From: Rhodosporidiobolus odoratus
Lineage: Eukaryota > Basidiomycota > Microbotryomycetes > Sporidiobolales > Sporidiobolaceae
Direction: 5' to 3'
DNA: 64,000 bases
NCBI GenBank assembly: GCA_034387635.1
Contig: JAOANU010000014.1
Span: 520,546-584,545, forward strand
Made by a program: the position numbers and the translations under genes. The notes under the pieces are model-generated. The model was not told the DNA's origin. It ran no database searches and saw only the letters and a program-made list of their open reading frames with translations. This document shows, in pieces, positions 1 through 64,000 of this stretch (position 1 is its first letter; the number at the start of each line of letters is the position of its first letter).

Positions 1-1842
1 TCCACTGCCTTCTCACAATGGCACCATACCCCCTACATGTCCTATCGAACTACCGCACGGCATCCTTACCCTTACGCCAGCGGTCGCGGTCACCTTGCAT
101 GAACGCCTCGAGATCCTCCACCGACTGTCGCTGGTTCAGAAGGATGCGGTACGAAGCGGCGAGAAAGGAGACACAGGCTTGTGTCAGTGCTGACGCCTAC
201 GATCGATGGCGGTAGGAGCGACTCGGACAACGCAGAACTGCGTGCAGCGAAGTTGGCGGACTAGGGTTGCTGGTATGGTAGCGGTCGTGTAGGCTGGCGA
301 CTCCGATCAGCAGTCACAGGCTTGCTCGAGTCCGGCAAGACAGAGACGCTCAAAATCGTGAAAGTGACTGAGCGGTTGCCCCTTTTCTGGACTGGTCACT
401 CGAGCGACATGTCTGGCTGTCGGCCGTTGAGGCGTGCTTTCCGACTCGGTTGAGGAGACGGAACGCGTTAGAAGCAGCTGCAGGAAGAAGCAGGAAAGGA
501 AAGGGAAAAGAAGCTTGCCAGCTGCAAGAAAGCGCCGAGCAGAGAGCCGCCAGATCATTGTTATCGCGCTACAAGCATAGCGCCGATGAGAGCCAGTAAG
601 TGACCGTGCGAGCCCAGTTCGCGCTCGAGAGGTGTGTTGCTGGCCAGCTTGGGAGCCAGAAGGGAAGAAACGGACGATTCTCGCGCCTAACTCGCTATAC
701 TGTTCTAGGGAATAGACTCAGCGCTGCTCGACTCAAACACACCGGTATAATCCATTTCAGCCGCCAGTACTCACCTACACCGCGCTACTGCCAACATGCC
801 GCCCGCCCAAACCTCATCAGTTCCCCCCATCCTGATCCTTCTACATATGCCGTCGATCTTTTGGTAGGGAATAGCTGTTGATACATCTGAGCTCAGAAAG
901 CTCCCGTGCAGCCCCCTACGACGCCTGGACCCCGCTTGCTCACGACAACCTGCTCGCCCTCAACCTCGTCAGCGCCCATTCCGGCGCCTCGACCTCATCC
1001 GTCACCTTACATCGATGCATGAATGCGCACACATACCTTCAGCCCTCCTCCGCCGTCCTGCCCCCCACTCTCGCCACCATAAAACGCATAGCCTTGATTT
1101 GCTCATTCTGGGCATCTCTCCAAATGCCGTTTCGCCAAGTCCGGCTTCGTCCGGCAACCTTCCGGTCAGGCCTTCAGGGCCTCTGAGCACCGCGGCGCTT
1201 TGTGCGGAGTGCAGCTACACAGAGGACGTATAACGCGGTCAGCGCGCCGAGGAGGCTCATCGTGCTGTCAGGGTGCACCAGGCGGACGAGGTGTGGGCTT
1301 TCATCTTCTAAGTTTGTCGCCTCGGCTCCGTGGCCATATTCCGCCTTGTTGGCTGGGCACTAAGGTCGGGTGGTCGAAGGCTGTCCTCCTGTCCGTAAGC
1401 CGGTACGCCGTTCTCGACAGCCAAGAACCGGGAGAAGAGGGGATCTGCGAAGGTCTATTTTTCTTTCGGGCTTCTTCGCACTATCAGCAGCCCGAACCTT
1501 CAGGCTGGCGCTAGCGTGTAACGCACATCAGTTTACTTACCCCCTCCAGCGCCGCTTCTCTCGCAACACACGCTCGTCTGTCCTCGAATTTTCAGCGACC
1601 CGCCTCCGTCGCAAAAATGCCCAGAAATCAGCTTTGCTTGGTCCGACGCAAAATGATCTAACCCCCCTGAGATTGTCCAAGCCCTCTTGGGGAGGGAGCG
1701 GGGCGCCTTGGCACGTCGAGAGGGGGACCAGAGCGGGGGGCAATCCGGCGGAGGTGGCCTATACATCGTCGTTTTCGCCTTCTTCTTCTCGTTCCCACCT
1801 ATTCTTACCGCTCTTTCCTTGCCTACACCCCCCTCAGCTACC
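1..1842. other. Upstream region without a supported gene
   Basis: No convincing multi-exon gene was found here on either strand. Short open frames exist, for example a minus-strand frame at 307-558 with a hydrophobic N-terminus and a plus-strand frame near 878-1010, but none has supporting splice structure or a recognisable domain. The last 80 bases are pyrimidine-rich and lead into the transporter start at 1843, so they probably form its promoter and 5' leader. Confidence 0.5.
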
Positions 1843-4800
1843 ATGTCCCGCCACGACGTCGACTCGACGCACCCCGTCGACCCTACAATTCAGAGGCACA
1901 TCGAAGAAGCCGCGAAGCAGAAAGCGGTCGGCACTTCTGAGAAGCGCGAACTGGCAGACGATGGCGCAAGCTACAAGCATATCGACAACAAGGCCAACAT
2001 GAACGCATTGTTGGAGAACCCGCTGCAAGGGATTTCGCACGACCGGCTCGAAGGTGTGTTTGCCGTCTCCGTTTTCTGTTCACCTCCTTTCCTACTTTGC
2101 CGCGGCAGGGGCTGACGTCTTGCTTGCTTGCGTTGCGACAGCGATGGGTCGTGCTTTTGCTCGTGAGAAAGGCCTCGACGAGTTCCAAGACGAGTTCGCC
2201 AAGGGTACGTAGTTTTCCTCGCATTGCCCCCTACTCCTGCCTCTCCTCTCTTTTCTCCATCCCGAGCTGACCCTGTTTTGCCATTCGCCCGCAGGCGCTC
2301 AAATTGCCCAGGACCCTCTTGCCTTCGAGTCCCTCACTCTGCTTACCGAGGCGGACAAGGACGTCCTTCGTCACGAGGCTACGCACAAATGGAGTCACCC
2401 GAAGCAGCTCTATGCGCTAGTCGTCTGCTGCTCTATGGCCGCCGCTGTACAGGGTCAGTCTTACTGTTCTGAGACCGTCTGGTCTCAGAACTGTGTGCTG
2501 ACGCATCCGCCAAGCAGGTATGGACGAGTCTGTCACCAACGGCGCCAACCTTTTCTGGGCACCACGTCAGTTTTCCTTATCGATTGAGTAAGGACCGACC
2601 GCTGACTGTTCCCTCGTTGCGTAGAATTCGGTCTCGACACTGGCCTCGACGCTCCGAACCACGAGAACAACGAGTGGCTTCTCGGTGCTTTCTTTTTCTT
2701 CCCCTTGCGCCTTGATGTGGACTAATCCGATCCTGTCTCCGTCCTGCTCGCTAGGCTTCATCGCCGGCTCGCCCTATCTCTGCTGGTACGCTCAGTTCAT
2801 TCCACCCTGAGGAACAGGCGCTGTGATCGGGTAAAGCTACAATCGGGTGCTGACTTTTCCTTTCTCTTTACCCTTGACTTTACTATACAGCGCCATTCTC
2901 GGTTGCTGGTTGACTTCACCGCTCAACAAGATGTTCGGTCGCCGCGGTACCATCTTCCTTACGGCTCTCATTTCGGCGCTTTCTTGCATCTGGTACACCG
3001 TTTCCCCCTTTCTTCTTCTTCCTGCAGGCACTCATATAGCTATTATTCTTGCTTAAAAGGCAGGGATGTGTCAACTCTAGGTGGCATCTATTCGCCGCGC
3101 GATTCGTGCTTGGGCTCGGTATCGGCCCTAAGGTGCGTCCCCAGGTCTTCCTCTGGTTGTCCCGCACCTTGTCCATCCCGAGCCCCCTTCCTTTGCACCA
3201 AAGTCCCGTATATATACTCGCCGCAGCGGGCTTCGCCAGCTCAGCCCAGCATGGGCTTGACTTGGGACAAACCGATACTAACTCGACTGTTTAACCTTTT
3301 CAGTCTGCCACTGTCCCCGTCTACGCTGCCGAGACTGCGCCGCCCCTCATTCGTGGTGCTCTCGTCATGCAGGTGCGGATTTTACATCTGATGTCCTCCG
3401 AAACAACTCACTGACGCACGTCTTTTTCGCTCGTCGCAGTGGCAAGTCTGGGTGCGTCTCGCTCATACTCTCGACAGTACTCTCCGTATACTGACATTCA
3501 ACTTCCTCGTCCACAACTATGCAGACTGCCGTGAGTGCCTCTTCTCCGCGCTGCCAGCCTTTTCACCAGAGATACTGACGAAGCATTGTCCATTCCTCGT
3601 TTCCTTGCCCCGCCAATCCTGCGGTCGCTCCGATACCCTATCTCGCTACGCTACCCATCGACAGTTCGGTATCATGCTCGGCACCGTGTCGTCTCTGGCA
3701 TTCTTCCGAGTGCGTCCCATTCTGTCTTCCCCTTAGCTGCATTTCCGAGACTTCTTCTGATGGTTCCCATCCTTTGCAGGTTCCCGACCCCACCAACGCC
3801 AACATCACGGGTCTGAACTGGAGGTACGTCTGCACGCGCTTGGAGCTCCCTCCACACGCTGACTCTCTGCCTCCGTAGGCTCATGCTCGGATCCGCCGCA
3901 CTTCCCGCTTTCTTCGTCATGGCTCAGGTCTACTTCTGCCCTGGTGCGTTCCGTACCTATGTACCAGACTAGAGCCGCTCTGACCCCCTCTCGGGCTTGC
4001 AGAATCTCCTCGCTGGCTCATCGTGGGTCCTGCGCTCAAGTCGTCCTCTTCCGACTGTCGATAACTGAAGCCTTCCCTCCTTACAGAGCAAGGGTCGCTA
4101 CCGCGCCGCCTATGAATCACTCTGCCGTCTCCGCCACACCCGTCTGCAAGCCGCTCGCGACCTGTTCATGATCAATGCTCTTCTCGAGGAAGAGGCCAAT
4201 ATCGCTACCGGCAAGTCTGCAATCCTCGAGATCTTCACTGTCGCTCGTAACCGTCGCGCGGCTCTTGCCTCTGGTATCGTCATGTTCATGCAGCAGTTCT
4301 GCGGTATCAACGGTGCGTTTAGTCCCTTCTCGAGGCTCGTATGTTCCGCTGGCTCTGACCTGTCTCTTCTGCTCGTTGCAGTCATTGCCTACTACTCTGC
4401 GACTATCTTCCGTCAAGCCGGCTTCGACGACATCACTGCCCTCGGCGCCACCCTCGGGTACGCTGTCCCTTCCTAGGCCTGGTTTTCGCTTGCGGGTACC
4501 AACCTTTTTGACTTTTCCTCAGATTCGGTGCCCTCAACTGGGTCATGGCCGCCCCCGCCGTCTGGACCATCGACAGTAAGCTCCGCCTCTTCTACATTTG
4601 ATGCAGCTCGAAGCTAATCTTCCTCGCCTTGCAGCCTTCGGTCGTCGCAGTCTTCTTCTCGTCACTTTCCCGCTCATGGCTCTCTTCCTTCTCATCACTG
4701 GAATGGCCTTCTACATTCCCGAGAGTTCGAACGCTCGTATTGCTGTCGTTGCGCTCGGAATCTACCTTCACTGTGCGTTACCTTCTCTTCTCTTCCTCAT

Positions 4801-5536
4801 GAGCTTTTCCTCCATGTTTTCTTCGCCCGCCTTGAGACTTTGTTCCTCGGATGGGTCATGTGTGCGAAGGGCTGCCTGACAATTTATCACTCCGTAGGCA
4901 TGGCCTACTCTCCTGGCGAGGGTCCGGTCCCGTTCACCTACTCTGCCGAAGCATTCCCTCTCTACGTCCGTGACGTCGGTATGTCGTACGCGACTGGTGT
5001 CACGGTGAGATTTCCCTCTTTCTTACGCGTCGACTTCGTCTGCCACGGCTTGCTCATATTGTTCCTTCGGTCATCTGCAGTGGTTCTTCAACTTCATCGT
5101 CGCCCTCACCTTCCCGCGTCTTCTCACCGCCTTCACGCCCCAGGGTGCCTTCGGGTGGTACGCCGCATGTGAGTCGTTCTCATGCGATCTCAGCTTTTCC
5201 GTTACTGACTGCGCCTGTTTTTGCTTGGCAGGGAACGTTATCGGTGCTATCCTGGTGCTGTTCTTCGTTCCGGAGGTGCGTCTCATCGCTCCTGCCCCGA
5301 AGACTGGATCCGTACTGACGAGCGCGTCTACTCATTCTCCCATTCTGCAGACCAAGGGTCTTTCCCTCGAGGAGCTCGACAGCGTCTTCTCCGTTCCGAC
5401 TGGCAAGCACGCCTCGTACGCCCTCACCGGTGTTGGCTACAACTTCCGCAAGCACGTCCTCCGTCAACGCGTTCCTCCTAGGGCTCCCCTCTACAGCTGG
5501 GAGGAGAACGAGCACTACCCCAACCAAAAGGCGTGA
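1843..5536 (+). CDS. MFS sugar-porter-family transporter, copy A
   Basis: Plasma-membrane transporter of the sugar porter branch of the major facilitator superfamily; the substrate cannot be read from sequence. Splicing about 20 short introns gives a protein with a cytosolic N-terminal extension of about 100 residues, then the family signatures: NKMFGRRGT after the second helix region, [29 protein letters not shown] at the central loop, QQFCGIN, the [17 protein letters not shown] segment and the closing [11 protein letters not shown]. The ATG at 1843 lies in a cca-ATG-tcc context after a pyrimidine-rich leader and starts the same N-terminus as the second copy. Exons include a 12-nt exon (3440-3451) and a 6-nt exon (3535-3540). 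It is followed 1.7 kb downstream by a close paralogue in the same orientation. Family assignment is firm; individual junctions were read by eye. Confidence 0.93.
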
Positions 5537-7243
5537 GGAGCACTTGCGATCCCTCGCCTCTCCCGGACTCGGATGCAGTGCCTTAATTTCTCTTTTGTTC
5601 CTTCGCAATGTGTAGTTATTCTACAAATGGTTTCCTTCTGTCTTCACTCCCTTCTGTCTTACGATTCTTCCCTTTTCACCCACCTTCTCAAGCCAGTCTT
5701 ACCTTCGTCTATTCTTGGTTTGGATCCTGAAACGCGGTGCCTTCTAGGACCACCTTTTTATACTTCTGCGGCGCTCGAACACGTTGACTCAGCTCGTGCG
5801 AGCCTGAGGTTTCTGGCACATCGCTGGGGAAAAGGAAGTCGGCAGCGCCAGGGAAACGACCACAACCGTAGTCCATCCGGGCCCCATGTGTGGTCCAGCC
5901 CAGAGATAAGGCTTCCGAGCGTCGCTACAGCTTCTTGGCCGGCCTTGGAAGGGCTCAGCCAGGCGTGCGGAGGAGGACATGTTTCTTGTCTCTTTTTCTT
6001 CCTCGTCTTGCTACCGTCGATCACTTCGGTGGGGCTTGAACGCTACGACTGATTACTTTCAACACCTCAGCCCTACGATACTATGCCTCGCGACACCTCT
6101 TGCTCGCTACCTCGCTCGCCTCGACTTCATATATCCTGCCCTCAACTTCGAGCGGCAGCGCAGCTGCAAGTCCCCGGTCAACAAGGCTGCGTAGTCTATC
6201 TTCGACCATACCATCGTTACTATCGCCTGCTACCCCTCAGCACTTCCTCTGATGCGCTTGATCAGCTACCTCCTCAAGTTCGCCGTGCGGATGTCTGGGT
6301 CGGCCCGGGAACAAGGCTGGGTAAGCAAGGACGACGTGATGCTACTAGCAGCAGCAGCAGTAGGGCCTATGGCATGTGCGCATTCTTTCCTTCGTTACCA
6401 CTCGCCCTCTTCGAACTTCACATTCCGGCGTGGTACCGCTGACACAGGATCGTCTCTAGGATGGTGTGGCGCGGAGCAGTGCTATGTTACAGCCTATCTG
6501 GATCCTCCCTGCGTCCTGCTCTGTTCATGCCAGACTCGCCGGCGGCTCCCGGACCGCCTTCTTCCGCTTCCTCCCCACTTCGGCACCCACCACCCAATCA
6601 CGTCCACGATTCATCCTCTCTCATCAGCGCTGTCAGGCGGGTCCCGAGCCCTCTGTCCGTCCTCGCTGTCGCCTGCACGGGTTGCACGCTGTGCGAGCGT
6701 TACATTGCACGCCCACTCGGCTCCTTTTGCCAGATCGGGTCGAGGCTGGTCCCGTGACCGATATCCGCGGCGATCACCTCCTGTGCCTCTGCTTTGTCTC
6801 CTGCGACTCCCGTTGCACACAGCCGGTACAACCCGGCACACACGGGTCATGCAGGAGCCCTCATCGCCACCGGCTCTCGGTTTAGTACAACTCCATGGGA
6901 CGCGCTATCGCTAGGCAGGCGGGGCTGCGGGTGGTCTGCAATCGTCCGGGGAAGCTTCTACAGGCCACTCAGTCGTGCAGAACCGCTTCTTTCGCCCTCG
7001 TCAGCCAGCAGAGGACGGCGGAAGTGGCTATTCAGGAGATGCTTGGCAGGGACCTGGCGATTCTTGACCGCCGGAATTAGCCTCAGGAGCACTCTGCGCG
7101 TGGAGGAGGGAGTGTTGGTTGAAGTGGGGGACATCAGAACGATCAAGGAAACGCCCTCTCTTCCTCTCTTCTCCTCACCTACCTCCCCACCTCCCCCACA
7201 TCACTCCCGTTCTTCACTTTCCTTCGCTCAAGTCCCGCCCAAG
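5537..7243. other. Spacer between the two transporter genes
   Basis: Holds the 3' flank of copy A and the promoter of copy B, whose last 100 bases are strongly pyrimidine-rich. Around 6252-6390 a short plus-strand stretch (DDVMLLAAAAVGPMACA) faintly recalls fungal rhodopsin-like membrane proteins, but no gene model can be built around it. Nothing else is supported. Confidence 0.5.
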
Positions 7244-10200
7244 ATGTCCCGCCACGACGTCGATTCGACACACCCCGTCGACCCGACCATCCACCGCCAC
7301 ATTGAGGAGGCCGCGAAGCAGAAGGCTGTTGGCACTTCCGAGAAGCGCGAGCTTGTCGATGATGCCAGCTTCAACCATATCGACAACAAGACCAACGTCA
7401 ATGCTTTGCTCGAGAACCCGCTTCAGGGTATCTCGCACGACCGGCTTGAGGGTGAGCAGCCTTTCCATTGCTCTACCTCGCGCTGCTCTGATCTATTCGG
7501 TCTCGCTGACGGCTTCACTTCTCTATGTAGCCATGGGTCGCGCTTTTGCCCGCGAAAAGGGGCTGGCAGAGTTCGAGACCGAGTTTGCCAAGGGTACGCT
7601 GTCTTTCTCGCAAACATCCTTTCTCCCCTCTTTCATCTTCTTCCCCTCCTTGGGCTTTGCTCTCGAGCTGATGCCGTGTCTCCTGTACGTAGGCGCTCAG
7701 ATCGCCCAGGACCCTCTCGCCTTCGAAGCGCTTACCCTGCTCAGTGAGGAGGACAAGGATGTCCTGCGTCACGAGGCTACCCACAAATGGAGCCACCCGA
7801 AGCAGCTTTATGCGCTCGTCATCTGCTGCTCTATGGCTGCCGCCGTTCAAGGTGCGTTCTCCTCCTCCTGATTGTCCGCCAGTCTCGGCCGTTCTCTACC
7901 CCATGCTGACGGCCGATGTTGTCTACAGGCATGGACGAGTCCGTCACCAACGGTGCAAACTTGTTCTGGCCTGCTCAATTCGGTTTGCACACCGGCGAGG
8001 GCGTTCCCAACTCCGACTCGAACGAATGGATCATTGGTGCGCTCGTACTCCTTTCATCTTTGTGCTACCGCACAAAGACGGTCTTTAGCGAATGAGCTTG
8101 AGCTAATGACTCATGCTCCCTCTTCCTCGCTTCAGGTGTCGTCAACGGGGCGCCTTACCTTTGCTGGTACGTCCGGACTTTAATCGCAGTGGACAATCGA
8201 TCCGTTTGGCTGACCTTCCTCATCACCTCCTTGCCTTCTCTCCCAACCAGCGCCATCCTCGGTTGCTGGCTCACGTCGCCTCTCAACAAAATGCTCGGTC
8301 GTCGCGGTACCATCTTCGTCACCGCTTTGATCTCGGCCCTTACCTGCATCTGGTCCGTTCCTTTCCGCCTCCGTGTATCCAACTTGAGTCTCATAGTTTC
8401 GCGCATGCCACAGGTCCGCTTGCACCAACTCTAGATGGCATTTGTTCGCGGCTCGTTTCGTGCTTGGTCTCGGTATCGGCCCTAAAGTAGGTCCCTAGGT
8501 CTCCTGTCGTTCTTCCCGCACCTCTGCACCCCGAGTACCCTTTCTTCACACCACAGCCTCGTATCTGTACTCGCTGCGCGCTAGACTCGGGAAACCCGGA
8601 TACTAACTCGACTCTTTTAACCTTTCAGTCTGCTACAGTGCCCGTCTACGCCGCCGAGACTGCGCCGCCCCTTATCCGTGGTGCCCTTGTCATGCAGGTG
8701 CGTACTCCACGCTCTCATGCTCCGCAATAGTGACTGACGCGCTCCTTGATCGTCCTTCACAGTGGCAAGTCTGGGTGCGTCTCGTTCGTTCTCTCGAACT
8801 TCTCCTTCATGCTAACTTCCTTCTCGCCATATGTCACTCCATAGACTGCTGTAAGCTTGTCCCGTTCGCACTCTCATCCGCGTGCTTCCATGTGCTGACG
8901 ATACGCTTTCATCCCTCGTTTCCTTCCTCCGCTAATACCGCGGCCGCTCTTTACCTTTTCTCGCCCCGCTTGTCAACAACAGTTCGGTATCATGCTCGGT
9001 ACCGTAGCCTCCCTCGCCTTCTTCCGAGTACGTCGTCCGTGTTTTTTGCCCTGCGCCCTCGAACCCTTTGCTGACGTCTCGCGTCCTTCACAGGTTCCCG
9101 ACCCTACCAACGCCAACATCACCGGTTTGAGCTGGAGGTAGGTCATCGAGGCTCCCTCCGCGACTTCGCGGTGCTGACCCTCTTGCTGTGCAGGCTCATG
9201 CTCGGATCCGCCGCTCTTCCCGCTTTCTTCGTCATGGCCCAGGTCTACTTGTGCCCTGGTGCGTGTCCCTTGCTCCCTGGCCTTCCTCAAAGTTGAGTTT
9301 CACTGAATCCCTCGGCCTCGCAGAATCTCCTCGTTGGCTCATCGTGCGTTCTTCACCCAACTTGCCCTGCTGCAACTTTCGCCTCCTGACGCGTTTCTTC
9401 TCTCTCCGCAGAGCAAGGGCCGCTACCGTGACGCCTACCAGTCGCTCTGCCGCCTTCGTCACACTCGCCTCCAGGCTGCTCGTGACCTCTTCATGATCAA
9501 CGCTCTTCTCGAGGAAGAGGCCAACATCGCCACCGGCAAGTCTGCAATCCTCGAGATCTTCACTGTCGCTCGTAACCGTCGCGCGGCTCTTGCCTCTGGT
9601 ATCGTCATGTTCATGCAGCAGTTCTGCGGTATCAACGGTTCGTTATGTCCCTTCTCCAGGCTCGCATGTTCCGCTTGAGCTGACTCGTCTCCTCTGTACA
9701 CGGCAGTCATCGCCTACTACTCTTCCACCATCTTCCGTCAGGCTGGATTCGACGACATCACCGCCCTCGGCGCAACCCTCGGGTACGTCCTTCTTCCACC
9801 TTGCTGCCACATTGACCGCGGATTCTGATACTCGCCATCTTGCCTTTAGTTTCGGTGCCCTCAATTGGGTCATGGCCGCTCCCGCCGTCTGGACCATCGA
9901 CAGTAAGCCCTTTTTTTCTACAGTCATTCAGCGGTGGCTAACTTGTCCGCTCGGTAGCCTTCGGTCGTCGCAACCTCCTCCTCACGACCTTCCCTCTCAT
10001 GGCGATCTTCCTTCTCATGACCGGCATGGCCTTCTACATTCCCGCGGATTCGAACGCTCGTATCGCTGTCGTTGCCCTCGGTATCTACCTTCATTGTGCG
10101 TTACCTTCTCTCCTCTTCCCCCATTACCCTTTCCTGCCATGCTTTCGTCGCATGCGTCCACCTTCCTTTTCTGCATGCGACACAAGCACAGAGAACTGAC

Positions 10201-10841
10201 CGATCATCTTGTCTCTGCGCAGGCATGGCTTACTCTCCTGGTGAGGGTCCGGTCCCGTTCACCTACTCCGCTGAGGCTTTCCCTCTTTACGTCCGTGACG
10301 TCGGCATGTCTTACGCCGTCGCCGTCACCGTGAGCTAGCCTTCCTTTGAATGTAACGTGGTCGAGCACATCTCGCTAATACTGTATCTGCTGTCCTCGCA
10401 GTGGTTCTTCAACTTCATCGTTGCTCTTACCTTCCCTCGTCTCCTTACGGCCTTCACCCCTCAAGGTGCTTTCGGATGGTACGCAGGCTGTAAGTAGACG
10501 ATACTCTCATACGTTCTCGCAATGTCGCTGACTTGCTTTTTGCTACAGGGAACGCTATTGGTACTATCCTCGTCCTCCTTTTCGTCCCCGAGGTACGCCG
10601 CACCATCCGTTGACGTCCTAGTCTGCAACTCACTGACCCCTTTGCTGCTCTACAGACCAAGGGTCTCTCCCTCGAAGAGCTCGACGCCGTCTTCTCCGTC
10701 CCTACCGGCAAGCACGCCTCGTACGCCGTTACCGGCGTCGGCCACAACTTCCGCAAGTACATCCTTCGCCAGCGGGTTGCGCCGAGGACTCCCCTCTACA
10801 GCTGGGAGGACAACGAGCACTACCCTAACCAGAAGGCTTAG
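7244..10841 (+). CDS. MFS sugar-porter-family transporter, copy B
   Basis: Tandem paralogue of the gene at 1843-5536, with the same N-terminal extension ([16 protein letters not shown]), signatures ([41 protein letters not shown]) and exon layout, including the 12-nt exon (8763-8774) and 6-nt exon (8845-8850). Introns have diverged almost completely in sequence while exons differ mainly at third codon positions, except for a 108-bp identical tract at 9532-9639. The ATG at 7244 is equivalent to that of copy A and follows a CT-rich leader; the frame ends [13 protein letters not shown] as in copy A. Both copies look intact, so this is a functional duplication. Substrate is unknown; divergence may mean different affinity or regulation, which is inference. 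Confidence 0.93.
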
Positions 10842-11442
10842 GTCGGGCGTCTTTTCCCCCTCCTCGTTGCCGCCTATGGGCCTCGTCTTGTTTTCCCCCT
10901 TTGGTCTCCTCCTCTCAAATGTACATGTTTTAGTTAAACCCCTCACGACGTGCTTCCTTCTTTCTCATCGAGTCTTCGGTTATTCTTCGTCGGTTTCCTT
11001 TCTGGAATACGAAAGCAGTGCTTCCCGCTCTATCTTGCCTCTCCTCGCTCAGCCCTTCGAGAGTACGAGCAATTGCGCTGCACCGCCGACGAGACGATTC
11101 CCCTCGCCGGGCTGTCGACTCAACCGTGTGGAGAAAGCGTACTTCGCGGTTCCTTTTCTTTTCCTCCCATCGTATCGTGAAGAAGAGCGCGAGGAGGTCC
11201 GACAAACTTCCGATGAGTACTGATTGCAAAAAGACATTCCGATGACCGAGCGAGCAGAATGGGAGATGCGCTAAAAAGATGAGAGGCATGCCTAGAAACA
11301 GAAAGGATGCGAGAAGGGGGAAGATGGAAGAGGTGGAAGAAGTGCAACAAGCTCAGAGGGATGCGATCAAGTACGGGAGGTCAAGTCCAAGGTATGCACA
11401 GAAGAAACAAGCGAAAAGGTGACGAAGGCGAGTGATGATCGC
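10842..11442. other. Convergent 3' region
   Basis: The 3' flanks of transporter copy B (plus) and of the CENP-B HTH gene (minus) meet here. No additional gene is visible. Confidence 0.5.
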
Positions 11443-14400
11443 TCAATGCCCATCCACCTCAAACCTCCTCGACGAAGACGACGTCATGCCCCGCTCGAGC
11501 GCTCCCGAGCTGCCCAGAGACAAGGTCGCGCTACCGCCCATCATCCCAAAGCTGGGAACGCTGCCCGTGCTCTGAGTCCTCGACAGCCGAAGCCTCTGAG
11601 ACTGTTTCTGCGCAACGGTGGCCGCTCCGCCCATCGACGAAGAAGGTGGGAACGCAGCTTGTTGAGCGAGGAAGGGCGACGCGCCGAGGTGAGCGCTGGT
11701 GGGCGTCGGCGGAGCAGTAGCGGAGGAGGAAAGGGAAGAGGCGCGCGCCTGATCCATCTTGGCTTTAAGCTCGTAGAGGACAACGAGGTCTTTCGGGCCG
11801 ACGTTGAGGGACTGACCGGCTCGCGTCGTGAGGAAGTCGATGGCGATTTCGAGAGAAGAGAAGGCTTGTTCGAGGCTGACTGGGGGACGAGAGGCGGAAG
11901 TGGTAGTGGAAGCCGAGGCGGACGTGGAGGGGAAAGGAGATTGAGAGGGCGAGGAAGACATGGCAGTGCCGCCGACGGGGGTGTTGCGACCGGAGAACGG
12001 AGCGCCGCCGGAGATGGTCGCGCGACGACCGGCGCTACCTGGCTGGTCTTGCTGACGAGGGTCGTGAGGAGCGTGAGGGTTGCTAGGGGTTCCCGGCGGG
12101 TATGCGTGAGATGCTGATGAAGGATGAGTAATATGCGGGTATCCTTGTTGTTGTGATGAATGCTGAGAATGCTGGGATGAAGGAGGAAGCTGGGAATACT
12201 GGGAGGAGGAGGAAGCGGGGAAGATGCTGGGCTGCTGCTGATCGGCCGTGAAGTAGCCCGTGGTGGAGGCGCTGCCGAGACCACCAGCGGGAGTGCCCGG
12301 CACGGAGCAGAGGTTGGTCTGGCTGTCGCGGAAAGAACCGTAAAGAGAGCCGGTGAGAGGAGTACCGGTACTTTGCGAGTGGGTGGAGAAAGCGGTGAGG
12401 CCAGAGTAGCTGTACAAAAAGTCTGTGTGAGCGGAAGCGAGAGAGAACGGGGAAAGCGAGAGTAACGTACACCGAGTTGGTGGACGCAGTCGAACCAGAG
12501 CGATCATGACGATACACCGGAGCAGGCGAAGCCGCAGCGCTGTTGCCGCCGTTGAAGTTTGCAAGCGATGATCGCGAAGACGAGTTCGTAAGCGCCGGCT
12601 GGGTTACGTTTCCGTAGACGCTAGCGAAGTCGTTCGAGTGTGCGAGGCCTCCGGGGTAACCAAAGCTCGTCTGCGAGTGCTCGAGCGAGTCGGTCGGAGA
12701 GTACTCGTCGCTGCCTACCGCGCCAAAGGTAAGCGGCGAGGGAGCGTGAGCGGCTTGGCGAGACGGAGTGGAGGTGACGACGCTCCCGGTCTCGCTCACG
12801 CCGGAGGGGGAGTAGGAGAAAGGTTGAGCGAGACCAGTCGAGCGCTCTGCGGCGTCGGTGGCGGCGCGAGTCTGAATGGTTGTGTGAGTCGGTGTCACAT
12901 CGGCGTCGAGCGAGAGATCGCCAAAGTTACCGCCGTGAATGTCGGAGGGAGTGGAGATACGTTGCGAAGAAGGAGTACTAGAGCGGCCGACGAGACCGTC
13001 AGCGAAGGAGGCGAGTTGCGACTTCGCCGAGTCGGTAAGGCGGCGAATGGTCTTGTTCCCATGACGGCGCTTGGAACGACGAGCGTTGGAAGGTAGGTCG
13101 TAATCCTCGTCATCCTCGTCCTGCACTACCGGCTCTTCGTCCTCCTCGTCTTCCTCCTCCTTTGGCGGCGGAAGCCAGCGATGCGAAGCAGTGGGGACGG
13201 GAGCAAGAGGCGAGCTCGGCGGGTTGAGAGGCATATTGCGGAAGGTGCCATTCGAAATGCCGGCGCGATGCTTGAAGCCGTCCAACCAGGTCTGGCTCGC
13301 CTTGAAGTTGCCGCTCCCTTGCGACTTGGCGATCTTGCGCGACTGGGCTTGCATAGAAGCGTCCGTAAGAGCGTTGCCGAGCATGACCTGATCCCGCGCC
13401 CACTCGGCAAGGGCGTTGTCGATGGCAGGGAAGCGACCGCCGACAATGACTGCGGGACCAGAAGAAGACTCGGCGACGCCAGCGTACGAGTCGAGCGAGC
13501 CGAGGGAAGAGACGGAGGAAGAGGCGGCGAGGGGTTTCTGGGGCGAACCGGCAAGCCCGAACTCGCCATACTGCCCCGACGCTTCCGGCGACGGACCATG
13601 CGAGGAACCGCAGGGAGCATACTGCGCCTTTCGCTCCTCTTCCGCCGAGCGAATAATCGCCGTCGCGCTGCTCTCATCGTCCGAACCCATCGCAAGGTAC
13701 TTGTCCTTGTACTTGAGGGTCTTCGAGATGGTGCTTCGCTCATAGCCGAAATGCGCCCCGATATCGTCCTGCTTGACACCAGGGTGAGCGAGGTGGAACT
13801 GGCAGATAGCTTTGCGGTCGGCGTTGGAGAGCTTGCGGGAGTGACGGGCGCCCTTCATCGGCGACGAGCGACGGCGAAGGTGCTTCTGGTGGCTGGGACG
13901 CTCGCCGCCCGTGCCGCGCGACGACAGAGAGCCGGAGCGGTATGGGGTGGAAGGGCAAGTGGAGGAAGAGTCGGCATAGACGGAGCTCGCGGCTGAACCC
14001 GATTCGATGCGGGACATGTTGAGGTTCGAGACGGACGAGGTATCGCTCGGGGAGGAGGAGCGAACGGACTGGGCGGGGTTGATGGTGCCAGCGGCGGTGA
14101 AGGGGAAGGTAGCGGAGTGGTCTTGGAAGGGAGAAGGAAGACCACCGGGAAAGAAAGGAGAAGTAGGCGAAGTCAACGCCGACATCTGCAGACTGGCAGG
14201 GGCGTTGCTTTGGCATGACGAAGCACGGGAGCGAGCTGGAGAAGGGACGGCGGATGCTGGGTAAGACTGCGGAATCGGAAATTAGGCGCGAGGGGAGGCG
14301 AGCAGCGAGGTCGAAGGCGAACGATAGGCAGGTCAGCGAGCAGCTCGAGATGTGCGCATACATGCACAGGAGCAGGCTAGTGACAGTAGAGCAACGCACC

Positions 14401-14771
14401 AAGGTGTGTTGAGCCATATAAGCTTGAGAACCAACTCCGTCTCCGGCGGTCACCAACGCAGCTCCAGCAAGTCCTCCCGACCCCTCCAGCTGTTGCGGCT
14501 GCCCTTGCTCCACTCCACTCATCTGCATCTGCACCTCAAAACCTAATCCCGGCTGGTACGATCCTGATTGAGAGCGGTGGTTGCCAAAGTCGGGGTAGGC
14601 ATTTTCGGTCAAAATCTCAGCGTACGGGTCGAGGTAGGGCTGATTGGACGTCGTCTGGCGGTCAGGGGAGTAGCCAGTCGCAGTCCAGTCACCCCAGCTC
14701 GGCGTCTCCCTGCTGTCTTCGAGGCCGGCGACGTTTCGGAGTTGAGAGCTCACGGTGCGCAGGCGGTCCAT
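11443..14771 (-). CDS. CENP-B-type helix-turn-helix DNA-binding protein
   Basis: Three exons (14771-14400, 14185-12471, 12409-11443) give a 1,017-residue protein; junction phases fit GTGCGT and GTACGT donors. Near the N-terminal third is an HTH of the CENP-B/Psq class (KLSNADRKAICQFHLAHPG, then FGYERSTISKTLKYKDKYL), followed about 110 residues later by a second CENP-B-type HTH (RFPAIDNALAEWARDQVM and SQTWLDGFKHRAGI). The rest is low-complexity Ser/Pro/Gln sequence with an acidic patch (EEEDEEDEEP), ending in a short helical segment (PPVSLEQAFSSLEIAIDFL). No DDE transposase domain follows the HTH pair, unlike pogo/Tigger transposases and the CENP-B family proteins that keep a transposase-derived core. 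A nuclear, sequence-specific DNA-binding role is likely; the target is unknown. Confidence 0.88.
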
Positions 14772-17767
14772 GGTGGATGCTCGAGAGGGGAAGGGAGAAG
14801 GGGTGTAGAGTGTGTAGGGGCTAGCACCGCAGAGCGGGCTGCTGTGTATGTACTCGAAAGAGAGGAAGGGAAGGAGAGGAGCAAGAGCCTAAAGAGAGAG
14901 GAGGAAGAGGGTTGGTTAGAAACTGGCTCTTCGAAGGTTGAGCGATATTCAGCTTTACCCGTCACTCGAGTAATGAAACCGGTTACTTCGTACGCTTCTA
15001 CAGCGGTTGTTTTTTTGGGTACTTACGAGCAGCAGTGGAAGCACAGATGCAAGGCCCTGCAAGGCGAGCGATTCCTGATTCCTGCTCGCAAAGTCGCCGT
15101 GGTTCGGGAGATCCCCTTCTCTCGTTTTCCCCGCAGCCAAGGAACGAACCTGTCCGGTCCTTTATTGGTTTCGCCCACCTGGGCCTCGAATCAGACAAAA
15201 CCTTTACGCCCATCCATGCAGCACTCGGAGGACCACGCCCGCACAGTCCTCTCTCAACTCTCCTCTGTGCTGCATCAAGATGCACACCTGCCGAGGCTGA
15301 GAGGCCCGTCGTCGCGAGCGACAATCCGTCACCCCGCTTCGTTGTGCGGTTCCCCGAATAATCGGTAGTGAAGGCAAGCTGCATCGGGGGATAGGATCGT
15401 ACTTGAGCCCGACTCCAGCGAGAAGGGGGTTGTTACCAGAAAAGACACGGCTCCCGACTCGATCTTCTTTTGCACCGCCCACCGCTTGTTCCGTTCGCTC
15501 CGTTCGCTCAGTCCCTGTTTGTGCACACCGCGTACTGTCGAGCGCGCCGATTCAACCGCTCAGGATAGCGTTAAGGTATCGACGACATACAAAAGTGTAA
15601 GTTTATGCGATCAGCCATACCCGCTCGCCTCGAACATGTTCCATCATTCCGTTCCTCTGTTCTCACGTGGGCCATGTGCATTTTCCCGCGCTTCCGTTTT
15701 ATTCATCCGAGCCACCGGTGTCATTACTACAGCTACCTGCTGGGCTCAAATATCAGAACTGTAAGGCTGAATAACAAAGTTAGCTTGCGAGCTGGCTGCA
15801 ATAAATTCTTTTCTCACAAGCCACCTCGTCTCGCCAGTCCCGGGACGTATACATGCGCTTCCCATGAGCAGGATGCTTTCCATGATGGGTGTTTCCAACG
15901 CTGCAGCCTGTCTTGGTCCGCATGCACGGCCTCTCCTCGTCGTTTCCTCCTTTTCTCCTCGTCGGTTTCTCGCATACTTGTCACGCTCCTCGTCACCGCA
16001 AAGCCCAGCTACAACATACCCACTCATACACTGAGCCTCTCGCTCTCCCAGGACCTCCGGAGAGCTGCGCGCCCTTCGGAGACCTGACTTTACTGATTGA
16101 TCGCTACGGCTGCGAGGCCCCCCACGGCGTTTCCCGCACGCGTTGACGTTGCCGGACCCGCTCTCGACCGTAGCATATCGTGTAGCGTGTGCCCTTTCCT
16201 CTATGCTTGGACCGAGGCGAGAGCGGGCACGGGAGAAGACGAGGCGGAGAAGAGCCGGGGGGGAGGCAACCTCGAGATGGGGGACGGGCTGCGAACGACG
16301 GTGCATGCAAGGGAATCTACTTTCGCCGGTGGAGAGGCGGGCGGGTCTATCACCCGCACTCCCAGCTCGACGCAGTCTCCTCTCTCTTCCTTCCTGCGTC
16401 TCGGTAAGTGCTCATGGCGCTGAGTTCCTACGACGCTCACCTTCGCGAATGCCGAACGATGTGAGAGCGACGGAGAACGGGTTATGGGCGAGGCGTGCGA
16501 AACTGTCCTCGCCAGGAACACTTAGAATGCGGGACCGGAAAAGATCGGACAGCGGGGGATAAAGGAAGAGGAGAATGGCCTTCTCAACTCACCAAGAAAC
16601 CGCTTCGTTGTGGGCTTAACAGACTGCTGGACTAGTCAGCTTGCCGCTGAGCGCTAGTAAGCAGGGAGATACAGACAGCCTGAAGATGCCAGGACGCCGG
16701 GATGGGTGGTTGAGATGTTGCGCAGTGATTTGTCGTTATAGCCTTCTTTTCTTCTCCAGCCCATCATCTCCTCGCGGTCCTGTACAAAGGAGCTGCACTG
16801 CATCGATCACGAGCCACTTTCCCGCTCGTTCCATGGCGTCGCCGCCGTCGACCAGAGCCATCGCTTCTAGCCCGTGGGCCGCAAGATGTCTCTCTCCCGA
16901 ACTCCGTCCCCCTTCAATCGCCGGCCTCACTCCGTTATCGATCCATCTGGATGAAGACCTTCGAACGTCCGGACATGCTTATATGTGGGGATCTAAGGTA
17001 CACTTCCATCCGTACACTTCCATCCGTACTGCGAGGGCTGCAGGAAAGTCCGGACATGGCGGGAGGAAAAGGGAGAAAGGATTCTTGCCAGGCTCAAAAG
17101 CGCGCTGATCTACGGCGAGAGTCCGTTCGGCTGCCATATCACGAGGCTTACTTCCAGCCAGCCCGGAGCACGCGGAGCCACGTCCAGCTCGCTCAGAGCT
17201 GAGGACTCCAATCGCTTTCCTAGCCCACCTTCCCCCGTCTCTTCCCCTCGCGGCGTTGAGAGCTCCCTTATCTACCGACAAGGCTCCGGCAAGCTCCGGC
17301 AAGATGAGTGCTGAATCTGGCGGTGTCAAAGGCCGCCGCTGGAACGGAAGACAGGGGCAAAGGCAGGCTCGCAAGCGTGTCGAGTCCGCGAGGTCTCTTA
17401 TAGTGCGTCTCGTCGTAATGCCTTCGTCTAGGGTTGGCTCTTTTCCTGATGGTAGCCATCATACCGGACTGCGCTCTTAGAGGCAACGAGGCCTGTTCCG
17501 CTGACATTCTGCGCCCAAGAAAGGAAAAGCGGCCGAGATGGCCTTCTCAACCTGGTCTTTTGGCTAATATAGGAGACGGACGGTACAAGGCTGCGAGACT
17601 AACGCCTCTCGGGCGGCTGTCCTAGCTCCCAATCAGCCCAAAGCGCGGAAGTTTTCGCTTGAAAGGGAGAATGCGCTTTACCAGCACGTTTTCCTATTCT
17701 CTGGAGTAAATAGGTAAAGCAAAAATCATACGGCAAGCCTTTACTCCCCTCGGTAGCTCTTCGCCCT
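14772..17767. other. Three-kilobase gene-poor stretch
   Basis: Upstream flank of the CENP-B HTH gene (its 5' leader is CT-rich on the minus strand) followed by about 2.5 kb in which open frames on both strands are short, overlapping and without recognisable domains or consistent splice signals. A short direct duplication (gtacacttccatcc) sits at about 16999-17026. It may hold untranslated regions, an unrecognised non-coding transcript or decayed sequence. Confidence 0.4.
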
Positions 17768-19237
17768 CTAAATCGCTCCATCAGCCCCGCCCTTGGCCTT
17801 CTTCCCCTTCCCTCCAGTTCTTTCCTTCTGTTTCCTCTTCTCCCCGCTCGTCGACGCTGAAGCAGTGGCTTGAGGGGCCTGTACAGCACGCGCCGAATCA
17901 GTGATCTCGTTAGAGAGGGTACATAAGAGCAGGATATCGTAAGGAGGAGAACAGGACCAAGGACGCACCGCTTTCCTCTTCTCCTTCTCCCTCACCTTCT
18001 CGACCTTCCTCCACCTCTTTTCCACCAACGCTTTCTTCTCGTCCACAGCCTTCTGAGCCGCTCCAAGCTTGGACTTGAGGCGGTCAAAGTCGGCTTTGGC
18101 CGTGAGGAGTGAAGAAGATGCGAGGGCGAGAGAGGTGAGGCACTCGGTGAGGCGGGTCGGCGCAGCAGGCGGAGGGAGGGGGCCGACGGTAGAGGCGGAG
18201 GAGGTCAGGGCGGTACCAATCTAGCTCAATAGAAATGAAGCAATAGGTGTAAGCATCAAGTGAAGAGCAGAACTCACCTCATCTCCAGCTTCAAAGACGG
18301 GAAAAGGGGCCCAGATGGTGGTCGAACTTGACCAGTCTCTGCGATGGTGTGATATCTAAGAGGAAGTCGCAAACCACGGACAGGAACAGCGTATGTCCTT
18401 GTTTTCGATCGAATCGCGTATGTGCAAAGCCCGACCGGAAACGCCGTCCGTGAACTCGACAGGGGGCTACGCAGAAGGCTCAGTGATCTGTGCACGCTGT
18501 AGGCAGAGCGTGAACGTACGAAGAAGTCGATCCGCCACTGTGCAGGTGTGCTTGCTCCGGATTTCCAGACACTTCCAGCGCGGCTCCTCCTCAGGTCCCT
18601 GCACTTCTTCGAGGCGTACCAGAAAAGAGCAAGAGCGTCTTCCGGGTAGACATGCGAGAGAGTAGATGAGGGGGGGAATCGACTTTTTTGGTCGGACTGT
18701 TTTCCACCCCTGCGCTGAGGAAGCGCCCTTCGCGGCGAGCGCTGGCCCGCAGCGCACCTTCGAGAGTATGTAAGGCTCGCCAGCCCTCGATCACACCGCC
18801 TGCACAGAATCTTACAGGGTCGCGAGAACGCTGCTGCGGGAAAGAAAGAACGGAAATGAGCGGCCAGTTCAGCGAAGGAGTGCAAAGCAAGCATTACCTT
18901 GAGCCAGTACGACGTCCCAAGACCGTACGTGTGCGGGTTTCTTCCTGCGTCCACGTTCCAAGGCGTGCAATGTCGCTACCCTCCAGCTGCCCTCAAGCCT
19001 AGTCGCGTCGACTGGGTTTGCCACGATGACTGCGCTGTTACAGCCGTCCAGGCGTTCATTTGTAGGCGCCACAGTACAGCAGACCTTGTAGACGGTAGGG
19101 CGGTCCGGTTGCCAGTCGCGAGCTAACGCAGTAAAGCCTGCCCTTGCCGCCGCCAGCTGAGTCCCGACGAGGAGATCGTACCATGTCGACCAGACGCTGC
19201 CTTCTTGCGGCCAGAACTTGTGCGGCTTAGTCGTCAT
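17768..19237 (-). CDS. Orphan protein with C-terminal basic coiled coil
   Basis: Not recognised. A consistent spliced model starts at the ATG at 19237 (MTTKPHKFWPQEGSVWSTWY) and runs through six or seven exons. Recognisable stretches are VANPVDATRLEGSWRVATLH, then FCAGGVIEGWRALHTLE joined to EVQGPEEEPRWKCLEI, SIENKDIRCSCP joined to DWSSSTTIWAPFPVFEAGDE, and a helical charged tail (KALVEKRWRKVEKVREKEKR) ending in a Lys/Gly-rich stretch. Every junction chosen has a GT-AG pair and keeps the frame; one intron is only 39 nt. The tail suggests a coiled coil and possible nuclear or nucleolar location, which is inference. Conserved-looking Trp/Cys-containing blocks argue for a real protein rather than chance open frames. 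Exon boundaries at about 18,940-18,840 and 18,490-18,350 are the least certain. Confidence 0.55.
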
Positions 19238-19893
19238 CCCTTGAGTGTGACGCCTGTGAGAGAAGATGGAGGACGGACAGTAGTCGACTATGGGGGAAGA
19301 GGGTCGAGCGTCGAGCGTCGGACTTTTGGCCGGTAAGAGACGGGGGGAAGAGCCCGCGAGTAAGGAGGTGGAGTTCGAGCTGAGCCGCAGATTAGCATGG
19401 AAGGAGCAGGGGCGGTCAACGAGAGAGGCAAAGGAAGACGGGCGAGCGGCCTTCTCAGCCAAGTTGGAAGAGCTCTCCCGTAGCGGCGCTTCTACCGCCC
19501 ATCGTCCCCGACGGTAGGTGAGCCAGAAAGAAACAGTGCAAATCCCGTTGCATTCCCCGTCAAACGAAAGAGAGAAAAGACCGCGACACCGAGGACCGCG
19601 ATGACGACGAGAAGGAGAGGGCGAACGAAACAGTGGCACTGAGAGTCTGTGATCTTGAAGGGATGCGAGCTGTAATGAGGGTGAGCTCTTTATTGGAGGT
19701 ATGGAGGTACGGAACTAGACGAGAAAGGTGAGAGGCGGAAGGAAAAGAAGGTGTCGGAAGGCGAAAGAACGAGAGTCGACGTCGTGACGAAGCCGGTGGG
19801 CATCAAGAGGTGTGAGGGTGAATGTCGGGGAACGCAAGATCGGAGGGCGAAGAGAATTGTGAGGGTAGCGGAAAAAACCGAGTCCTCCATCGC
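19238..19893. other. Intergenic region between two minus-strand genes
   Basis: Likely promoter and 5' leader of the orphan at 17768-19237 and 3' flank of the next gene. A plus-strand frame at 19290-19517 is charged but has no splice or domain support. Confidence 0.45.
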
Positions 19894-22108
19894 CTAGAAC
19901 GACCTCCTCCTTCCCCCTCCCTCGCCGGATGCGAGCAACATCCACCCTTCCTGCTCCTGCTCCTGCTCCACCTCTGGCCTACTACGATTCACCGGACCGG
20001 GAACAAAACCCAACCTCCTCCTCTTCTTCTCCTTCCCCTGCTCGGGGCTAACCTCGTTACCGCTTAGCGAGATGTTGAGCGGACCGAATAGCTCAGCCGT
20101 CGGGGCCGGGACGGGAACCAGCTCGACCTCATCGTCAAAACGAGGGAAGTACAGCATCCCTCCTCTCGGAGTCGCAGGCGTAGGCGTAGTTGTCGCACTC
20201 GAGACCGGTGATGGACCATTCCTCGCAGCGCCTCCGAGCTCGAGCCTAGTCGGCAAGACACGCGACGGCTTGCTCGGCGTGTCGAGCAAGTCGGAGCACG
20301 AGGGAGAAGGAGGACTAGGCGGAGCGATCGTCCCGGTCACGCGGCGAAGACGTCTCCTCGCTGGAGGAGGGGAGTCGAGCACGAAAGGCGTGTGGGGAAG
20401 GGCTGCGGAACACTGCGAGGCGTTCGAGAGTGCGCGAGCAGGGGGAAAGAACTGGGCCGGGGCGGGGGTGCCTGGTCGAGCGAACGGTGGAGGCAAAGGC
20501 GAAGGAGAGGGAGGGGCTTCGAAGAGGGGGAAGGGGATAGAGGAGCGGTAGATACTGCCGGAGTGGGGGCGGGCGGGGCTAGAGCAGCGTCGACAACGAG
20601 AGGTAGAGTCAGCACAAATCTGCGGCACCACAAGAAGAAAGAGAAAGGTACGCACCTCCCATCTCCACCTTCGCTGGCCAACTCCTCTAAGAACATCGAA
20701 AGCTGCGATGCCTTTCCCTCTCCATCCCCCTCAGTCGCCTGCTCCGGTAACTCCAGGGAGCTCGGTTCCTCGCCATCCACCAGCTGCTCTCCCGACAGAC
20801 GGGGCGTGGCAGGAGGCGAAGGTGGAGCCACATGGTAGGACGGCTTGACCTGGACCTGCGCTACTGGCGGTGTCGGAGCAAACACAAATCCCTTGCCTTC
20901 CTCCACAGCCTGCGACTCGCACATCATACTCCAATTTGACCACCCTCCGAAGGACGACGGAGGTTGGAGCGTTGATCGCGTCGGCGAGGTGAGAGTGAGA
21001 GGAGTAGAGCATACGAGTGGTTGAGATGGGTATTTGTACAGGTACGATCTCGGAGGCAAAGGAAGGCAGCCATGATAATCTTCAGAATCGAGGTCGACGT
21101 CCGAGTCTTCCGACTCATCCGAGAGTGCAGTGCTGTGCGTCCAAGCGCCTTCGACAGGATCTGAAGGCGTAGGAGGGGTACTGGTAGAGTAGGAGGAGAG
21201 GGAGAAGCGAGAGGTCACTCCGGGGAAGGGGGAGCCGGCGGAGTAGCCCTCCGACCAGGGAGAGGTGGAAGGCAAAGACGAAGGGAGCGGAGCGGGAGAG
21301 AAAGTCGAAGCGAGGGGAAGGTCCATGTCGAGGGTGAGGTCCAGCGTCAGCTCCTTAGTCTGCGGCGTCGTCGGAGTGGTGTAAGGGAGGACGGGCGAGT
21401 CGGACTTCTTGGACACCGCAGACGACGGCGAGAGGGGAAGCGAGTTCCTCGTGTCCCTCTTCCTCCTGCCGCCGCCACTGCCCCCGCTAGCCGAGCTGAG
21501 AGTATCCTCGTAGCGCCTCGTCGCCTCCCTGAGACCCCACCAATCGCTCGGCTCATCGAACGGTGAAGTCGTGCTCCTCAGGATAGGGTACGAAATGGTC
21601 TTCTTGACGACGATGCGGTGGTGCTTCTCCTTGACGCCTTGGCCGCCGAGACACTGGTAATCCGAGACAGAGGTTTTCGGCGAAGGAGAAGAGGAGGTGG
21701 AAGAAATGGCGAGAAGGGTCGAGATGGACGAGGCGCGAGATTGCCGACGGAGTTTGCGGGGGCGGTCGGCGATCGGAGAGTGCGATGGAGAGATGGGAGA
21801 CGACGGACGGAACGGCAGGGACGGATTCGCCTGTACTTGTGAGTGAGCGGAGAGCGAAAGGCGGGGAGAAGAAGGCCGGAGGGGAATCTTGAGTTTACTG
21901 AGGCGAGAGAGGGCGCGCTGGGCGCGGGTAGTCTGACCGGTAAGAGCCAATCAGTATCTGCGCGACCGGTTACGCCAAGTGGGATGAAAGAGGCGAGAGG
22001 ACGTACGGACGGAGGAGTAGAAGGGGGCGAGCCAGTCGCAGCGACGGAAGTGTAGGTATCGAAACTGGCGCTCGCACGCTTGCGGAGGTTGGTCAGAGAA
22101 GGCATCAT
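19894..22108 (-). CDS. Large low-complexity protein, unknown function
   Basis: Three exons (22108-22007, 21932-20656, 20578-19894) join in frame to a 687-residue protein starting MMPSLTNLRKRASASFD. The middle exon is long and open, the donors are GTACGT and GTGCGT, and the CTCTAG acceptor restores the reading frame of the last exon, which supports the model. The protein is Ser/Pro/Thr-rich with short conserved-looking islands such as KEKHHRIVVKKTISYPILR, EPSDWWGLREATRRYEDTL and MLYFPRFDDEVELVPVP, and an acidic patch (DESEDSDVDLDSEDYHG). It ends in a Glu/Gln-rich and Gly/Arg tail. No catalytic domain, signal peptide or membrane segment is visible. Probably a disordered regulatory or scaffold protein specific to the lineage; that is inference. 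Confidence 0.72.
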
Positions 22109-22537
22109 CGGTCAACGACGAGGGTAAGCTTCGCTGAAGGAGAGGACGGAAGAGCGAGGGAGAAAAACCAGGGTGAGCGGGGAGAGTTTGCCGTGGGGAG
22201 CGCGGTGAGATTGGCGTCGGGGTCATCAGTCTGTAGGTTGGTCTCCTCGCCGGTTCTCTGGTCGATGTTCGCGAGGCGGTGCTCATCAAGCAACCGTCGC
22301 AGCGAGAAAAGGCTGAAAATAGCACGGCGGGGCAGGTGAAGGTTCGTCGCGAAGTCCTCGCTAGTTGAAGCGACAGCCCCTGTTCGCAACGGCTGACAAG
22401 TACAGAGAAGGATATTCGCGAATCGGGAAGCAAGGCGGGAAATCCGGAGATCTTGTAGCCCCAGGCCGGAAGCCGGGGGACGAAGGAAGGCAGAGAGGAC
22501 AAGGTAAAGAATAGGTTGGCGTACGAGGAGAGCTCGT
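22109..22537. other. Intergenic region
   Basis: Promoter side of the minus-strand gene at 19894-22108 and 3' flank of the G-patch gene. Frames from both neighbours run through it by chance; no separate gene is supported. Confidence 0.5.
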
Positions 22538-23658
22538 CTACTGCCCGCCTTCCTTCGCCACGAGAGCCTTCTTGACCGCCTTGGCCAATTTGCGCTCCTC
22601 CTTCTCCTTCCGTCGCTGTTCCTTCCGAGCCTCCTGATATGCCTTTTCCTCCGTAGCGATAGATTCTTCAGGCGAGAGGTGCTCTTGGTAGGCGGGTGCA
22701 GTAGATGCTGAAGCGGGGGCAGATGGAAGTGGGGGGAGCGCGTTGACAAGGGATTTCTTGAGACGCTTGGCGGCTCGTCGTTCTTCTTTCGAAGGCTTGG
22801 AAGAAGTGGGAGAGGTCGACGGGTCAAGTTCGGCGGGAGGGGTAGTCGTGGTCGAGATCTCGACGGTAGAGGTGGAGACGAGGACGAGGTCGCCATCCTC
22901 CTCCTCCTTAACTGGCTCCGCCTTGTCCTTTCCCTTCCTTTTCCTCTCCTGGTCCGCCCTCTTGGCCTCCTTCTCTGCCCTCTTTGACTCCTTCCTCGCC
23001 TTCTTCTCTGCCTTTTCCGCCTTTCTAACTCGTCGTGCCTCCTTCCTCTCCTTCTTCGCTGCAGCCTCCTCGTCCTTGTCTTCCCGCTTGCGCTTCTTTC
23101 CCTTTCCTCCATCCGCCTTGCGTGCTGCGATCGCGTCGTTCTCCTTCTGCTGTCCAGCCTCCTCGTCCGGCTTGAGCGTCGTGCCGCGCATAAAGCCGCT
23201 GTAGAGCTGCTTGCGGGCGTACTCGACCTTGGCGGCAGCCATGGCGTCGAGGTTGAGTCGCTTGCCGCTGTTGGCCGAGAAGGTTTCCGAAGAGTTGGCG
23301 GACGAGCCGATAGGAGGGGGACGGTGGGACATGATACCGGTCGAGGTGATACGTTGCTCGGTCTGCATGTGCAACTCGCGTTCAGCTGGCGTCGAGACCA
23401 AACAGCGAAGTCGAGGAAAGAGCAGCGCACCTTCTTGTCCCCACTCGCACTCGTCCCGACCTTTGTAGCCACGCTAGTAAAGACAGCGTCCCACCATGCG
23501 AAGCTGGTATCCCTGTCCTTTCCAACCCCCCCGAGGTTCTTCTTCTGTACGACGGTGACGGGTTTTGCGCGACCGTGCGAGGCGCCGTTGAGGGATTGAC
23601 CTGGGCCTGCCCAACCTAGTCCTCTGAGATAGTTGGCAGAGTCGAATGAGGCGGGCAT
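22538..23658 (-). CDS. TMA23: TMA23/GPATCH4-like nucleolar G-patch protein
   Basis: Two exons (23658-23431 and 23374-22538, 56-nt intron) give 354 residues. The first exon encodes an N-terminal G-patch-like segment (YLRGLGWAGPGQSLNG) followed by KPVTVVQKKNLGGVGKDRD and AWWDAVF, the layout of yeast Tma23 and vertebrate GPATCH4 (short G-patch, basic linker, WW pair). The acceptor CGCGAG at 23375 is the one that restores the frame into LHMQTEQRITSTGIMSHR. The rest is a very long Lys/Arg/Glu-rich helical tail (KKERKEARRVRKAEKAEKK), typical of nucleolar ribosome-biogenesis factors that bind pre-rRNA. It shares a 112-bp divergent promoter with the coiled-coil gene at 23771. Family assignment is good; orthology to TMA23 specifically is inferred from architecture. 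Confidence 0.85.
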
Positions 23659-23770
23659 GGTATACGAAAGCAGTGATTAAAGCAGACAGTGAGAGAAGGG
23701 GAGATTCGAGCGAGATCGAGGAGGACGACAAGCTCAGGCAACAAGTTGAATTACACTTGAGTAACCCAAT
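23659..23770. promoter_or_regulatory. Short divergent promoter
   Basis: Only 112 bp separate the start codons of the G-patch gene (minus) and the short coiled-coil gene (plus), so both must be driven from this interval. No TATA box or named operator can be assigned with confidence. Confidence 0.6.
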
Positions 23771-24367
23771 ATGGTTAGACCGCATGCAAGTTCAGTAGAC
23801 GCAGTGAATGCCTGGGGATCTCCTACTCTTGCTCCCCAACCCGATGCTCAACCCGAGGAAGAGTTCTCAGCTGCCGATGTGGCAGCAAAGGAATCAATAG
23901 TTCAGTGAGCTCATTCTTCCCCTTTGAAGTAGTGTGAGTACTGTGGTGTGCTGATAGCCGCTCTCTGCGTCTCACAGGGACATTCTCTCGAAGCAAGAAG
24001 GGTTGAAGGGTCAGTCATCTCTCTGGGAGCAGTGGGGGGAGACACCTCCCAAGCTGACAAGGCGCTGAGTCGGCTATACGACTAGCCCTGCTGCACCGAG
24101 TCACAGAGGTACAAGGAGAGGCCAACAAGCTCAAGGGAGACAACGAGACCCTGCAGACCTGTTCGTCCCTTTTTTCTCCTTTTCCTCGGATCCAGCTCGG
24201 GATTTGTTGTTGACCCGCATGCCTGTACACTTACGCAGACATCGACAACCTCACTCGCAACAAGTGCGCCTCCCTGCATCAACGCGCTTCTCCCGCTCTC
24301 GCGAGCTGACCTACGTCCCTGTTTTCCGCACCTTGTTTGCAGCGCGATGGCCGCCGGTGCACGCTGA
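23771..24367 (+). CDS. Short coiled-coil protein (SCOC/UNC-69 type), five tiny exons
   Basis: Exons 23771-23904, 23978-24009, 24086-24160, 24239-24263 and 24343-24367 join without a break to 96 residues. The N-terminus is disordered (MVRPHASSVDAVNAWG). The C-terminal half is the conserved coiled coil: AKESIVQDILSKQEGLKALL, then HRVTEVQGEANKLKGDNETL and QTYIDNLTRN, ending AMAAGAR. This heptad pattern with the closing YI-(D/E)-NL is that of short coiled-coil proteins, which act at the Golgi/trans-Golgi with Arl-family GTPases in vesicle trafficking and autophagy (family knowledge). All introns are GT-AG, four with CTGAC/CTGAT-like branch sites. The last exon is chosen over read-through at 24264 because it uses a GTGCGC donor and TTTGCAG acceptor. 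Exons of 25-32 nt make the gene easy to miss. Confidence 0.85.
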
Positions 24368-24877
24368 GCGTGGCCGTCGCAACCTCCCGACTTCACGTCA
24401 CCCGTTAGCCTGTACATATCCAGCCCTACTCGCCGTACCCTGTTGTCCTATATGTTGTCCACCAGCCCTCTTTCGTCTCGCTTCCACTCTCCGGTTGCAA
24501 GTTGATAAGTCCATACTCACGGGGCGCGCACATGAGCGCTTTAACAGAAGACTCTCGACGAGGGTCAGCAGCGCAACGAGTGCTGGCGCGGCTTTGCGCA
24601 GAAACCCCTTCGCTCGGACGAGAGGCTTTGATTTTCTCCCATTTCCTTGACTTGCGCGTCCACACCCTCTTCAGCCGCCATTCGTCTACTTCCTATTATC
24701 CTAATCTGCACGCTGTCGACGCCGACTCGCCGCTCGTTGCGCGAACCCGCCTTCTCTGCTCGCCTTCTTTCCGGCCTCTGAAAAAACTCCTGTTCACCCT
24801 CACTTCCACCCTACCCCCTCCCTCACTCGCTTCTTCCTTCTGCCTTCACCCTCTCTCTCTCTCATCTATCATCCACC
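24368..24877. other. Intergenic region with CT-rich tract
   Basis: 3' flank of the coiled-coil gene followed by a strongly pyrimidine-rich leader (about 24770-24877) that looks like a normal fungal promoter/5' leader feeding the ATG at 24878, although the gene it serves is now broken. Confidence 0.45.
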
Positions 24878-25530
24878 ATGCCCATTACCGCCGCCCCTTC
24901 CCCCACCGACGTCCTCAAAGCCTTCATCCGCTCCCCGATGCCTCTGATCGCGGAATCATCCAACTCTTCTGTTCCTTCTCCTGCGAAGGCTGTGTCGTTC
25001 GCTCAACTTGCCGACAGAGTCGGGGAAGGGGAGAAACAGGGGCAGTGCAAGGACAAGATGGCGCTCATCACGGATGCGGCGAGTGGGATTCGGGAAATTG
25101 GCCGCGGAACTTGGGTGCGCTGATTTCTTTTCGCCCCAGACCTGAGCTCCTTGACGCTTTGGGGCCCGCGGCGCCTAAGTTGTCCTGAGCGATGTCAACC
25201 ACGACGGCCTCCAGGCTCTGACGGAAGAGATTGAGCAGGCGGGAGGGGGTCAGTCTATCGTCTCGCGGTTTCTGCTCTTCCGTATCCAGCAGCTGAAGTC
25301 AGTCACGTCATGCAGAGCTGCTACCCGTGTCAAGTGCGATGTGACGCGCTGGGAGGATCAGCTTGAACTCTTCGTGCGTGTTGCCTTTCCGCTTCTTCTT
25401 CTCGCCCCATCTGAACCTCGCGTGTCCACCGTAATTATGGCCGGACAGCGTCATGCCATCGAGACGTATGGAAAGATCGGAGTCCTCTTCGCCAACGCAG
25501 GGATCGATGACGAAGTGCCCAAGCTGGACG
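24878..25530 (+). pseudogene. Degenerate fragment of a short-chain dehydrogenase/reductase
   Basis: The N-terminal half of a classical SDR is recognisable: MALITDAASGI at the nucleotide-binding turn, VVLSDVNHDGLQALTEEIEQ for beta-2/alpha-C, VKCDVTRWEDQLELF, and YGKIGVLFANAGI equivalent to the NNAG motif. Several defects are visible. The TGxxxGIG motif reads TDAASGIR. Around 25160 the sequence GARGA is followed by TAA where a Lys is expected, and the preceding ELLDALG is in a different frame, so there is a stop plus a frameshift. After VPKLDEG (about 25530) homology stops, so the catalytic Tyr-x-x-x-Lys region is missing. Introns are still recognisable (donor GTGCGTGTTG at about 25374). A decayed copy is more likely than an unusual gene. 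Confidence 0.72.
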
Positions 25531-25760
25531 AGGGTAGGGAGAGTGTGTCCCGGCCTCCCTCAGCATTTCTTCGTGTCGAGCCATGTGTGCGGCAGCCTGC
25601 TTGAGGTTTTGCGTTTCGATCTGCTGTAATCGTGATTGGATTGACCGGAATGTATAGATCTATAGGGTGTGTTTAACAGGTCGAGCGAGCGGTCAGTGAC
25701 GAAGAGAGGGCCAAGGCAGGAAAGCGCCAATGGGTGAACGTAGTCGTGCAATTTGACAGA

Positions 25761-26514
25761 CTAGCAAGTACGACTTGTATGATGAGCTATCGCAGCCTTG
25801 CTACCGTCTACGATGGCTTTTACCCTCGAAAAGGTCGACAACAGGTCGTCGGGGGGCGCGGAGGGCGCTTGCACCAGCTCGAGGATGGACTCGACTTCCG
25901 GGATCTGAGGCATGATTAGCAGGTCGAATTGAGCTCCAGAGTGGGAGGGAAGAGGGTGTCGCTGCATCGAGCGTACGGCGGAGTCGGGGCGGAGGACAAA
26001 CAGGAGGTTGCCTGCGGAGGAAAAAGTGATACGAAGAGGGCCCGAGAGAGCTGTGGAAACAGAGACGTACACAGGGTGCTGAGCCAAGCGAGACCGCTGC
26101 GCTTCAACAGCCGGCGCACCCTAGTACTTGGCTCACATCGGTAGGTTCGAGCGCGCCGCAGGGGAAAATTGAGGAAAGAACGCGTGTTGGCTATTTCCCA
26201 CTATCATGGCACAGAATGTACCAATCTTACCTGATGTCTACGTTGCACTCTTCTAGGGCCCCTCTCCTATATTGCTGGGCTCTGCGGCGCGGTGCGTCGC
26301 CGACGAGGAGGGACAGCCGACTTGAGAAGGTCATCCCTTCGCTTCCATCTCGATTTCGGAATCCCAGGGCGCAATGCGAGACACGCGGTAAGCTGCAGAA
26401 GAGGATACAGATGCGACGAAAGTCCGGTGTCACTTCGAGCCCATGAGAGACCCTCAAGGCAAAGAGAACTTACCTATGCCACTTTCCGGCTGATGGAATT
26501 CCTCCGTACAGCAT
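25761..26514 (-). CDS. Uncertain multi-exon gene or gene remnant
   Basis: Not recognised. A spliced reading from the ATG at 26514 (MLYGGIPSAGKWH) continues through GMTFSSRLSLLVGDAPRRRA, VRRLLKRSGLAWLSTL and NLLFVLRPDSAVRSMQ to PQIPEVESILELVQAPSA and a stop at 25761. Each junction has a GT-AG pair (GTAAGT, GTAAGA, GTACGT donors), and the last exon is open for about 80 codons with a protein-like composition. It could instead be the 3' half of the HMG-box gene immediately upstream, because a 42-nt intron at about 26555 would connect the frames. No domain can be named. It lies in a block with a broken SDR, so decay is possible. Confidence 0.35.
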
Positions 26515-26922
26515 GAGCGTTGGCTGCTACATTGCAGCAGAAGGAGGCCACTGTGAGGGGCGCCATACCCGACCACTCTCGTGACAATGCGGCAAAAGAA
26601 GGGATGGTTGCAGAAAGTGATGATTCGAGGCGGTCTACATTGCGAGAAGAGGGGACACCGACCGAAGTGGTGAGTGGGGAGCTAGTCGGACCCAGTGTCG
26701 GAATTGGAGCCACTCTGTGCGTCGGTCTACCGAAGCAGTGTAAGCACAGAGCGCATGGGAGAAGCGAGAAAAACAGCCGACCTCAGTTTCGTCCAACTGC
26801 TCCGCCCGATCGACCCACTCCTGCGCAAATGACATCGAAGTCTATGTTAGCGAGACATAGATCCGAGTCAGGCTCCTGTACGTGCGTGGGAGCGAATTGG
26901 ACGCAGCTCACCTACCGCTCAC

Positions 26923-27711
26923 CTACCTCTCCTCCTCCTCGAGTTTCTGCCATCTCTCCACGCCTCTCTTCAGGATCCTCCAAGTACGCAAATCCGGGTA
27001 CTGCAAGCCAGCGGCCTTGTAGTGGTCGGTGAGGAAGAGGTGGTAAGCCGTGCTCTGCTTGGAGAGTGTCAGCATGCACGGTGGGGAGAAGGGAGGGAAA
27101 AGAGCTGGACTGACCGCTCTGGTGATAGCCGTCTCATCCAGCTCGTCGTCCTGAGAGCTATCTGAAGAAGGCTACAGGAGCTTCGGCAATACTAGCGGTG
27201 CTTTCTGACATCCGTGGGACCTGGGAACAACAGGCCAACCTCGTGCTCCGAACCCGACGCTGGCTCGAACTCGTCCACCTCGTCTGCCCGACTAGCGGCT
27301 GCTCTCAGCGGATTCACTCTCTCCTGTACCTTCTTAGCTACCTACGTTCGTGTCCTCGCCTTCTCCGCCCTCTCCTTGTGACGTTTGGCGTTCTTGCGGA
27401 GACGTTTCAAGGACGAGGCGGGAGGCTGAAGCGCTGAAGCGTCCAAACTTGTCAATCGACGCCTGGCGAACCCCTGATATTATCAGATTATTTGCTCCGC
27501 GGCGGTTACGGCGGTAGAAAGCAGGTTTTGAAGTCGATTCCGAGGATCTGAGTCTTGCAGGGGTAACCGGTAAGCAAAATGGATCCAGATCTATAATCGC
27601 GATGGCTGCCCTACTCGCACGCACACGTGCGAGTGCCGCACTCCTTCCAGCCTCGATATTGGTGACAGCGGCGGCGAGAAGCTCAGTCGAGGAGGAGGAG
27701 GAGGGGGACAT
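26923..27711 (-). CDS. HMG-box-like protein, paralogue of the gene at 40860
   Basis: Starts at the ATG at 27711 with ELLAAAVTNIEAGRSAALAR, which parallels TLDGLVQASRTAALAS in the gene at 40860-41765, and the first intron (GTGCGT) lies at the same place. Later exons encode a basic stretch (SLKRLRKNAKRHKERAEKAR), an acidic linker (DEVDEFEPASGSEHE joined to PSSDSSQDDELDETA) and an HMG-box-like helix set (STAYHLFLTDHYKAAGLQYP, then RTWRILKRGVERWQKLEEEE). An apparent in-frame TAG near 27,360 is removed by a 54-nt GT-AG intron. After the box the frame meets a stop at 26923-26925. A downstream exon (QEWVDRAEQLDETE) would complete the box but cannot be joined in phase, so either the 3' end is misread or the gene is damaged. 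HMG-box proteins bind or bend DNA. Confidence 0.5.
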
Positions 27712-28208
27712 GATGGCGGTGGGGCAGAAGGGGTTTATAGGGACCGAGAAGCGTCGTCGAGAGGCGTAGAGGTACGCAAGAGCGTGTATGCTAGCCGTGA
27801 TCAGCCTGTGACGTGCGGAATCAAACGTGTAGTGAATTGAACGAGAGAAGAAAAAGAAGGAGAGCGCGTCTCGTAATGGTCAGGTCGACCCTATACAGCA
27901 AGACTACCCTGCAGCAAAGCCAATACACGCATGCATGACATATGGATGCATAAACTGCCGCTGCGATCCATGACGACAGCGAGGAGAGCAAGCCGGTTTT
28001 TCTTGGCCTGCTCTCGACGATTCAGACGTCGGGTACAGTCAAGTGCAGCCTGAAAAAGAGGGGATACGAAACCCTTGCAAGTAGATCTATCGAGCAACAC
28101 CTAAACGACCCTACACCGCAGCAAACCGCAAAACTATCAACCCAAACCAGAACGCGAAAAAAACAACCCCGAAGGTATATCAACAGCTTCGACACACCCA
28201 AGCGAATC
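27712..28208. other. Intergenic region
   Basis: 5' flank of the HMG-box paralogue and 3' flank of URC1, both minus strand. No other coding evidence. Confidence 0.5.
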
Positions 28209-30644
28209 CTAGTGCGCCAAATCCTCCCACAACCGTCCGGCCGTAGCTGAGAGGTTTGTAACCTGAGTGGTAGAGAAGTATCCTGCGGCGACCTTGGCTT
28301 GGATCTCGACTTGCGAGTCGGGGGGGATCTGTGCGAGGCGGCCGAGTTAGCAACGGGCGAACGACAGCGTAGAGATTGAAGACGGCAGAGAAAGGTCGAA
28401 GCTGGGAACGAAGACAAGGAGAAGGAGGCAGAACGCACCAGGTCCTCGGGAATCTCGTACCGCTTGTCAACCGTAATGCCCGAGTTGACAATCGCGTCGT
28501 GCTTCATGTCGGACATGGAGATGAGGTTGGAGATGTGGGTGACACCGAGCCAGTGGAGGACGTCGGGCATGAGGACTTGGAAGCGCATGTCTGGGGGAGA
28601 GTGCGAGGTCAGCATACGAGCAGCAGCGGAGGGTAGCGCAGGGAAAGGTGGGCGAGGGCGAGGATGTAAGTGTGAAAAGGAGGAGAGGACAGGAGAAGGA
28701 AAAGCGACGCACCCTTGACGCCAGCAATGTCCTCCGTCCTCCTGAAGTAATCCGCTGCATTGTCGCCACCACGCTTACGAGCGTTGTAGACGAGGTACCT
28801 ACACACAGATTTCACGGTCAGTATACCGGGCAGGGAGGAAACACATTCGCAGCGAGCGAGAAGATAAGGAAGGACAGGAAAGGAAAGAGAAGAGAAGCTC
28901 AGAACGTACTTGGTAACCTCGCCAAGAGCCCTACCCTCCTTCCTAAAGTAAACCACCACTCCAACTCCACCCCTCTGAGCACACTTGACCGCCTCCTCGA
29001 TACCAAAGATGAGGTAAGGTCGACATGTGCAAATGTCGGAACCAAACACGTCGGAACCGTTGCATTCGTCGTGCACTCGGACGGTGACTTCTTTGGTAGG
29101 GTCGCGGATGTAGTCGGGGTTTCCGAACTGGAGAGGGCGAGAAAGAGCCGGAACAGGGAGGAAGAAGCCGGAGAAGCGCGACAAAGAAAGGGGAAGAAAG
29201 CGAGATTGAGAAGGTCAGCCGAGAATATTTACGGGGAGGAAGCGAAAGAAAGGGAGAAAGCAACGCACGATGTAGACGGTCAGACCGCCAATGGGAGGCA
29301 AGAAGACCTTGAGGTCATGACGAGTAAGCAATTCGGGGTACATGCCCCCGGTGTCCTCGAACAACGCCCTCCTCAGCGCTCCCTCCGTGATGCCGAACCG
29401 TTCCGCAATCCCCGGGAGGTACCAAACCGGTTCGACCGCCGCCTTGGACACGTTCAACTCGACACCAGCAGCGAACATGGCATCGGGGCGTTTCTCGCCG
29501 GCGACGTCGCCGGCGGAACGAGCGGTTTTGCCCGCCGAGGCTTCGAGTCGGTTTTGGTTGATCCATTCGGTCGGGGTGGGGACGACAATCTTGCCGTCGA
29601 CTTCTAGGGTGCCGGCGCGGACGGCTTCATCGAAATCGTTAAGCTTGATGTGGGCCTTGGTCATGGAGATGGTCGGGCGAGCGTCGACGCCTGCGACAAT
29701 CGCAGAGGGATTCAGCATACTTGCGGCGGGACGATGACACGCTGTGGCGATGCTCAAGTAGAAGAGGGGAGAGCACAGCGGGTAAAGGAAACGTACCGGC
29801 ATCGAGGTGACCCTTGTAAACTTGGGGTACGAGGTGACCGTACGGGTCGAGCGCGACGATCTTGTGCACACCATCCCAAGACGGGTTGTGCGGGATCTCG
29901 AAGGGAGGTTCAGTGTTGGTGTAGTCTGTATAGGGCGAGATGGTTAGCTTATCACACGTCAGATGGAAGAAACGGAGAAAACAGGGAGAAAGGACGACGC
30001 ACCAGGCTTGTGGTTCGGGTCAACAAGACCGGCCGCAGCAGCGAGAGCGCGGTAAATGGAGTACGAGCCAGAGTACGCGCCGATAGCGTTGCGAATCTTG
30101 AGCGACTTGGGCTGGCGGGAGGCGACGACGGGACCGCGGGTTTCGGCCGCGGGAGCGCCCCATTGAAGGGGGATGGGATTGATGCCGACTTGACCGGGAT
30201 ACGCTGCAGTATGCGAGGTAAGTTAGCGAGTAGAACAGGAGAGAGACGCGGAGGGAACGGAACGTGCTGGTCAAGATAACACGTTGGGAGTATTGTCCAG
30301 TTGCGGCATCCTTGCGAGCGACGAGGGAGGGGGAAGTGGGTGCATCGGCAGGTTTGACAAAGGGCGTCGAGACTGGAGGAATCTCTTGCGCAACACCATC
30401 GAGCGGAGGAATGTTGGCAGTCAGAGTCGGAGGGGAAGTGGGGGGAACCGGAAGGGCGAGTGATTCGAGCTGTACAAGTACAGGGCAGGGTCAGTTTGTG
30501 GCGTGGATGGGTTCGGATAAGGGTTTAGATACTCACCTTCTGCTCAAACTGGGCTTGGTTAGCCTTGAGGGATTGCAACTCGGATAGGATAGCCGAGAGG
30601 AGAGCGGTTTGATCGGGAGCTTTGGAGGGATCGTGTGAGCACAT
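28209..30644 (-). CDS. URC1: URC1-type GTP cyclohydrolase II homologue (uracil catabolism)
   Basis: Start at 30644 (MCSHDPSKAPDQTALLSAIL), about nine exons, stop at 28209. The C-terminal half is a GTP cyclohydrolase II-like domain: ECNGSDVFGSDICTC carries three cysteines with the 11 and 2 residue spacing of the RibA zinc site, followed by GGVGVVVYFRKEGRALGEVT, which replaces the YHRQEGRGIGL of riboflavin enzymes. Then come YNARKRGGDNAADYFRRTED and the tail MPDVLHWLGVTHISNLISMS. The long N-terminal half (TKAHIKLNDFDEAVRAGTLE, PTEWINQNRLEASAGKTARS) is typical of the fungal URC1 group rather than of RIB1. In Lachancea kluyveri URC1 is required for the URC pyrimidine degradation pathway (family knowledge). 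No other URC gene lies in the window, so any cluster is not visible here. Confidence 0.9.
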
Positions 30645-31382
30645 GATGGGTGAGAGAGTAGATATGAAGAAGTGGATAGAAGGAAGGAAAGAGAGAGAGA
30701 AAGAGAGCAGCAGTGGCAGTCAAGTGGGGAGAGAGAGGAAGAGAGCGGACGAGTTGAAATCGGCTCACCCGCTTTCCACTGGATTACGGAATAGACTGGA
30801 TCCGGACAACTAGATAACACTCGACAGAGCGGGTGCGGCCGACTTCAAATCGTCTGCAGTCTAAACGGAAACGCCCCGTGCAAACGGCCGAAGAACGAAC
30901 AGCCAGCCTCACATATGCATGGACAAGCAGCCTGAGAATCCGAGAAAATCAGCTATCGGTCCCGTCTGTCCAGCGCAGCGATCACACATAGAGCGGGGAT
31001 ACAGAGAACAGTGTCAGAGACCTCTCTAGCCTGGGCAGAAGCGGAAGAGAGGGTAAGTACACCAGCACGATAAGAAGAATCGACCTTCGCAATCTCCTTT
31101 TTCCGACCTCTTCGTATACGACGCTGCATGTACTTTTACGGACCCACCTGGACGAAAGTTACAATAGTACGGAAGTACAGGGAAAAGGAAAGAGAGAGAT
31201 CGAGAGATAGAGAGAAAAGACGAATCCTCGACGACTTTGTCTTTTAGTTGTTGCTGCTCCTCCTCCTCGCAACCCTGCAAGCGTTTCCCATATCCATTCC
31301 CACGCACCTCTACCTCGACACATCGCCCACTCGGTATCCAAGCGCAACCCATCCATCCCCGTCACCCGAGCCGAGCACGAGC
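30645..31382. other. Intergenic region
   Basis: Promoter and purine-rich (on plus) 5' leader of URC1, then the 3' flank of the Myb/SANT gene. No separate gene is supported. Confidence 0.5.
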
Positions 31383-33630
31383 TCAAACCACCCTCTTCCT
31401 CTTCTTCTCCCTTTTGACCTCCTTCTCCTCCGCCTTCTCCTTTCCCTTCCCCTTCGACTTGGAAGAAGAAGGACCCAGAATAACTCCCGTAGGCGGCGGT
31501 GAGACAGATGACTCGTACCCCCTCCCCGTCCCTCTGCCCCTAAAATCGCGGGCGCCGATGCGAGGAGACTCAGACGACACAGAGTCGGAAACGAGCTCGT
31601 CTTTCTCCGCCATCTCCTCGTCCTCATCTTCCTCTTCGTCTTCCTCGGAGTCTTCGTCAGAGTCTTCGTCGTCTTCGTACAGGAGAGCCGAATCACCGAC
31701 GGGAATGTCACCCGGTTGAGCGTGCGACGGTAAGGCTGAGGTGGAAGCGATGGGGCAGGTGGTGGAGGAGGTAGAGGCGGAGGCGGCGTAGGTGGTAGGG
31801 GAAGAGACGGCTTGCGAGGGCGAGATGTGAGAGGCGGAATCAGCCGTGGTAGGCGAAGAAGAAGACTTCGCGTTGCCGAGCAGACCTGCCCAATCTTGAT
31901 CAGATCATACTGACAAAGGGAAAGAAAGGGTCAGCTGCCGCGCACCTTCCTTCTCCCACTTCCCCTTCTTGAGCATCCAATGCTGCTTCACGGCCGCTTC
32001 CGACCTCCCCAATTCTTGAGCAATGTTATGCCAGTCGAGCTCTTCTTCGAGGTGCATGCGGCGGAGGTCTTGGTCTTGTTTCGGGGTCCAGGGTTGCCGG
32101 CCGTCTGATGACAGGACGATAAGCGGCGGGAGGAGCGTACAAGCAAGGCGGGCGCAGAAGGAAGAAGGGAAAGAGGAACGGGTTAGCGCTAGCGGCGAGG
32201 TAGAAGAGAGGCTCGGACTGGTAACGCACTCGTCGTACCGCCCGACGCCCCCCTCTTGCGCTTGGTCCCCCTCACTTCGTCGCCGTAAGCCGCCTTATCG
32301 GCCGTCTCGATCTTGACTTTTTTTCCCTTGGACTTCTTCTTCTTGCAAGTAGTCGGGGTTGGGGGCGGCGGGGCCGCGTCGAGAACGTCTACGAGGTAGA
32401 ACGTATCGTCCGTAGGAGTTACTGAGCGGGAAAAAAGCAGGGGGACGGAAACGCACCAGCAAGGATCTTGATCCTCCCCTCTTCCCACATCCCAACAATC
32501 TCCCCCAACCCGAAGTCCACCCTTCCCTCGACCTGATCCTGAGCCTCACCGCGTACTTCACTCCCTACCTTGACCCATTTGGCCAAACCCTCTTCCCCTA
32601 CCCACCCAGCGTTAGGGAATTCGATCCTCCCCCCCAACTCGGTGACCTTCTCAACCACCCTCAAAGTCCATTCAATCCCATGCTGCTTCTCTTCGCCCTC
32701 GTCGATAGCACTTGCCGAGCGAAGAGAAGCACCGGCGGTTTTTCTCCTCTCCAACGCAGGCATGTATCTCTTCCTACACTCCTCAAAGTGCCTTTCACCC
32801 GGGTTGGCTTCTTCCTCTTCCTCGCCCTCTACCTGGGAAGGGTAGCGTTTCGCCCTCTCCCTGACAACGATCCAGGCAACGCACGCGGTAGGGGTCGTCG
32901 CAGGCTCGAGGAGGGTTTGAGCGGCGGTGGGACAGGTGGTGTGGGAGAGGTAGTGCGACGCAGCGGCGAGGAGGAGGGAAGTGAGGTGAGGGGGCCAGGC
33001 TGCGCAGCACGAAGAGAGCGTGGCTCAAGGCGGACTCCGAGTAAAGGTTGAGATGAGCGCGAGACGGGACCGTACGCTTCGTAAACCCCTCGACTGGTTC
33101 CTCTCCCACGTCAAACAAACTCAAAGCGTGGCTGACTGCTCGACGCCGATTCTGTCAGCCAGTCCACTCAATCCGAGGGGTAAAGGCAGTACTCACCCAT
33201 CCCTTTCAAGTCGTCCCACCTCGCCTTCCACTCTCCCTTCCCCCTCGCTTCACCTCCATTGACCCTCTTGTCCAACTCCTTCTTGACCTTCTTCCACTTG
33301 ACCTCTTCGCCCTTGTTCTTCCCCAACCTGTCGAGTACGGTACGAGCGAGTGCAGTGTCTTCTTGTGGGGTGAATGGGTGAACCGAGGTGGAGGTGGAGG
33401 AAGAAGAGGGAAGGGGCTGGAGGGATGAAGGGTTGATGGTACCGCTTGGGGTAAATTCGAGGGCTGTGAGGGATATAGTGTCAGATAGAGTATATACTGA
33501 GCAGTTCAAAGGAGAGAGAGGATTTACCGTTATCTGGAATTCCTTCTCCCGAGACTCCTAAGCCGCTCGATCCGCTCAAGTGATTGTTGGAGGAGGAGGC
33601 GTGTGGCTGATGGTGCTGCGGAGAAGGCAT
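31383..33630 (-). CDS. Myb/SANT-domain nuclear protein
   Basis: Start at 33630 (MPSPQHHQPHASSSNNHLSG), seven exons, stop at 31383. Near the N-terminus is a degenerate Myb/SANT repeat (PFTPQEDTALARTVLDRLGK with VKWKKVKKEL). A middle region (AAQTLLEPATTPTACVAWIV, RYMPALERRKTAGASLRSAS) contains a conserved-looking helical segment. A clear second SANT repeat follows (RQPWTPKQDQDLRRMHLEEE, LDWHNIAQELGRSEAAVKQH). The tail is Ser/Thr-rich, then acidic (EDDEDSDEDSEEDEEEDEDE), then ends in a basic KREKKRKRVV that could serve as a nuclear localisation signal. Spacing of the tryptophans in the last repeat fits DNA- or histone-tail-binding SANT folds. A transcription or chromatin role is likely; the target is unknown. 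The acceptor at about 33,145 is the one that keeps the frame (KGM joined to VSHALSLFDVGEEPVEG). Confidence 0.78.
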
Positions 33631-34218
33631 ATGATGTGGATTGACTCCAGAGTATATGGTTACTGGAGAGGGGATAACGAGTTTGTAATGAGACTGAAGA
33701 GAAGGAAAGGGAGAAGCAAAACAGGACAGATGTTGTGAAACTTATAATAAGTAGAACTAGAAAAACTTAAATCACGCCGGGGCTATACAGGAGAGAGCTC
33801 AGTACTTCTGTATACGCGTCTATAGAGCCGCTCTAACCGCGACAGACGAGACAGCCAGGGATATAGACCTTCTCAGGAAACACAGTGACATTGTTCGCCT
33901 AGGCTACCTGATGCCTCAGGTTGGTCAAGAGCTGAACTCTATGCCCCGTCCTGCCTGCGAGGGAGTGAACAAATCGAGCGATATCTTACACCGACATGCT
34001 GCTAAGCCGCCGAGTCGTAAGCTAAGCATACCAGAAGTCGTCACGGTCCGTAGTCGATACAACGTATAGAAGATGACTGGAATCAAGCTCATCCTGTGTA
34101 AAGAGGAAATCGACAGACGTTAGGTGTTGCCATCCCAGCTGTGCAGAACGAGGCGGGAACCAGACGCACCCCACCACCACGTGCAAGCACAGTTCCGCCG
34201 CTCGGTAAGAATGCTGAG
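33631..34218. other. Intergenic region
   Basis: 5' flank of the Myb/SANT gene and 3' flank of RNH203. A minus-strand stretch at 34022-34180 is open but lies downstream of the RNH203 stop codon; it is most likely untranslated sequence. Confidence 0.5.
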
Positions 34219-35596
34219 CTAGTACGCATGAATCTGCGCACACATGGGCAGAGGGAAGTGCAAATGAATGGAGATAGAAGCGGACGAGGGAGTGGGAGAA
34301 AGAGCATAAAGAGAAAAAAAAAAAACCATGGTCAGTCGAGGTGCGAACCGAAAAGCTGGTATGCGTTGAGGAAAAGGAGGCAGGACACGGGAGCCTCACC
34401 TTCTCCGCGACCCCCACCCACTCCCCCAACACCCTGCCCACCTCATCCTCCTCCGCCCCTCCACTTCTCACAAAATCCGGGTTCCAAACCTCGATGCGGT
34501 CAAACATCATGAGCGGACGGATGGGTTGGACGTCTCGAGCTAGAGCGGGTTCTGTCGAGATCGAGGTAGAGGTCGAGAGGGGGTTAGAGGCAGGGAGGGA
34601 AAGGGCGGGAGACGGGGGAGGAGGAAGGAGGGACGAGGTGCGGGAGAGGGGGGCGGGACCGATCGGTGTGTCGGCCGTAAGGAGGGTAGAGGAAGCAGAA
34701 GAGGTCGACTCATCGATTGTGGAAGGGGAAACAGAGGAGGTGACGGTGGTAGTTTCGACTTCGACCGTGGTCGTGGTGGTAGTGGCAGCAGAGGTTTCGA
34801 CGACCTCTTCGGCGGTGGTCTCGACGGTGACGACCTGCTCTGCAGTCGAGGCCTCGCCTTCGATCTGGGCAGGTCTCTCGCCGTCCACCTTGACTTGGAC
34901 CCGGATTGCTTCTTCCTCCTCAACCACCTCAACCTCCATCTCCATCTCCATCTCCTTGTCCCCACCTTGCTCTACCGCGCCCTCATCCTCCTCCTCGTCA
35001 TCCAACGAGAACCCTTTCCCCTTTCCCACCTTGTTCCTAGTCCCCACCTTCCCCTTCCCCTTCCCCTTGCTCTTCACCCTGGCCGCCTCGACCGCCCTCC
35101 TCCTCGCCTCCGCTCTGGCTTTTCTTGGACTCATGCCCGCCAATCCTTCGACGCTCGCAGTCCCAGTCTCCTGAACCCTCTTGGCGCGTTTAGCAGCCCG
35201 TTCCTCCCTCTCTTCCTGCCTTCTCTTGGTCGTCGCCTCTGCTCTGTCCCTCTCCTCTTCACTCTCCGCTCCAGTCGAGGTCAAGATTGCGGGTGTGCTC
35301 GAGGCCATAACCACTCCCCTATACCCCTCGGGCATTTCCAACCAAGAACTGACTAACTTCCTCCCCCTAAACGCGGCTTGTCGGTGACCTTGTCCTTGTC
35401 CTTCTCCTTGTCCTTCTGGTGGCGGAGGGACTGAAGGGTCGGGGTAAGGGCGGGGTTGGAAGTAGGTTGAGATTGGAGCGGGACCGGAGTAGGAGAGGGA
35501 GAAGGGGAGGAGCGAGATTGAGGTTGAGGACGAAGAGCAGGAGAGGGAAGTGGGACAGGGTATGAGAAGAGGTTGAGGAGCCCGTGAGGTGGACAT
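34219..35596 (-). CDS. RNH203: Ribonuclease H2 subunit C
   Basis: Non-catalytic subunit of RNase H2, the complex that removes RNA from RNA/DNA hybrids and embedded ribonucleotides. Two exons (35596-34400, 34233-34219) give 403 residues. The N-terminal domain shows LLPFSLSYSGPAPISTYF and FRGRKLVSSWLEMPEGYRGV, matching the conserved LLPC...GPAPV...F and FRGR.L....PPG.VG blocks of human RNASEH2C. The C-terminal block MMFDRIEVWNPDFVR with LGEWVGVAEK is joined by splicing to the final IHAY-stop, the equivalent of AAIHA in the human protein. Between the two lies an insertion of roughly 250 residues of low complexity (basic, then acidic, then Ser/Thr-rich); family members are usually 110-170 residues. 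The final exon is only 15 nt including the stop codon. Confidence 0.87.
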
Positions 35597-35920
35597 GGGC
35601 ACTGTATACGTGTGCGAGTCTGCGTTAATGAATCGAGAGTAGACGAGAATCAAGCGTCGAGGGAGACAAGTTTGAACGCGACGAGACGCGCTGGCGCCGA
35701 TGAAAACAAGAAAAGGGGGGGAGACAGAGACTGAACAAAACACCGCTTGCAAGCCTTCACAAGCGACCTAGTATCCTACCAAGTCAACAGAGCCAGACAG
35801 ACCCCTACATCCCAGATCGAACTGCTGAAAAAGAAAGAAGAAGGAGACGACGGAAAAAAATCGAGAAACCCGAATGTTTCGTACAACCTCCCTTCAACCT
35901 CCTCGTGAGCTCCCCCGTGG
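35597..35920. other. Short intergenic region
   Basis: Promoter side of RNH203 and 3' flank of the Cys-rich orphan. Nothing else is seen. Confidence 0.5.
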
Positions 35921-37901
35921 TCAAACCACCCCCTGCTGTCTCCTCTGCGCCAAAATCCCCTCTCCAACCCTAATCCTCTCCCGAACCCACCTCTCGACCT
36001 TAGCCTTCTCCAACCCCACCGCAATCCTCGGATCCAACCTGCTTCCACTTCTTTCGTTCCACCTTCCCTCGTCGATCAATTTATCCCTCCTCCTCCTCGC
36101 TTTCCTCACCCCATCCGCGGCCAACGCGACATGAAACGCTGGCAATCCGGGGATTTGACGGAAGACGTCAAAAACGGCTCGGTCGTCTTCCGTACTCCCA
36201 CCGCCTCCTCTTCCGGTGTCTCCACCCCCGCCTGAATCGAGGTCGACGAGTTCGACAGGAGAGGTTGAAGAGAAGGAGAGGTCGGCGTCAATCAGAGGGA
36301 GGTAAGGGAGGAACGAAGGCGAGATTTGCAGCAGGAAGGCGCCGAGCGGGGTGGAGGACAGGTGAGAGTCTTGCTGATTGACGGGTGGGGGAGCCACCTG
36401 TGCAAGTTGTTGCGAGGGAAGGGAGGACGAGGAGGGAGGTTGGGGCGGCGGACCAGGCGTAGGGGAAGGGAAAGCAGGAGAAGCGGAATGGAAGGATGGA
36501 GAGCCGTAGGGTTGCTGGTACATGGGAGGAGGAGGTTGGTAGGCCTGTTGCTGCGGTACCATCGCTGCAGGTTGTTGTTGAAACGGATGCTGTTGCTGTT
36601 GCTGAGAAGGGAAGAACGGCTGTTGAGGCGAAGGCTGATACCCTCCATTGGTCCCCATCCCGAACGCACTACTCCCCGCCGCGCTCCCTGCCCCCGCAAA
36701 ACCCACTACCCCCCCTGCTCCCCCGCCTCCTCCCGAACTCGCACTCCCCGCCATCCCCCCACTTGCCGCAACCGGAACCAACGGCGGACTCTCCAAACTC
36801 GGATCGTCGTGCGTCAGGACCGCTCGACGAGCGTTCTCAGCGTCCGGATTCATGGGGAGGTACGGCGCTGCGTGAGAATGGACCGGGTTGAAGGCGGCTT
36901 GGTTGATTCCCCAACCGGAAGGGGCGCCGGGCATGTCGGGGAAGGTGGTGAACTCGGCAACGCAGTTGTAGGTGCAGGCGCTGTGACGAGATGGGAATCA
37001 CGAGTGGTCTTCGATAGAAGAGATAGAAGAGATAGACGAAAACGCACAGGTCCGTCTTGCAAGTCAAGCGACACATGGTAGTCGTTTCAGCGCTGACCGA
37101 AACGTCGTAGCTGTGCAGTGACGAGTTTCATCAGCTGGCGCTCCCGGCAAGAGCACAGTAGAACCGAAAGGCAAGAACGCAGGACTAGAACGCACCCTTT
37201 CATCCACCAATAACACCTGTGCATCTTCCTAAAGTCGCTCTGCAGGCAATAGGAAACGTCGCGTCAGTTGACTGATCGGCTGACTCAATCATACAAGCTG
37301 CTCGACGCCGTTGATGCGCGTACAGCCAAGGGTCTTGCACCCTCGCCCTCGACGACTCGCAGGCAGTACATTGCCGCAGACGCCAGCCGCCCGCCTTCCG
37401 GCGGGGGACTGCTAAGCTCATCGAAGGCTCCTCGCCCTCGACAACGCGCAGGTAGTATACTACCGCAGGCGCCAGTAACCCGCCTGGCTCGGTGGGAGTA
37501 TGCTCAGCTCGCTCGCAGAAAGCTCGTAGAGCGCTACGAGCGCTCGACGACGCGGGGCCTTCCTCGCTCATCGGCTGCTACCTGCGGCTCAGCCAACGAC
37601 GCTTGTCGGGCCATATCTACCCCGCTTCGCCCATCGACTGCTAGCGCAGTCGACGACGCTCGGGAAGGCGCAGTGGACGACGCTCGGCTCGGAAACGAAT
37701 TGACTAACCTGATTCTTGTACTTGCCGAGGGGGGACTCTCCGCCGTAGGTCTTGTCCATGCGGAGTTTGGGGGGCTGCGGGCGAGGAAGAAGGTGCAAGG
37801 CGAGCGAACAAGCCGTGAGGTCGAGGTCAGCGTGAATCAAGGGAAGCGGTCAGGGACAAGACTAGGGGCGAGAAGCTGACCTTTGCGACGCGGGACGACA
37901 T
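35921..37901 (-). CDS. Orphan with Cys/Trp-rich N-terminus and Gln/Gly-rich middle
   Basis: Not recognised. Exons of 21 nt (37901-37881), 66 nt (37774-37709), 44 nt (37239-37196) and two further pieces join to an N-terminus MSSRVAK, PPKLRMDKTYGGESPLGKYK, SDFRKMHRCYWWMKGYD, TTTMCRLTCKTDLACTYNCV, AEFTTFPDMPG. The cysteine spacing (CRLTCKTDLACTYNC) suggests a small metal-binding or disulphide-bonded module, but no family can be named. A Pro/Gln/Gly-rich middle (QQQQQHPFQQQ) follows, then a helical C-terminus (DDRAVFDVFRQIPGLPAFHV, LDPRIAVGLEKAKVERWVRE). The second intron is 469 nt, several times longer than the gene's other introns, and contains the intronic repeat described separately. Divergent from RPN13 across a 438-bp promoter. 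Confidence 0.7.
37310..37690 (-). repeat. Intronic repeat, copy A
   Basis: Fills most of the 469-nt intron 37240-37708 of the Cys-rich orphan. Read in the transcript direction it begins CGAGCGTCGTCCACTGCGC 22 nt after the GT donor, then contains GATGAGCGAGGA, CGTCGTCGAGCGC, GAGCTTTCTGCGAGCGAGCT and two imperfect copies of a CTGGCGCCTGCGGTAGTATACT-like unit (one complete, one diverged). It shares these blocks in the same order with copies B and C. It has no coding potential of its own. Confidence 0.75.
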
Positions 37902-38339
37902 GGTGGCGATGTCGCTGAGACGAGGGCGGACAGCGAAGCGTCCTTGTTGGGGTATTATTGGGCTGTGGTGGAGCGCTAGCGAGGGAAGTCGCAAAGTGGG
38001 GGGAGGATGAAAAGAACAGTATCAAACGGATCAGCACGCGAGAGACGGGAGTTGACAGTGTAAAGTGCTCACAGTGGTCCTGTGAGTGACTATAGCAGTG
38101 TCCGAGGTGTGGATCGAGTGTACAAGCGAGTTGATTGATGAACTCTGTGATGAGTTCAAGGCGACGGACCGAGAAGAGCAATTGGCGATCAAGGCGTGGC
38201 TCGAGTGGGTCAAGCCGGTAGCTCTGAATCGACTAGGTACAGCTGCAGCTGATTCTGTGCTAGTCGAGGGCGTAGACAAGTCGGTTTCTCCTCATCTCAT
38301 AATAACAACTGGTTGTTCACTTTGCCCCACTCGTTAGCA
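37902..38339. promoter_or_regulatory. Divergent promoter of the Cys-rich orphan and RPN13
   Basis: The two start codons face away from each other across 438 bp, so promoter elements of both genes must lie here. No specific factor-binding site is assigned. A proteasome-associated control element (PACE, GGTGGCAAA) of the Rpn4 type was not seen. Confidence 0.55.
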
Positions 38340-40132
38340 ATGGCCCCGTTACTCCAGTTCAAAGCAGGCAGGTGCACAAGGCAGGGTGAATCAAACACTG
38401 TGGTCCCTGAAGCAACCAAAGGGTAACTCGTTCCCTTTCTCTCCTTCGTCTCGTCGTCACTCTTCCCCTTCCACCTCGAAACTAGACTGCAGGCGGATCC
38501 GCTGACCCTTGCTACTCGTAGCCTCATCATCCTCGAAGAACAAGACGGCCTCCTTCACTTCCTCTTCCGCACCTTCAACTCGTCCTCGTCCTCCTCGACG
38601 GGTGAAATCGAAGACGACCTCATCATCTTCCCTGGAGACGCCACCTTCCTCCCCGTCCCTACTCCCACCGCTCCCGCCTCTTCCTCCTCGAACCGCATCC
38701 ACGTCCTCAAGTTCAACTCGTCCTCGGCCCGCCACTTTTACTGGCACCAAGACGTCGACCTCGACCCCCAAGAGTATCAGCGTCGAGGTGCTCGGGTCAA
38801 TGAGCTCATTGGGGCCACGGCGGACGAAGAAGGGGGAGACGAAGGGATGCAGGGTGTAGAGGCGTGAGTCCCCCCGCATTGCCAGTTTTCTTCGAGCGTC
38901 GTCGCTTGCGCTTGCAAGCGTTGAGCGAGAGGCGCCAGAGGCGCTTTACCAATACGCCCGCACGCGTCGTCCGCCGGGCCGAAGGTGCAGCGGATGAGCG
39001 GGCGGGCGGGGGCGTCGTCGCACCCCTTTCAGGTGAGCGAGCGCTAGCGCGCGAACTAGCGACTACAGCGCCGGGAGGCGTTCTCTGGCGCCTGCGGCAG
39101 TTTAGGACATCGGCGCCTGCGGCTGAGTACCATACTGAGCGTCGTCGAGCGCGAGGAGCGCTCGATGAGCTTTCGGCGAGCGAGCTTAGGTTTCTTCCGC
39201 CGGGAGGCGGGTGGCTGGCGCCCGCAGCAGTATACTGTCTGCACGTCGGCGAGGGCGGGGAGCCCTTCGATGAGCCCATCTCAAGTGAGCGAGCGGGAGC
39301 GAGCCAAGGATCTTCCCCTGGCCTGGACAGCGGAAGGGAAAGAAAACACCCGACCGCTTGTTTTTTTCGATCTTTCTTGCTGCTGAACCGTAATTTCCTG
39401 CTTCGTTCACAGCTCGACCTCTTCTTCGGCCGCCCCGCATTCCCTCGCTACCCCTTCGCATGCCACAAGTACTTCGTCAGCCGGCGCACCGGGCGCGCCG
39501 GCCGATCCTGCTGCGACTTCTGCCTCGGCGTTCGGCAGTGGCAGCAGCAGCGGAGCGAGCCAAGATCAGCTTGCGCAGTTGCAGAGTATCCTAGCTGGTT
39601 TCGGGGCTTCGAGCCAGGGTGGAAGTGGTGGAGCTGGAGCAGGTGGATTGGCAGGATTGGCGGGTATGATGAGTAGTCCAGGTGCGTCCGCGTCGATCCC
39701 ATCTCCGATGCTCAAGCCTATCGCTTTCATTTCGACTGTCTCGACTGACCCTATGCCCCTGCGCCTCCCTTTGCAGAATTCCTCCTCCCCGACGTCCTGC
39801 CCCCTGCGACCGCCTCCTCCCTCCTCTCCACCCTCCCGCCCTCTGTCCTCTCCCACCTAAGCACCTTCCTCCCCCCCTCCCCCCACCTCCCAACCGGCAC
39901 CCCCTCCAGCCAACTAACTTCCCTCCAGCGCGCGATCGCCTCTCCCGAATTCCGGAGGAGCTTGGCCGGGTTGGACAGGGCGTTGAGGACGGGCGCGACG
40001 GGTCCATTGGTTAGAGGGTTGGGGATGGGGGACAGGGCGGCGCAGGGTACTGGGGAGTTTTTGGAGGAGGTTCAGAGGATGGGGGAGGAGGAGGAGGCGA
40101 AGAAGGCGGAGGAGTCGGGAGGGACAAAATGA
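38340..40132 (+). CDS. RPN13: Proteasomal ubiquitin receptor Rpn13/ADRM1
   Basis: Four exons (38340-38422, 38522-38863, 39413-39681, 39777-40132) give 349 residues. The N-terminal Pru domain is clear: LLQFKAGRCTRQGESNTVVP, GLIILEEQDGLLHFLFRTF, EIEDDLIIFPGDATFLPVP and RIHVLKFNSSSARHFYWHQD, aligning block by block with human ADRM1 (LVEFRAGKM..., EDDLIIFPDDCEF, VYVLKFK...FFWMQE). A Ser/Gly/Ala linker follows, then the DEUBAD-like C-terminal domain (PDVLPPATASSLLSTLPPSV, LQRAIASPEFRRSLAGLDRA) that recruits the deubiquitinase UCH37. The protein docks on the 19S regulatory particle and binds ubiquitin chains. The second intron is 549 nt, far longer than the 99- and 95-nt introns beside it, and carries intronic repeat copy B. 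Confidence 0.95.
38891..39310 (+). repeat. Intronic repeat, copy B
   Basis: Occupies the 549-nt intron 38864-39412 of RPN13, beginning CGAGCGTCGTCG 29 nt after the GT donor. It contains two nearby GGCGCCTGCGGC units, CGTCGTCGAGCGCGAGGAGC, GATGAGCTTTCGGCGAGCGA and GGCTGGCGCCCGCAGCAG followed by a TATACT. The segment 39136-39235 aligns closely with the corresponding part of copy A. Orientation is the same as the host transcript. Confidence 0.75.
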
Positions 40133-40174
40133 GGGATGGAAGGGAGACTGTGGGAGGGTGGCGAGGTGGAGAGG

Positions 40175-40602
40175 ATGAGTGCGAGTAGGAGAGCTCTACC
40201 TGTGGTATGCCAGCAATGGGAGGCGGGCAGGTTGTGGGGGATGACGGGTGCGTCTTGTCTTCTCTCCGGTCCCTCTCACGTTTTGTCGTGCTTGCCAGAC
40301 TGACAGATCGCTCTTACAGCTACCACGAATGCTGAACTTGCAAGGCGCGCAGCTTTGGCGGCATCGATGAAAAAGCAGCAAGCAGTGTAGGTAACCTTGT
40401 CTGGCCCCTACAATCCCAGGCGGCCTAATGGGACGGTTCCTACAGTGTCGAGTCCCTGGAAAGAAACCGAGAGGGAGAGGATGTTGTAAGCATCTTCTAC
40501 GGTTTGTCCTCAAAAACGGACGTCGCAAAAATGGCCCTCTCCCTTCGGACTTTTTTGTTCGCGGGACTGCGGCTGCTGTCTGCTCGCGCTTCCGTCGACT
40601 AG
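40175..40602 (+). CDS. Small three-exon orphan protein
   Basis: Not recognised. Exons 40175-40247, 40320-40386 and 40446-40602 join to 98 residues starting MSASRRALPVVCQQWEAGRL, then ARRAALAASMKKQQAVVESL and REGEDVVSIFYGLSS, ending LFAGLRLLSARASVD. Donors are GTGCGT and GTAGGT with CAG acceptors; both introns have plausible branch sites. The N-terminus is basic and Ser/Arg-rich, which would suit mitochondrial import, but that is only an inference. The start lies 42 nt after the RPN13 stop, so the two transcripts are nearly fused or share regulation. Exon 3 might be cut short by another donor at about 40492. Confidence 0.5.
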
Positions 40603-40859
40603 GTAGTCGGCATGCTCACTTGCAAGACCTCGTCACCGCGTTGGAAATTGCGCCGACACACCGAACCAGTGCTCGAGCCTTCGCAACCTCCTGTTTTTCC
40701 CAGCCCGCATCTCGTTCCGCTCTCAACGTTTGTCGTCCCAGCTCCGTTGAACGTTGACAATGTAGACGACCGGACGACGTCGCCTATCGCTGCTCGCCTC
40801 CAGCTATTCAGCCGTCTTGTTCCATACCGCCCACCACTTCATCTTCCCTCTCCGCCGGC

Positions 40860-41765
40860 ATGCCAGAGGCGATGCAGTCCGCCGAGTCCTACACAACCCT
40901 TGATGGGCTGGTACAAGCTAGTCGTACGGCAGCGCTTGCAAGCGTGCGTACCTCACTTTCCTTGACGCCAGGAATTCTCGATAAAAACGAAGAAGCGGGA
41001 GTAGAGCGGACTGCTGATGTCGTACTTTGCTGCCCGCATCAGGTGACGGCTCTCAAGGCATCACACAAGGAGCTCTCTACGCGTGAGCAGGTCAAGACCC
41101 TGTACGCGGCACAGCAGCGACTCGTTGAGCTGAAAACCCTCGACAAAGCTGGTCTTCCACCTTACAAAGGCAAGAGTGTTGGGCTTGGTAAGAGCGCCAA
41201 AGCGCATGGCGCAGCCGCAGACAGAGCAGAGACGGAGGAGCGAGTGTTGAAGCGTCTGAGGGTGGACGCTGAGACTGCCATGGAAGATGTTGCTCGGGCA
41301 TGTAAAGGAGACCAGGTACGTTTCACCGCTCCTTCTGCCTTTTCCATCTCCATGCACGTACCTAACTTCGTTACTATCCGTACTACAGCCTCCCGAGTAT
41401 TCCGCACCTCAGGAAACGCCTCTTAATGCCAAGCGTGCTGTGCGCTTTCGATCTTTTTCTCGTACTCTGTGCCTTCCGCTCGATAGCCATCAAGCTGACG
41501 GAGCGACATTCTGCAGGTAAGAGCCTACGATCTGTACCAGTCAGAAAAGCGCAAGAACCTACGCAAGGCGCGCGCCGACCTTCGGGCATCGACCATTCTC
41601 GAGATGGTGCTGAAAAATTGGGAAGGTTTGGCGGAAGATCAGAAGCAGGCAAGTCGACGTTGTCCTCGCGTTATAAACATCTCGCTCTCCTCGCTGACGC
41701 TCCTAGTTTTCTTGCAGGTGTGGTACCGTGCGGCTGAAGAAGAAGAAAGGGAGAAGGAGAAATAG
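40860..41765 (+). CDS. HMG-box protein with an atypical GC-AG intron
   Basis: Five exons (40860-40943, 41043-41315, 41389-41439, 41517-41648, 41718-41765), all in phase 0, give 195 residues. N-terminal helix SYTTLDGLVQASRTAALAS, a helical basic region (VTALKASHKELSTREQVKTL, AQQRLVELKTLDKAGLPPYK), then an HMG-box-like domain (VRAYDLYQSEKRKNLRKARA, LEMVLKNWEGLAEDQKQVWY) and a Glu/Lys tail. The W and Y spacing fits the HMG fold; such proteins bind and bend DNA. The last intron begins GCAAGT instead of GT, a known GC-AG class, and is needed to reach the final VWYRAAEEE that closes the box. It is a paralogue of the gene at 26923-27711, with a matching first exon and intron. Confidence 0.8.
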
Positions 41766-43506
41766 TCTGAGTAAGTACCTCTATGCCGCTAACCACAGAT
41801 GAATCGATGTACAGGGAGTAGGCTCATAGACCGAGGCAAGCATTCCCCGTTCTTTGCATCGTCCTTCCGTGGATGAGTTGTCGCCTCTGCTGCATTGCGG
41901 CGCTGATGCCTGCACCTACATCTTTTTGTCATAGTCCCAGTTTTCAGCTGCGGTTACACTGGTTGGCTGCCTGATGCTCTTCGCATTACGACGGGCCTTT
42001 TTCGAGAAATACAAAATTGCCTAGAGGAGCCCCTTCAGCTCTACTGTGATTGCTGGTCTCTTTCTACTGCTATCTGCTGAGTGCATTGAGCGCTTTTGCG
42101 CACCTATTCCCACAAATCACGCAGGTTCAGCTAACCGCTCTTTCCGTTGAAAAGTTTACGCACCTCAACTCTGCAGCCCTGGCAGCAGAGCTTGCAGACC
42201 CTCAGGCCCTCAGCACTGCTGACCATCTCGCCTCACCTGCAGCGTCAGCTGTCCACAATGCCCACTGCAAAGCGGCGACTCACTCGACCAACTTTTTTGA
42301 CCTTCTCAAGCCAAAAAGCAGTATGCGGCTTGTAGAGTCACCACTGCACATTGAGACCTGCTGCTGAGCAGCCATGCTGCTGAGGGAGTGTATAGCAGCG
42401 TGCGACATGCATCTGCTAAGTCCAAGGTGGACAGGAACAGGCAGACCAGCTTGTTCTGCATCTCCACAACCACCTTTTTCCCCTTAACTTGGCTTTCCCT
42501 GTGTGCAACGCCTTGAGCTGAGGCCTGGATTGGAGCCATCTGCCATTGATCAGAGACCTAGGATACTTTTGCGAGACAGAGCCGCTGTGTTGCAGCCGAC
42601 TTTTCCCAAGTTCACCTTCAATTTTTCGATTTCTTCCCTAGATTTCCTACCCGACCTACTGTCTCTAGGCCTGGCAGGCCACGGGACCGGGACTCAGTGG
42701 CAGGATAGGTATGTAGACGAACGAGCTGTGTAGTACCGGCTACAGGAAGTGAGACGCCCAGACGAGCGCGGCGGGCGATCAAAGCGGGCGATCGAAGCGG
42801 GCGACACGGGAAGGTGGAGAGAGAAGTAGAAAGAACGCACAAGAATAGCAGTAATAGTCTCTGAATTGCGGTAGAACCAACAGGTGTGAGAGAGCTTGCT
42901 AGCGAGCCGAACAGACGAGAATAAGATAAAGAGAAAAGAGGATGAAGGGGAGCGGGGAAGCTACGGCTACGAGGTGGAACAAAGGGAAACGAGAGAAGAA
43001 AGGCAACGTGTCTTAGGAAACCGGACACGGAGAGACAGCGCCTTTAGGCGTGCTCGACCTTGACCTTGGAGGGAGGCGGGCGCCTCGTCTTCGTCGTCGG
43101 AGAGCGTCCTGTGCGAGCGGAGGAACGCGAGTTAGCTCCGGTCGTTACAGGAAGGTTCGATATTCATTCTCGTCCGTCTCTTCAGACGGTCCGAGCAAGA
43201 AAACGCTCCAGTCTCCTTGGCCCCGTTTATCTGCTCTCGCCGCTCGTCTTTGGCTGGTGTTACTTGTGTTACCCCTCGAGGTGTTGCGCACAAGCCGTCA
43301 AAGAGAAGACGCTTGAATAGAGCGCTCGAAATGGCTGAGAACTCCGCGGAAGCGGTTATCCGAACCCTACCCAACAAGGCGAAGAGCAAACAGGCGTGAA
43401 CAAGCAGGACGCGGACGGAGACGGACGGAGCTACAAAATAACAAAGATACCCTCTCTGTACCCTTGTACATCCAAAAAAGAGCAATACACGAGCTCGACT
43501 TTTTTT

Positions 43507-43602
<96 letters not shown>

Positions 43603-44054
43603 TCCCGGTCCGCGAGCGCACTCGAGAGGCTTTGAGCTTGGCTTGTTGTAAATGCTTGGAACATGGAGAGCGAGAAGAGAAGAGACCGAGACGAGAAGGA
43701 AGGGTATGCTAAACAAGAAATGCTAGACTACGACGCTGGACGGAGGACGAACACAAACACGGACAAGGATGGGCAAGGAGGAAGGGGATGGTGCAAAGAA
43801 GGATACGGCGGGGTCGTGAGACAGACACAGACACAGAGCGATGGAGACGGCGAGAAACGAGGACTTCAAGGAGGAGACGACGACGACGACAACGATTGCT
43901 AGAGACGCGGAGGTTACCAGAGGGCGTAAGCGAGGAGATGGCGAGATACGAAGAGGCGTGACCGTAAGGGGTTGATTGGTGGCGAGAGAAAGGATGAAAG
44001 TAAACGGAAGCGAAGGGGAGAGGAAGGGAATGGGTGAGATCGGACCGACAACGA
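41766..44054. other. Intergenic region with simple repeats
   Basis: About 2.3 kb without a convincing gene. A plus-strand frame at 42125-42363 has protein-like composition but no ATG context or splice partner. A minus-strand reading ending at 43044 (KTRRPPPSKVKVEHA-stop) could be the last exon of an unrecognised gene. A plus-strand frame ending at 43399 (MAENSAEAVIRTLPNKA) is also short. The region contains the TTTC microsatellite listed separately. Confidence 0.4.
43501..43604. repeat. TTTC tetranucleotide microsatellite
   Basis: About 26 uninterrupted copies of TTTC (GAAA on the minus strand), preceded by a short T run and flanked by unique sequence. It lies about 450 bp beyond the stop codon of the arrestin-like gene. 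Open frames across it (Lys/Glu/Arg or Phe/Leu/Ser repeats) are artefacts of the period-four repeat. Confidence 0.98.
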
Positions 44055-46533
44055 TCACTGCGCCTTTGACCCCCTCCTCGTGATCCTCGACAGCAACCCT
44101 CCAACAAGACTCGCTCTCCTCGTCTGCGCCGGCGGAGCTCCCGCAGTGGCTGAGCAACTCCCACTGAACGAGGGCAGTTTAAGCGACCCGAGGGGCGGCG
44201 AAGGGAGTTTGAGGCGTTGTCCTCCTCCGCCTCCGGGGCCGTTGACGTCCGTTAGAGGGGTAGCGGTGTAAGAGGAGGATGTCGAGAGAGACGCTCGAGG
44301 AGAGACGTAGATGTCGCGGATTTCGTTTGCTGCGAGGCGGGAAGGCGGGAGTTTGCTGCCACGGTTGCTGGCGCCGTTTGTATCGTCCATCACGAGGAAA
44401 CCCTCGACGGCACCATCGGGATCCACCACCGACATGCTGAACGGCGAGGTCGAGGTTGCGAAGGGGTTCTGGAACGCGTCGTGCATGGTCAAACTGGGAA
44501 CCGGCGAAGGAGGTTCAGGCGAAGAAGGCGGCGAGGGGGAGGGACGATGCGGTGGAAGGGGACTGGTCGCCATAGGAACGTCGACCGGGTACTGCGGCTG
44601 CTGCTGAGCCTGGTACGGAAAAGGAGGCGAGGCAGACATCTCCCGCCCTCCGTCGCCGAGTGAGAGAGCAATGATCCCAGGCGGAGCGGACAACTCCCTC
44701 GTGCTTCTCCTTTCGCTGATCGCGCTCGAGCCCGAGCCCGAAGCGATAGACGTGAGGGAGGCGATAGAGATGTTGGAGACGCTGCGGGCGGAACCTTCGA
44801 TCCCATGAATGGACGACCGAGTCGAACCAGCCGATCGAGGGCGGTGATCTCTCGAATGACGAGCTGAAGCACGCGGCGCGCGAGCCGAGTGTCGAGGAGG
44901 GGATACGTGCGTGAGAGGGTATTGAGGGATTGGCGGGGAATGAGGCATCTCAGAAAGGGTAGGAGTCAAAGCGGGAGTGATGAGGAACTCCATCGAGTTG
45001 GGCGTGTCGGGGCCAAAGGTCTCGACCGTGCTCGAGCGGGAAACGTTCGGCTCGGTAGGCAGGCTGGAGAGGGAGGTTGAGGGAGAAAGGGGAGGCAGGA
45101 CGATAGGAACTGGCGGATCGCGACGAGCCCGAGTTCGAGCAGGCTCGATCTGCTCCGACATACGTCGTCCAGAGTTTGGTCGGCCGGGGTGAGGCAGAGC
45201 CAAGTTCGTGGACGAGTGGCGACGCTCTTCCACGGCAAATGGCGGTGCGACGAGGGGGGTAGGGGAGAGTTGGAGAGGGAAATCCGAGTTGCGGCGGAGG
45301 AGTTGCGGTACAGGGGCCAGAGCCTGAGGGGCGTTGGCAGCAACGGGAGGTAGAGGAGGGCAAACATGTATAGGCCAAGAGACGAGCTCGACCGATTTCT
45401 TCGTACCCTTGACCTTGTACGAAACCTGCGAAGGTGGAAAGGCGACGAAAGCCGATTAGGGGTAGGCCACAAAGGTGGGAGGGATAGAATCAGCTTACCT
45501 TGCCAGTTAAAGCGAACGTCATGCTGAACAAATTGCATCCTCCGGTCTCACCGTGCGAGTAGAGCGCCGTCGGTAGTTTCATCTCGAGCGTCCGTTCCGC
45601 CTCAACATCTGCCGCCGCATCGGCCCGCAGAGGGAAGAAAGGAGGCGGCCGAGTAGGCGACGGCGTTCGCCCTTTCTTCGTCGTCGAAGCGGAGATCGAG
45701 GAGGTGGAAGAACAAGCCGAAGCCGATGGCGGGGGAAGGGTGAAGGATCGAAATTTGGTAGAGTGTGTGGCGTGAGGTGCGTTCGGGCCTGCACCTCGTG
45801 TCGTTCGCTTGAGAGTGAGACCGACATTCTCAATCGAGATGTTGCAGCCGGCGGGAAGGTGGAAAGAGACGTGGATGGGAAGTGGTGCGGAGGTGTGGAA
45901 TGGTCGGTTCGGGACGCGGATGCGGTAACTGGCGGAGGGGCCGGCTGATGTGCTAGGGGAGGCTAGGAGAGGCGCGGCCCATTCGAGGTCGAAGGGTGAA
46001 GACGGAAGGAGCTTGACGGAGGTTCTTCGAATCAGCTTGAGGTCGTTGGTCGCCTTTGCCTCGATCCGAGGTTCGTTGACGATGTTGGCGTCTGCGACGA
46101 GGGCTTGAGCATGCTTGACGACCTGGAAAAAGGAAAAGAGGGACAACGTACAAGCTTCGACCCTCCAAACAACGGAAACCGCCCTCAGCCCACACGTCAA
46201 ATCCATCCTCGACAACCCCTTATTCTCCTTCGGCACCACCAACTTGAACTTCCACTCCCCCTTACTAACCTTCTCCCCCGCAGGCGTCGCCGCCTTCCAC
46301 ACCCTCTGCTCACAAATGATCTCCTTCTTAGACGTCCCCCCAAACGCTTCGACCCTGGCAATCCTCGCAAAGATACTCTCGACGAGTTGACCTCTCTCTG
46401 GAGCGCGTTCGTCTACTCCGGCAATGATACTCCCCCGGACGAGAACGTCTTCGGTGCCGTATTGACCGCTGAAAGGAAAAGTCCCACCGGCGGAGCTGTT
46501 GCCGTTTGAACGGCTGATATTGAGGGTGAGCAT
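44055..46533 (-). CDS. Arrestin-like domain protein
   Basis: Start at 46533 (MLTLNISRSNGNSSAGGTFP), three exons, stop at 44055. The N-terminal half shows beta-sandwich, arrestin-like blocks: VLVRGSIIAGVDERAPERGQ, GEWKFKLVVPKENKG, EPRIEAKATNDLKLIRRTSV, LPIHVSFHLPAGCNISIENV, RTLEMKLPTALYSHGETGGC, NLFSMTFALTGK joined to VSYKVKGTKKSVELVSWPIH. The remainder is a long Ser/Pro-rich disordered tail with possible PY-like and phosphorylation sites, as in fungal alpha-arrestins that adapt ubiquitin ligases to membrane transporters. The first junction is ambiguous: a GTACGT donor fits an unusual CAAG acceptor, whereas the CCAG acceptor would need a weaker donor. The second junction is firm. Function is inferred from the fold-like pattern only. 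Confidence 0.65.
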
Positions 46534-48206
46534 GAAAGTGGGCTAGTGAGTGTGTCCTCGTGCTCCGCAAGGGTGCATCGAAGGAAGGGCGGGGGAGACG
46601 GCGTAAAGCTGAGAGAGAGTGTGTCGAGAATGGGAAGGTCAAAGGCAAGGTTTCGCGGTCGGCGTCTTTTCGAGTTTCGTCGCAACGGGGGGGAGAGAGG
46701 GAGGGAGAGAGCCAAGAGGAGAGAAAGGTGGTCTAGGTAGAACAGAACTAGAAATATGACAAGAAGAGGTTAGCGGAGGACTAGTCTAGTTCCATTTCCA
46801 TCTCACCACCCCACCTTGAACGCGTTCCGTCATTGGCACGCTGTCTCGTTTGACGCACCTGATTGATGAACCGAGTATCTCGTACTGCAGTGTATCTCAG
46901 ATAGCGGCAGTCAAGAGCCAGGCGAGGCGAGGCGAGAGTTGGAGGACAAGAGGAGAGGGAGAGAGACAGCGGCTAGTGTCGAGGTCGGCGGTGGGAGCGG
47001 GGCAGTTCGGAGATCGGGTCGTGCGGAGCCCAAGTCGTTTAGGGGCGCAGCAGGGACGGTACAGTGATGCAGAGACTCAACGGAGCGAGTAGAGTAGAGT
47101 ATAGCTGGTGTTGGCCTGCTCTGCGTTGGTTGATAGTGGGCGCTCAAGCCCAAGCAATTGACTAACTCCGAAGTCCGTTGTCGGCGCCTGGACTGCTACC
47201 AACCCGATCGAGTTAGCGTGCGAGTAAGGTTGGCGGGCGGGCGTGCCAAAAAATAGATCCTGTGCCTGGAGCCTCTGCAACGAGACGCGTCCAACTGGGT
47301 GATCGAGGACGCGTCTCTCTCCTCTTTACGCCGCGTAGCTCGTAGCCAGCAGCAGTACGGTATGCTCAGCAGACGACCGCAACAAGACAAGTAGACGCGC
47401 AGATCCATCCTTGATGCAAAGTGCAGCGTCGGCGTTACACCGCAAATGAAGATCAAGCCCGGCGTAATGCATTCCTGCAAGCTGAGGTCGAGAATCTGGG
47501 CGTCGATATACTTTTTCTCTCCCTTGCTGCCAGCCTCTCCCAGTTCCCATGTTGAACGGTAGCAGAAGCAATCGACACCGATGTGTAGGTTCTACCGAGG
47601 CGGGCCGTCGGACCTCGATTGGAGACGGGCAAAGTCAGGTAGGGTTGGAAGAAAGGGATGGGGATTGGGGACCGAAAGGAGAAGACAACAAGCGATGAGT
47701 GCGAGATGGTTCAAACGTTGACCGCAACTTTCTCGAGTGACCTCCGGGCCGAGCCAGCCAGATTGCCAGGTAGCGTGAAGGGAGACGCTGTCGTGGGATC
47801 GGCAGTCGAGGTTTATTGGATTCAGACGCGGCTAGTGCTTGTCCGGTTTGGCTTGACGCGCTCCGTTCAACGTTGGGCGATTCAAGGTGTAGGGGTGACG
47901 AGGCGGGAAAAGGCGGTCAGCGTACCGGGAGTGCAACGGACGCCTTGACGGACACCAGGCTATCTAACAAGCAGTACCAGGTGACCCGTACAGTCTCGGA
48001 GTGGACGTAGTGAAGTGAGAGGAACGAGGTGGAAGTTGATCTACACATTCCATTCCATTGGTACCCGCTATAGCTTGTTCAGACTAGACTGACTGAGCAG
48101 CTCACAGACCAGCCAGGATCCAACTACGCTGACGCCGTCCCCGTCGCCGTCCCCGTCGCCGTCCCCGTCTCTCTCGCTCATCACTCATCGCTGGATCCAT
48201 TCAATC
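46534..48206. other. Divergent intergenic region
   Basis: Lies between the starts of the arrestin-like gene (minus) and the ING-PHD gene (plus), so it holds both promoters. At 1.7 kb it is longer than a typical intergenic region here, but open frames inside are short and unsupported on both strands. Confidence 0.45.
48134..48169 (+). repeat. Three tandem copies of a 12-nt unit in the ING gene leader
   Basis: GCCGTCCCCGTC is repeated three times without error, ending 37 nt before the start codon at 48207, so it is probably in the 5' untranslated region. It may be a simple slippage product. Confidence 0.9.
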
Positions 48207-50393
48207 ATGGCCAGTCAAACACCAACTCCCTCAAGCGAGATCATACACTTGGTATCTACATTCACAGATGCACTCGACAGTCTACCTCCTTCGTTGACTA
48301 GGAGTCTCAGTGACCTCAAAGAGTTGGACGCCGTTCTCAACAGTCAGTTCAACTTCCTCCCCTTACTCACCGCCTAGCCACCTAGTTCTGCTGACTCTTG
48401 TATACCCCCAGGCTCCCTTCAAGCCATCACCGAAAAGCTCAAACTCCTCCACCAGATGATGCACACTCCCGACCCCACCAAATCCTCCTCTTCTTCCGGT
48501 ACTCCCCAGTTCACTCAACTCGACCGCCTCAAACTCCTTCGCGAAGTCGCCGAGGACGCCCGCGTCTTTAGGCTCGGTGGAGAGGACAAGATCAGGGTCG
48601 CCACCAACACCTGCGAGACGGTGAGTCCCGCTTCTTTTTTCCGAGCGTCGTCCACTGCGCCAGCAGTGGATGAGCGAGGAGGGCCTTGCGTCGTCGAGCG
48701 CGAGTAGCCTTCGATGAGCATAGGACTCTCCCGCCGCGCCACGTGGGTGACTGGCGCCTGCGGCATAACCCTCTCAACCCAGATCCGACACTCACACCCC
48801 CTTGGCTTGTTCCGCAGATCTCGACCCACACCTCTCACCTCTCGACCCTATCCACCCTCCTCCTCGGCTTCCTCCCCTCTCACCTCCTTCCCGGTCTCCC
48901 CGCCCCCGCCACCCCTCACGGTTTCCCCAAATCCAACACGACCTTGCGAAACAAGTACGATTACAGTGCGTCGAGACACGCAGGTCAGGGGAGCAATGCC
49001 AGGGTCAATGGGGCGTTGGGCTTAGTTAGGGAACATTATGAGGTGACGGGTTCGGGGACGAGATCGGCCAGGCAGGCGGCGGCTTCTGCTGCTGCGGGAG
49101 GGGGAGGAGCGGGGAGGAAACGAGCCGCTCAGTTGGATTACAGCATCTACGGTGACGATTATGGAGTTGGCGGGTCGAGGGGCAAGGGGGACAAGGATCC
49201 GAACCAGCGTCACCCGAATCAGTATACCAAGAAGAGGTTACAAGCGGCTCAGGCTCAAGCGGCGCAAGCGTCCGGGTACGGCGGTGCGGGAACAGGGTAC
49301 TCGCATCAGCAGCAGCAGCCGTATCAGCACGCTGCGCATTACGGAGGAGGAGGGGCGGTTTCGGCGGCAGCGACGAACGCTCAGGCGGGCATCTACTCGG
49401 TAGCTGTGCCGCAGCAGCACCATGGGCAGGGAATGTCGGCGATGGATGCGGTCAAGGAGAAGCGGTTTAGGGGGAACGAAAGTGGGATCGTCGCTGGGGG
49501 TTCCGGCGGGGCGAGTCGACTCGGAGCGACGAGCGCCAGTGCCAGCGGCAACGGTGTCGGAAGCAGTAGAGCGGGTGGTGGGGCCGCGTTTGGGGCGCAA
49601 CAGGGCGGAGGGTACTATGCGACGGGCCAGGACGAGTACGGGACGGCGGCGTTGCAGCAGCAGCAGCAGCAGGCTAGGGGGGCGGCGAAGCGCAAGCAGG
49701 ACGAGATGGCTGGGGCAAATAAGAGGAGGAAGAAGGGGTGCGTAGAGTGCTTCGTTCCCTCCTAACCGTCATGCGAGAGGAGCAAGTTCCGCTGTCGCTA
49801 TGCTTACTCTCTCGTCTTTGAACTGCGCAGCGCCGCCGACTCCCCCGACCTCGCTGCCCGCGCCCTCCCCCTTTCAAACGCGACCTCCCGGCCCCCTCGC
49901 CGTCAAGGCTCGACCTCGACTCGAGCCGAAGACCCCCCCTCACCTCAACCCCAATACCACCCGATGGAGGACGAGTTTGAACCGCTCGAGGGCGAGGACG
50001 AACAGGACAAGACGTTGTATTGCTTCTGTCAGAGGGTCAGCTTTGGCGAGATGATTGCTTGTGATGCGCCAGATTGTGAACATGAATGGGTGCGTTGGCC
50101 CTCTCTTCATCGGTTCTATCTCTGTCTATTCCCTTGCTTTCCCGCGCCTTGATTGATGACATTGCCCTCGCGCACCCATTTCCCCGGTCAATCTCGGGCT
50201 TACGTCACGACTGCGACAGTTCCATCTCCCTTGTGTTGGCCTCAAGAGTATCCCCGAAGGACGTTGGTTCTGCGACGAGTGCAGGGTACGCTTTTTCCCT
50301 TTCTTCCCTCCACACCAGCGTCTATCTGTACTGACGCTCCCGGGTTTTCGTCTGTAGCGCATCTCGAAGGCGGGTAAGAAGGGCAGGCGGTAG
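48207..50393 (+). CDS. ING-family histone-mark reader with PHD finger
   Basis: Six exons (48207-48342, 48412-48620, 48818-49737, 49831-50089, 50220-50285, 50358-50393) give 541 residues. N-terminal ING helix region: FTDALDSLPPSLTRSLSDLK, ELDAVLN, then ITEKLKLLHQMMHTPDP. The middle is Gly/Ala/Gln-rich with NKYDYSASRHAGQG and a basic KRRKKG. The C-terminal PHD finger has the C4HC3 pattern of ING proteins: LYCFCQRVSFGEMIACDAPD, CEHEWFHLPCVGLKSIPEGR, WFCDECR, followed by a short polybasic end (KAGKKGRR) as in phosphoinositide-binding ING tails. ING proteins read H3K4me3 and anchor histone acetyltransferase or deacetylase complexes (Yng2/NuA4, Pho23/Rpd3L). Which complex applies here cannot be told. 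Intron 2 (197 nt) carries intronic repeat copy C. Confidence 0.92.
48641..48775 (+). repeat. Intronic repeat, copy C
   Basis: Lies in the 197-nt intron 48621-48817 of the ING gene. It begins CGAGCGTCGTCCACTGCGC 21 nt after the GT donor (19 nt identical to copy A at the same position), followed by GATGAGCGAGGAGGGCC, CGTCGTCGAGCGCGAGTAGC, TTCGATGAGC and GACTGGCGCCTGCGGCAT. It is a shorter version of copies A and B, with the same block order and the same orientation relative to the host transcript. Confidence 0.75.
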
Positions 50394-50781
50394 AGTCAGC
50401 GAGGTACCTCTTTCGAGTGGAGGCGTGCAAATACTGGTTTTCGTTGCCTATCGCTTTGCGTCGGCGGGCGTGAGAGGGTCATCATAGTATTGACACGATA
50501 GACGGCTACGTGGAGAGTGCGCCCAGTCACCTCATGCGCAAGAGGGAGGGGAAGCCGGAGAGAGGAGGAAAGAATTTCCTCTGGGCGATCTCGTTCCTCA
50601 ATCGCTTACGAGAAGTTGTCACGGCTGACCAAGGTCTCCCAACTCGCTCACTGGCTCCCAGCTCTACTCTATAGCCTACGCTAAGTACACCACAATCCTC
50701 CCGTCTTGCTCAGCTTGCGCCCACTCTCCTCTCCACCAACTTCCGGCCGGTCGGACCTCAAGTTCCCTCGTCTAGTTTCCC
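50394..50781. other. Intergenic region
   Basis: 3' flank of the ING gene and promoter/5' leader of the DUF3533 gene (CT-rich near 50640-50770). Nothing else is visible. Confidence 0.5.
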
Positions 50782-52881
50782 ATGTCGACTACATTCCCGG
50801 TAGTAGAGAAAGCAGGAGCATCCTCACATGCATCCTCAGATCAAGACCTCACCCTTCGAGCAGCAGAGCGATTAGATGGAGGAAAAGTTGAAGCTGGGGG
50901 AGGATTGGATATGGAGAAACAACAACGACCAGACGCGGCCAAGCAGGGGAACAAGATTGTAGCCGCACCCTTGAGCAAGATTGTACCGGCTGGAGTGTCC
51001 TTCATCTTGATCTTCTGGTCCGTTACAACCTTTTTTCTTCCTTTCCCTCGATTTATTCAGCCACTCAAGCTGATTCATCTTCTGCTTCTTCTCCCTACCT
51101 GGCTACAGGGTCTGCGCGTTATGGCTCTACGGCAGTCTGTACAAGTCCTCGGAGAAGACGCACAACCTCGGGATTGCAATCGCAGACTTTGATGGCGGTT
51201 CAATCGGTTCGTCTCTTTTCTCTTGTCTGCCTTGCCATCCCGCGAGGCTGATCCAGTCTTTCGTCGCAGGTGCCGCCCTCCTCTCCGCTGTCAACGCCGT
51301 CAACGGTCAACGAACCTCCCCGAACTTCCACATCCTCCCCAGCAATTCGACCTCACCAAAAGACCTGCAACATCTCGTCTTCACCGGGAAATACTGGGGA
51401 GGGATCTATGCGTCGGCGGGTGCCACGGACCGGTTCAATGCCGCTATCGGTTCGGATGCGACGGCGGCGAACAGTTACAACCCTGCCGAGGCTTTGACCT
51501 ATACTGGCTTGGAAGTGCGGTATAATACCGTGCGTTTCTTTCCCCCTCGATTAAACCCTGCCTTACTGGAGAATGTTGACCCTCTCCTCGTGAGTAGGTC
51601 TGGTTGGGCTTCGTCCTCACCAACATCAACAAGATCCTCCTCTCGGCCACCTCTATTTTCAACCGAGAAACGGTCGCGCCTCTCCTCACGTCTGGGACCT
51701 CGTTCAGCGGTGCCGCAGCAGCGGCACTGGTCAACCCTATTGCATCGACCTATGTCAATCTGACGCCGTTCAGCTTTGCGACTCGGATTGTCTTGTGAGT
51801 TACCGGCTGCTTTTCCTTGGCTAGTTTGTTGTCTGCAGAACTAAAACCGGCCTTCTAACTTCGCCACTCGTCCCCTCGTTGTCTCGCATTCCTCGCCTGC
51901 GCTCTCTCCGACGGGTCTCTTGCGCAGAAACACTATTGGCTTCGTCTTCCCCTCGGTTTGTCCCTTCCCCGGTTTTCTTCTGTCCACTACTTCCACTGAC
52001 CTCGCGCCCCCTTGACTCACCCCTCACAACAGCTCTTCTGCTTCTTCTTCCTCATGTCGGTCAACACCATTGGCACCCTAACCGGATGGTACCGAACCCT
52101 CACTTTTACCCAACACCTGAAATGGCGAGTCATAGTCGGTTTGGCATGGACTCTTCTTGCTTCTCTCTCGGTGATTGGATGGGCATTGTGCTTCGATGAA
52201 AAGTATGAGATTGAGGTCAAGAATTTCTTTGCGGTGTGGGCTGTCATGTGGTGCGTTTGTGCCGTTTTTCATCCTTCTTTCCGCTTTTTTTTTTTGCGCG
52301 GGGCTGATACTGCACACGGTGTGCTGCGCTGGCAGGGTTTACATCATGATCACCTACGACCTCTTAGACATCGCCACCGCCTACGTCCCTCCTCAATTCC
52401 TTTCTCATATCGTCGGTACATTACTTCCCCCCAAATCCCCTCCTCGAGAAAGAAAGAGGCCTACTGACGTTCTTCGGCTCCCCCTCCCGCGGGTCGCGAC
52501 TTGCAGTCTTCTACATCATCGCCGTCTCGGTCACGGCCGTCCTCTTCCCCATCGAGCTGATGAACAAGTTCTTCCGATTGCAATACGCTTTCCCAGCTCG
52601 TTCGTTTCCCTTTTCCTTTCTCCCTCTTCTTCCTTTTCCTTTCCTCCTCCCTTCCCCTCGATCCGGTCGGAGCAAGAATCTAACTCGAAAAACTGTTTTG
52701 AGCAGACGCCACCTGGTCCGTCATGATTACCATCTTTGGCCGAGGCGCCGTCAACACCCTGAAACGAGACCTCCCGATCCTCATGGCTTGGCTGATCGTT
52801 TGCAAAGTCGGACTCGTCTTGTCGTTGAAGAGACGGGCGAAGCCAGAGGTCGTTTTGGCGCAGGCCAAGGTCAAGCCGTGA
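50782..52881 (+). CDS. DUF3533/SNG1-type membrane protein
   Basis: Start at 50782 (MSTTFPVVEKAGASSHASSD), about nine exons, stop at 52879-52881. After a cytosolic N-terminus comes a membrane segment (PAGVSFILIFWVCALWLYG) joined by splicing to SLYKSSEKTHNLGIAIADFD, the family hallmark. An extracytoplasmic loop (FHILPSNSTSPKDLQHLVFT, KYWGGIYASAGATDRFNAAI) follows, then several further membrane segments (FCFFFLMSVNTIGTLTGWYR, VIVGLAWTLLASLSVIGWAL, VFYIIAVSVTAVLFPIELMN). This is the DUF3533 family, which includes yeast Sng1, linked to drug and nitrosoguanidine resistance and to plasma-membrane lipid asymmetry (family knowledge). No typical transporter motif is present. The ATG at 50782 lies after a CT-rich leader, and the spliced frame stays open throughout. 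Confidence 0.85.
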
Positions 52882-53294
52882 AGAGGGCGCGGTGGTCGGG
52901 CGGGAGGCTGAGAGGTGCGCGGAGGCTAAGACGGTCAACGGCTGTACTCTTATTGCTAGAAGGCGGGGAAGGGAGGAGAGGGGGAGTATACCCATATGAT
53001 ACTGCATAACCGGGATTTGCTCGGCAGACCTTTCACTTGCTGCGCGGGAAGAGAGCGAAGGAAAACCTTGTACACTGCCTTTCCGACTGCCGGCCCTCGT
53101 ATCCTTGGAAGTTTCGCATGCGCGAACGGTCTCTATCTGTTTCCCGTCTCGCTCGGGCCTGAGAAAGCGGGAGGAGAGAAAAAGAAAGTATCTTGCGAAG
53201 ACAGCAACAACAAGTGTAAAAAACGTGCGGAATGCTACAAACGACACAGACTCTGATGAGCGATAGGAAACACCAATCGTTGACTCTCTCCGCT
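52882..53294. other. Convergent 3' region
   Basis: The 3' flanks of the DUF3533 gene (plus) and the RecQ helicase gene (minus). Nothing further is seen. Confidence 0.5.
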
Positions 53295-56200
53295 TCAACG
53301 CCTCCCCAGCGGCATCGCTCCGATATCACCCCCGCTCCCTCCTCGACTCCCACTCCCACCTCCTGCTGAACCTCCTCCTCGACCCTTCCCCCCTGCGCCT
53401 CTACCGGCCCCACCCGAGCCCTTGAAGGCAAAGGAAGAGATGTCCATCTGCTTCGTCGCCTTCCCGCGTGCGGAGGTCGAGGTCGAGGTCGAGGCGGCGG
53501 GTTTCTTAGCTGCTGTTGTTGAGACTTTGGTGGATCGAGAGGGACCTTTGCTAGAAGAGATGGAGGTCGAGCGGCTGTGACGATGATAAGGTAGGTCAGC
53601 ATGAGGACGGTCAAAGCGAGTCGAATCAGAAGAAGGCAGGGGCGCAGACGAGGAAGACATTCTTGGTGAGGGGAGAGAAGGAAGGGACCCGACGCACGCT
53701 TCGGCCGCCGCCGCGGCAGCAGCAGCAGCGCTATTCCGAGGAACGGACGCGGCGGACGTGATGGTCGGAGCCTTATTGGCCTGCTTCGCCGCAGCCTTCT
53801 CTGCACCCTGCGCCTTGCTCTTGTACTGGAGGGAGATTTTGCGGCCGCCTGCTTCGAGCCACCATGTGGCCTGCTCCTCGGTAAGTCCGGGAATCCTGAA
53901 GATATAGGACGTCAGCTATGGCGGGAAAGTGGGTGCAAGGGCGAGGCGAGAGAAACGCGCCGAATGGAAAGAGTAGGGAGCAGAACAACTCACGCTAAGA
54001 ACTCGCGTTGGCTGACCGGACAAGCGGCAGCTACAGCATGGATCTGAGCGTCCGACATGATGCCAGCTGGATCACAGTCCTGACTGTCGGCCTCCTGCGG
54101 GAAGAGACACTATGAGCTTTGATTCAGCACGAACAACCGAGGACGACAACCTACCGCATCACGAAGGCTGACCAGCAGACCAGCAATAAGGGAGACATCT
54201 TCCGCCTGAAGAGACGCGGAAGTTGAGGTTCGTTTGATGACTCGTGCCCCCGTGTTGTCCCTACCAGAGGAAAACGATTAGCTTGGAAGGAAAATACGGA
54301 AGAAAATGAGGAGATCAAGCTCACCATTCCGGGTCGACGTCATCGTAAATACCGACAGCCTCGTCGTAGCACTCGTCGACGTACTCGCCGCCGTACTCTT
54401 CATGATCGTAGGTCTCGTTGATTAGAGACTGTTTCCCCTTACCCTTCTTCCCACCCTTGATCTGCGCAAAGCCCAGCCTGAGAGTAAGCTTGCCCTCGAG
54501 GGCGTCATCATGTCTAGGTCCGAGGGTGACGTAGGCGTTGGTGAAGCCGAGGGAGTTGCGCTCGTAGCGCTCGCCAAGGATGTTCTCCGAGAGGAGGAGC
54601 TGGAACAGTCGCTCGGCGTCACCGCGATCGACCTTGCTACCAACGCCGGCGTGGGGAAGCGTATCGTGACCGGCGTTGACGATCTGCGAGGCGAGGAAGT
54701 CAAGTGGAAAACGGGGAAAGTTCGCGGAGCATATAGAGGTCAATCAGCGAAAAATCATAAAAAATGACTAGAGGGAAAGAGTGCGCACCTTCTGGCTCCT
54801 GCTGCCGCGGAAGACGTCGATAGCATAAAGCATCGTGACCCCCTTATCCTGCTGAAACTCCCCAACAAGCTTGACCACGCTCTTCCCCAGATCGGCAACA
54901 TCCCTCATCTCGAGGTTCTTTGGCGACATGCAGTTGTCGCAAGTCTTGTGGCACTCCTCGCGGCGGAAGTCCTCGCCGAAGTACTGTAGAACTTGGGTGC
55001 GGCGGCAGTCGGCCTCGTTCATGCAGTACTGGACGACTCGGCGGAGGCTTTCCCGGTTGTGCTCTTTCTGCTCGCGAGTTCCTTCGCCTTCGTCGATAAG
55101 GCGCATGAGAAGCTTCGTGTCGCCGTACGCGTAGTACAAGACGCAGACGGAGTTCTGGCCGTCTCGACCAGCGCGACCGGTTTCCTGCGAGGATTGGGAA
55201 GGTCAGCTTCAGGAATGAGCCTCGAGACTCGTCAACCCGCCGCGAACGCACCTGATAGTATGCCTCGAGGGACTGAGATAGCGAGTAGTGGATGACGTAG
55301 CGGACGTCGGGCTTGTCGATACCCATGCCGAAACTGCTCGAAGGAAGAACCGAATCAGCAATGTTCGCAAAATCGGATGCGGAAGCAGAGCGGAAAGGAA
55401 AGAGAGAGATAGACGCACGCGATGGTAGCGCAGATGAGGTGAGTCTTGCCGGACTGCCAGTCTTCCTGAACTCGGATGCGGTCATTTTTGTCCATGCCCT
55501 GCAAATATAGCAAAAAATGCAAGGTAAGCGGTCTCATAATACAGACGTGAGCAGGGAGAAGGAAGAGAAGAGAAGAGAAGAGAAGAGAAGAGAAGACGTA
55601 CTGCGTGGTAGTGCATGGCTTGAACCTTGTACTGCGTCCTCAGCCTCTCCGCCGTATCCTCGCACGCCTTCTTGCTCGAGCAGTAGATAATCCCGCATTC
55701 ACCGGCATGCTGCTCCTTGATAAAGTCGGCGATGTCGGCGAGAACGTTCTTGCCCTTCTTGCGGACCTCGTAGCGGAGGTTGGCGCGATTGAAGGACTGG
55801 GTGAGCATCTCCGGCGAGTCCATGCCGAGGTTGACCATGACGTCTTGCTTGACACGGTCGTTGGCCGTGGCGGTGAGGGCGATGAGGGGAACACCGGGGT
55901 AGTCGCGCTTGAGGGTGCCCATCTCCTTGTAGTCGGGTCCTGTGCGGAAGGAGGAATAGTCAGTCAGTAAGGGTGCTTTCGCTATTGGCGCAGGTGGCAT
56001 TCGCGCCAAGCTTGACGGCAAGAAGTGAGTGGCAAAGTCGAAGTTGCGTAGGCAATGAAACAACGAAGAGCTGCAGAGAGAATAGGCGGAAAGAGGGCAA
56101 ACATACGGAAGTCGTGCCCCCAAGAACTGACGCAGTGCGCCTCGTCGATTACGAACCTAGCGAGCTCCTTGCGCCGATGCAAAGCGCTCAGGATGCTGCG

Positions 56201-59200
56201 GAAGCCAGTGCTCTTGACAATCTGCTCAGCCGGAACCCGAGCAAAAGGTGTAAGCGAGGGAGGAAAAAGGAAGGAGAGAAGAGGAAAGCCGAGAGGGGAG
56301 AAGCGTACCTGCTCCGGAGTCACGTAGGCCAAGCAAGCCTGTGGAGGGCTCGCTTTGAGGCACTCCATCGCGAACTTGCGGTCCGCCGCGGGCATGGTCG
56401 AGTTAAGGAAGACGACGGGGATGTCTTTGTCGATGAGGGCCTTGGTTTGATCCGAGATGAGGGAGAGAAGGGGAGAGACGACGATGGTGATGCCGCGGGT
56501 TATACCGGTCGAAATGACAGCCGGGAGCTGGAAGCAGAGGGATTTTCCACCGCCGGTAGGGAGGAGGACGAAGACGTCCTTGCCGGAGAGGGTGGCGTTG
56601 ATTGCCTCCTCCTGGTGAGAACGGAAGGAGCGGAGGCCGAAACGTTGTCGCAGCGCCTTGTTGACGTCTCGAGTCCAAGGGTAGAGCGGTTTCGAGGCGG
56701 CGGGCCCGGCCGCAACAACGGCCTTCGAGGTCGAGGTCGAGGCGGAGCCGCTGCCCCTGACCATAACTTCCACCTCGCTCGCCATCGATACCGTCGAGAC
56801 TTTGCGACTTGCAGCGGCCGAGGTAGTTGCGAGGGCTGACGGACCTGACGGCTGCTGCTGCTGAAGTTGCGGGGGTAGGCGACGAGAAGGATCCGATTGG
56901 TGGCGGGGTGGAGGGTCGTCAAGGAAAGAAAGGAGACCACTTGCTGGAGCAGCAGGTACCGGCGGTCGAGCGGGAGGGGCGCGACGAGTTGGAGGCTGGA
57001 CGATCTCAAGCGACTCATTATTGCTGAAGTCGAACGAGTCTTCGACCTGACTGTCGAGGCCGCTGTCGAGGTCGATGCCGTCGAGAAGGTCGTTGAGTTG
57101 GGTCTGCGGGAGGGGGAGAGCTTTTCGGGGTGGAGCGGCGGCGAGCCGCTTAGCGGGAGGAGCAGCGCTGGTGGGGGGAGCCGGTCGGGAGTTGCTGGTG
57201 CCGGCGGCTCGAAAGGAAGCGGGGGCAGTTGCGGGTCGCTGCTGTTGCGGAGGCGGAAGAGGGAGATCGTCCGCTCTCACCGGCGAGGACGAGGCAATCG
57301 TCACCTCCTCCTGCTCGTAATGCTCCTCCGGGACAACAGCCTTCGTCGTTTGCTTGTCCCGCTTGATAGCGCCTCCAGTCCCGCCTTCGCTGGCTTCCGG
57401 CGCCTTGCGCTTCGCGCTCGACGAGGCGGCAAGCGCGGCGATGGTAGCGCTGTTCTGGCTTGTTGTTCCGCTGGTATTGCTGCTTGCTTTCGGGGCAGCC
57501 GGACGAGAAGTAGCGGAGAAAGAGGCAGCAGAAGGCGATTGTTGGTAGGCGACGTGCGATGGGAGGAAGGCTTGCCCGTTCGGGCGGACGAGGGATGAGC
57601 CGGAAAAGGGAGGGGCAGCCGGGGAGAAGGCGGACTGAACAACGGTGGCGGGTGCGGGAGGGCGAAAAGGTGCTGGCGAACGGAAGGGGGAAAAGATCGT
57701 CGTAGCTTGGAGCTTCGTGACTTTGTTCTTTAGCCAAGAGCTGCGGAACAACCAAGGTCAAACAAATTTTTCGGAAGGCGGAAAACGAGACGACAGGAGG
57801 ACGTACAGATTGTGCTCCAGGTACTCTTGGTCATTGCCAAGGCTACTGCGTCCTCCTCCGTTCGTGAACACCTCCGTCAACTCTTCCGTCATGCTCGCTT
57901 GCTTCTCCATTTCGATCTGAAGGTCGGAAAAGGGGATTATGAGGCTGACGAGTTCGCCCCGCGCTTCGCCGAGACGCTCTTCGATGTAGGAGCTATGGAT
58001 CGAAAGCGTAGCCATGAAGATCAGCAACTCAAGTCAGCTTCACACGCTCAATATGACAAGGGGAAAAGTCGGTTTCATGGATAAGCTCCAAAAGAGAACA
58101 AACATACAGTGTAACTCGCAGCTCGCCAACATCTTTCCCCGACTTACTCAAGCTCCCTGCGCCCGCCTTGGCGATCTCGAGGAATTCCTCCATGACCGCA
58201 AGTCGTCGAGCGGTGAGGTTGAGCAGTTTTTTCTGCAGTTGAACGGTCTGCGCACGAAGAGTAGTCAGTTCGGCGCAGTCAGTAGAGCGGGAGAAAGAAG
58301 GACTCCGAACCTGGTCTTCCGGTTCGACGGCTGCACCCGACGTTCGAGGTTCCTCAACTGGCATCCTCTGCCCCGACGTCGGTAGCGGGAGGGCATTCTC
58401 CTTCTCCCCGCCTCGACCGAGATCCATCTGCCCCATCCCCGCCTCGTCCCCATTCTCCGACTCTGGGATCTCCTCCTCATCCTGCTCCATAGGCCCCAGC
58501 GGTTCTTCCTCACCTTCCGCCCCGCCTCCCTTCTCGCCCTCCGCACCAAACCCGGAATCGACGCGAAGTCGCTGCTTCTTCGGTAGTGCCTCACCGCCGA
58601 GGACGCGGCCATGCGGAAGGATGGGCGTAAAGTTGTGCGGGGCGAGGTTCTCGTCGCCTTCGAGTTCGTCGATATCTTCTTCCTTGACGTTCTCCAGCTG
58701 GTCCTCGTCGTCGACGTCCGCCCTTGCTTTCCCCTTGTCGGAAGCTGTAAGAGACGACGGCGATGGTCGTTTGCTAGGTACGAGTGTGCTGGACCGTGTG
58801 GATTTGGGTTGCTGAGGTGTAGAGGCGGAGGAGGCAACGATTTTGCGGGGGATGAAGTGGGAAGATAGGACGACCGCCTGGCCACTGGCGGTAGGATACG
58901 TGCCGCTGCTGGTCGAGGTTGAGGCGACGGGGACGTTGGTCGAGTTGGACGGTGGAGGAACGGAAACAAGAGGAGTGCGAGGCCGAGAGGGCGGAGTGAA
59001 GGGTCGAGGCGTGTGGCAGCCGAGTTCGGCGAGGTGCGGTGGAGGTAGACCTGTCAGATTGTCGACGCGCGGCGCAGCAACGTTTAGCTTGTAACAGCGC
59101 GAGTGCAATAGCGATCGAATAGGCGCACCTGACAAACGAGCCCCGTTTCCACCTCCCACCTTGACCGACGCCCCAGCTACGCTACCGGGCATTTCCTGAG

Positions 59201-59360
59201 GCCCTCTTCTACCACCCTGCCCATCAGCCCAGCTGCTTGACGCGGTTCTGGGGTCATTGGTTGGCACTGTTTGCGGTGGAGGTGGTCGACTTGAAGAAAT
59301 GGCGTTGGACGGCAGTCGCGGCAGTGCTCGTCCAGCAGGTCGAAATGTACCTACTGGCAT
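53295..59360 (-). CDS. SGS1: RecQ-family DNA helicase (Sgs1/BLM/Rqh1 type)
   Basis: Start at 59360 (MPVGTFRPAGRALPRLPSNA), more than a dozen exons, stop at 53295. A long disordered, acidic N-terminal half includes a helical segment (TVQLQKKLLNLTARRLAVME). The helicase core follows: FGLRSFRSHQEEAINATLSG, Walker A LLPTGGGKSLCFQ, DEAHCVSSWGHDF, LIALTATANDRVKQDVMVNL, then domain 2 with YCSSKKACEDTAERL, FGMGIDKPDVRYVIHY and ETGRAGRDGQ. The RecQ zinc domain is complete (YFGEDFRREECHKTCDNC), a winged-helix RQC follows (VFRGSRSQK, LFQLLLSENILGERYERNSL), then an HRDC-like segment (ACPVSQREFLAIPGLTEEQA), a poly-Ala run and a Gly/Arg-rich tail. Helicase, RQC and HRDC together identify the BLM/Sgs1 class, which acts with Top3-Rmi1 in recombination-intermediate dissolution. 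An intron near 55,580 holds a GAGAA microsatellite. Confidence 0.93.
55561..55596. repeat. AGAAG microsatellite inside a helicase-gene intron
   Basis: About seven tandem copies of the pentamer AGAAG (CTTCT in the sense direction) lie in the intron between the exons for KVQAMHYHA and GMDKNDRIRVQEDW. The sense strand is pyrimidine-rich, so it may lengthen the polypyrimidine tract of that intron. Confidence 0.85.
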
Positions 59361-60016
59361 TCGGTATGAGCGACCTCGTGAGGTGATGGAGGAGTGATCG
59401 AGGACAAACAAAGTCAAGTCGCGTCTCTCGAAATCAACTTCATTAGAGAATCTCGCCAGCACTTCCTACAGCGATATGGGATCCATAGCTGGTGCTCCGA
59501 TGCAGTACTACACGCTCTCAGATGAAATCCGGTGCTTCCGGAGCGGGTTGAATTGTTTTCTTCCCTCCCGCCGCTTCTTGCTCTTGCTCCTGTACCGCTT
59601 GCACTCGCGCGATCTTCTAGCTGTGCCATATCGCCACAAGAGCGCATGCTTGGCAGTGTGCAAGCGATCTCACCTTCACCGGTAGCGCTCGACCCTCTCT
59701 ACTCCTGTTCCGTCCTCTCGTCCTCAGCAAACTTTGTCAGGCCTGTTTGAGCTTGTCGAGAGAGCCGTAAGGGTGCGGAGCGTGAGCAAGGAAAGCATCT
59801 GTCCACGACGGGAGCAATGCCTTTTCCCTTTCAGCGAGTTGAGAGAATCGCCATCTCTCGAACTCGCGCCGCTTCTCAGATTCTTCACTCGCTTGCTTCT
59901 CGGCTCGTGCAAGGATTCGCAGTTTCAGAAACCTATCTAGACGCTTTCTAATCCACACACAACTGGCCATCTTCCTCCTAACGACCCTCATCTCCCCCAC
60001 ATCCACACCCTCATCA
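59361..60016. other. Divergent intergenic region
   Basis: Between the start of the helicase gene (minus) and that of the orphan at 60017 (plus), so it contains both promoters. Short frames inside are unsupported. Confidence 0.45.
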
Positions 60017-60808
60017 ATGACTCCCGAAGAGGCCGAAGCTCTTCAACAGAAGGTGGAGGAGCTGGAGAGACAGAACGCGGAATTACAGAAGGGTGGTAAC
60101 GTTGAGATGACAAGCGAACAGTTCGAAAGGATGATGGCGGGGAGGGAGAAGGAGTCGAGTTCGAAAACGGCGAAGCCAATTAAGTACAGCAAGGCGGCGG
60201 AAGGGGACGAGACGGTAGCTAGCGGTCTTCCCACAGTCGTGAACTTCGAAGGCGACACCCCGGTGGCTTCGGACATTCTCCGCTGCCTCAAGGCTGACTT
60301 ATACCCTCCCCTCGCCGTCTACGACAGCGAATGCCTACACCACGCGTCTACGACATTCTGCTCCTTCCTCCCGACAACGTTCACCGGCCACAAGGCGAAG
60401 TACAAGGCCAAAGAAGCGTTTATCCCCTACAACAAGCTCACCTTCCTCCTCCCGCAACACCGTTTCCTCCCGGCGGTTCTCAAGCTCGCCCGTGCCCTCT
60501 GCGCCGTGTCGTGCGGGGGGGACGCCGAAGTCCAGGGCAGAATATACAACGACGTCGCCAAGTTCGCCCTCGACATCATGGCTAGAGCGGATAAGGATGG
60601 AGCATGGCCAGTTTATTTGGCTTACGCCTTGGAGAGGTTGAACAGCTGGATGGCGGTGATGGAAGACGGAGGAAACGCGGGTCAGTTCGGGATCGCGGAC
60701 TGGGATGAGGTCACATTCACAGCGGCGTGCACAACGTTTGGGGTCTCGGCTTCCGGCGACATTATATACATACAGGTAGGGGGTCTAGTCAGGATACAAA
60801 GCTGGTGA
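60017..60808 (+). CDS. Orphan protein with leucine-zipper-like start, tail lost in repeat
   Basis: A single open frame of 263 codons, unusual here where most genes are split. It starts with a coiled coil (TPEEAEALQQKVEELERQNA), a basic Ser/Lys linker and a globular part (VASDILRCLKADLYPPLAVY, YKAKEAFIPYNKLTFLLPQH, AEVQGRIYNDVAKFALDIMA, WPVYLAYALERLNSWMAVME). The intron-less structure and position next to retroelement sequence suggest a gag-like or retrotransposed gene; no zinc knuckle is present, so this is only a possibility. The frame runs into a tandem repeat and stops there (GDIIYIQVGGLVRIQSW), so the natural C-terminus may be missing. Confidence 0.6.
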   Translation: MTPEEAEALQQKVEELERQNAELQKGGNVEMTSEQFERMMAGREKESSSKTAKPIKYSKAAEGDETVASGLPTVVNFEGDTPVASDILRCLKADLYPPLAVYDSECLHHASTTFCSFLPTTFTGHKAKYKAKEAFIPYNKLTFLLPQHRFLPAVLKLARALCAVSCGGDAEVQGRIYNDVAKFALDIMARADKDGAWPVYLAYALERLNSWMAVMEDGGNAGQFGIADWDEVTFTAACTTFGVSASGDIIYIQVGGLVRIQSW

Positions 60809-61130
60809 GGATACAAAATGCAAATTCCAGGATACAAATCACCTTTTCCAGGACCGGTCAGGATACAAAGTGCGTATTTCATGTCCAGTCAGGATACAAA
60901 ATGCCTTTTTCAGTCTGGTCAGGTTAGAAGATGCGGGTTCCAGGTTACACTGCTCATAGTTAGGATACCAAAGACACATTCAAGGGCACGTCATTGCTTT
61001 CCTTTGCCTGGCGAGGCTACAACAAGCCGCTGTCAGATTGCGGTGAGGATACAGAAAGCTCTTTGTCCAGGGGTATGGATAGCCCTTCCTTGCAGCGGTC
61101 AGGATACATTACAGGTGAGGATACAGCAAG
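60788..61130 (+). repeat. Degenerate tandem repeat around TCAGGATACAAA
   Basis: The core (T)CAGGATACAAA, or close variants, recurs at about 60788, 60806, 60828, 60858, 60889, 60918, 60960 and, more diverged, at about 61042, 61098 and 61117. Spacings are roughly 18-45 nt, and the cores are often followed by a (A/G)TGC...TTCCAG segment. No coding sense. The rest of the interval to 61439 shows no gene. Confidence 0.75.
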
Positions 61131-61439
61131 CCAATCCTGTGGTGCGTTGGCAAATACAGGCATCTCACTTGAACTGGCAAAGACCACTTTTGCTCGAGTT
61201 GGGAAGGCCAACTGACGGAACCGAGTACCAGATCAAATGAAGAGCTTGCTACACTGGGTCAAACCCAATACAAACCCTTGGCAAATGTTTCACCAGGTAG
61301 CACTTGACACTTAATTTGGGAAGGGAACTGTTTTCCTTTGCAAGCAGGGTGGCACAGTCCATTCGTAGTGAGGCAATCCAACGGGGGTATAACATGAGAA
61401 GGTCCGAGCAGTCTATTTGGGGTGATCTCTGAAGGAAGG
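61131..61439. other. Non-coding interval after the tandem repeat
   Basis: No gene or repeat unit recognised; it is the 3' flank of the minus-strand orphan that ends at 61440. Confidence 0.45.
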
Positions 61440-62652
61440 CTAAAGCAACTCATGGTGGGCCAGGATTTCGTTGACCTCGGACGGGCGGTAAGTCCAATCG
61501 AACAGCTTGTCAAAGCGCCGCGCTTGGGCGTAACCGTCAAACTTGCGCGCACTGTTTAACTCTAGCTGTGAGCCACAAAGGTAGGTCTGCAGATGGCAAG
61601 GGACGTACCGAGCAGAGATGTCGCCGACAGACTTGGGCACAAACTTCCCCTTGAGCTCAGCTGGAGGAAAGTTGGGTTTCATGCCAAATGCTGTGCCAAG
61701 CCGGGCAAGCTGCAGGTAGCGACAGTCAAGGGACCGTGCATTGTGCGGGCCATAGAACTTGGTCCACGTTTCTTCCTCCCCCGCCTGGGCTTTCTTGCCG
61801 GCTTCCTTCGAAATGTAGTAGACGCTCATGCGGACGAGGAGTGGAATGCACTGTCGAGGGCTTCTACCTTTGTGACGAATCAGCTCCAGACGATTGAAGC
61901 TGTAGACGGCACCGCTCTTGTTGCCGAGCGGGACGGAGGAGGACTGTGTGCAGTGAGTCAGTGGGCCACAAGGACAGGAGACAATTCCAGGCATACATGA
62001 AGGGAATCTGAGATATGTGGTGACTGGTCAGACGGGTGGGCAAAGAAGAAGAGCCAGCTGAGGATGATGGCCTGCAAAAGGAACAGTTTAATTGGAGTAA
62101 TCCCGGTCTGAACACGGGACTCACGCGATGGGCAGGATTCTTTGGATTGACCAGGCCAGACAGTCGATGCCAACGGGCAATGATTCCAGGGGCTGATTTC
62201 CCCTTGGCTGCTCCCTGGATCCACTTGTCGTGCTCCTCTGCCAACTCCTCCCATTTCGCGGTGACGTCGAGGACACCCCCCTTGTCTTCAATCCCCAGCG
62301 CCTCCCAGAACTCTTCAATGGCCTCATTGCGGGAGAGTCCTGACGCATGGACTTGCTCATCGTCGGAAGAGGGGGCTGCCTTGGCAACACGATTTGCGTT
62401 GCCCTGGGCTTCTTCTGGCTCGCTGTCGCTGTCAGGACGAATGCCTGGCTCACTGGTGGGTGGAAGGACCAAGGTGCCAAGGGAGACGTGGGTGGCGCGA
62501 ACCTTGACCTTGCGCCACTGACGAACAGAGAAGTGGTAGCTGCCGTTGTAGATGACCTCGGGTATCGCTTCTATGCCGCTCGAAGCGAGGGCGCGAGCCA
62601 GGCCATCAACCAGGTCAAGTCTGCCCAGCGGGCTCCGGGTGCTGGAGGCCAA
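61440..62652 (-). CDS. Orphan protein without a visible start codon
   Basis: Not recognised. A three-exon reading: the first exon, open from about 62660 (ASSTRSPLGRLDLVDGLARA, GIEAIPEVIYNGSYHFSVRQ, FWEALGIEDKGGVLDVTAKW, KSAPGIIARWHRLSGLVNPK), joins at a GTGAGT donor to AIILSWLFFFAHPSDQSPHI and then to SSSVPLGNKSGAVYSFNRLE, PLLVRMSVYYISKEAGKKAQ, YRPSEVNEILAHHELL-stop. The frame has no ATG near its start; a TGA lies just upstream, so the 5' end is absent or lies in a distant exon. It starts right where the retroelement-like frame stops, so a rearrangement breakpoint between the two is likely. Composition and clean splice sites argue that it was once a real gene. Confidence 0.5.
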
Positions 62653-62689
62653 GGGTCAGCAGCAGTCCGTTTGGACAGGTGGGCAACTG

Positions 62690-63180
62690 AGTTTTCATAC
62701 AATAGCCAATCCTAAGGCCATATTCAATAGAGCTATCCGCTTTGGGGGGTTGCCACTTAGGGTTGGCAATATAAAACTTTGGATCAAAAGTATAATCTTC
62801 AGTTTCGCGGAAAAGGTACTTGAGTCGTACAGATCGTTCAAGTTTATCCCAGTTCTCTAAAGGAGTAACAGTATCTACCTTTGGTTTAGGGATAAACTTA
62901 ACGTTATTGGCGAGGAGCTTTTGTAATGAATAAGGAATGTCAATACCAAACGGGTTAATGAGCATTGGCTTATCCATAATAGTATCAATAAATTGAATTG
63001 AACTATGCATGATTACAAACTTGGTTCTCTCAGACTTAGACAGCCGAAAAAACTTTAGCGGGTAAGTAGACAGCTTTTTAATAGAAAAGCTCTTGTCACA
63101 AGTAATATCAATAGCTCTCAGGGAAGCGGAAGGAGGGTAAACAAAGTTACAAAGTACATTAGAATCTCTAACAAAGAGTT
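62690..63180 (-). pseudogene. Truncated ORF2-like fragment (pre-reverse-transcriptase region)
   Basis: Open frame without its own clear start. It contains FVYPPSASLRAIDITCDKSF, STYPLKFFRLSKSERTKFVI, KPMLINPFGIDIPYSLQKLL and ENWDKLERSVRLKYLFRETE. The (L)xRSVRLKYLFR pattern after a LLxxxxKFIPxP block is a layout I associate with LINE-like ORF2 proteins ahead of the reverse transcriptase. After SSIEYGL the similarity ends without any YxDD-containing domain, so the enzyme is missing. Assignment by pattern only. Confidence 0.5.
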
Positions 63181-64000
63181 CTAAGTCGACTTTTTCGCCT
63201 TCTTCGCGATCTTTCCTTTGGGCTGATCCTCGGCTTTGCGTTTGTCCTTCTTGACGGCGTTTTTGCCTTTGCCGTCGGTGTTTTGAGCCTTGTCCTTTGA
63301 AGTAATGGACGTAGGCTTCGACCCTTTCCTGAGTGGAGTGGGTTTCTTGCGGACAAGCGCGGAGAGTTCCTCGAGCTAATGAAGATTCAAATTCAACGTT
63401 AGTTACTCGTTTAGATCGAGAAGAGGAAAAAGAAGCGTAGCTTACCTCCTTTCTAAGGGCGGCAAGACTTTTATTAGATTCCTGTTTCGCAGCGCTAGAA
63501 GCGACTTCGGAAACAGTGAGATCTATCGACGAGGAATCAATATCCATGCGGGCATCAGCAGCAGCTTCGTCCCGGAGGGATTTAGCTTTAGCTTTGCGAG
63601 CATTCTCTATGCTAAGTGCAATTGAGCGAGTGCTGATTGCACTGCCGAGATCGTCTAAGGCGACTTTAACAGCCGCCGAGGCTTCTGCACGGATTTTGAC
63701 ATCGAGGTCCTTGAAGAACGTCTCTGCCATATCCTGCCACGATTTAAGTGTAGTCTCGCGAAGCTTTGACCAATCACTAGTATTCAAGGCAGTGTCTCTC
63801 TCTTGTTCACGAGCCAGAATGGCATTCGCTAACAACGCTACTCGGGCGTTTTTGAGAGTAAGATCCGTCTGGGCTTGTAATCTAAGGGTATCTTCAGATC
63901 CCACTATGTCTGAATTAAATCGGATCGTAAACGACCCAATCGCTTTCGTTATAGCAATAGGAAAAGTCCCTTTCTCAACATGGCTTTGCAGCACAGCGAG
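63181..64000 (-). CDS. ORF1-like protein of the retroelement, 5' incomplete
   Basis: The frame is open from the window edge (LQSHVEKGTFPIAITKAIGS) through a long helical region (ARVALLANAILAREQERDTA, DLDVKIRAEASAAVKVALDD, ARKAKAKSLRDEAAADARMD) to LAALRKE. There a GTAAGC donor and a TTAG acceptor with an ACTAAC branch site remove 70 nt (63376-63445) and join LEELSALVRKKP and a very basic tail (KDKRKAEDQPKGKIAKKAKK) before the stop at 63181. Coiled-coil and basic character fit an RNA-binding ORF1 product. An intron inside a retroelement frame is unusual, because retrotransposition through RNA should remove it. Confidence 0.55.

Follow-up and report, generated by a model that had tools for sequence, protein, structure and literature searches.

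A dispersed family of sense-oriented, hairpin-bearing introns in the red yeast Rhodosporidiobolus odoratus as a candidate old introner-like family

The 24.8 Mb genome of the red yeast R. odoratus contains at least 37 recognisable copies of an element that is predicted to form an ordered string of RNA hairpins (A-B-C-D, sometimes E), and 36 of these copies lie within an intron of a gene running in the same direction, as judged from gene prediction or by eye. The elements fit an old, decaying introner-like family, with no target-site duplication seen around the splice sites, no Rfam match in the stretches searched and best-aligned pieces that are about 81% alike. We lean towards the reading that the unit is itself a spliceosomal intron that spread via its spliced RNA, creating introns in the process. 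More tentatively, the family could be the first introner-like one from a basidiomycete, in which compensatory change in the hairpins and a strand-specific G.U pair would point to the intron RNA as the constrained unit and to an RNA stage in its multiplication.

Three copies are found in the window, by which we mean the whole 64-kb stretch of DNA that was analysed. The introns and the element copies within them are as follows.

37240..37708, minus strand: intron 1, 469 nt, GT...AG, in a gene for a small Cys-containing protein (sequence and ungapped protein alignment)
38864..39412, plus strand: intron 2, 549 nt, GT...AG, in RPN13 (annotated R. odoratus RPN13)
48621..48817, plus strand: intron 3, 197 nt, GT...AG, in an ING-PHD gene (Pfam ING over the junction)
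37366..37681, minus strand: element copy 1, span alike at other loci (blastn among fetched loci)
38884..39248, plus strand: element copy 2, span alike at other loci (blastn among fetched loci)
48632..48775, plus strand: element copy 3, shortened (blastn among fetched loci)

The initial annotation had described a repeat shared by these three long introns and absent from the rest of the window, and both observations hold; the intron lengths given are exact, and all three introns are GT...AG. Within the 64-kb window, intron 1 matches intron 2 with 81% identity over 139 nt (E 1e-30) and intron 3 with 79% over 78 nt (E 3e-13), while introns 2 and 3 match with 91% over 32 nt (E 1e-6). All three best cross matches are sense to sense, and the best match to these introns in the remainder of the window reaches only E 0.002. 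Scanned on each strand with strict hairpin criteria, the window gave five matches, all within introns 1-3, and modules nowhere else. Protein evidence supports splicing at the given junctions. The hand-spliced product across intron 1 aligns without gaps to R. nylandii JCM10213_001116 (63% identity, 152 aa), the annotated R. odoratus RPN13 protein reads on through the junction of intron 2, and the junction of intron 3 falls at residue 115, inside a Pfam ING match covering residues 16-125.

The 37 copies, a lower bound obtained with searches that were blind to gene location, correspond to 35 loci once two gene duplications are collapsed, and further searches of the genome added no copies. C39:4452, the single copy not counted as intronic, falls within a truncated copy of one of these host genes. 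Masked gene prediction placed 33 of 38 places in a single intron, each on the strand of the element; one of the 33 is a chance motif match, which leaves 32 of 36 elements. Among the other four, those in CDC37 and a SNARE gene were resolved by eye, one C40 element has its intron split by a predicted 5-nt exon, and the fourth is C39:4452. The copy C8:905576, outside a gene in the model, proved on manual reading to be flanked by an exon on either side. The intronic position of the 37th copy (C27) was likewise read by eye. A motif search returned 60 matches, as against one in a read-backwards control, and 58 of them lie within the elements; the remaining two (C2:371474 and C10:1468159) were excluded as chance, one overlapping an exon edge and the other being exonic. 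Antisense copies numbered 0 of 37 in the genome search, and intergenic or randomly oriented copies, which would have spoken against the original proposal, were sought genome-wide and not found. All 1109 alignments among element introns were plus/plus; since the introns were pre-oriented by the strand of the element, this says nothing in favour of a sense bias. The host genes are conserved and mutually unrelated, with no common function apparent. A Pfam domain runs across the intron junction in 13 of 24 host genes scanned, and with introns 1 and 2 protein homology backs 15 junctions. The ordinary introns used for comparison are predictions from a home-made gene model and not annotation. The proposal of a dispersed, intronic, sense-oriented family in unrelated genes of a red yeast thus stands genome-wide with a copy number in the tens, although not in the thousands that had also been envisaged.

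The copies are considerably diverged. Their best-aligned pieces have a median identity of 81% and a maximum of about 92%, different copies are without different units, and the similarity spans run from 73 to 514 nt when adjoining C35 pieces are taken together. No near-identical copies were seen outside the gene duplicates. In the window, the hairpins are located as follows.

37629..37659, minus strand: hairpin A, copy 1
37566..37602, minus strand: hairpin B, copy 1
37522..37553, minus strand: hairpin C, copy 1
37416..37447, minus strand: hairpin D, copy 1
38896..38926, plus strand: hairpin A, copy 2; the inner stem, taking both halves, is paired throughout and unique among the 80 modules
38964..38999, plus strand: hairpin B, copy 2
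39139..39170, plus strand: hairpin C, copy 2
48645..48675, plus strand: hairpin A, copy 3
48688..48719, plus strand: hairpin C, copy 3

In the stems, compensatory change is strong and surrounds a G.U pair that is conserved. Of the 80 modules, a few of which are probably spurious, 66 have G.U at pair 3, and at the other pairs G.U outnumbers A.C (35 vs 15, p 0.007). Cells in which both sides have changed numbered 20, 22 and 23 in three alignments, compared with shuffled means of 4.9, 8.8 and 5.6, and these counts were reached by 0 of 500 shuffles; in two of these alignments, two of the five measures of covariation did not take extreme values. Modules were counted if at least three of six inner pairs could form, which biases the pairing percentage upward, and the shuffles use the same set. 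The pair counts come from inner lengths of 17, 18 and 22 only (68 of the 80 modules, identical ones once), with two near-identical rows removed from the length-18 alignment and one C27 row added. Because the stems covary and G.U is kept at one position, pairing at the RNA level has probably been under constraint. Mitochondrial double-hairpin elements are short mobile hairpins that also undergo compensatory stem changes; they are mostly intergenic, whereas the red-yeast copies are intronic.

Over their first 260 nt, the element introns (35) have a median folding z-score of -1.9 against their own shuffles, compared with +0.6 for 50 ordinary introns. Taken with the covariation, the difference from ordinary introns indicates the stable predicted RNA secondary structure expected of introner-like elements. 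The antisense strands fold about equally (z -2.0), with z lower in the sense strand in 18 of 35 introns, which counts against the introner-like reading, although folding energy is lower in the sense strand in 27 of 35. Rfam gave no match at E <= 1 in ten fetched loci and, in the window stretch, one sub-threshold match outside introns 1-3.

Element introns also differ from ordinary ones at the 5′ splice site. GTGGG or GTGAG is found in 23 of 34 element introns (six with starts set by eye: C4, C10, C24:86365, C33:18241, C40:2675 and C8:905576, of which C10 and C33 are of the GTGGG class) compared with 26 of 192 predicted ordinary introns, which favour a GTRCG donor (chi-square p 1e-12). This comparison, from which C39:4452 and C40:28816 were excluded as gene duplicates, supersedes an earlier one on hand-listed donors (GTGGG in 11 of 30 vs 6 of 192), and the later-found C27, outside the 34, likewise has GTGGGT. 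Predicted intron ends are doubtful at C7:1154887, C40:28816, C34:51873, C11:118374 and C10. Likeness at the outer intron ends is recognisable only in the 5′ splice site and in a pyrimidine-rich leader. From +7 to +26 the element introns are no richer in pyrimidines than ordinary ones; T is more frequent at +11 to +15. Between the element and the 3′ splice site no common sequence was seen, likeness at the 3′ end being limited to a commoner GCAG and the branch motif. No target-site duplication was detected at the splice sites, the only place tested, where donor/acceptor flank identity was as in ordinary introns (33 of 36 introns, three excluded).

Several other origins were considered. The lack of target-site duplication at the splice sites, the single orientation and the failure to find intergenic copies do not fit a DNA transposon or MITE. 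A tandem minisatellite was rejected on a Tandem Repeats Finder run over 37000-39600, in which neither copy 1 nor copy 2 was covered by an array. A bacterial repeat was likewise set aside: in 257 Gb, one 18-base motif occurs a single time in each of 68 prokaryote stretches, apparently by chance apart from one locus common to Methylocystis. Translation of the element within annotated proteins of relatives, weak as evidence, was found in none of 1,675 candidates at E <= 1.

A rather unlikely but more serious rival is that a short structured repeat colonised pre-existing introns, its antisense and intergenic copies being lost or never made. Compact copies leave about one ordinary intron outside the element (11 + 42 nt in intron 3; ordinary median 76 nt), and the absence of a common sequence up to the 3′ splice site would be in keeping with such insertion. 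Both that absence and the divergence of the 37 copies count against an introner origin. DNA insertion into introns should, however, leave antisense and intergenic copies, and the donor class is unlike that of ordinary introns, including 11 long predicted introns without the element (1 of 11 GTGGG; many of the 11 are doubtful predictions). It is improbable that these are functional intronic RNAs under selection, such as splicing regulators or stable intron-derived RNAs, that were copied because they are useful. The covarying stems and the recurrent G.U pair would suit such a role, but the hosts have no apparent common function, different copies lack different units over widely varying spans, and neither the window stretch nor the ten loci matched Rfam. 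That the modules are ordinary palindromic repeats, with stems kept compensatory by palindrome correction at the DNA level and not by RNA function, seems very improbable: the modules are near-palindromic and antisense z-scores are similar, yet correction would remove the nearly fixed G.U at pair 3, and the excess of G.U over A.C elsewhere and the failure to find antisense or intergenic copies also argue against it.

In the favoured introner-like reading, the ancestral unit would have been a spliceosomal intron of an estimated 400-500 nt with a GTGRGT donor, a pyrimidine-rich leader, hairpins A-B-C-D (sometimes E), a CTGAC-type branch site and GCAG. Its spliced RNA may have been copied into transcribed genes through reverse splicing or a similar pathway from RNA to DNA. 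The hairpins may have shielded the excised RNA or helped to present it, or they may have allowed so long an intron to remain spliceable. Spread would now have stopped, since near-identical copies outside gene duplicates were not seen. The loci are strongly clustered: 15 of the 35 have another locus no more than 25 kb away, the 25-kb and small-contig tests having been chosen after the data had been seen. Such clustering would not be expected from a diffusible RNA intermediate. Mating-type linkage does not account for it, as a STE3 match lies on C17 and a homeodomain match on C20 and neither contig bears the element, nor is local copying supported by the identity of neighbours (median 80.6 vs 80.8%, p 0.17), although there are only seven neighbour pairs and two of them are 90-92% alike.

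The introner-like elements of Dothideomycetes, in the parts of the reports considered here, are similar introns dispersed in unrelated genes in the gene direction only; they are not canonical transposable elements, have predicted stable RNA structures and degenerate with time (PMC4457414, PMC3443670). Compared by description, the red-yeast family shares dispersal in unrelated genes, sense-only orientation, stable predicted RNA and degeneration, but it is a modular string of hairpins in a basidiomycete, with 37 diverged copies against hundreds of near-identical ones (PMC4457414, PMC3443670). Gozashti et al. 2022, in the sections of their survey drawn on, report introner families of 5 to >2,000 copies, name Pezizomycotina as the fungal group with introners, and compare introns by their two ends, using at most 100 nt from each (PMC9860276). 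The present introns resemble those introners in being related by copying (PMC9860276), and end-based scoring could miss families whose 3′ ends differ, as here. The sister stwintrons of Hypoxylaceae, as far as the portions considered describe them, number tens to hundreds of related introns that are functional on the coding strand only and seamless, with a symmetrical RNA structure and no Rfam family (PMC8469720, PMC12403724). The red-yeast family likewise comprises tens of related, seamless, coding-strand introns without an Rfam family, but it has an internal hairpin chain, where stwintrons consist of one intron nested in its twin and carry terminal inverted repeats (PMC8469720, PMC12403724). 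The reports of fungal introners or mobile introns that we found were, in the parts considered, from ascomycetes only.

Whether introners move by an RNA or a DNA route is under debate in the portions of the literature considered, and the origin of new introns is a long-standing question. A basidiomycete family with covarying RNA hairpins offers a second fungal lineage for testing intron multiplication, and with annotated Rhodosporidiobolus proteins in existence, intron gain should become directly checkable. The family also suggests that surveys restricted to intron ends can miss others of its kind. If the intron RNA is indeed the constrained unit, the hairpins would provide direct sequence evidence of an RNA stage in intron multiplication.

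Three introns within the window, which covers positions 520546-584545 of contig C14, hold copies of one repeat of hairpin modules, hereafter the element, which is also found in other introns across the genome:

37240-37708 (-), intron 1, in a gene for a small Cys-containing protein
38864-39412 (+), intron 2, in RPN13
48621-48817 (+), intron 3, in an ING-PHD gene

The sequence bears out what the initial annotation had claimed of them: each begins with GT and ends with AG, the lengths being 469, 549, and 197 nt, and they resemble one another, sense to sense, far more than chance allows; the rest of the window holds no match of this order. In protein-level comparison, the annotated Rhodosporidiobolus odoratus RPN13 protein aligns ungapped over the intron 2 junction. 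The intron 1 junction is crossed by an ungapped alignment to R. nylandii protein JCM10213_001116, whose tag directly follows that of RPN13 (001115), so the pair of neighbouring genes appears to be kept. The intron 3 junction lies within the Pfam ING domain. The spliced RPN13 protein shares 93% identity with that of R. odoratus JCM 11641, from which it differs mostly within the predicted first exon, and 45-58% with proteins of five other listed Rhodosporidiobolus congeners. By this comparison the genome is that of a Rhodosporidiobolus (Sporidiobolales, Microbotryomycetes, Basidiomycota) closely allied to R. odoratus, which bears out the initial annotation's red yeast.

When introns 1-3 were used as queries against the genome (24.8 Mb, 45 contigs), 31 elements were found in 26 stretches. 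A whole-genome motif search returned 60 matches, versus one for the motif read backwards, and contributed five further elements and two chance matches. Two more motif searches (15 and 21 matches; controls 0) revealed no new place in the genome, while two further copies as queries yielded one extra place, on contig C27. The total of 37 recognisable elements in 24.8 Mb is a lower bound, as repeat counts are, and the family seems to be near-exhausted at this number.

Two pairs of elements are gene duplicates, on contigs C39 and C40, and the 37 elements thus represent 35 loci. The C39 copies (4452-4818 and 6531-6897; L013 and L014) are identical, 2,079 bp apart, and lie where the 5' part of a striatin gene has been duplicated in tandem; behind one copy the gene stops. 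Those on C40 (2675, -, and 28816, +; L076 and L094) are related element introns in apparently paralogous genes of opposite orientation, near the two ends of the 29-kb contig. An apparently tandem gene duplication can also be seen in the window, where 1843-5532 and 7244-10837 share matching blocks ~5.3 kb apart that are 72-90% alike.

The family is real, genome-wide, intron-resident, and sense-only. A small gene model, trained on the fetched sequence, was run with the elements treated as non-coding, which left the choice between intron and intergenic sequence to the flanks. It assigned 33 of 38 places to one intron each, always on the strand of the element, and chose the opposite strand for none of the 38. 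The 38 included the two chance matches, one at an exon edge (counted in the 33) and one exonic; with these removed, 32 of 36 elements are placed directly as sense introns, some with doubtful ends. The intron of the CDC37 element was read by eye, and Pfam CDC37_N covers its junction. For the element in a Gos1-like SNARE gene, part of which the model put outside the gene, the intron was likewise read by eye, with the SNARE domain downstream of the junction. One C40 element intron is interrupted by a 5-nt predicted exon, the C39:4452 element sits in the truncated one of the two tandem striatin copies, and the intron of the 37th element, on C27, was read by eye. Without masking, element places carry gene features of the element's strand only, several long introns being fragmented. 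The prediction of tens of copies, overwhelmingly intronic and sense-biased, thus agrees with the 37 found, none on the opposite strand; the intergenic or randomly oriented copies set against it were looked for genome-wide among the 37 elements and not found.

A Pfam domain extends over the element junction in 13 of the 24 host genes scanned: JAB (eIF3f), SMC_N (SMC3), Mito_carr, Cullin, XRN_N, Pkinase, Sortilin-Vps10, DUF1295, MFS_1, GCD14 (TRM61), CDC37_N, ING, and Striatin (gene names beyond Pfam names are our reading). In the other 11 hosts the junction is not spanned by a domain, or a domain ends nearby; one of these is an AMP-binding gene whose predicted intron start was later reset by eye. 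Among the remaining 11 of the 35 loci, introns 1 and 2 are backed by homologous proteins and nine by the gene model alone.

A full copy comprises, from 5' to 3', the donor, a pyrimidine-rich leader, hairpin A, hairpin B within GGCCC...GGGCC, units C and D, and sometimes a further unit; shorter copies are without some units. Unit C is a hairpin followed by GAGCGAAGCGGGAGCGAGCGAGGC and TGGCGCCTGCGGCA, and unit D a hairpin followed by CCCGCC...GGCGGG and TGGCGCCTGCGGCA. Each hairpin is framed as GCGTCGT-stem-loop-stem'-GATGAGC, or a variant. All six inner pairs are formed in 54 of 80 collected modules; re-dealing the 3' halves 2000 times gave 10.3 such modules on average and never more than 20. 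Three alignments without gaps hold 19, 13, and 31 distinct modules. In these, 93-96% of cells are paired, and both sides have changed in 20, 22, and 23 cells, where shuffling produced means of 4.9, 8.8, and 5.6; these counts were not attained in any of 500 shuffles, and sliding the partners gave at most 9. Of the five covariation measures used, two were not extreme in alignments two and three, namely the number of pairs with a double change (reached by 77 and 229 of 500 shuffles) and that of pair types (reached by 452 and 109). At pair 3 of the outer stem, 66 of the 80 modules have G.U; at the other positions there are 35 G.U against 15 A.C (p 0.007). Since a G.U pair is possible on the sense RNA only, the hairpins appear to be constrained at the level of the transcript. 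Consistent with this, folding energy over the first 260 nt is lower for sense than antisense in 27 of 35 element introns; z-scores are alike on both strands (medians -1.9 sense, -2.0 antisense).

The textbook donor is GTRAGT, against which C at +4 is unusual. This C is favoured in the predicted ordinary introns of the fetched loci (GTGCGT, GTACGT), of which there are 192 (median 76 nt), 98 with GTRCG donors. Element introns use GTGGG (12) or GTGAG (11) in 23 of 34 cases, versus 26 of 192 ordinary introns (four-class comparison, p 1e-12). They also more commonly have CTGAC branch motifs (21/33 vs 72/192) and GCAG ends (70% vs 49%), and no repeat flanking their splice sites was found beyond the usual G. 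GTAAG is the best match to U1 and occurs in only one of 34 element introns, and greater donor strength alone therefore does not explain the donor class. The class is not shown by 11 element-free predicted introns of at least 200 nt, several of which look mispredicted. Most simply, the donor arrived together with the element, in which case the element itself was an intron. Alternatively, long structured introns may functionally need donors of this type.

Of 630 pairs of copies compared, 369 have an alignment of at least 60 nt; identity in the best of these alignments has a median of 81%, and none of the 630 is near-identical outside gene duplicates. The elements are far more clustered than chance predicts, both in neighbouring genes and on small contigs. 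Another locus lies within 25 kb of 15 of the 35 loci, where 2.3 would be expected and 20,000 simulations, which ignored contig ends, gave 14 at most; six small contigs make up 1.7% of the genome, yet hold 11 of the 35 loci (distance and contigs were chosen after the places were seen). Local copying is not supported as a cause, since neighbouring copies show no significant excess of similarity over other pairs (seven pairs only). The mating-type region does not explain the clustering, its genes being on contigs other than those with elements.

In the portion of an introner survey consulted, the fungal group named with introners is Pezizomycotina (PMC9860276). No basidiomycete introner was found described in titles and abstract openings of the matching, mainly open-access, literature; the matches listed for red yeasts included no introner, and those for Pucciniomycotina no intron gain. 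The main text of a comparative genome paper on Sporidiobolales contains no word beginning with "intron" (PMC12093110). The family shows signs of RNA-level constraint. It behaves like an old introner-like family and most likely is one, the creation of introns, the defining step of an introner, being putative here. Judged by literature searches, and as far as the mainly open-access literature goes, it would be the first in a basidiomycete.
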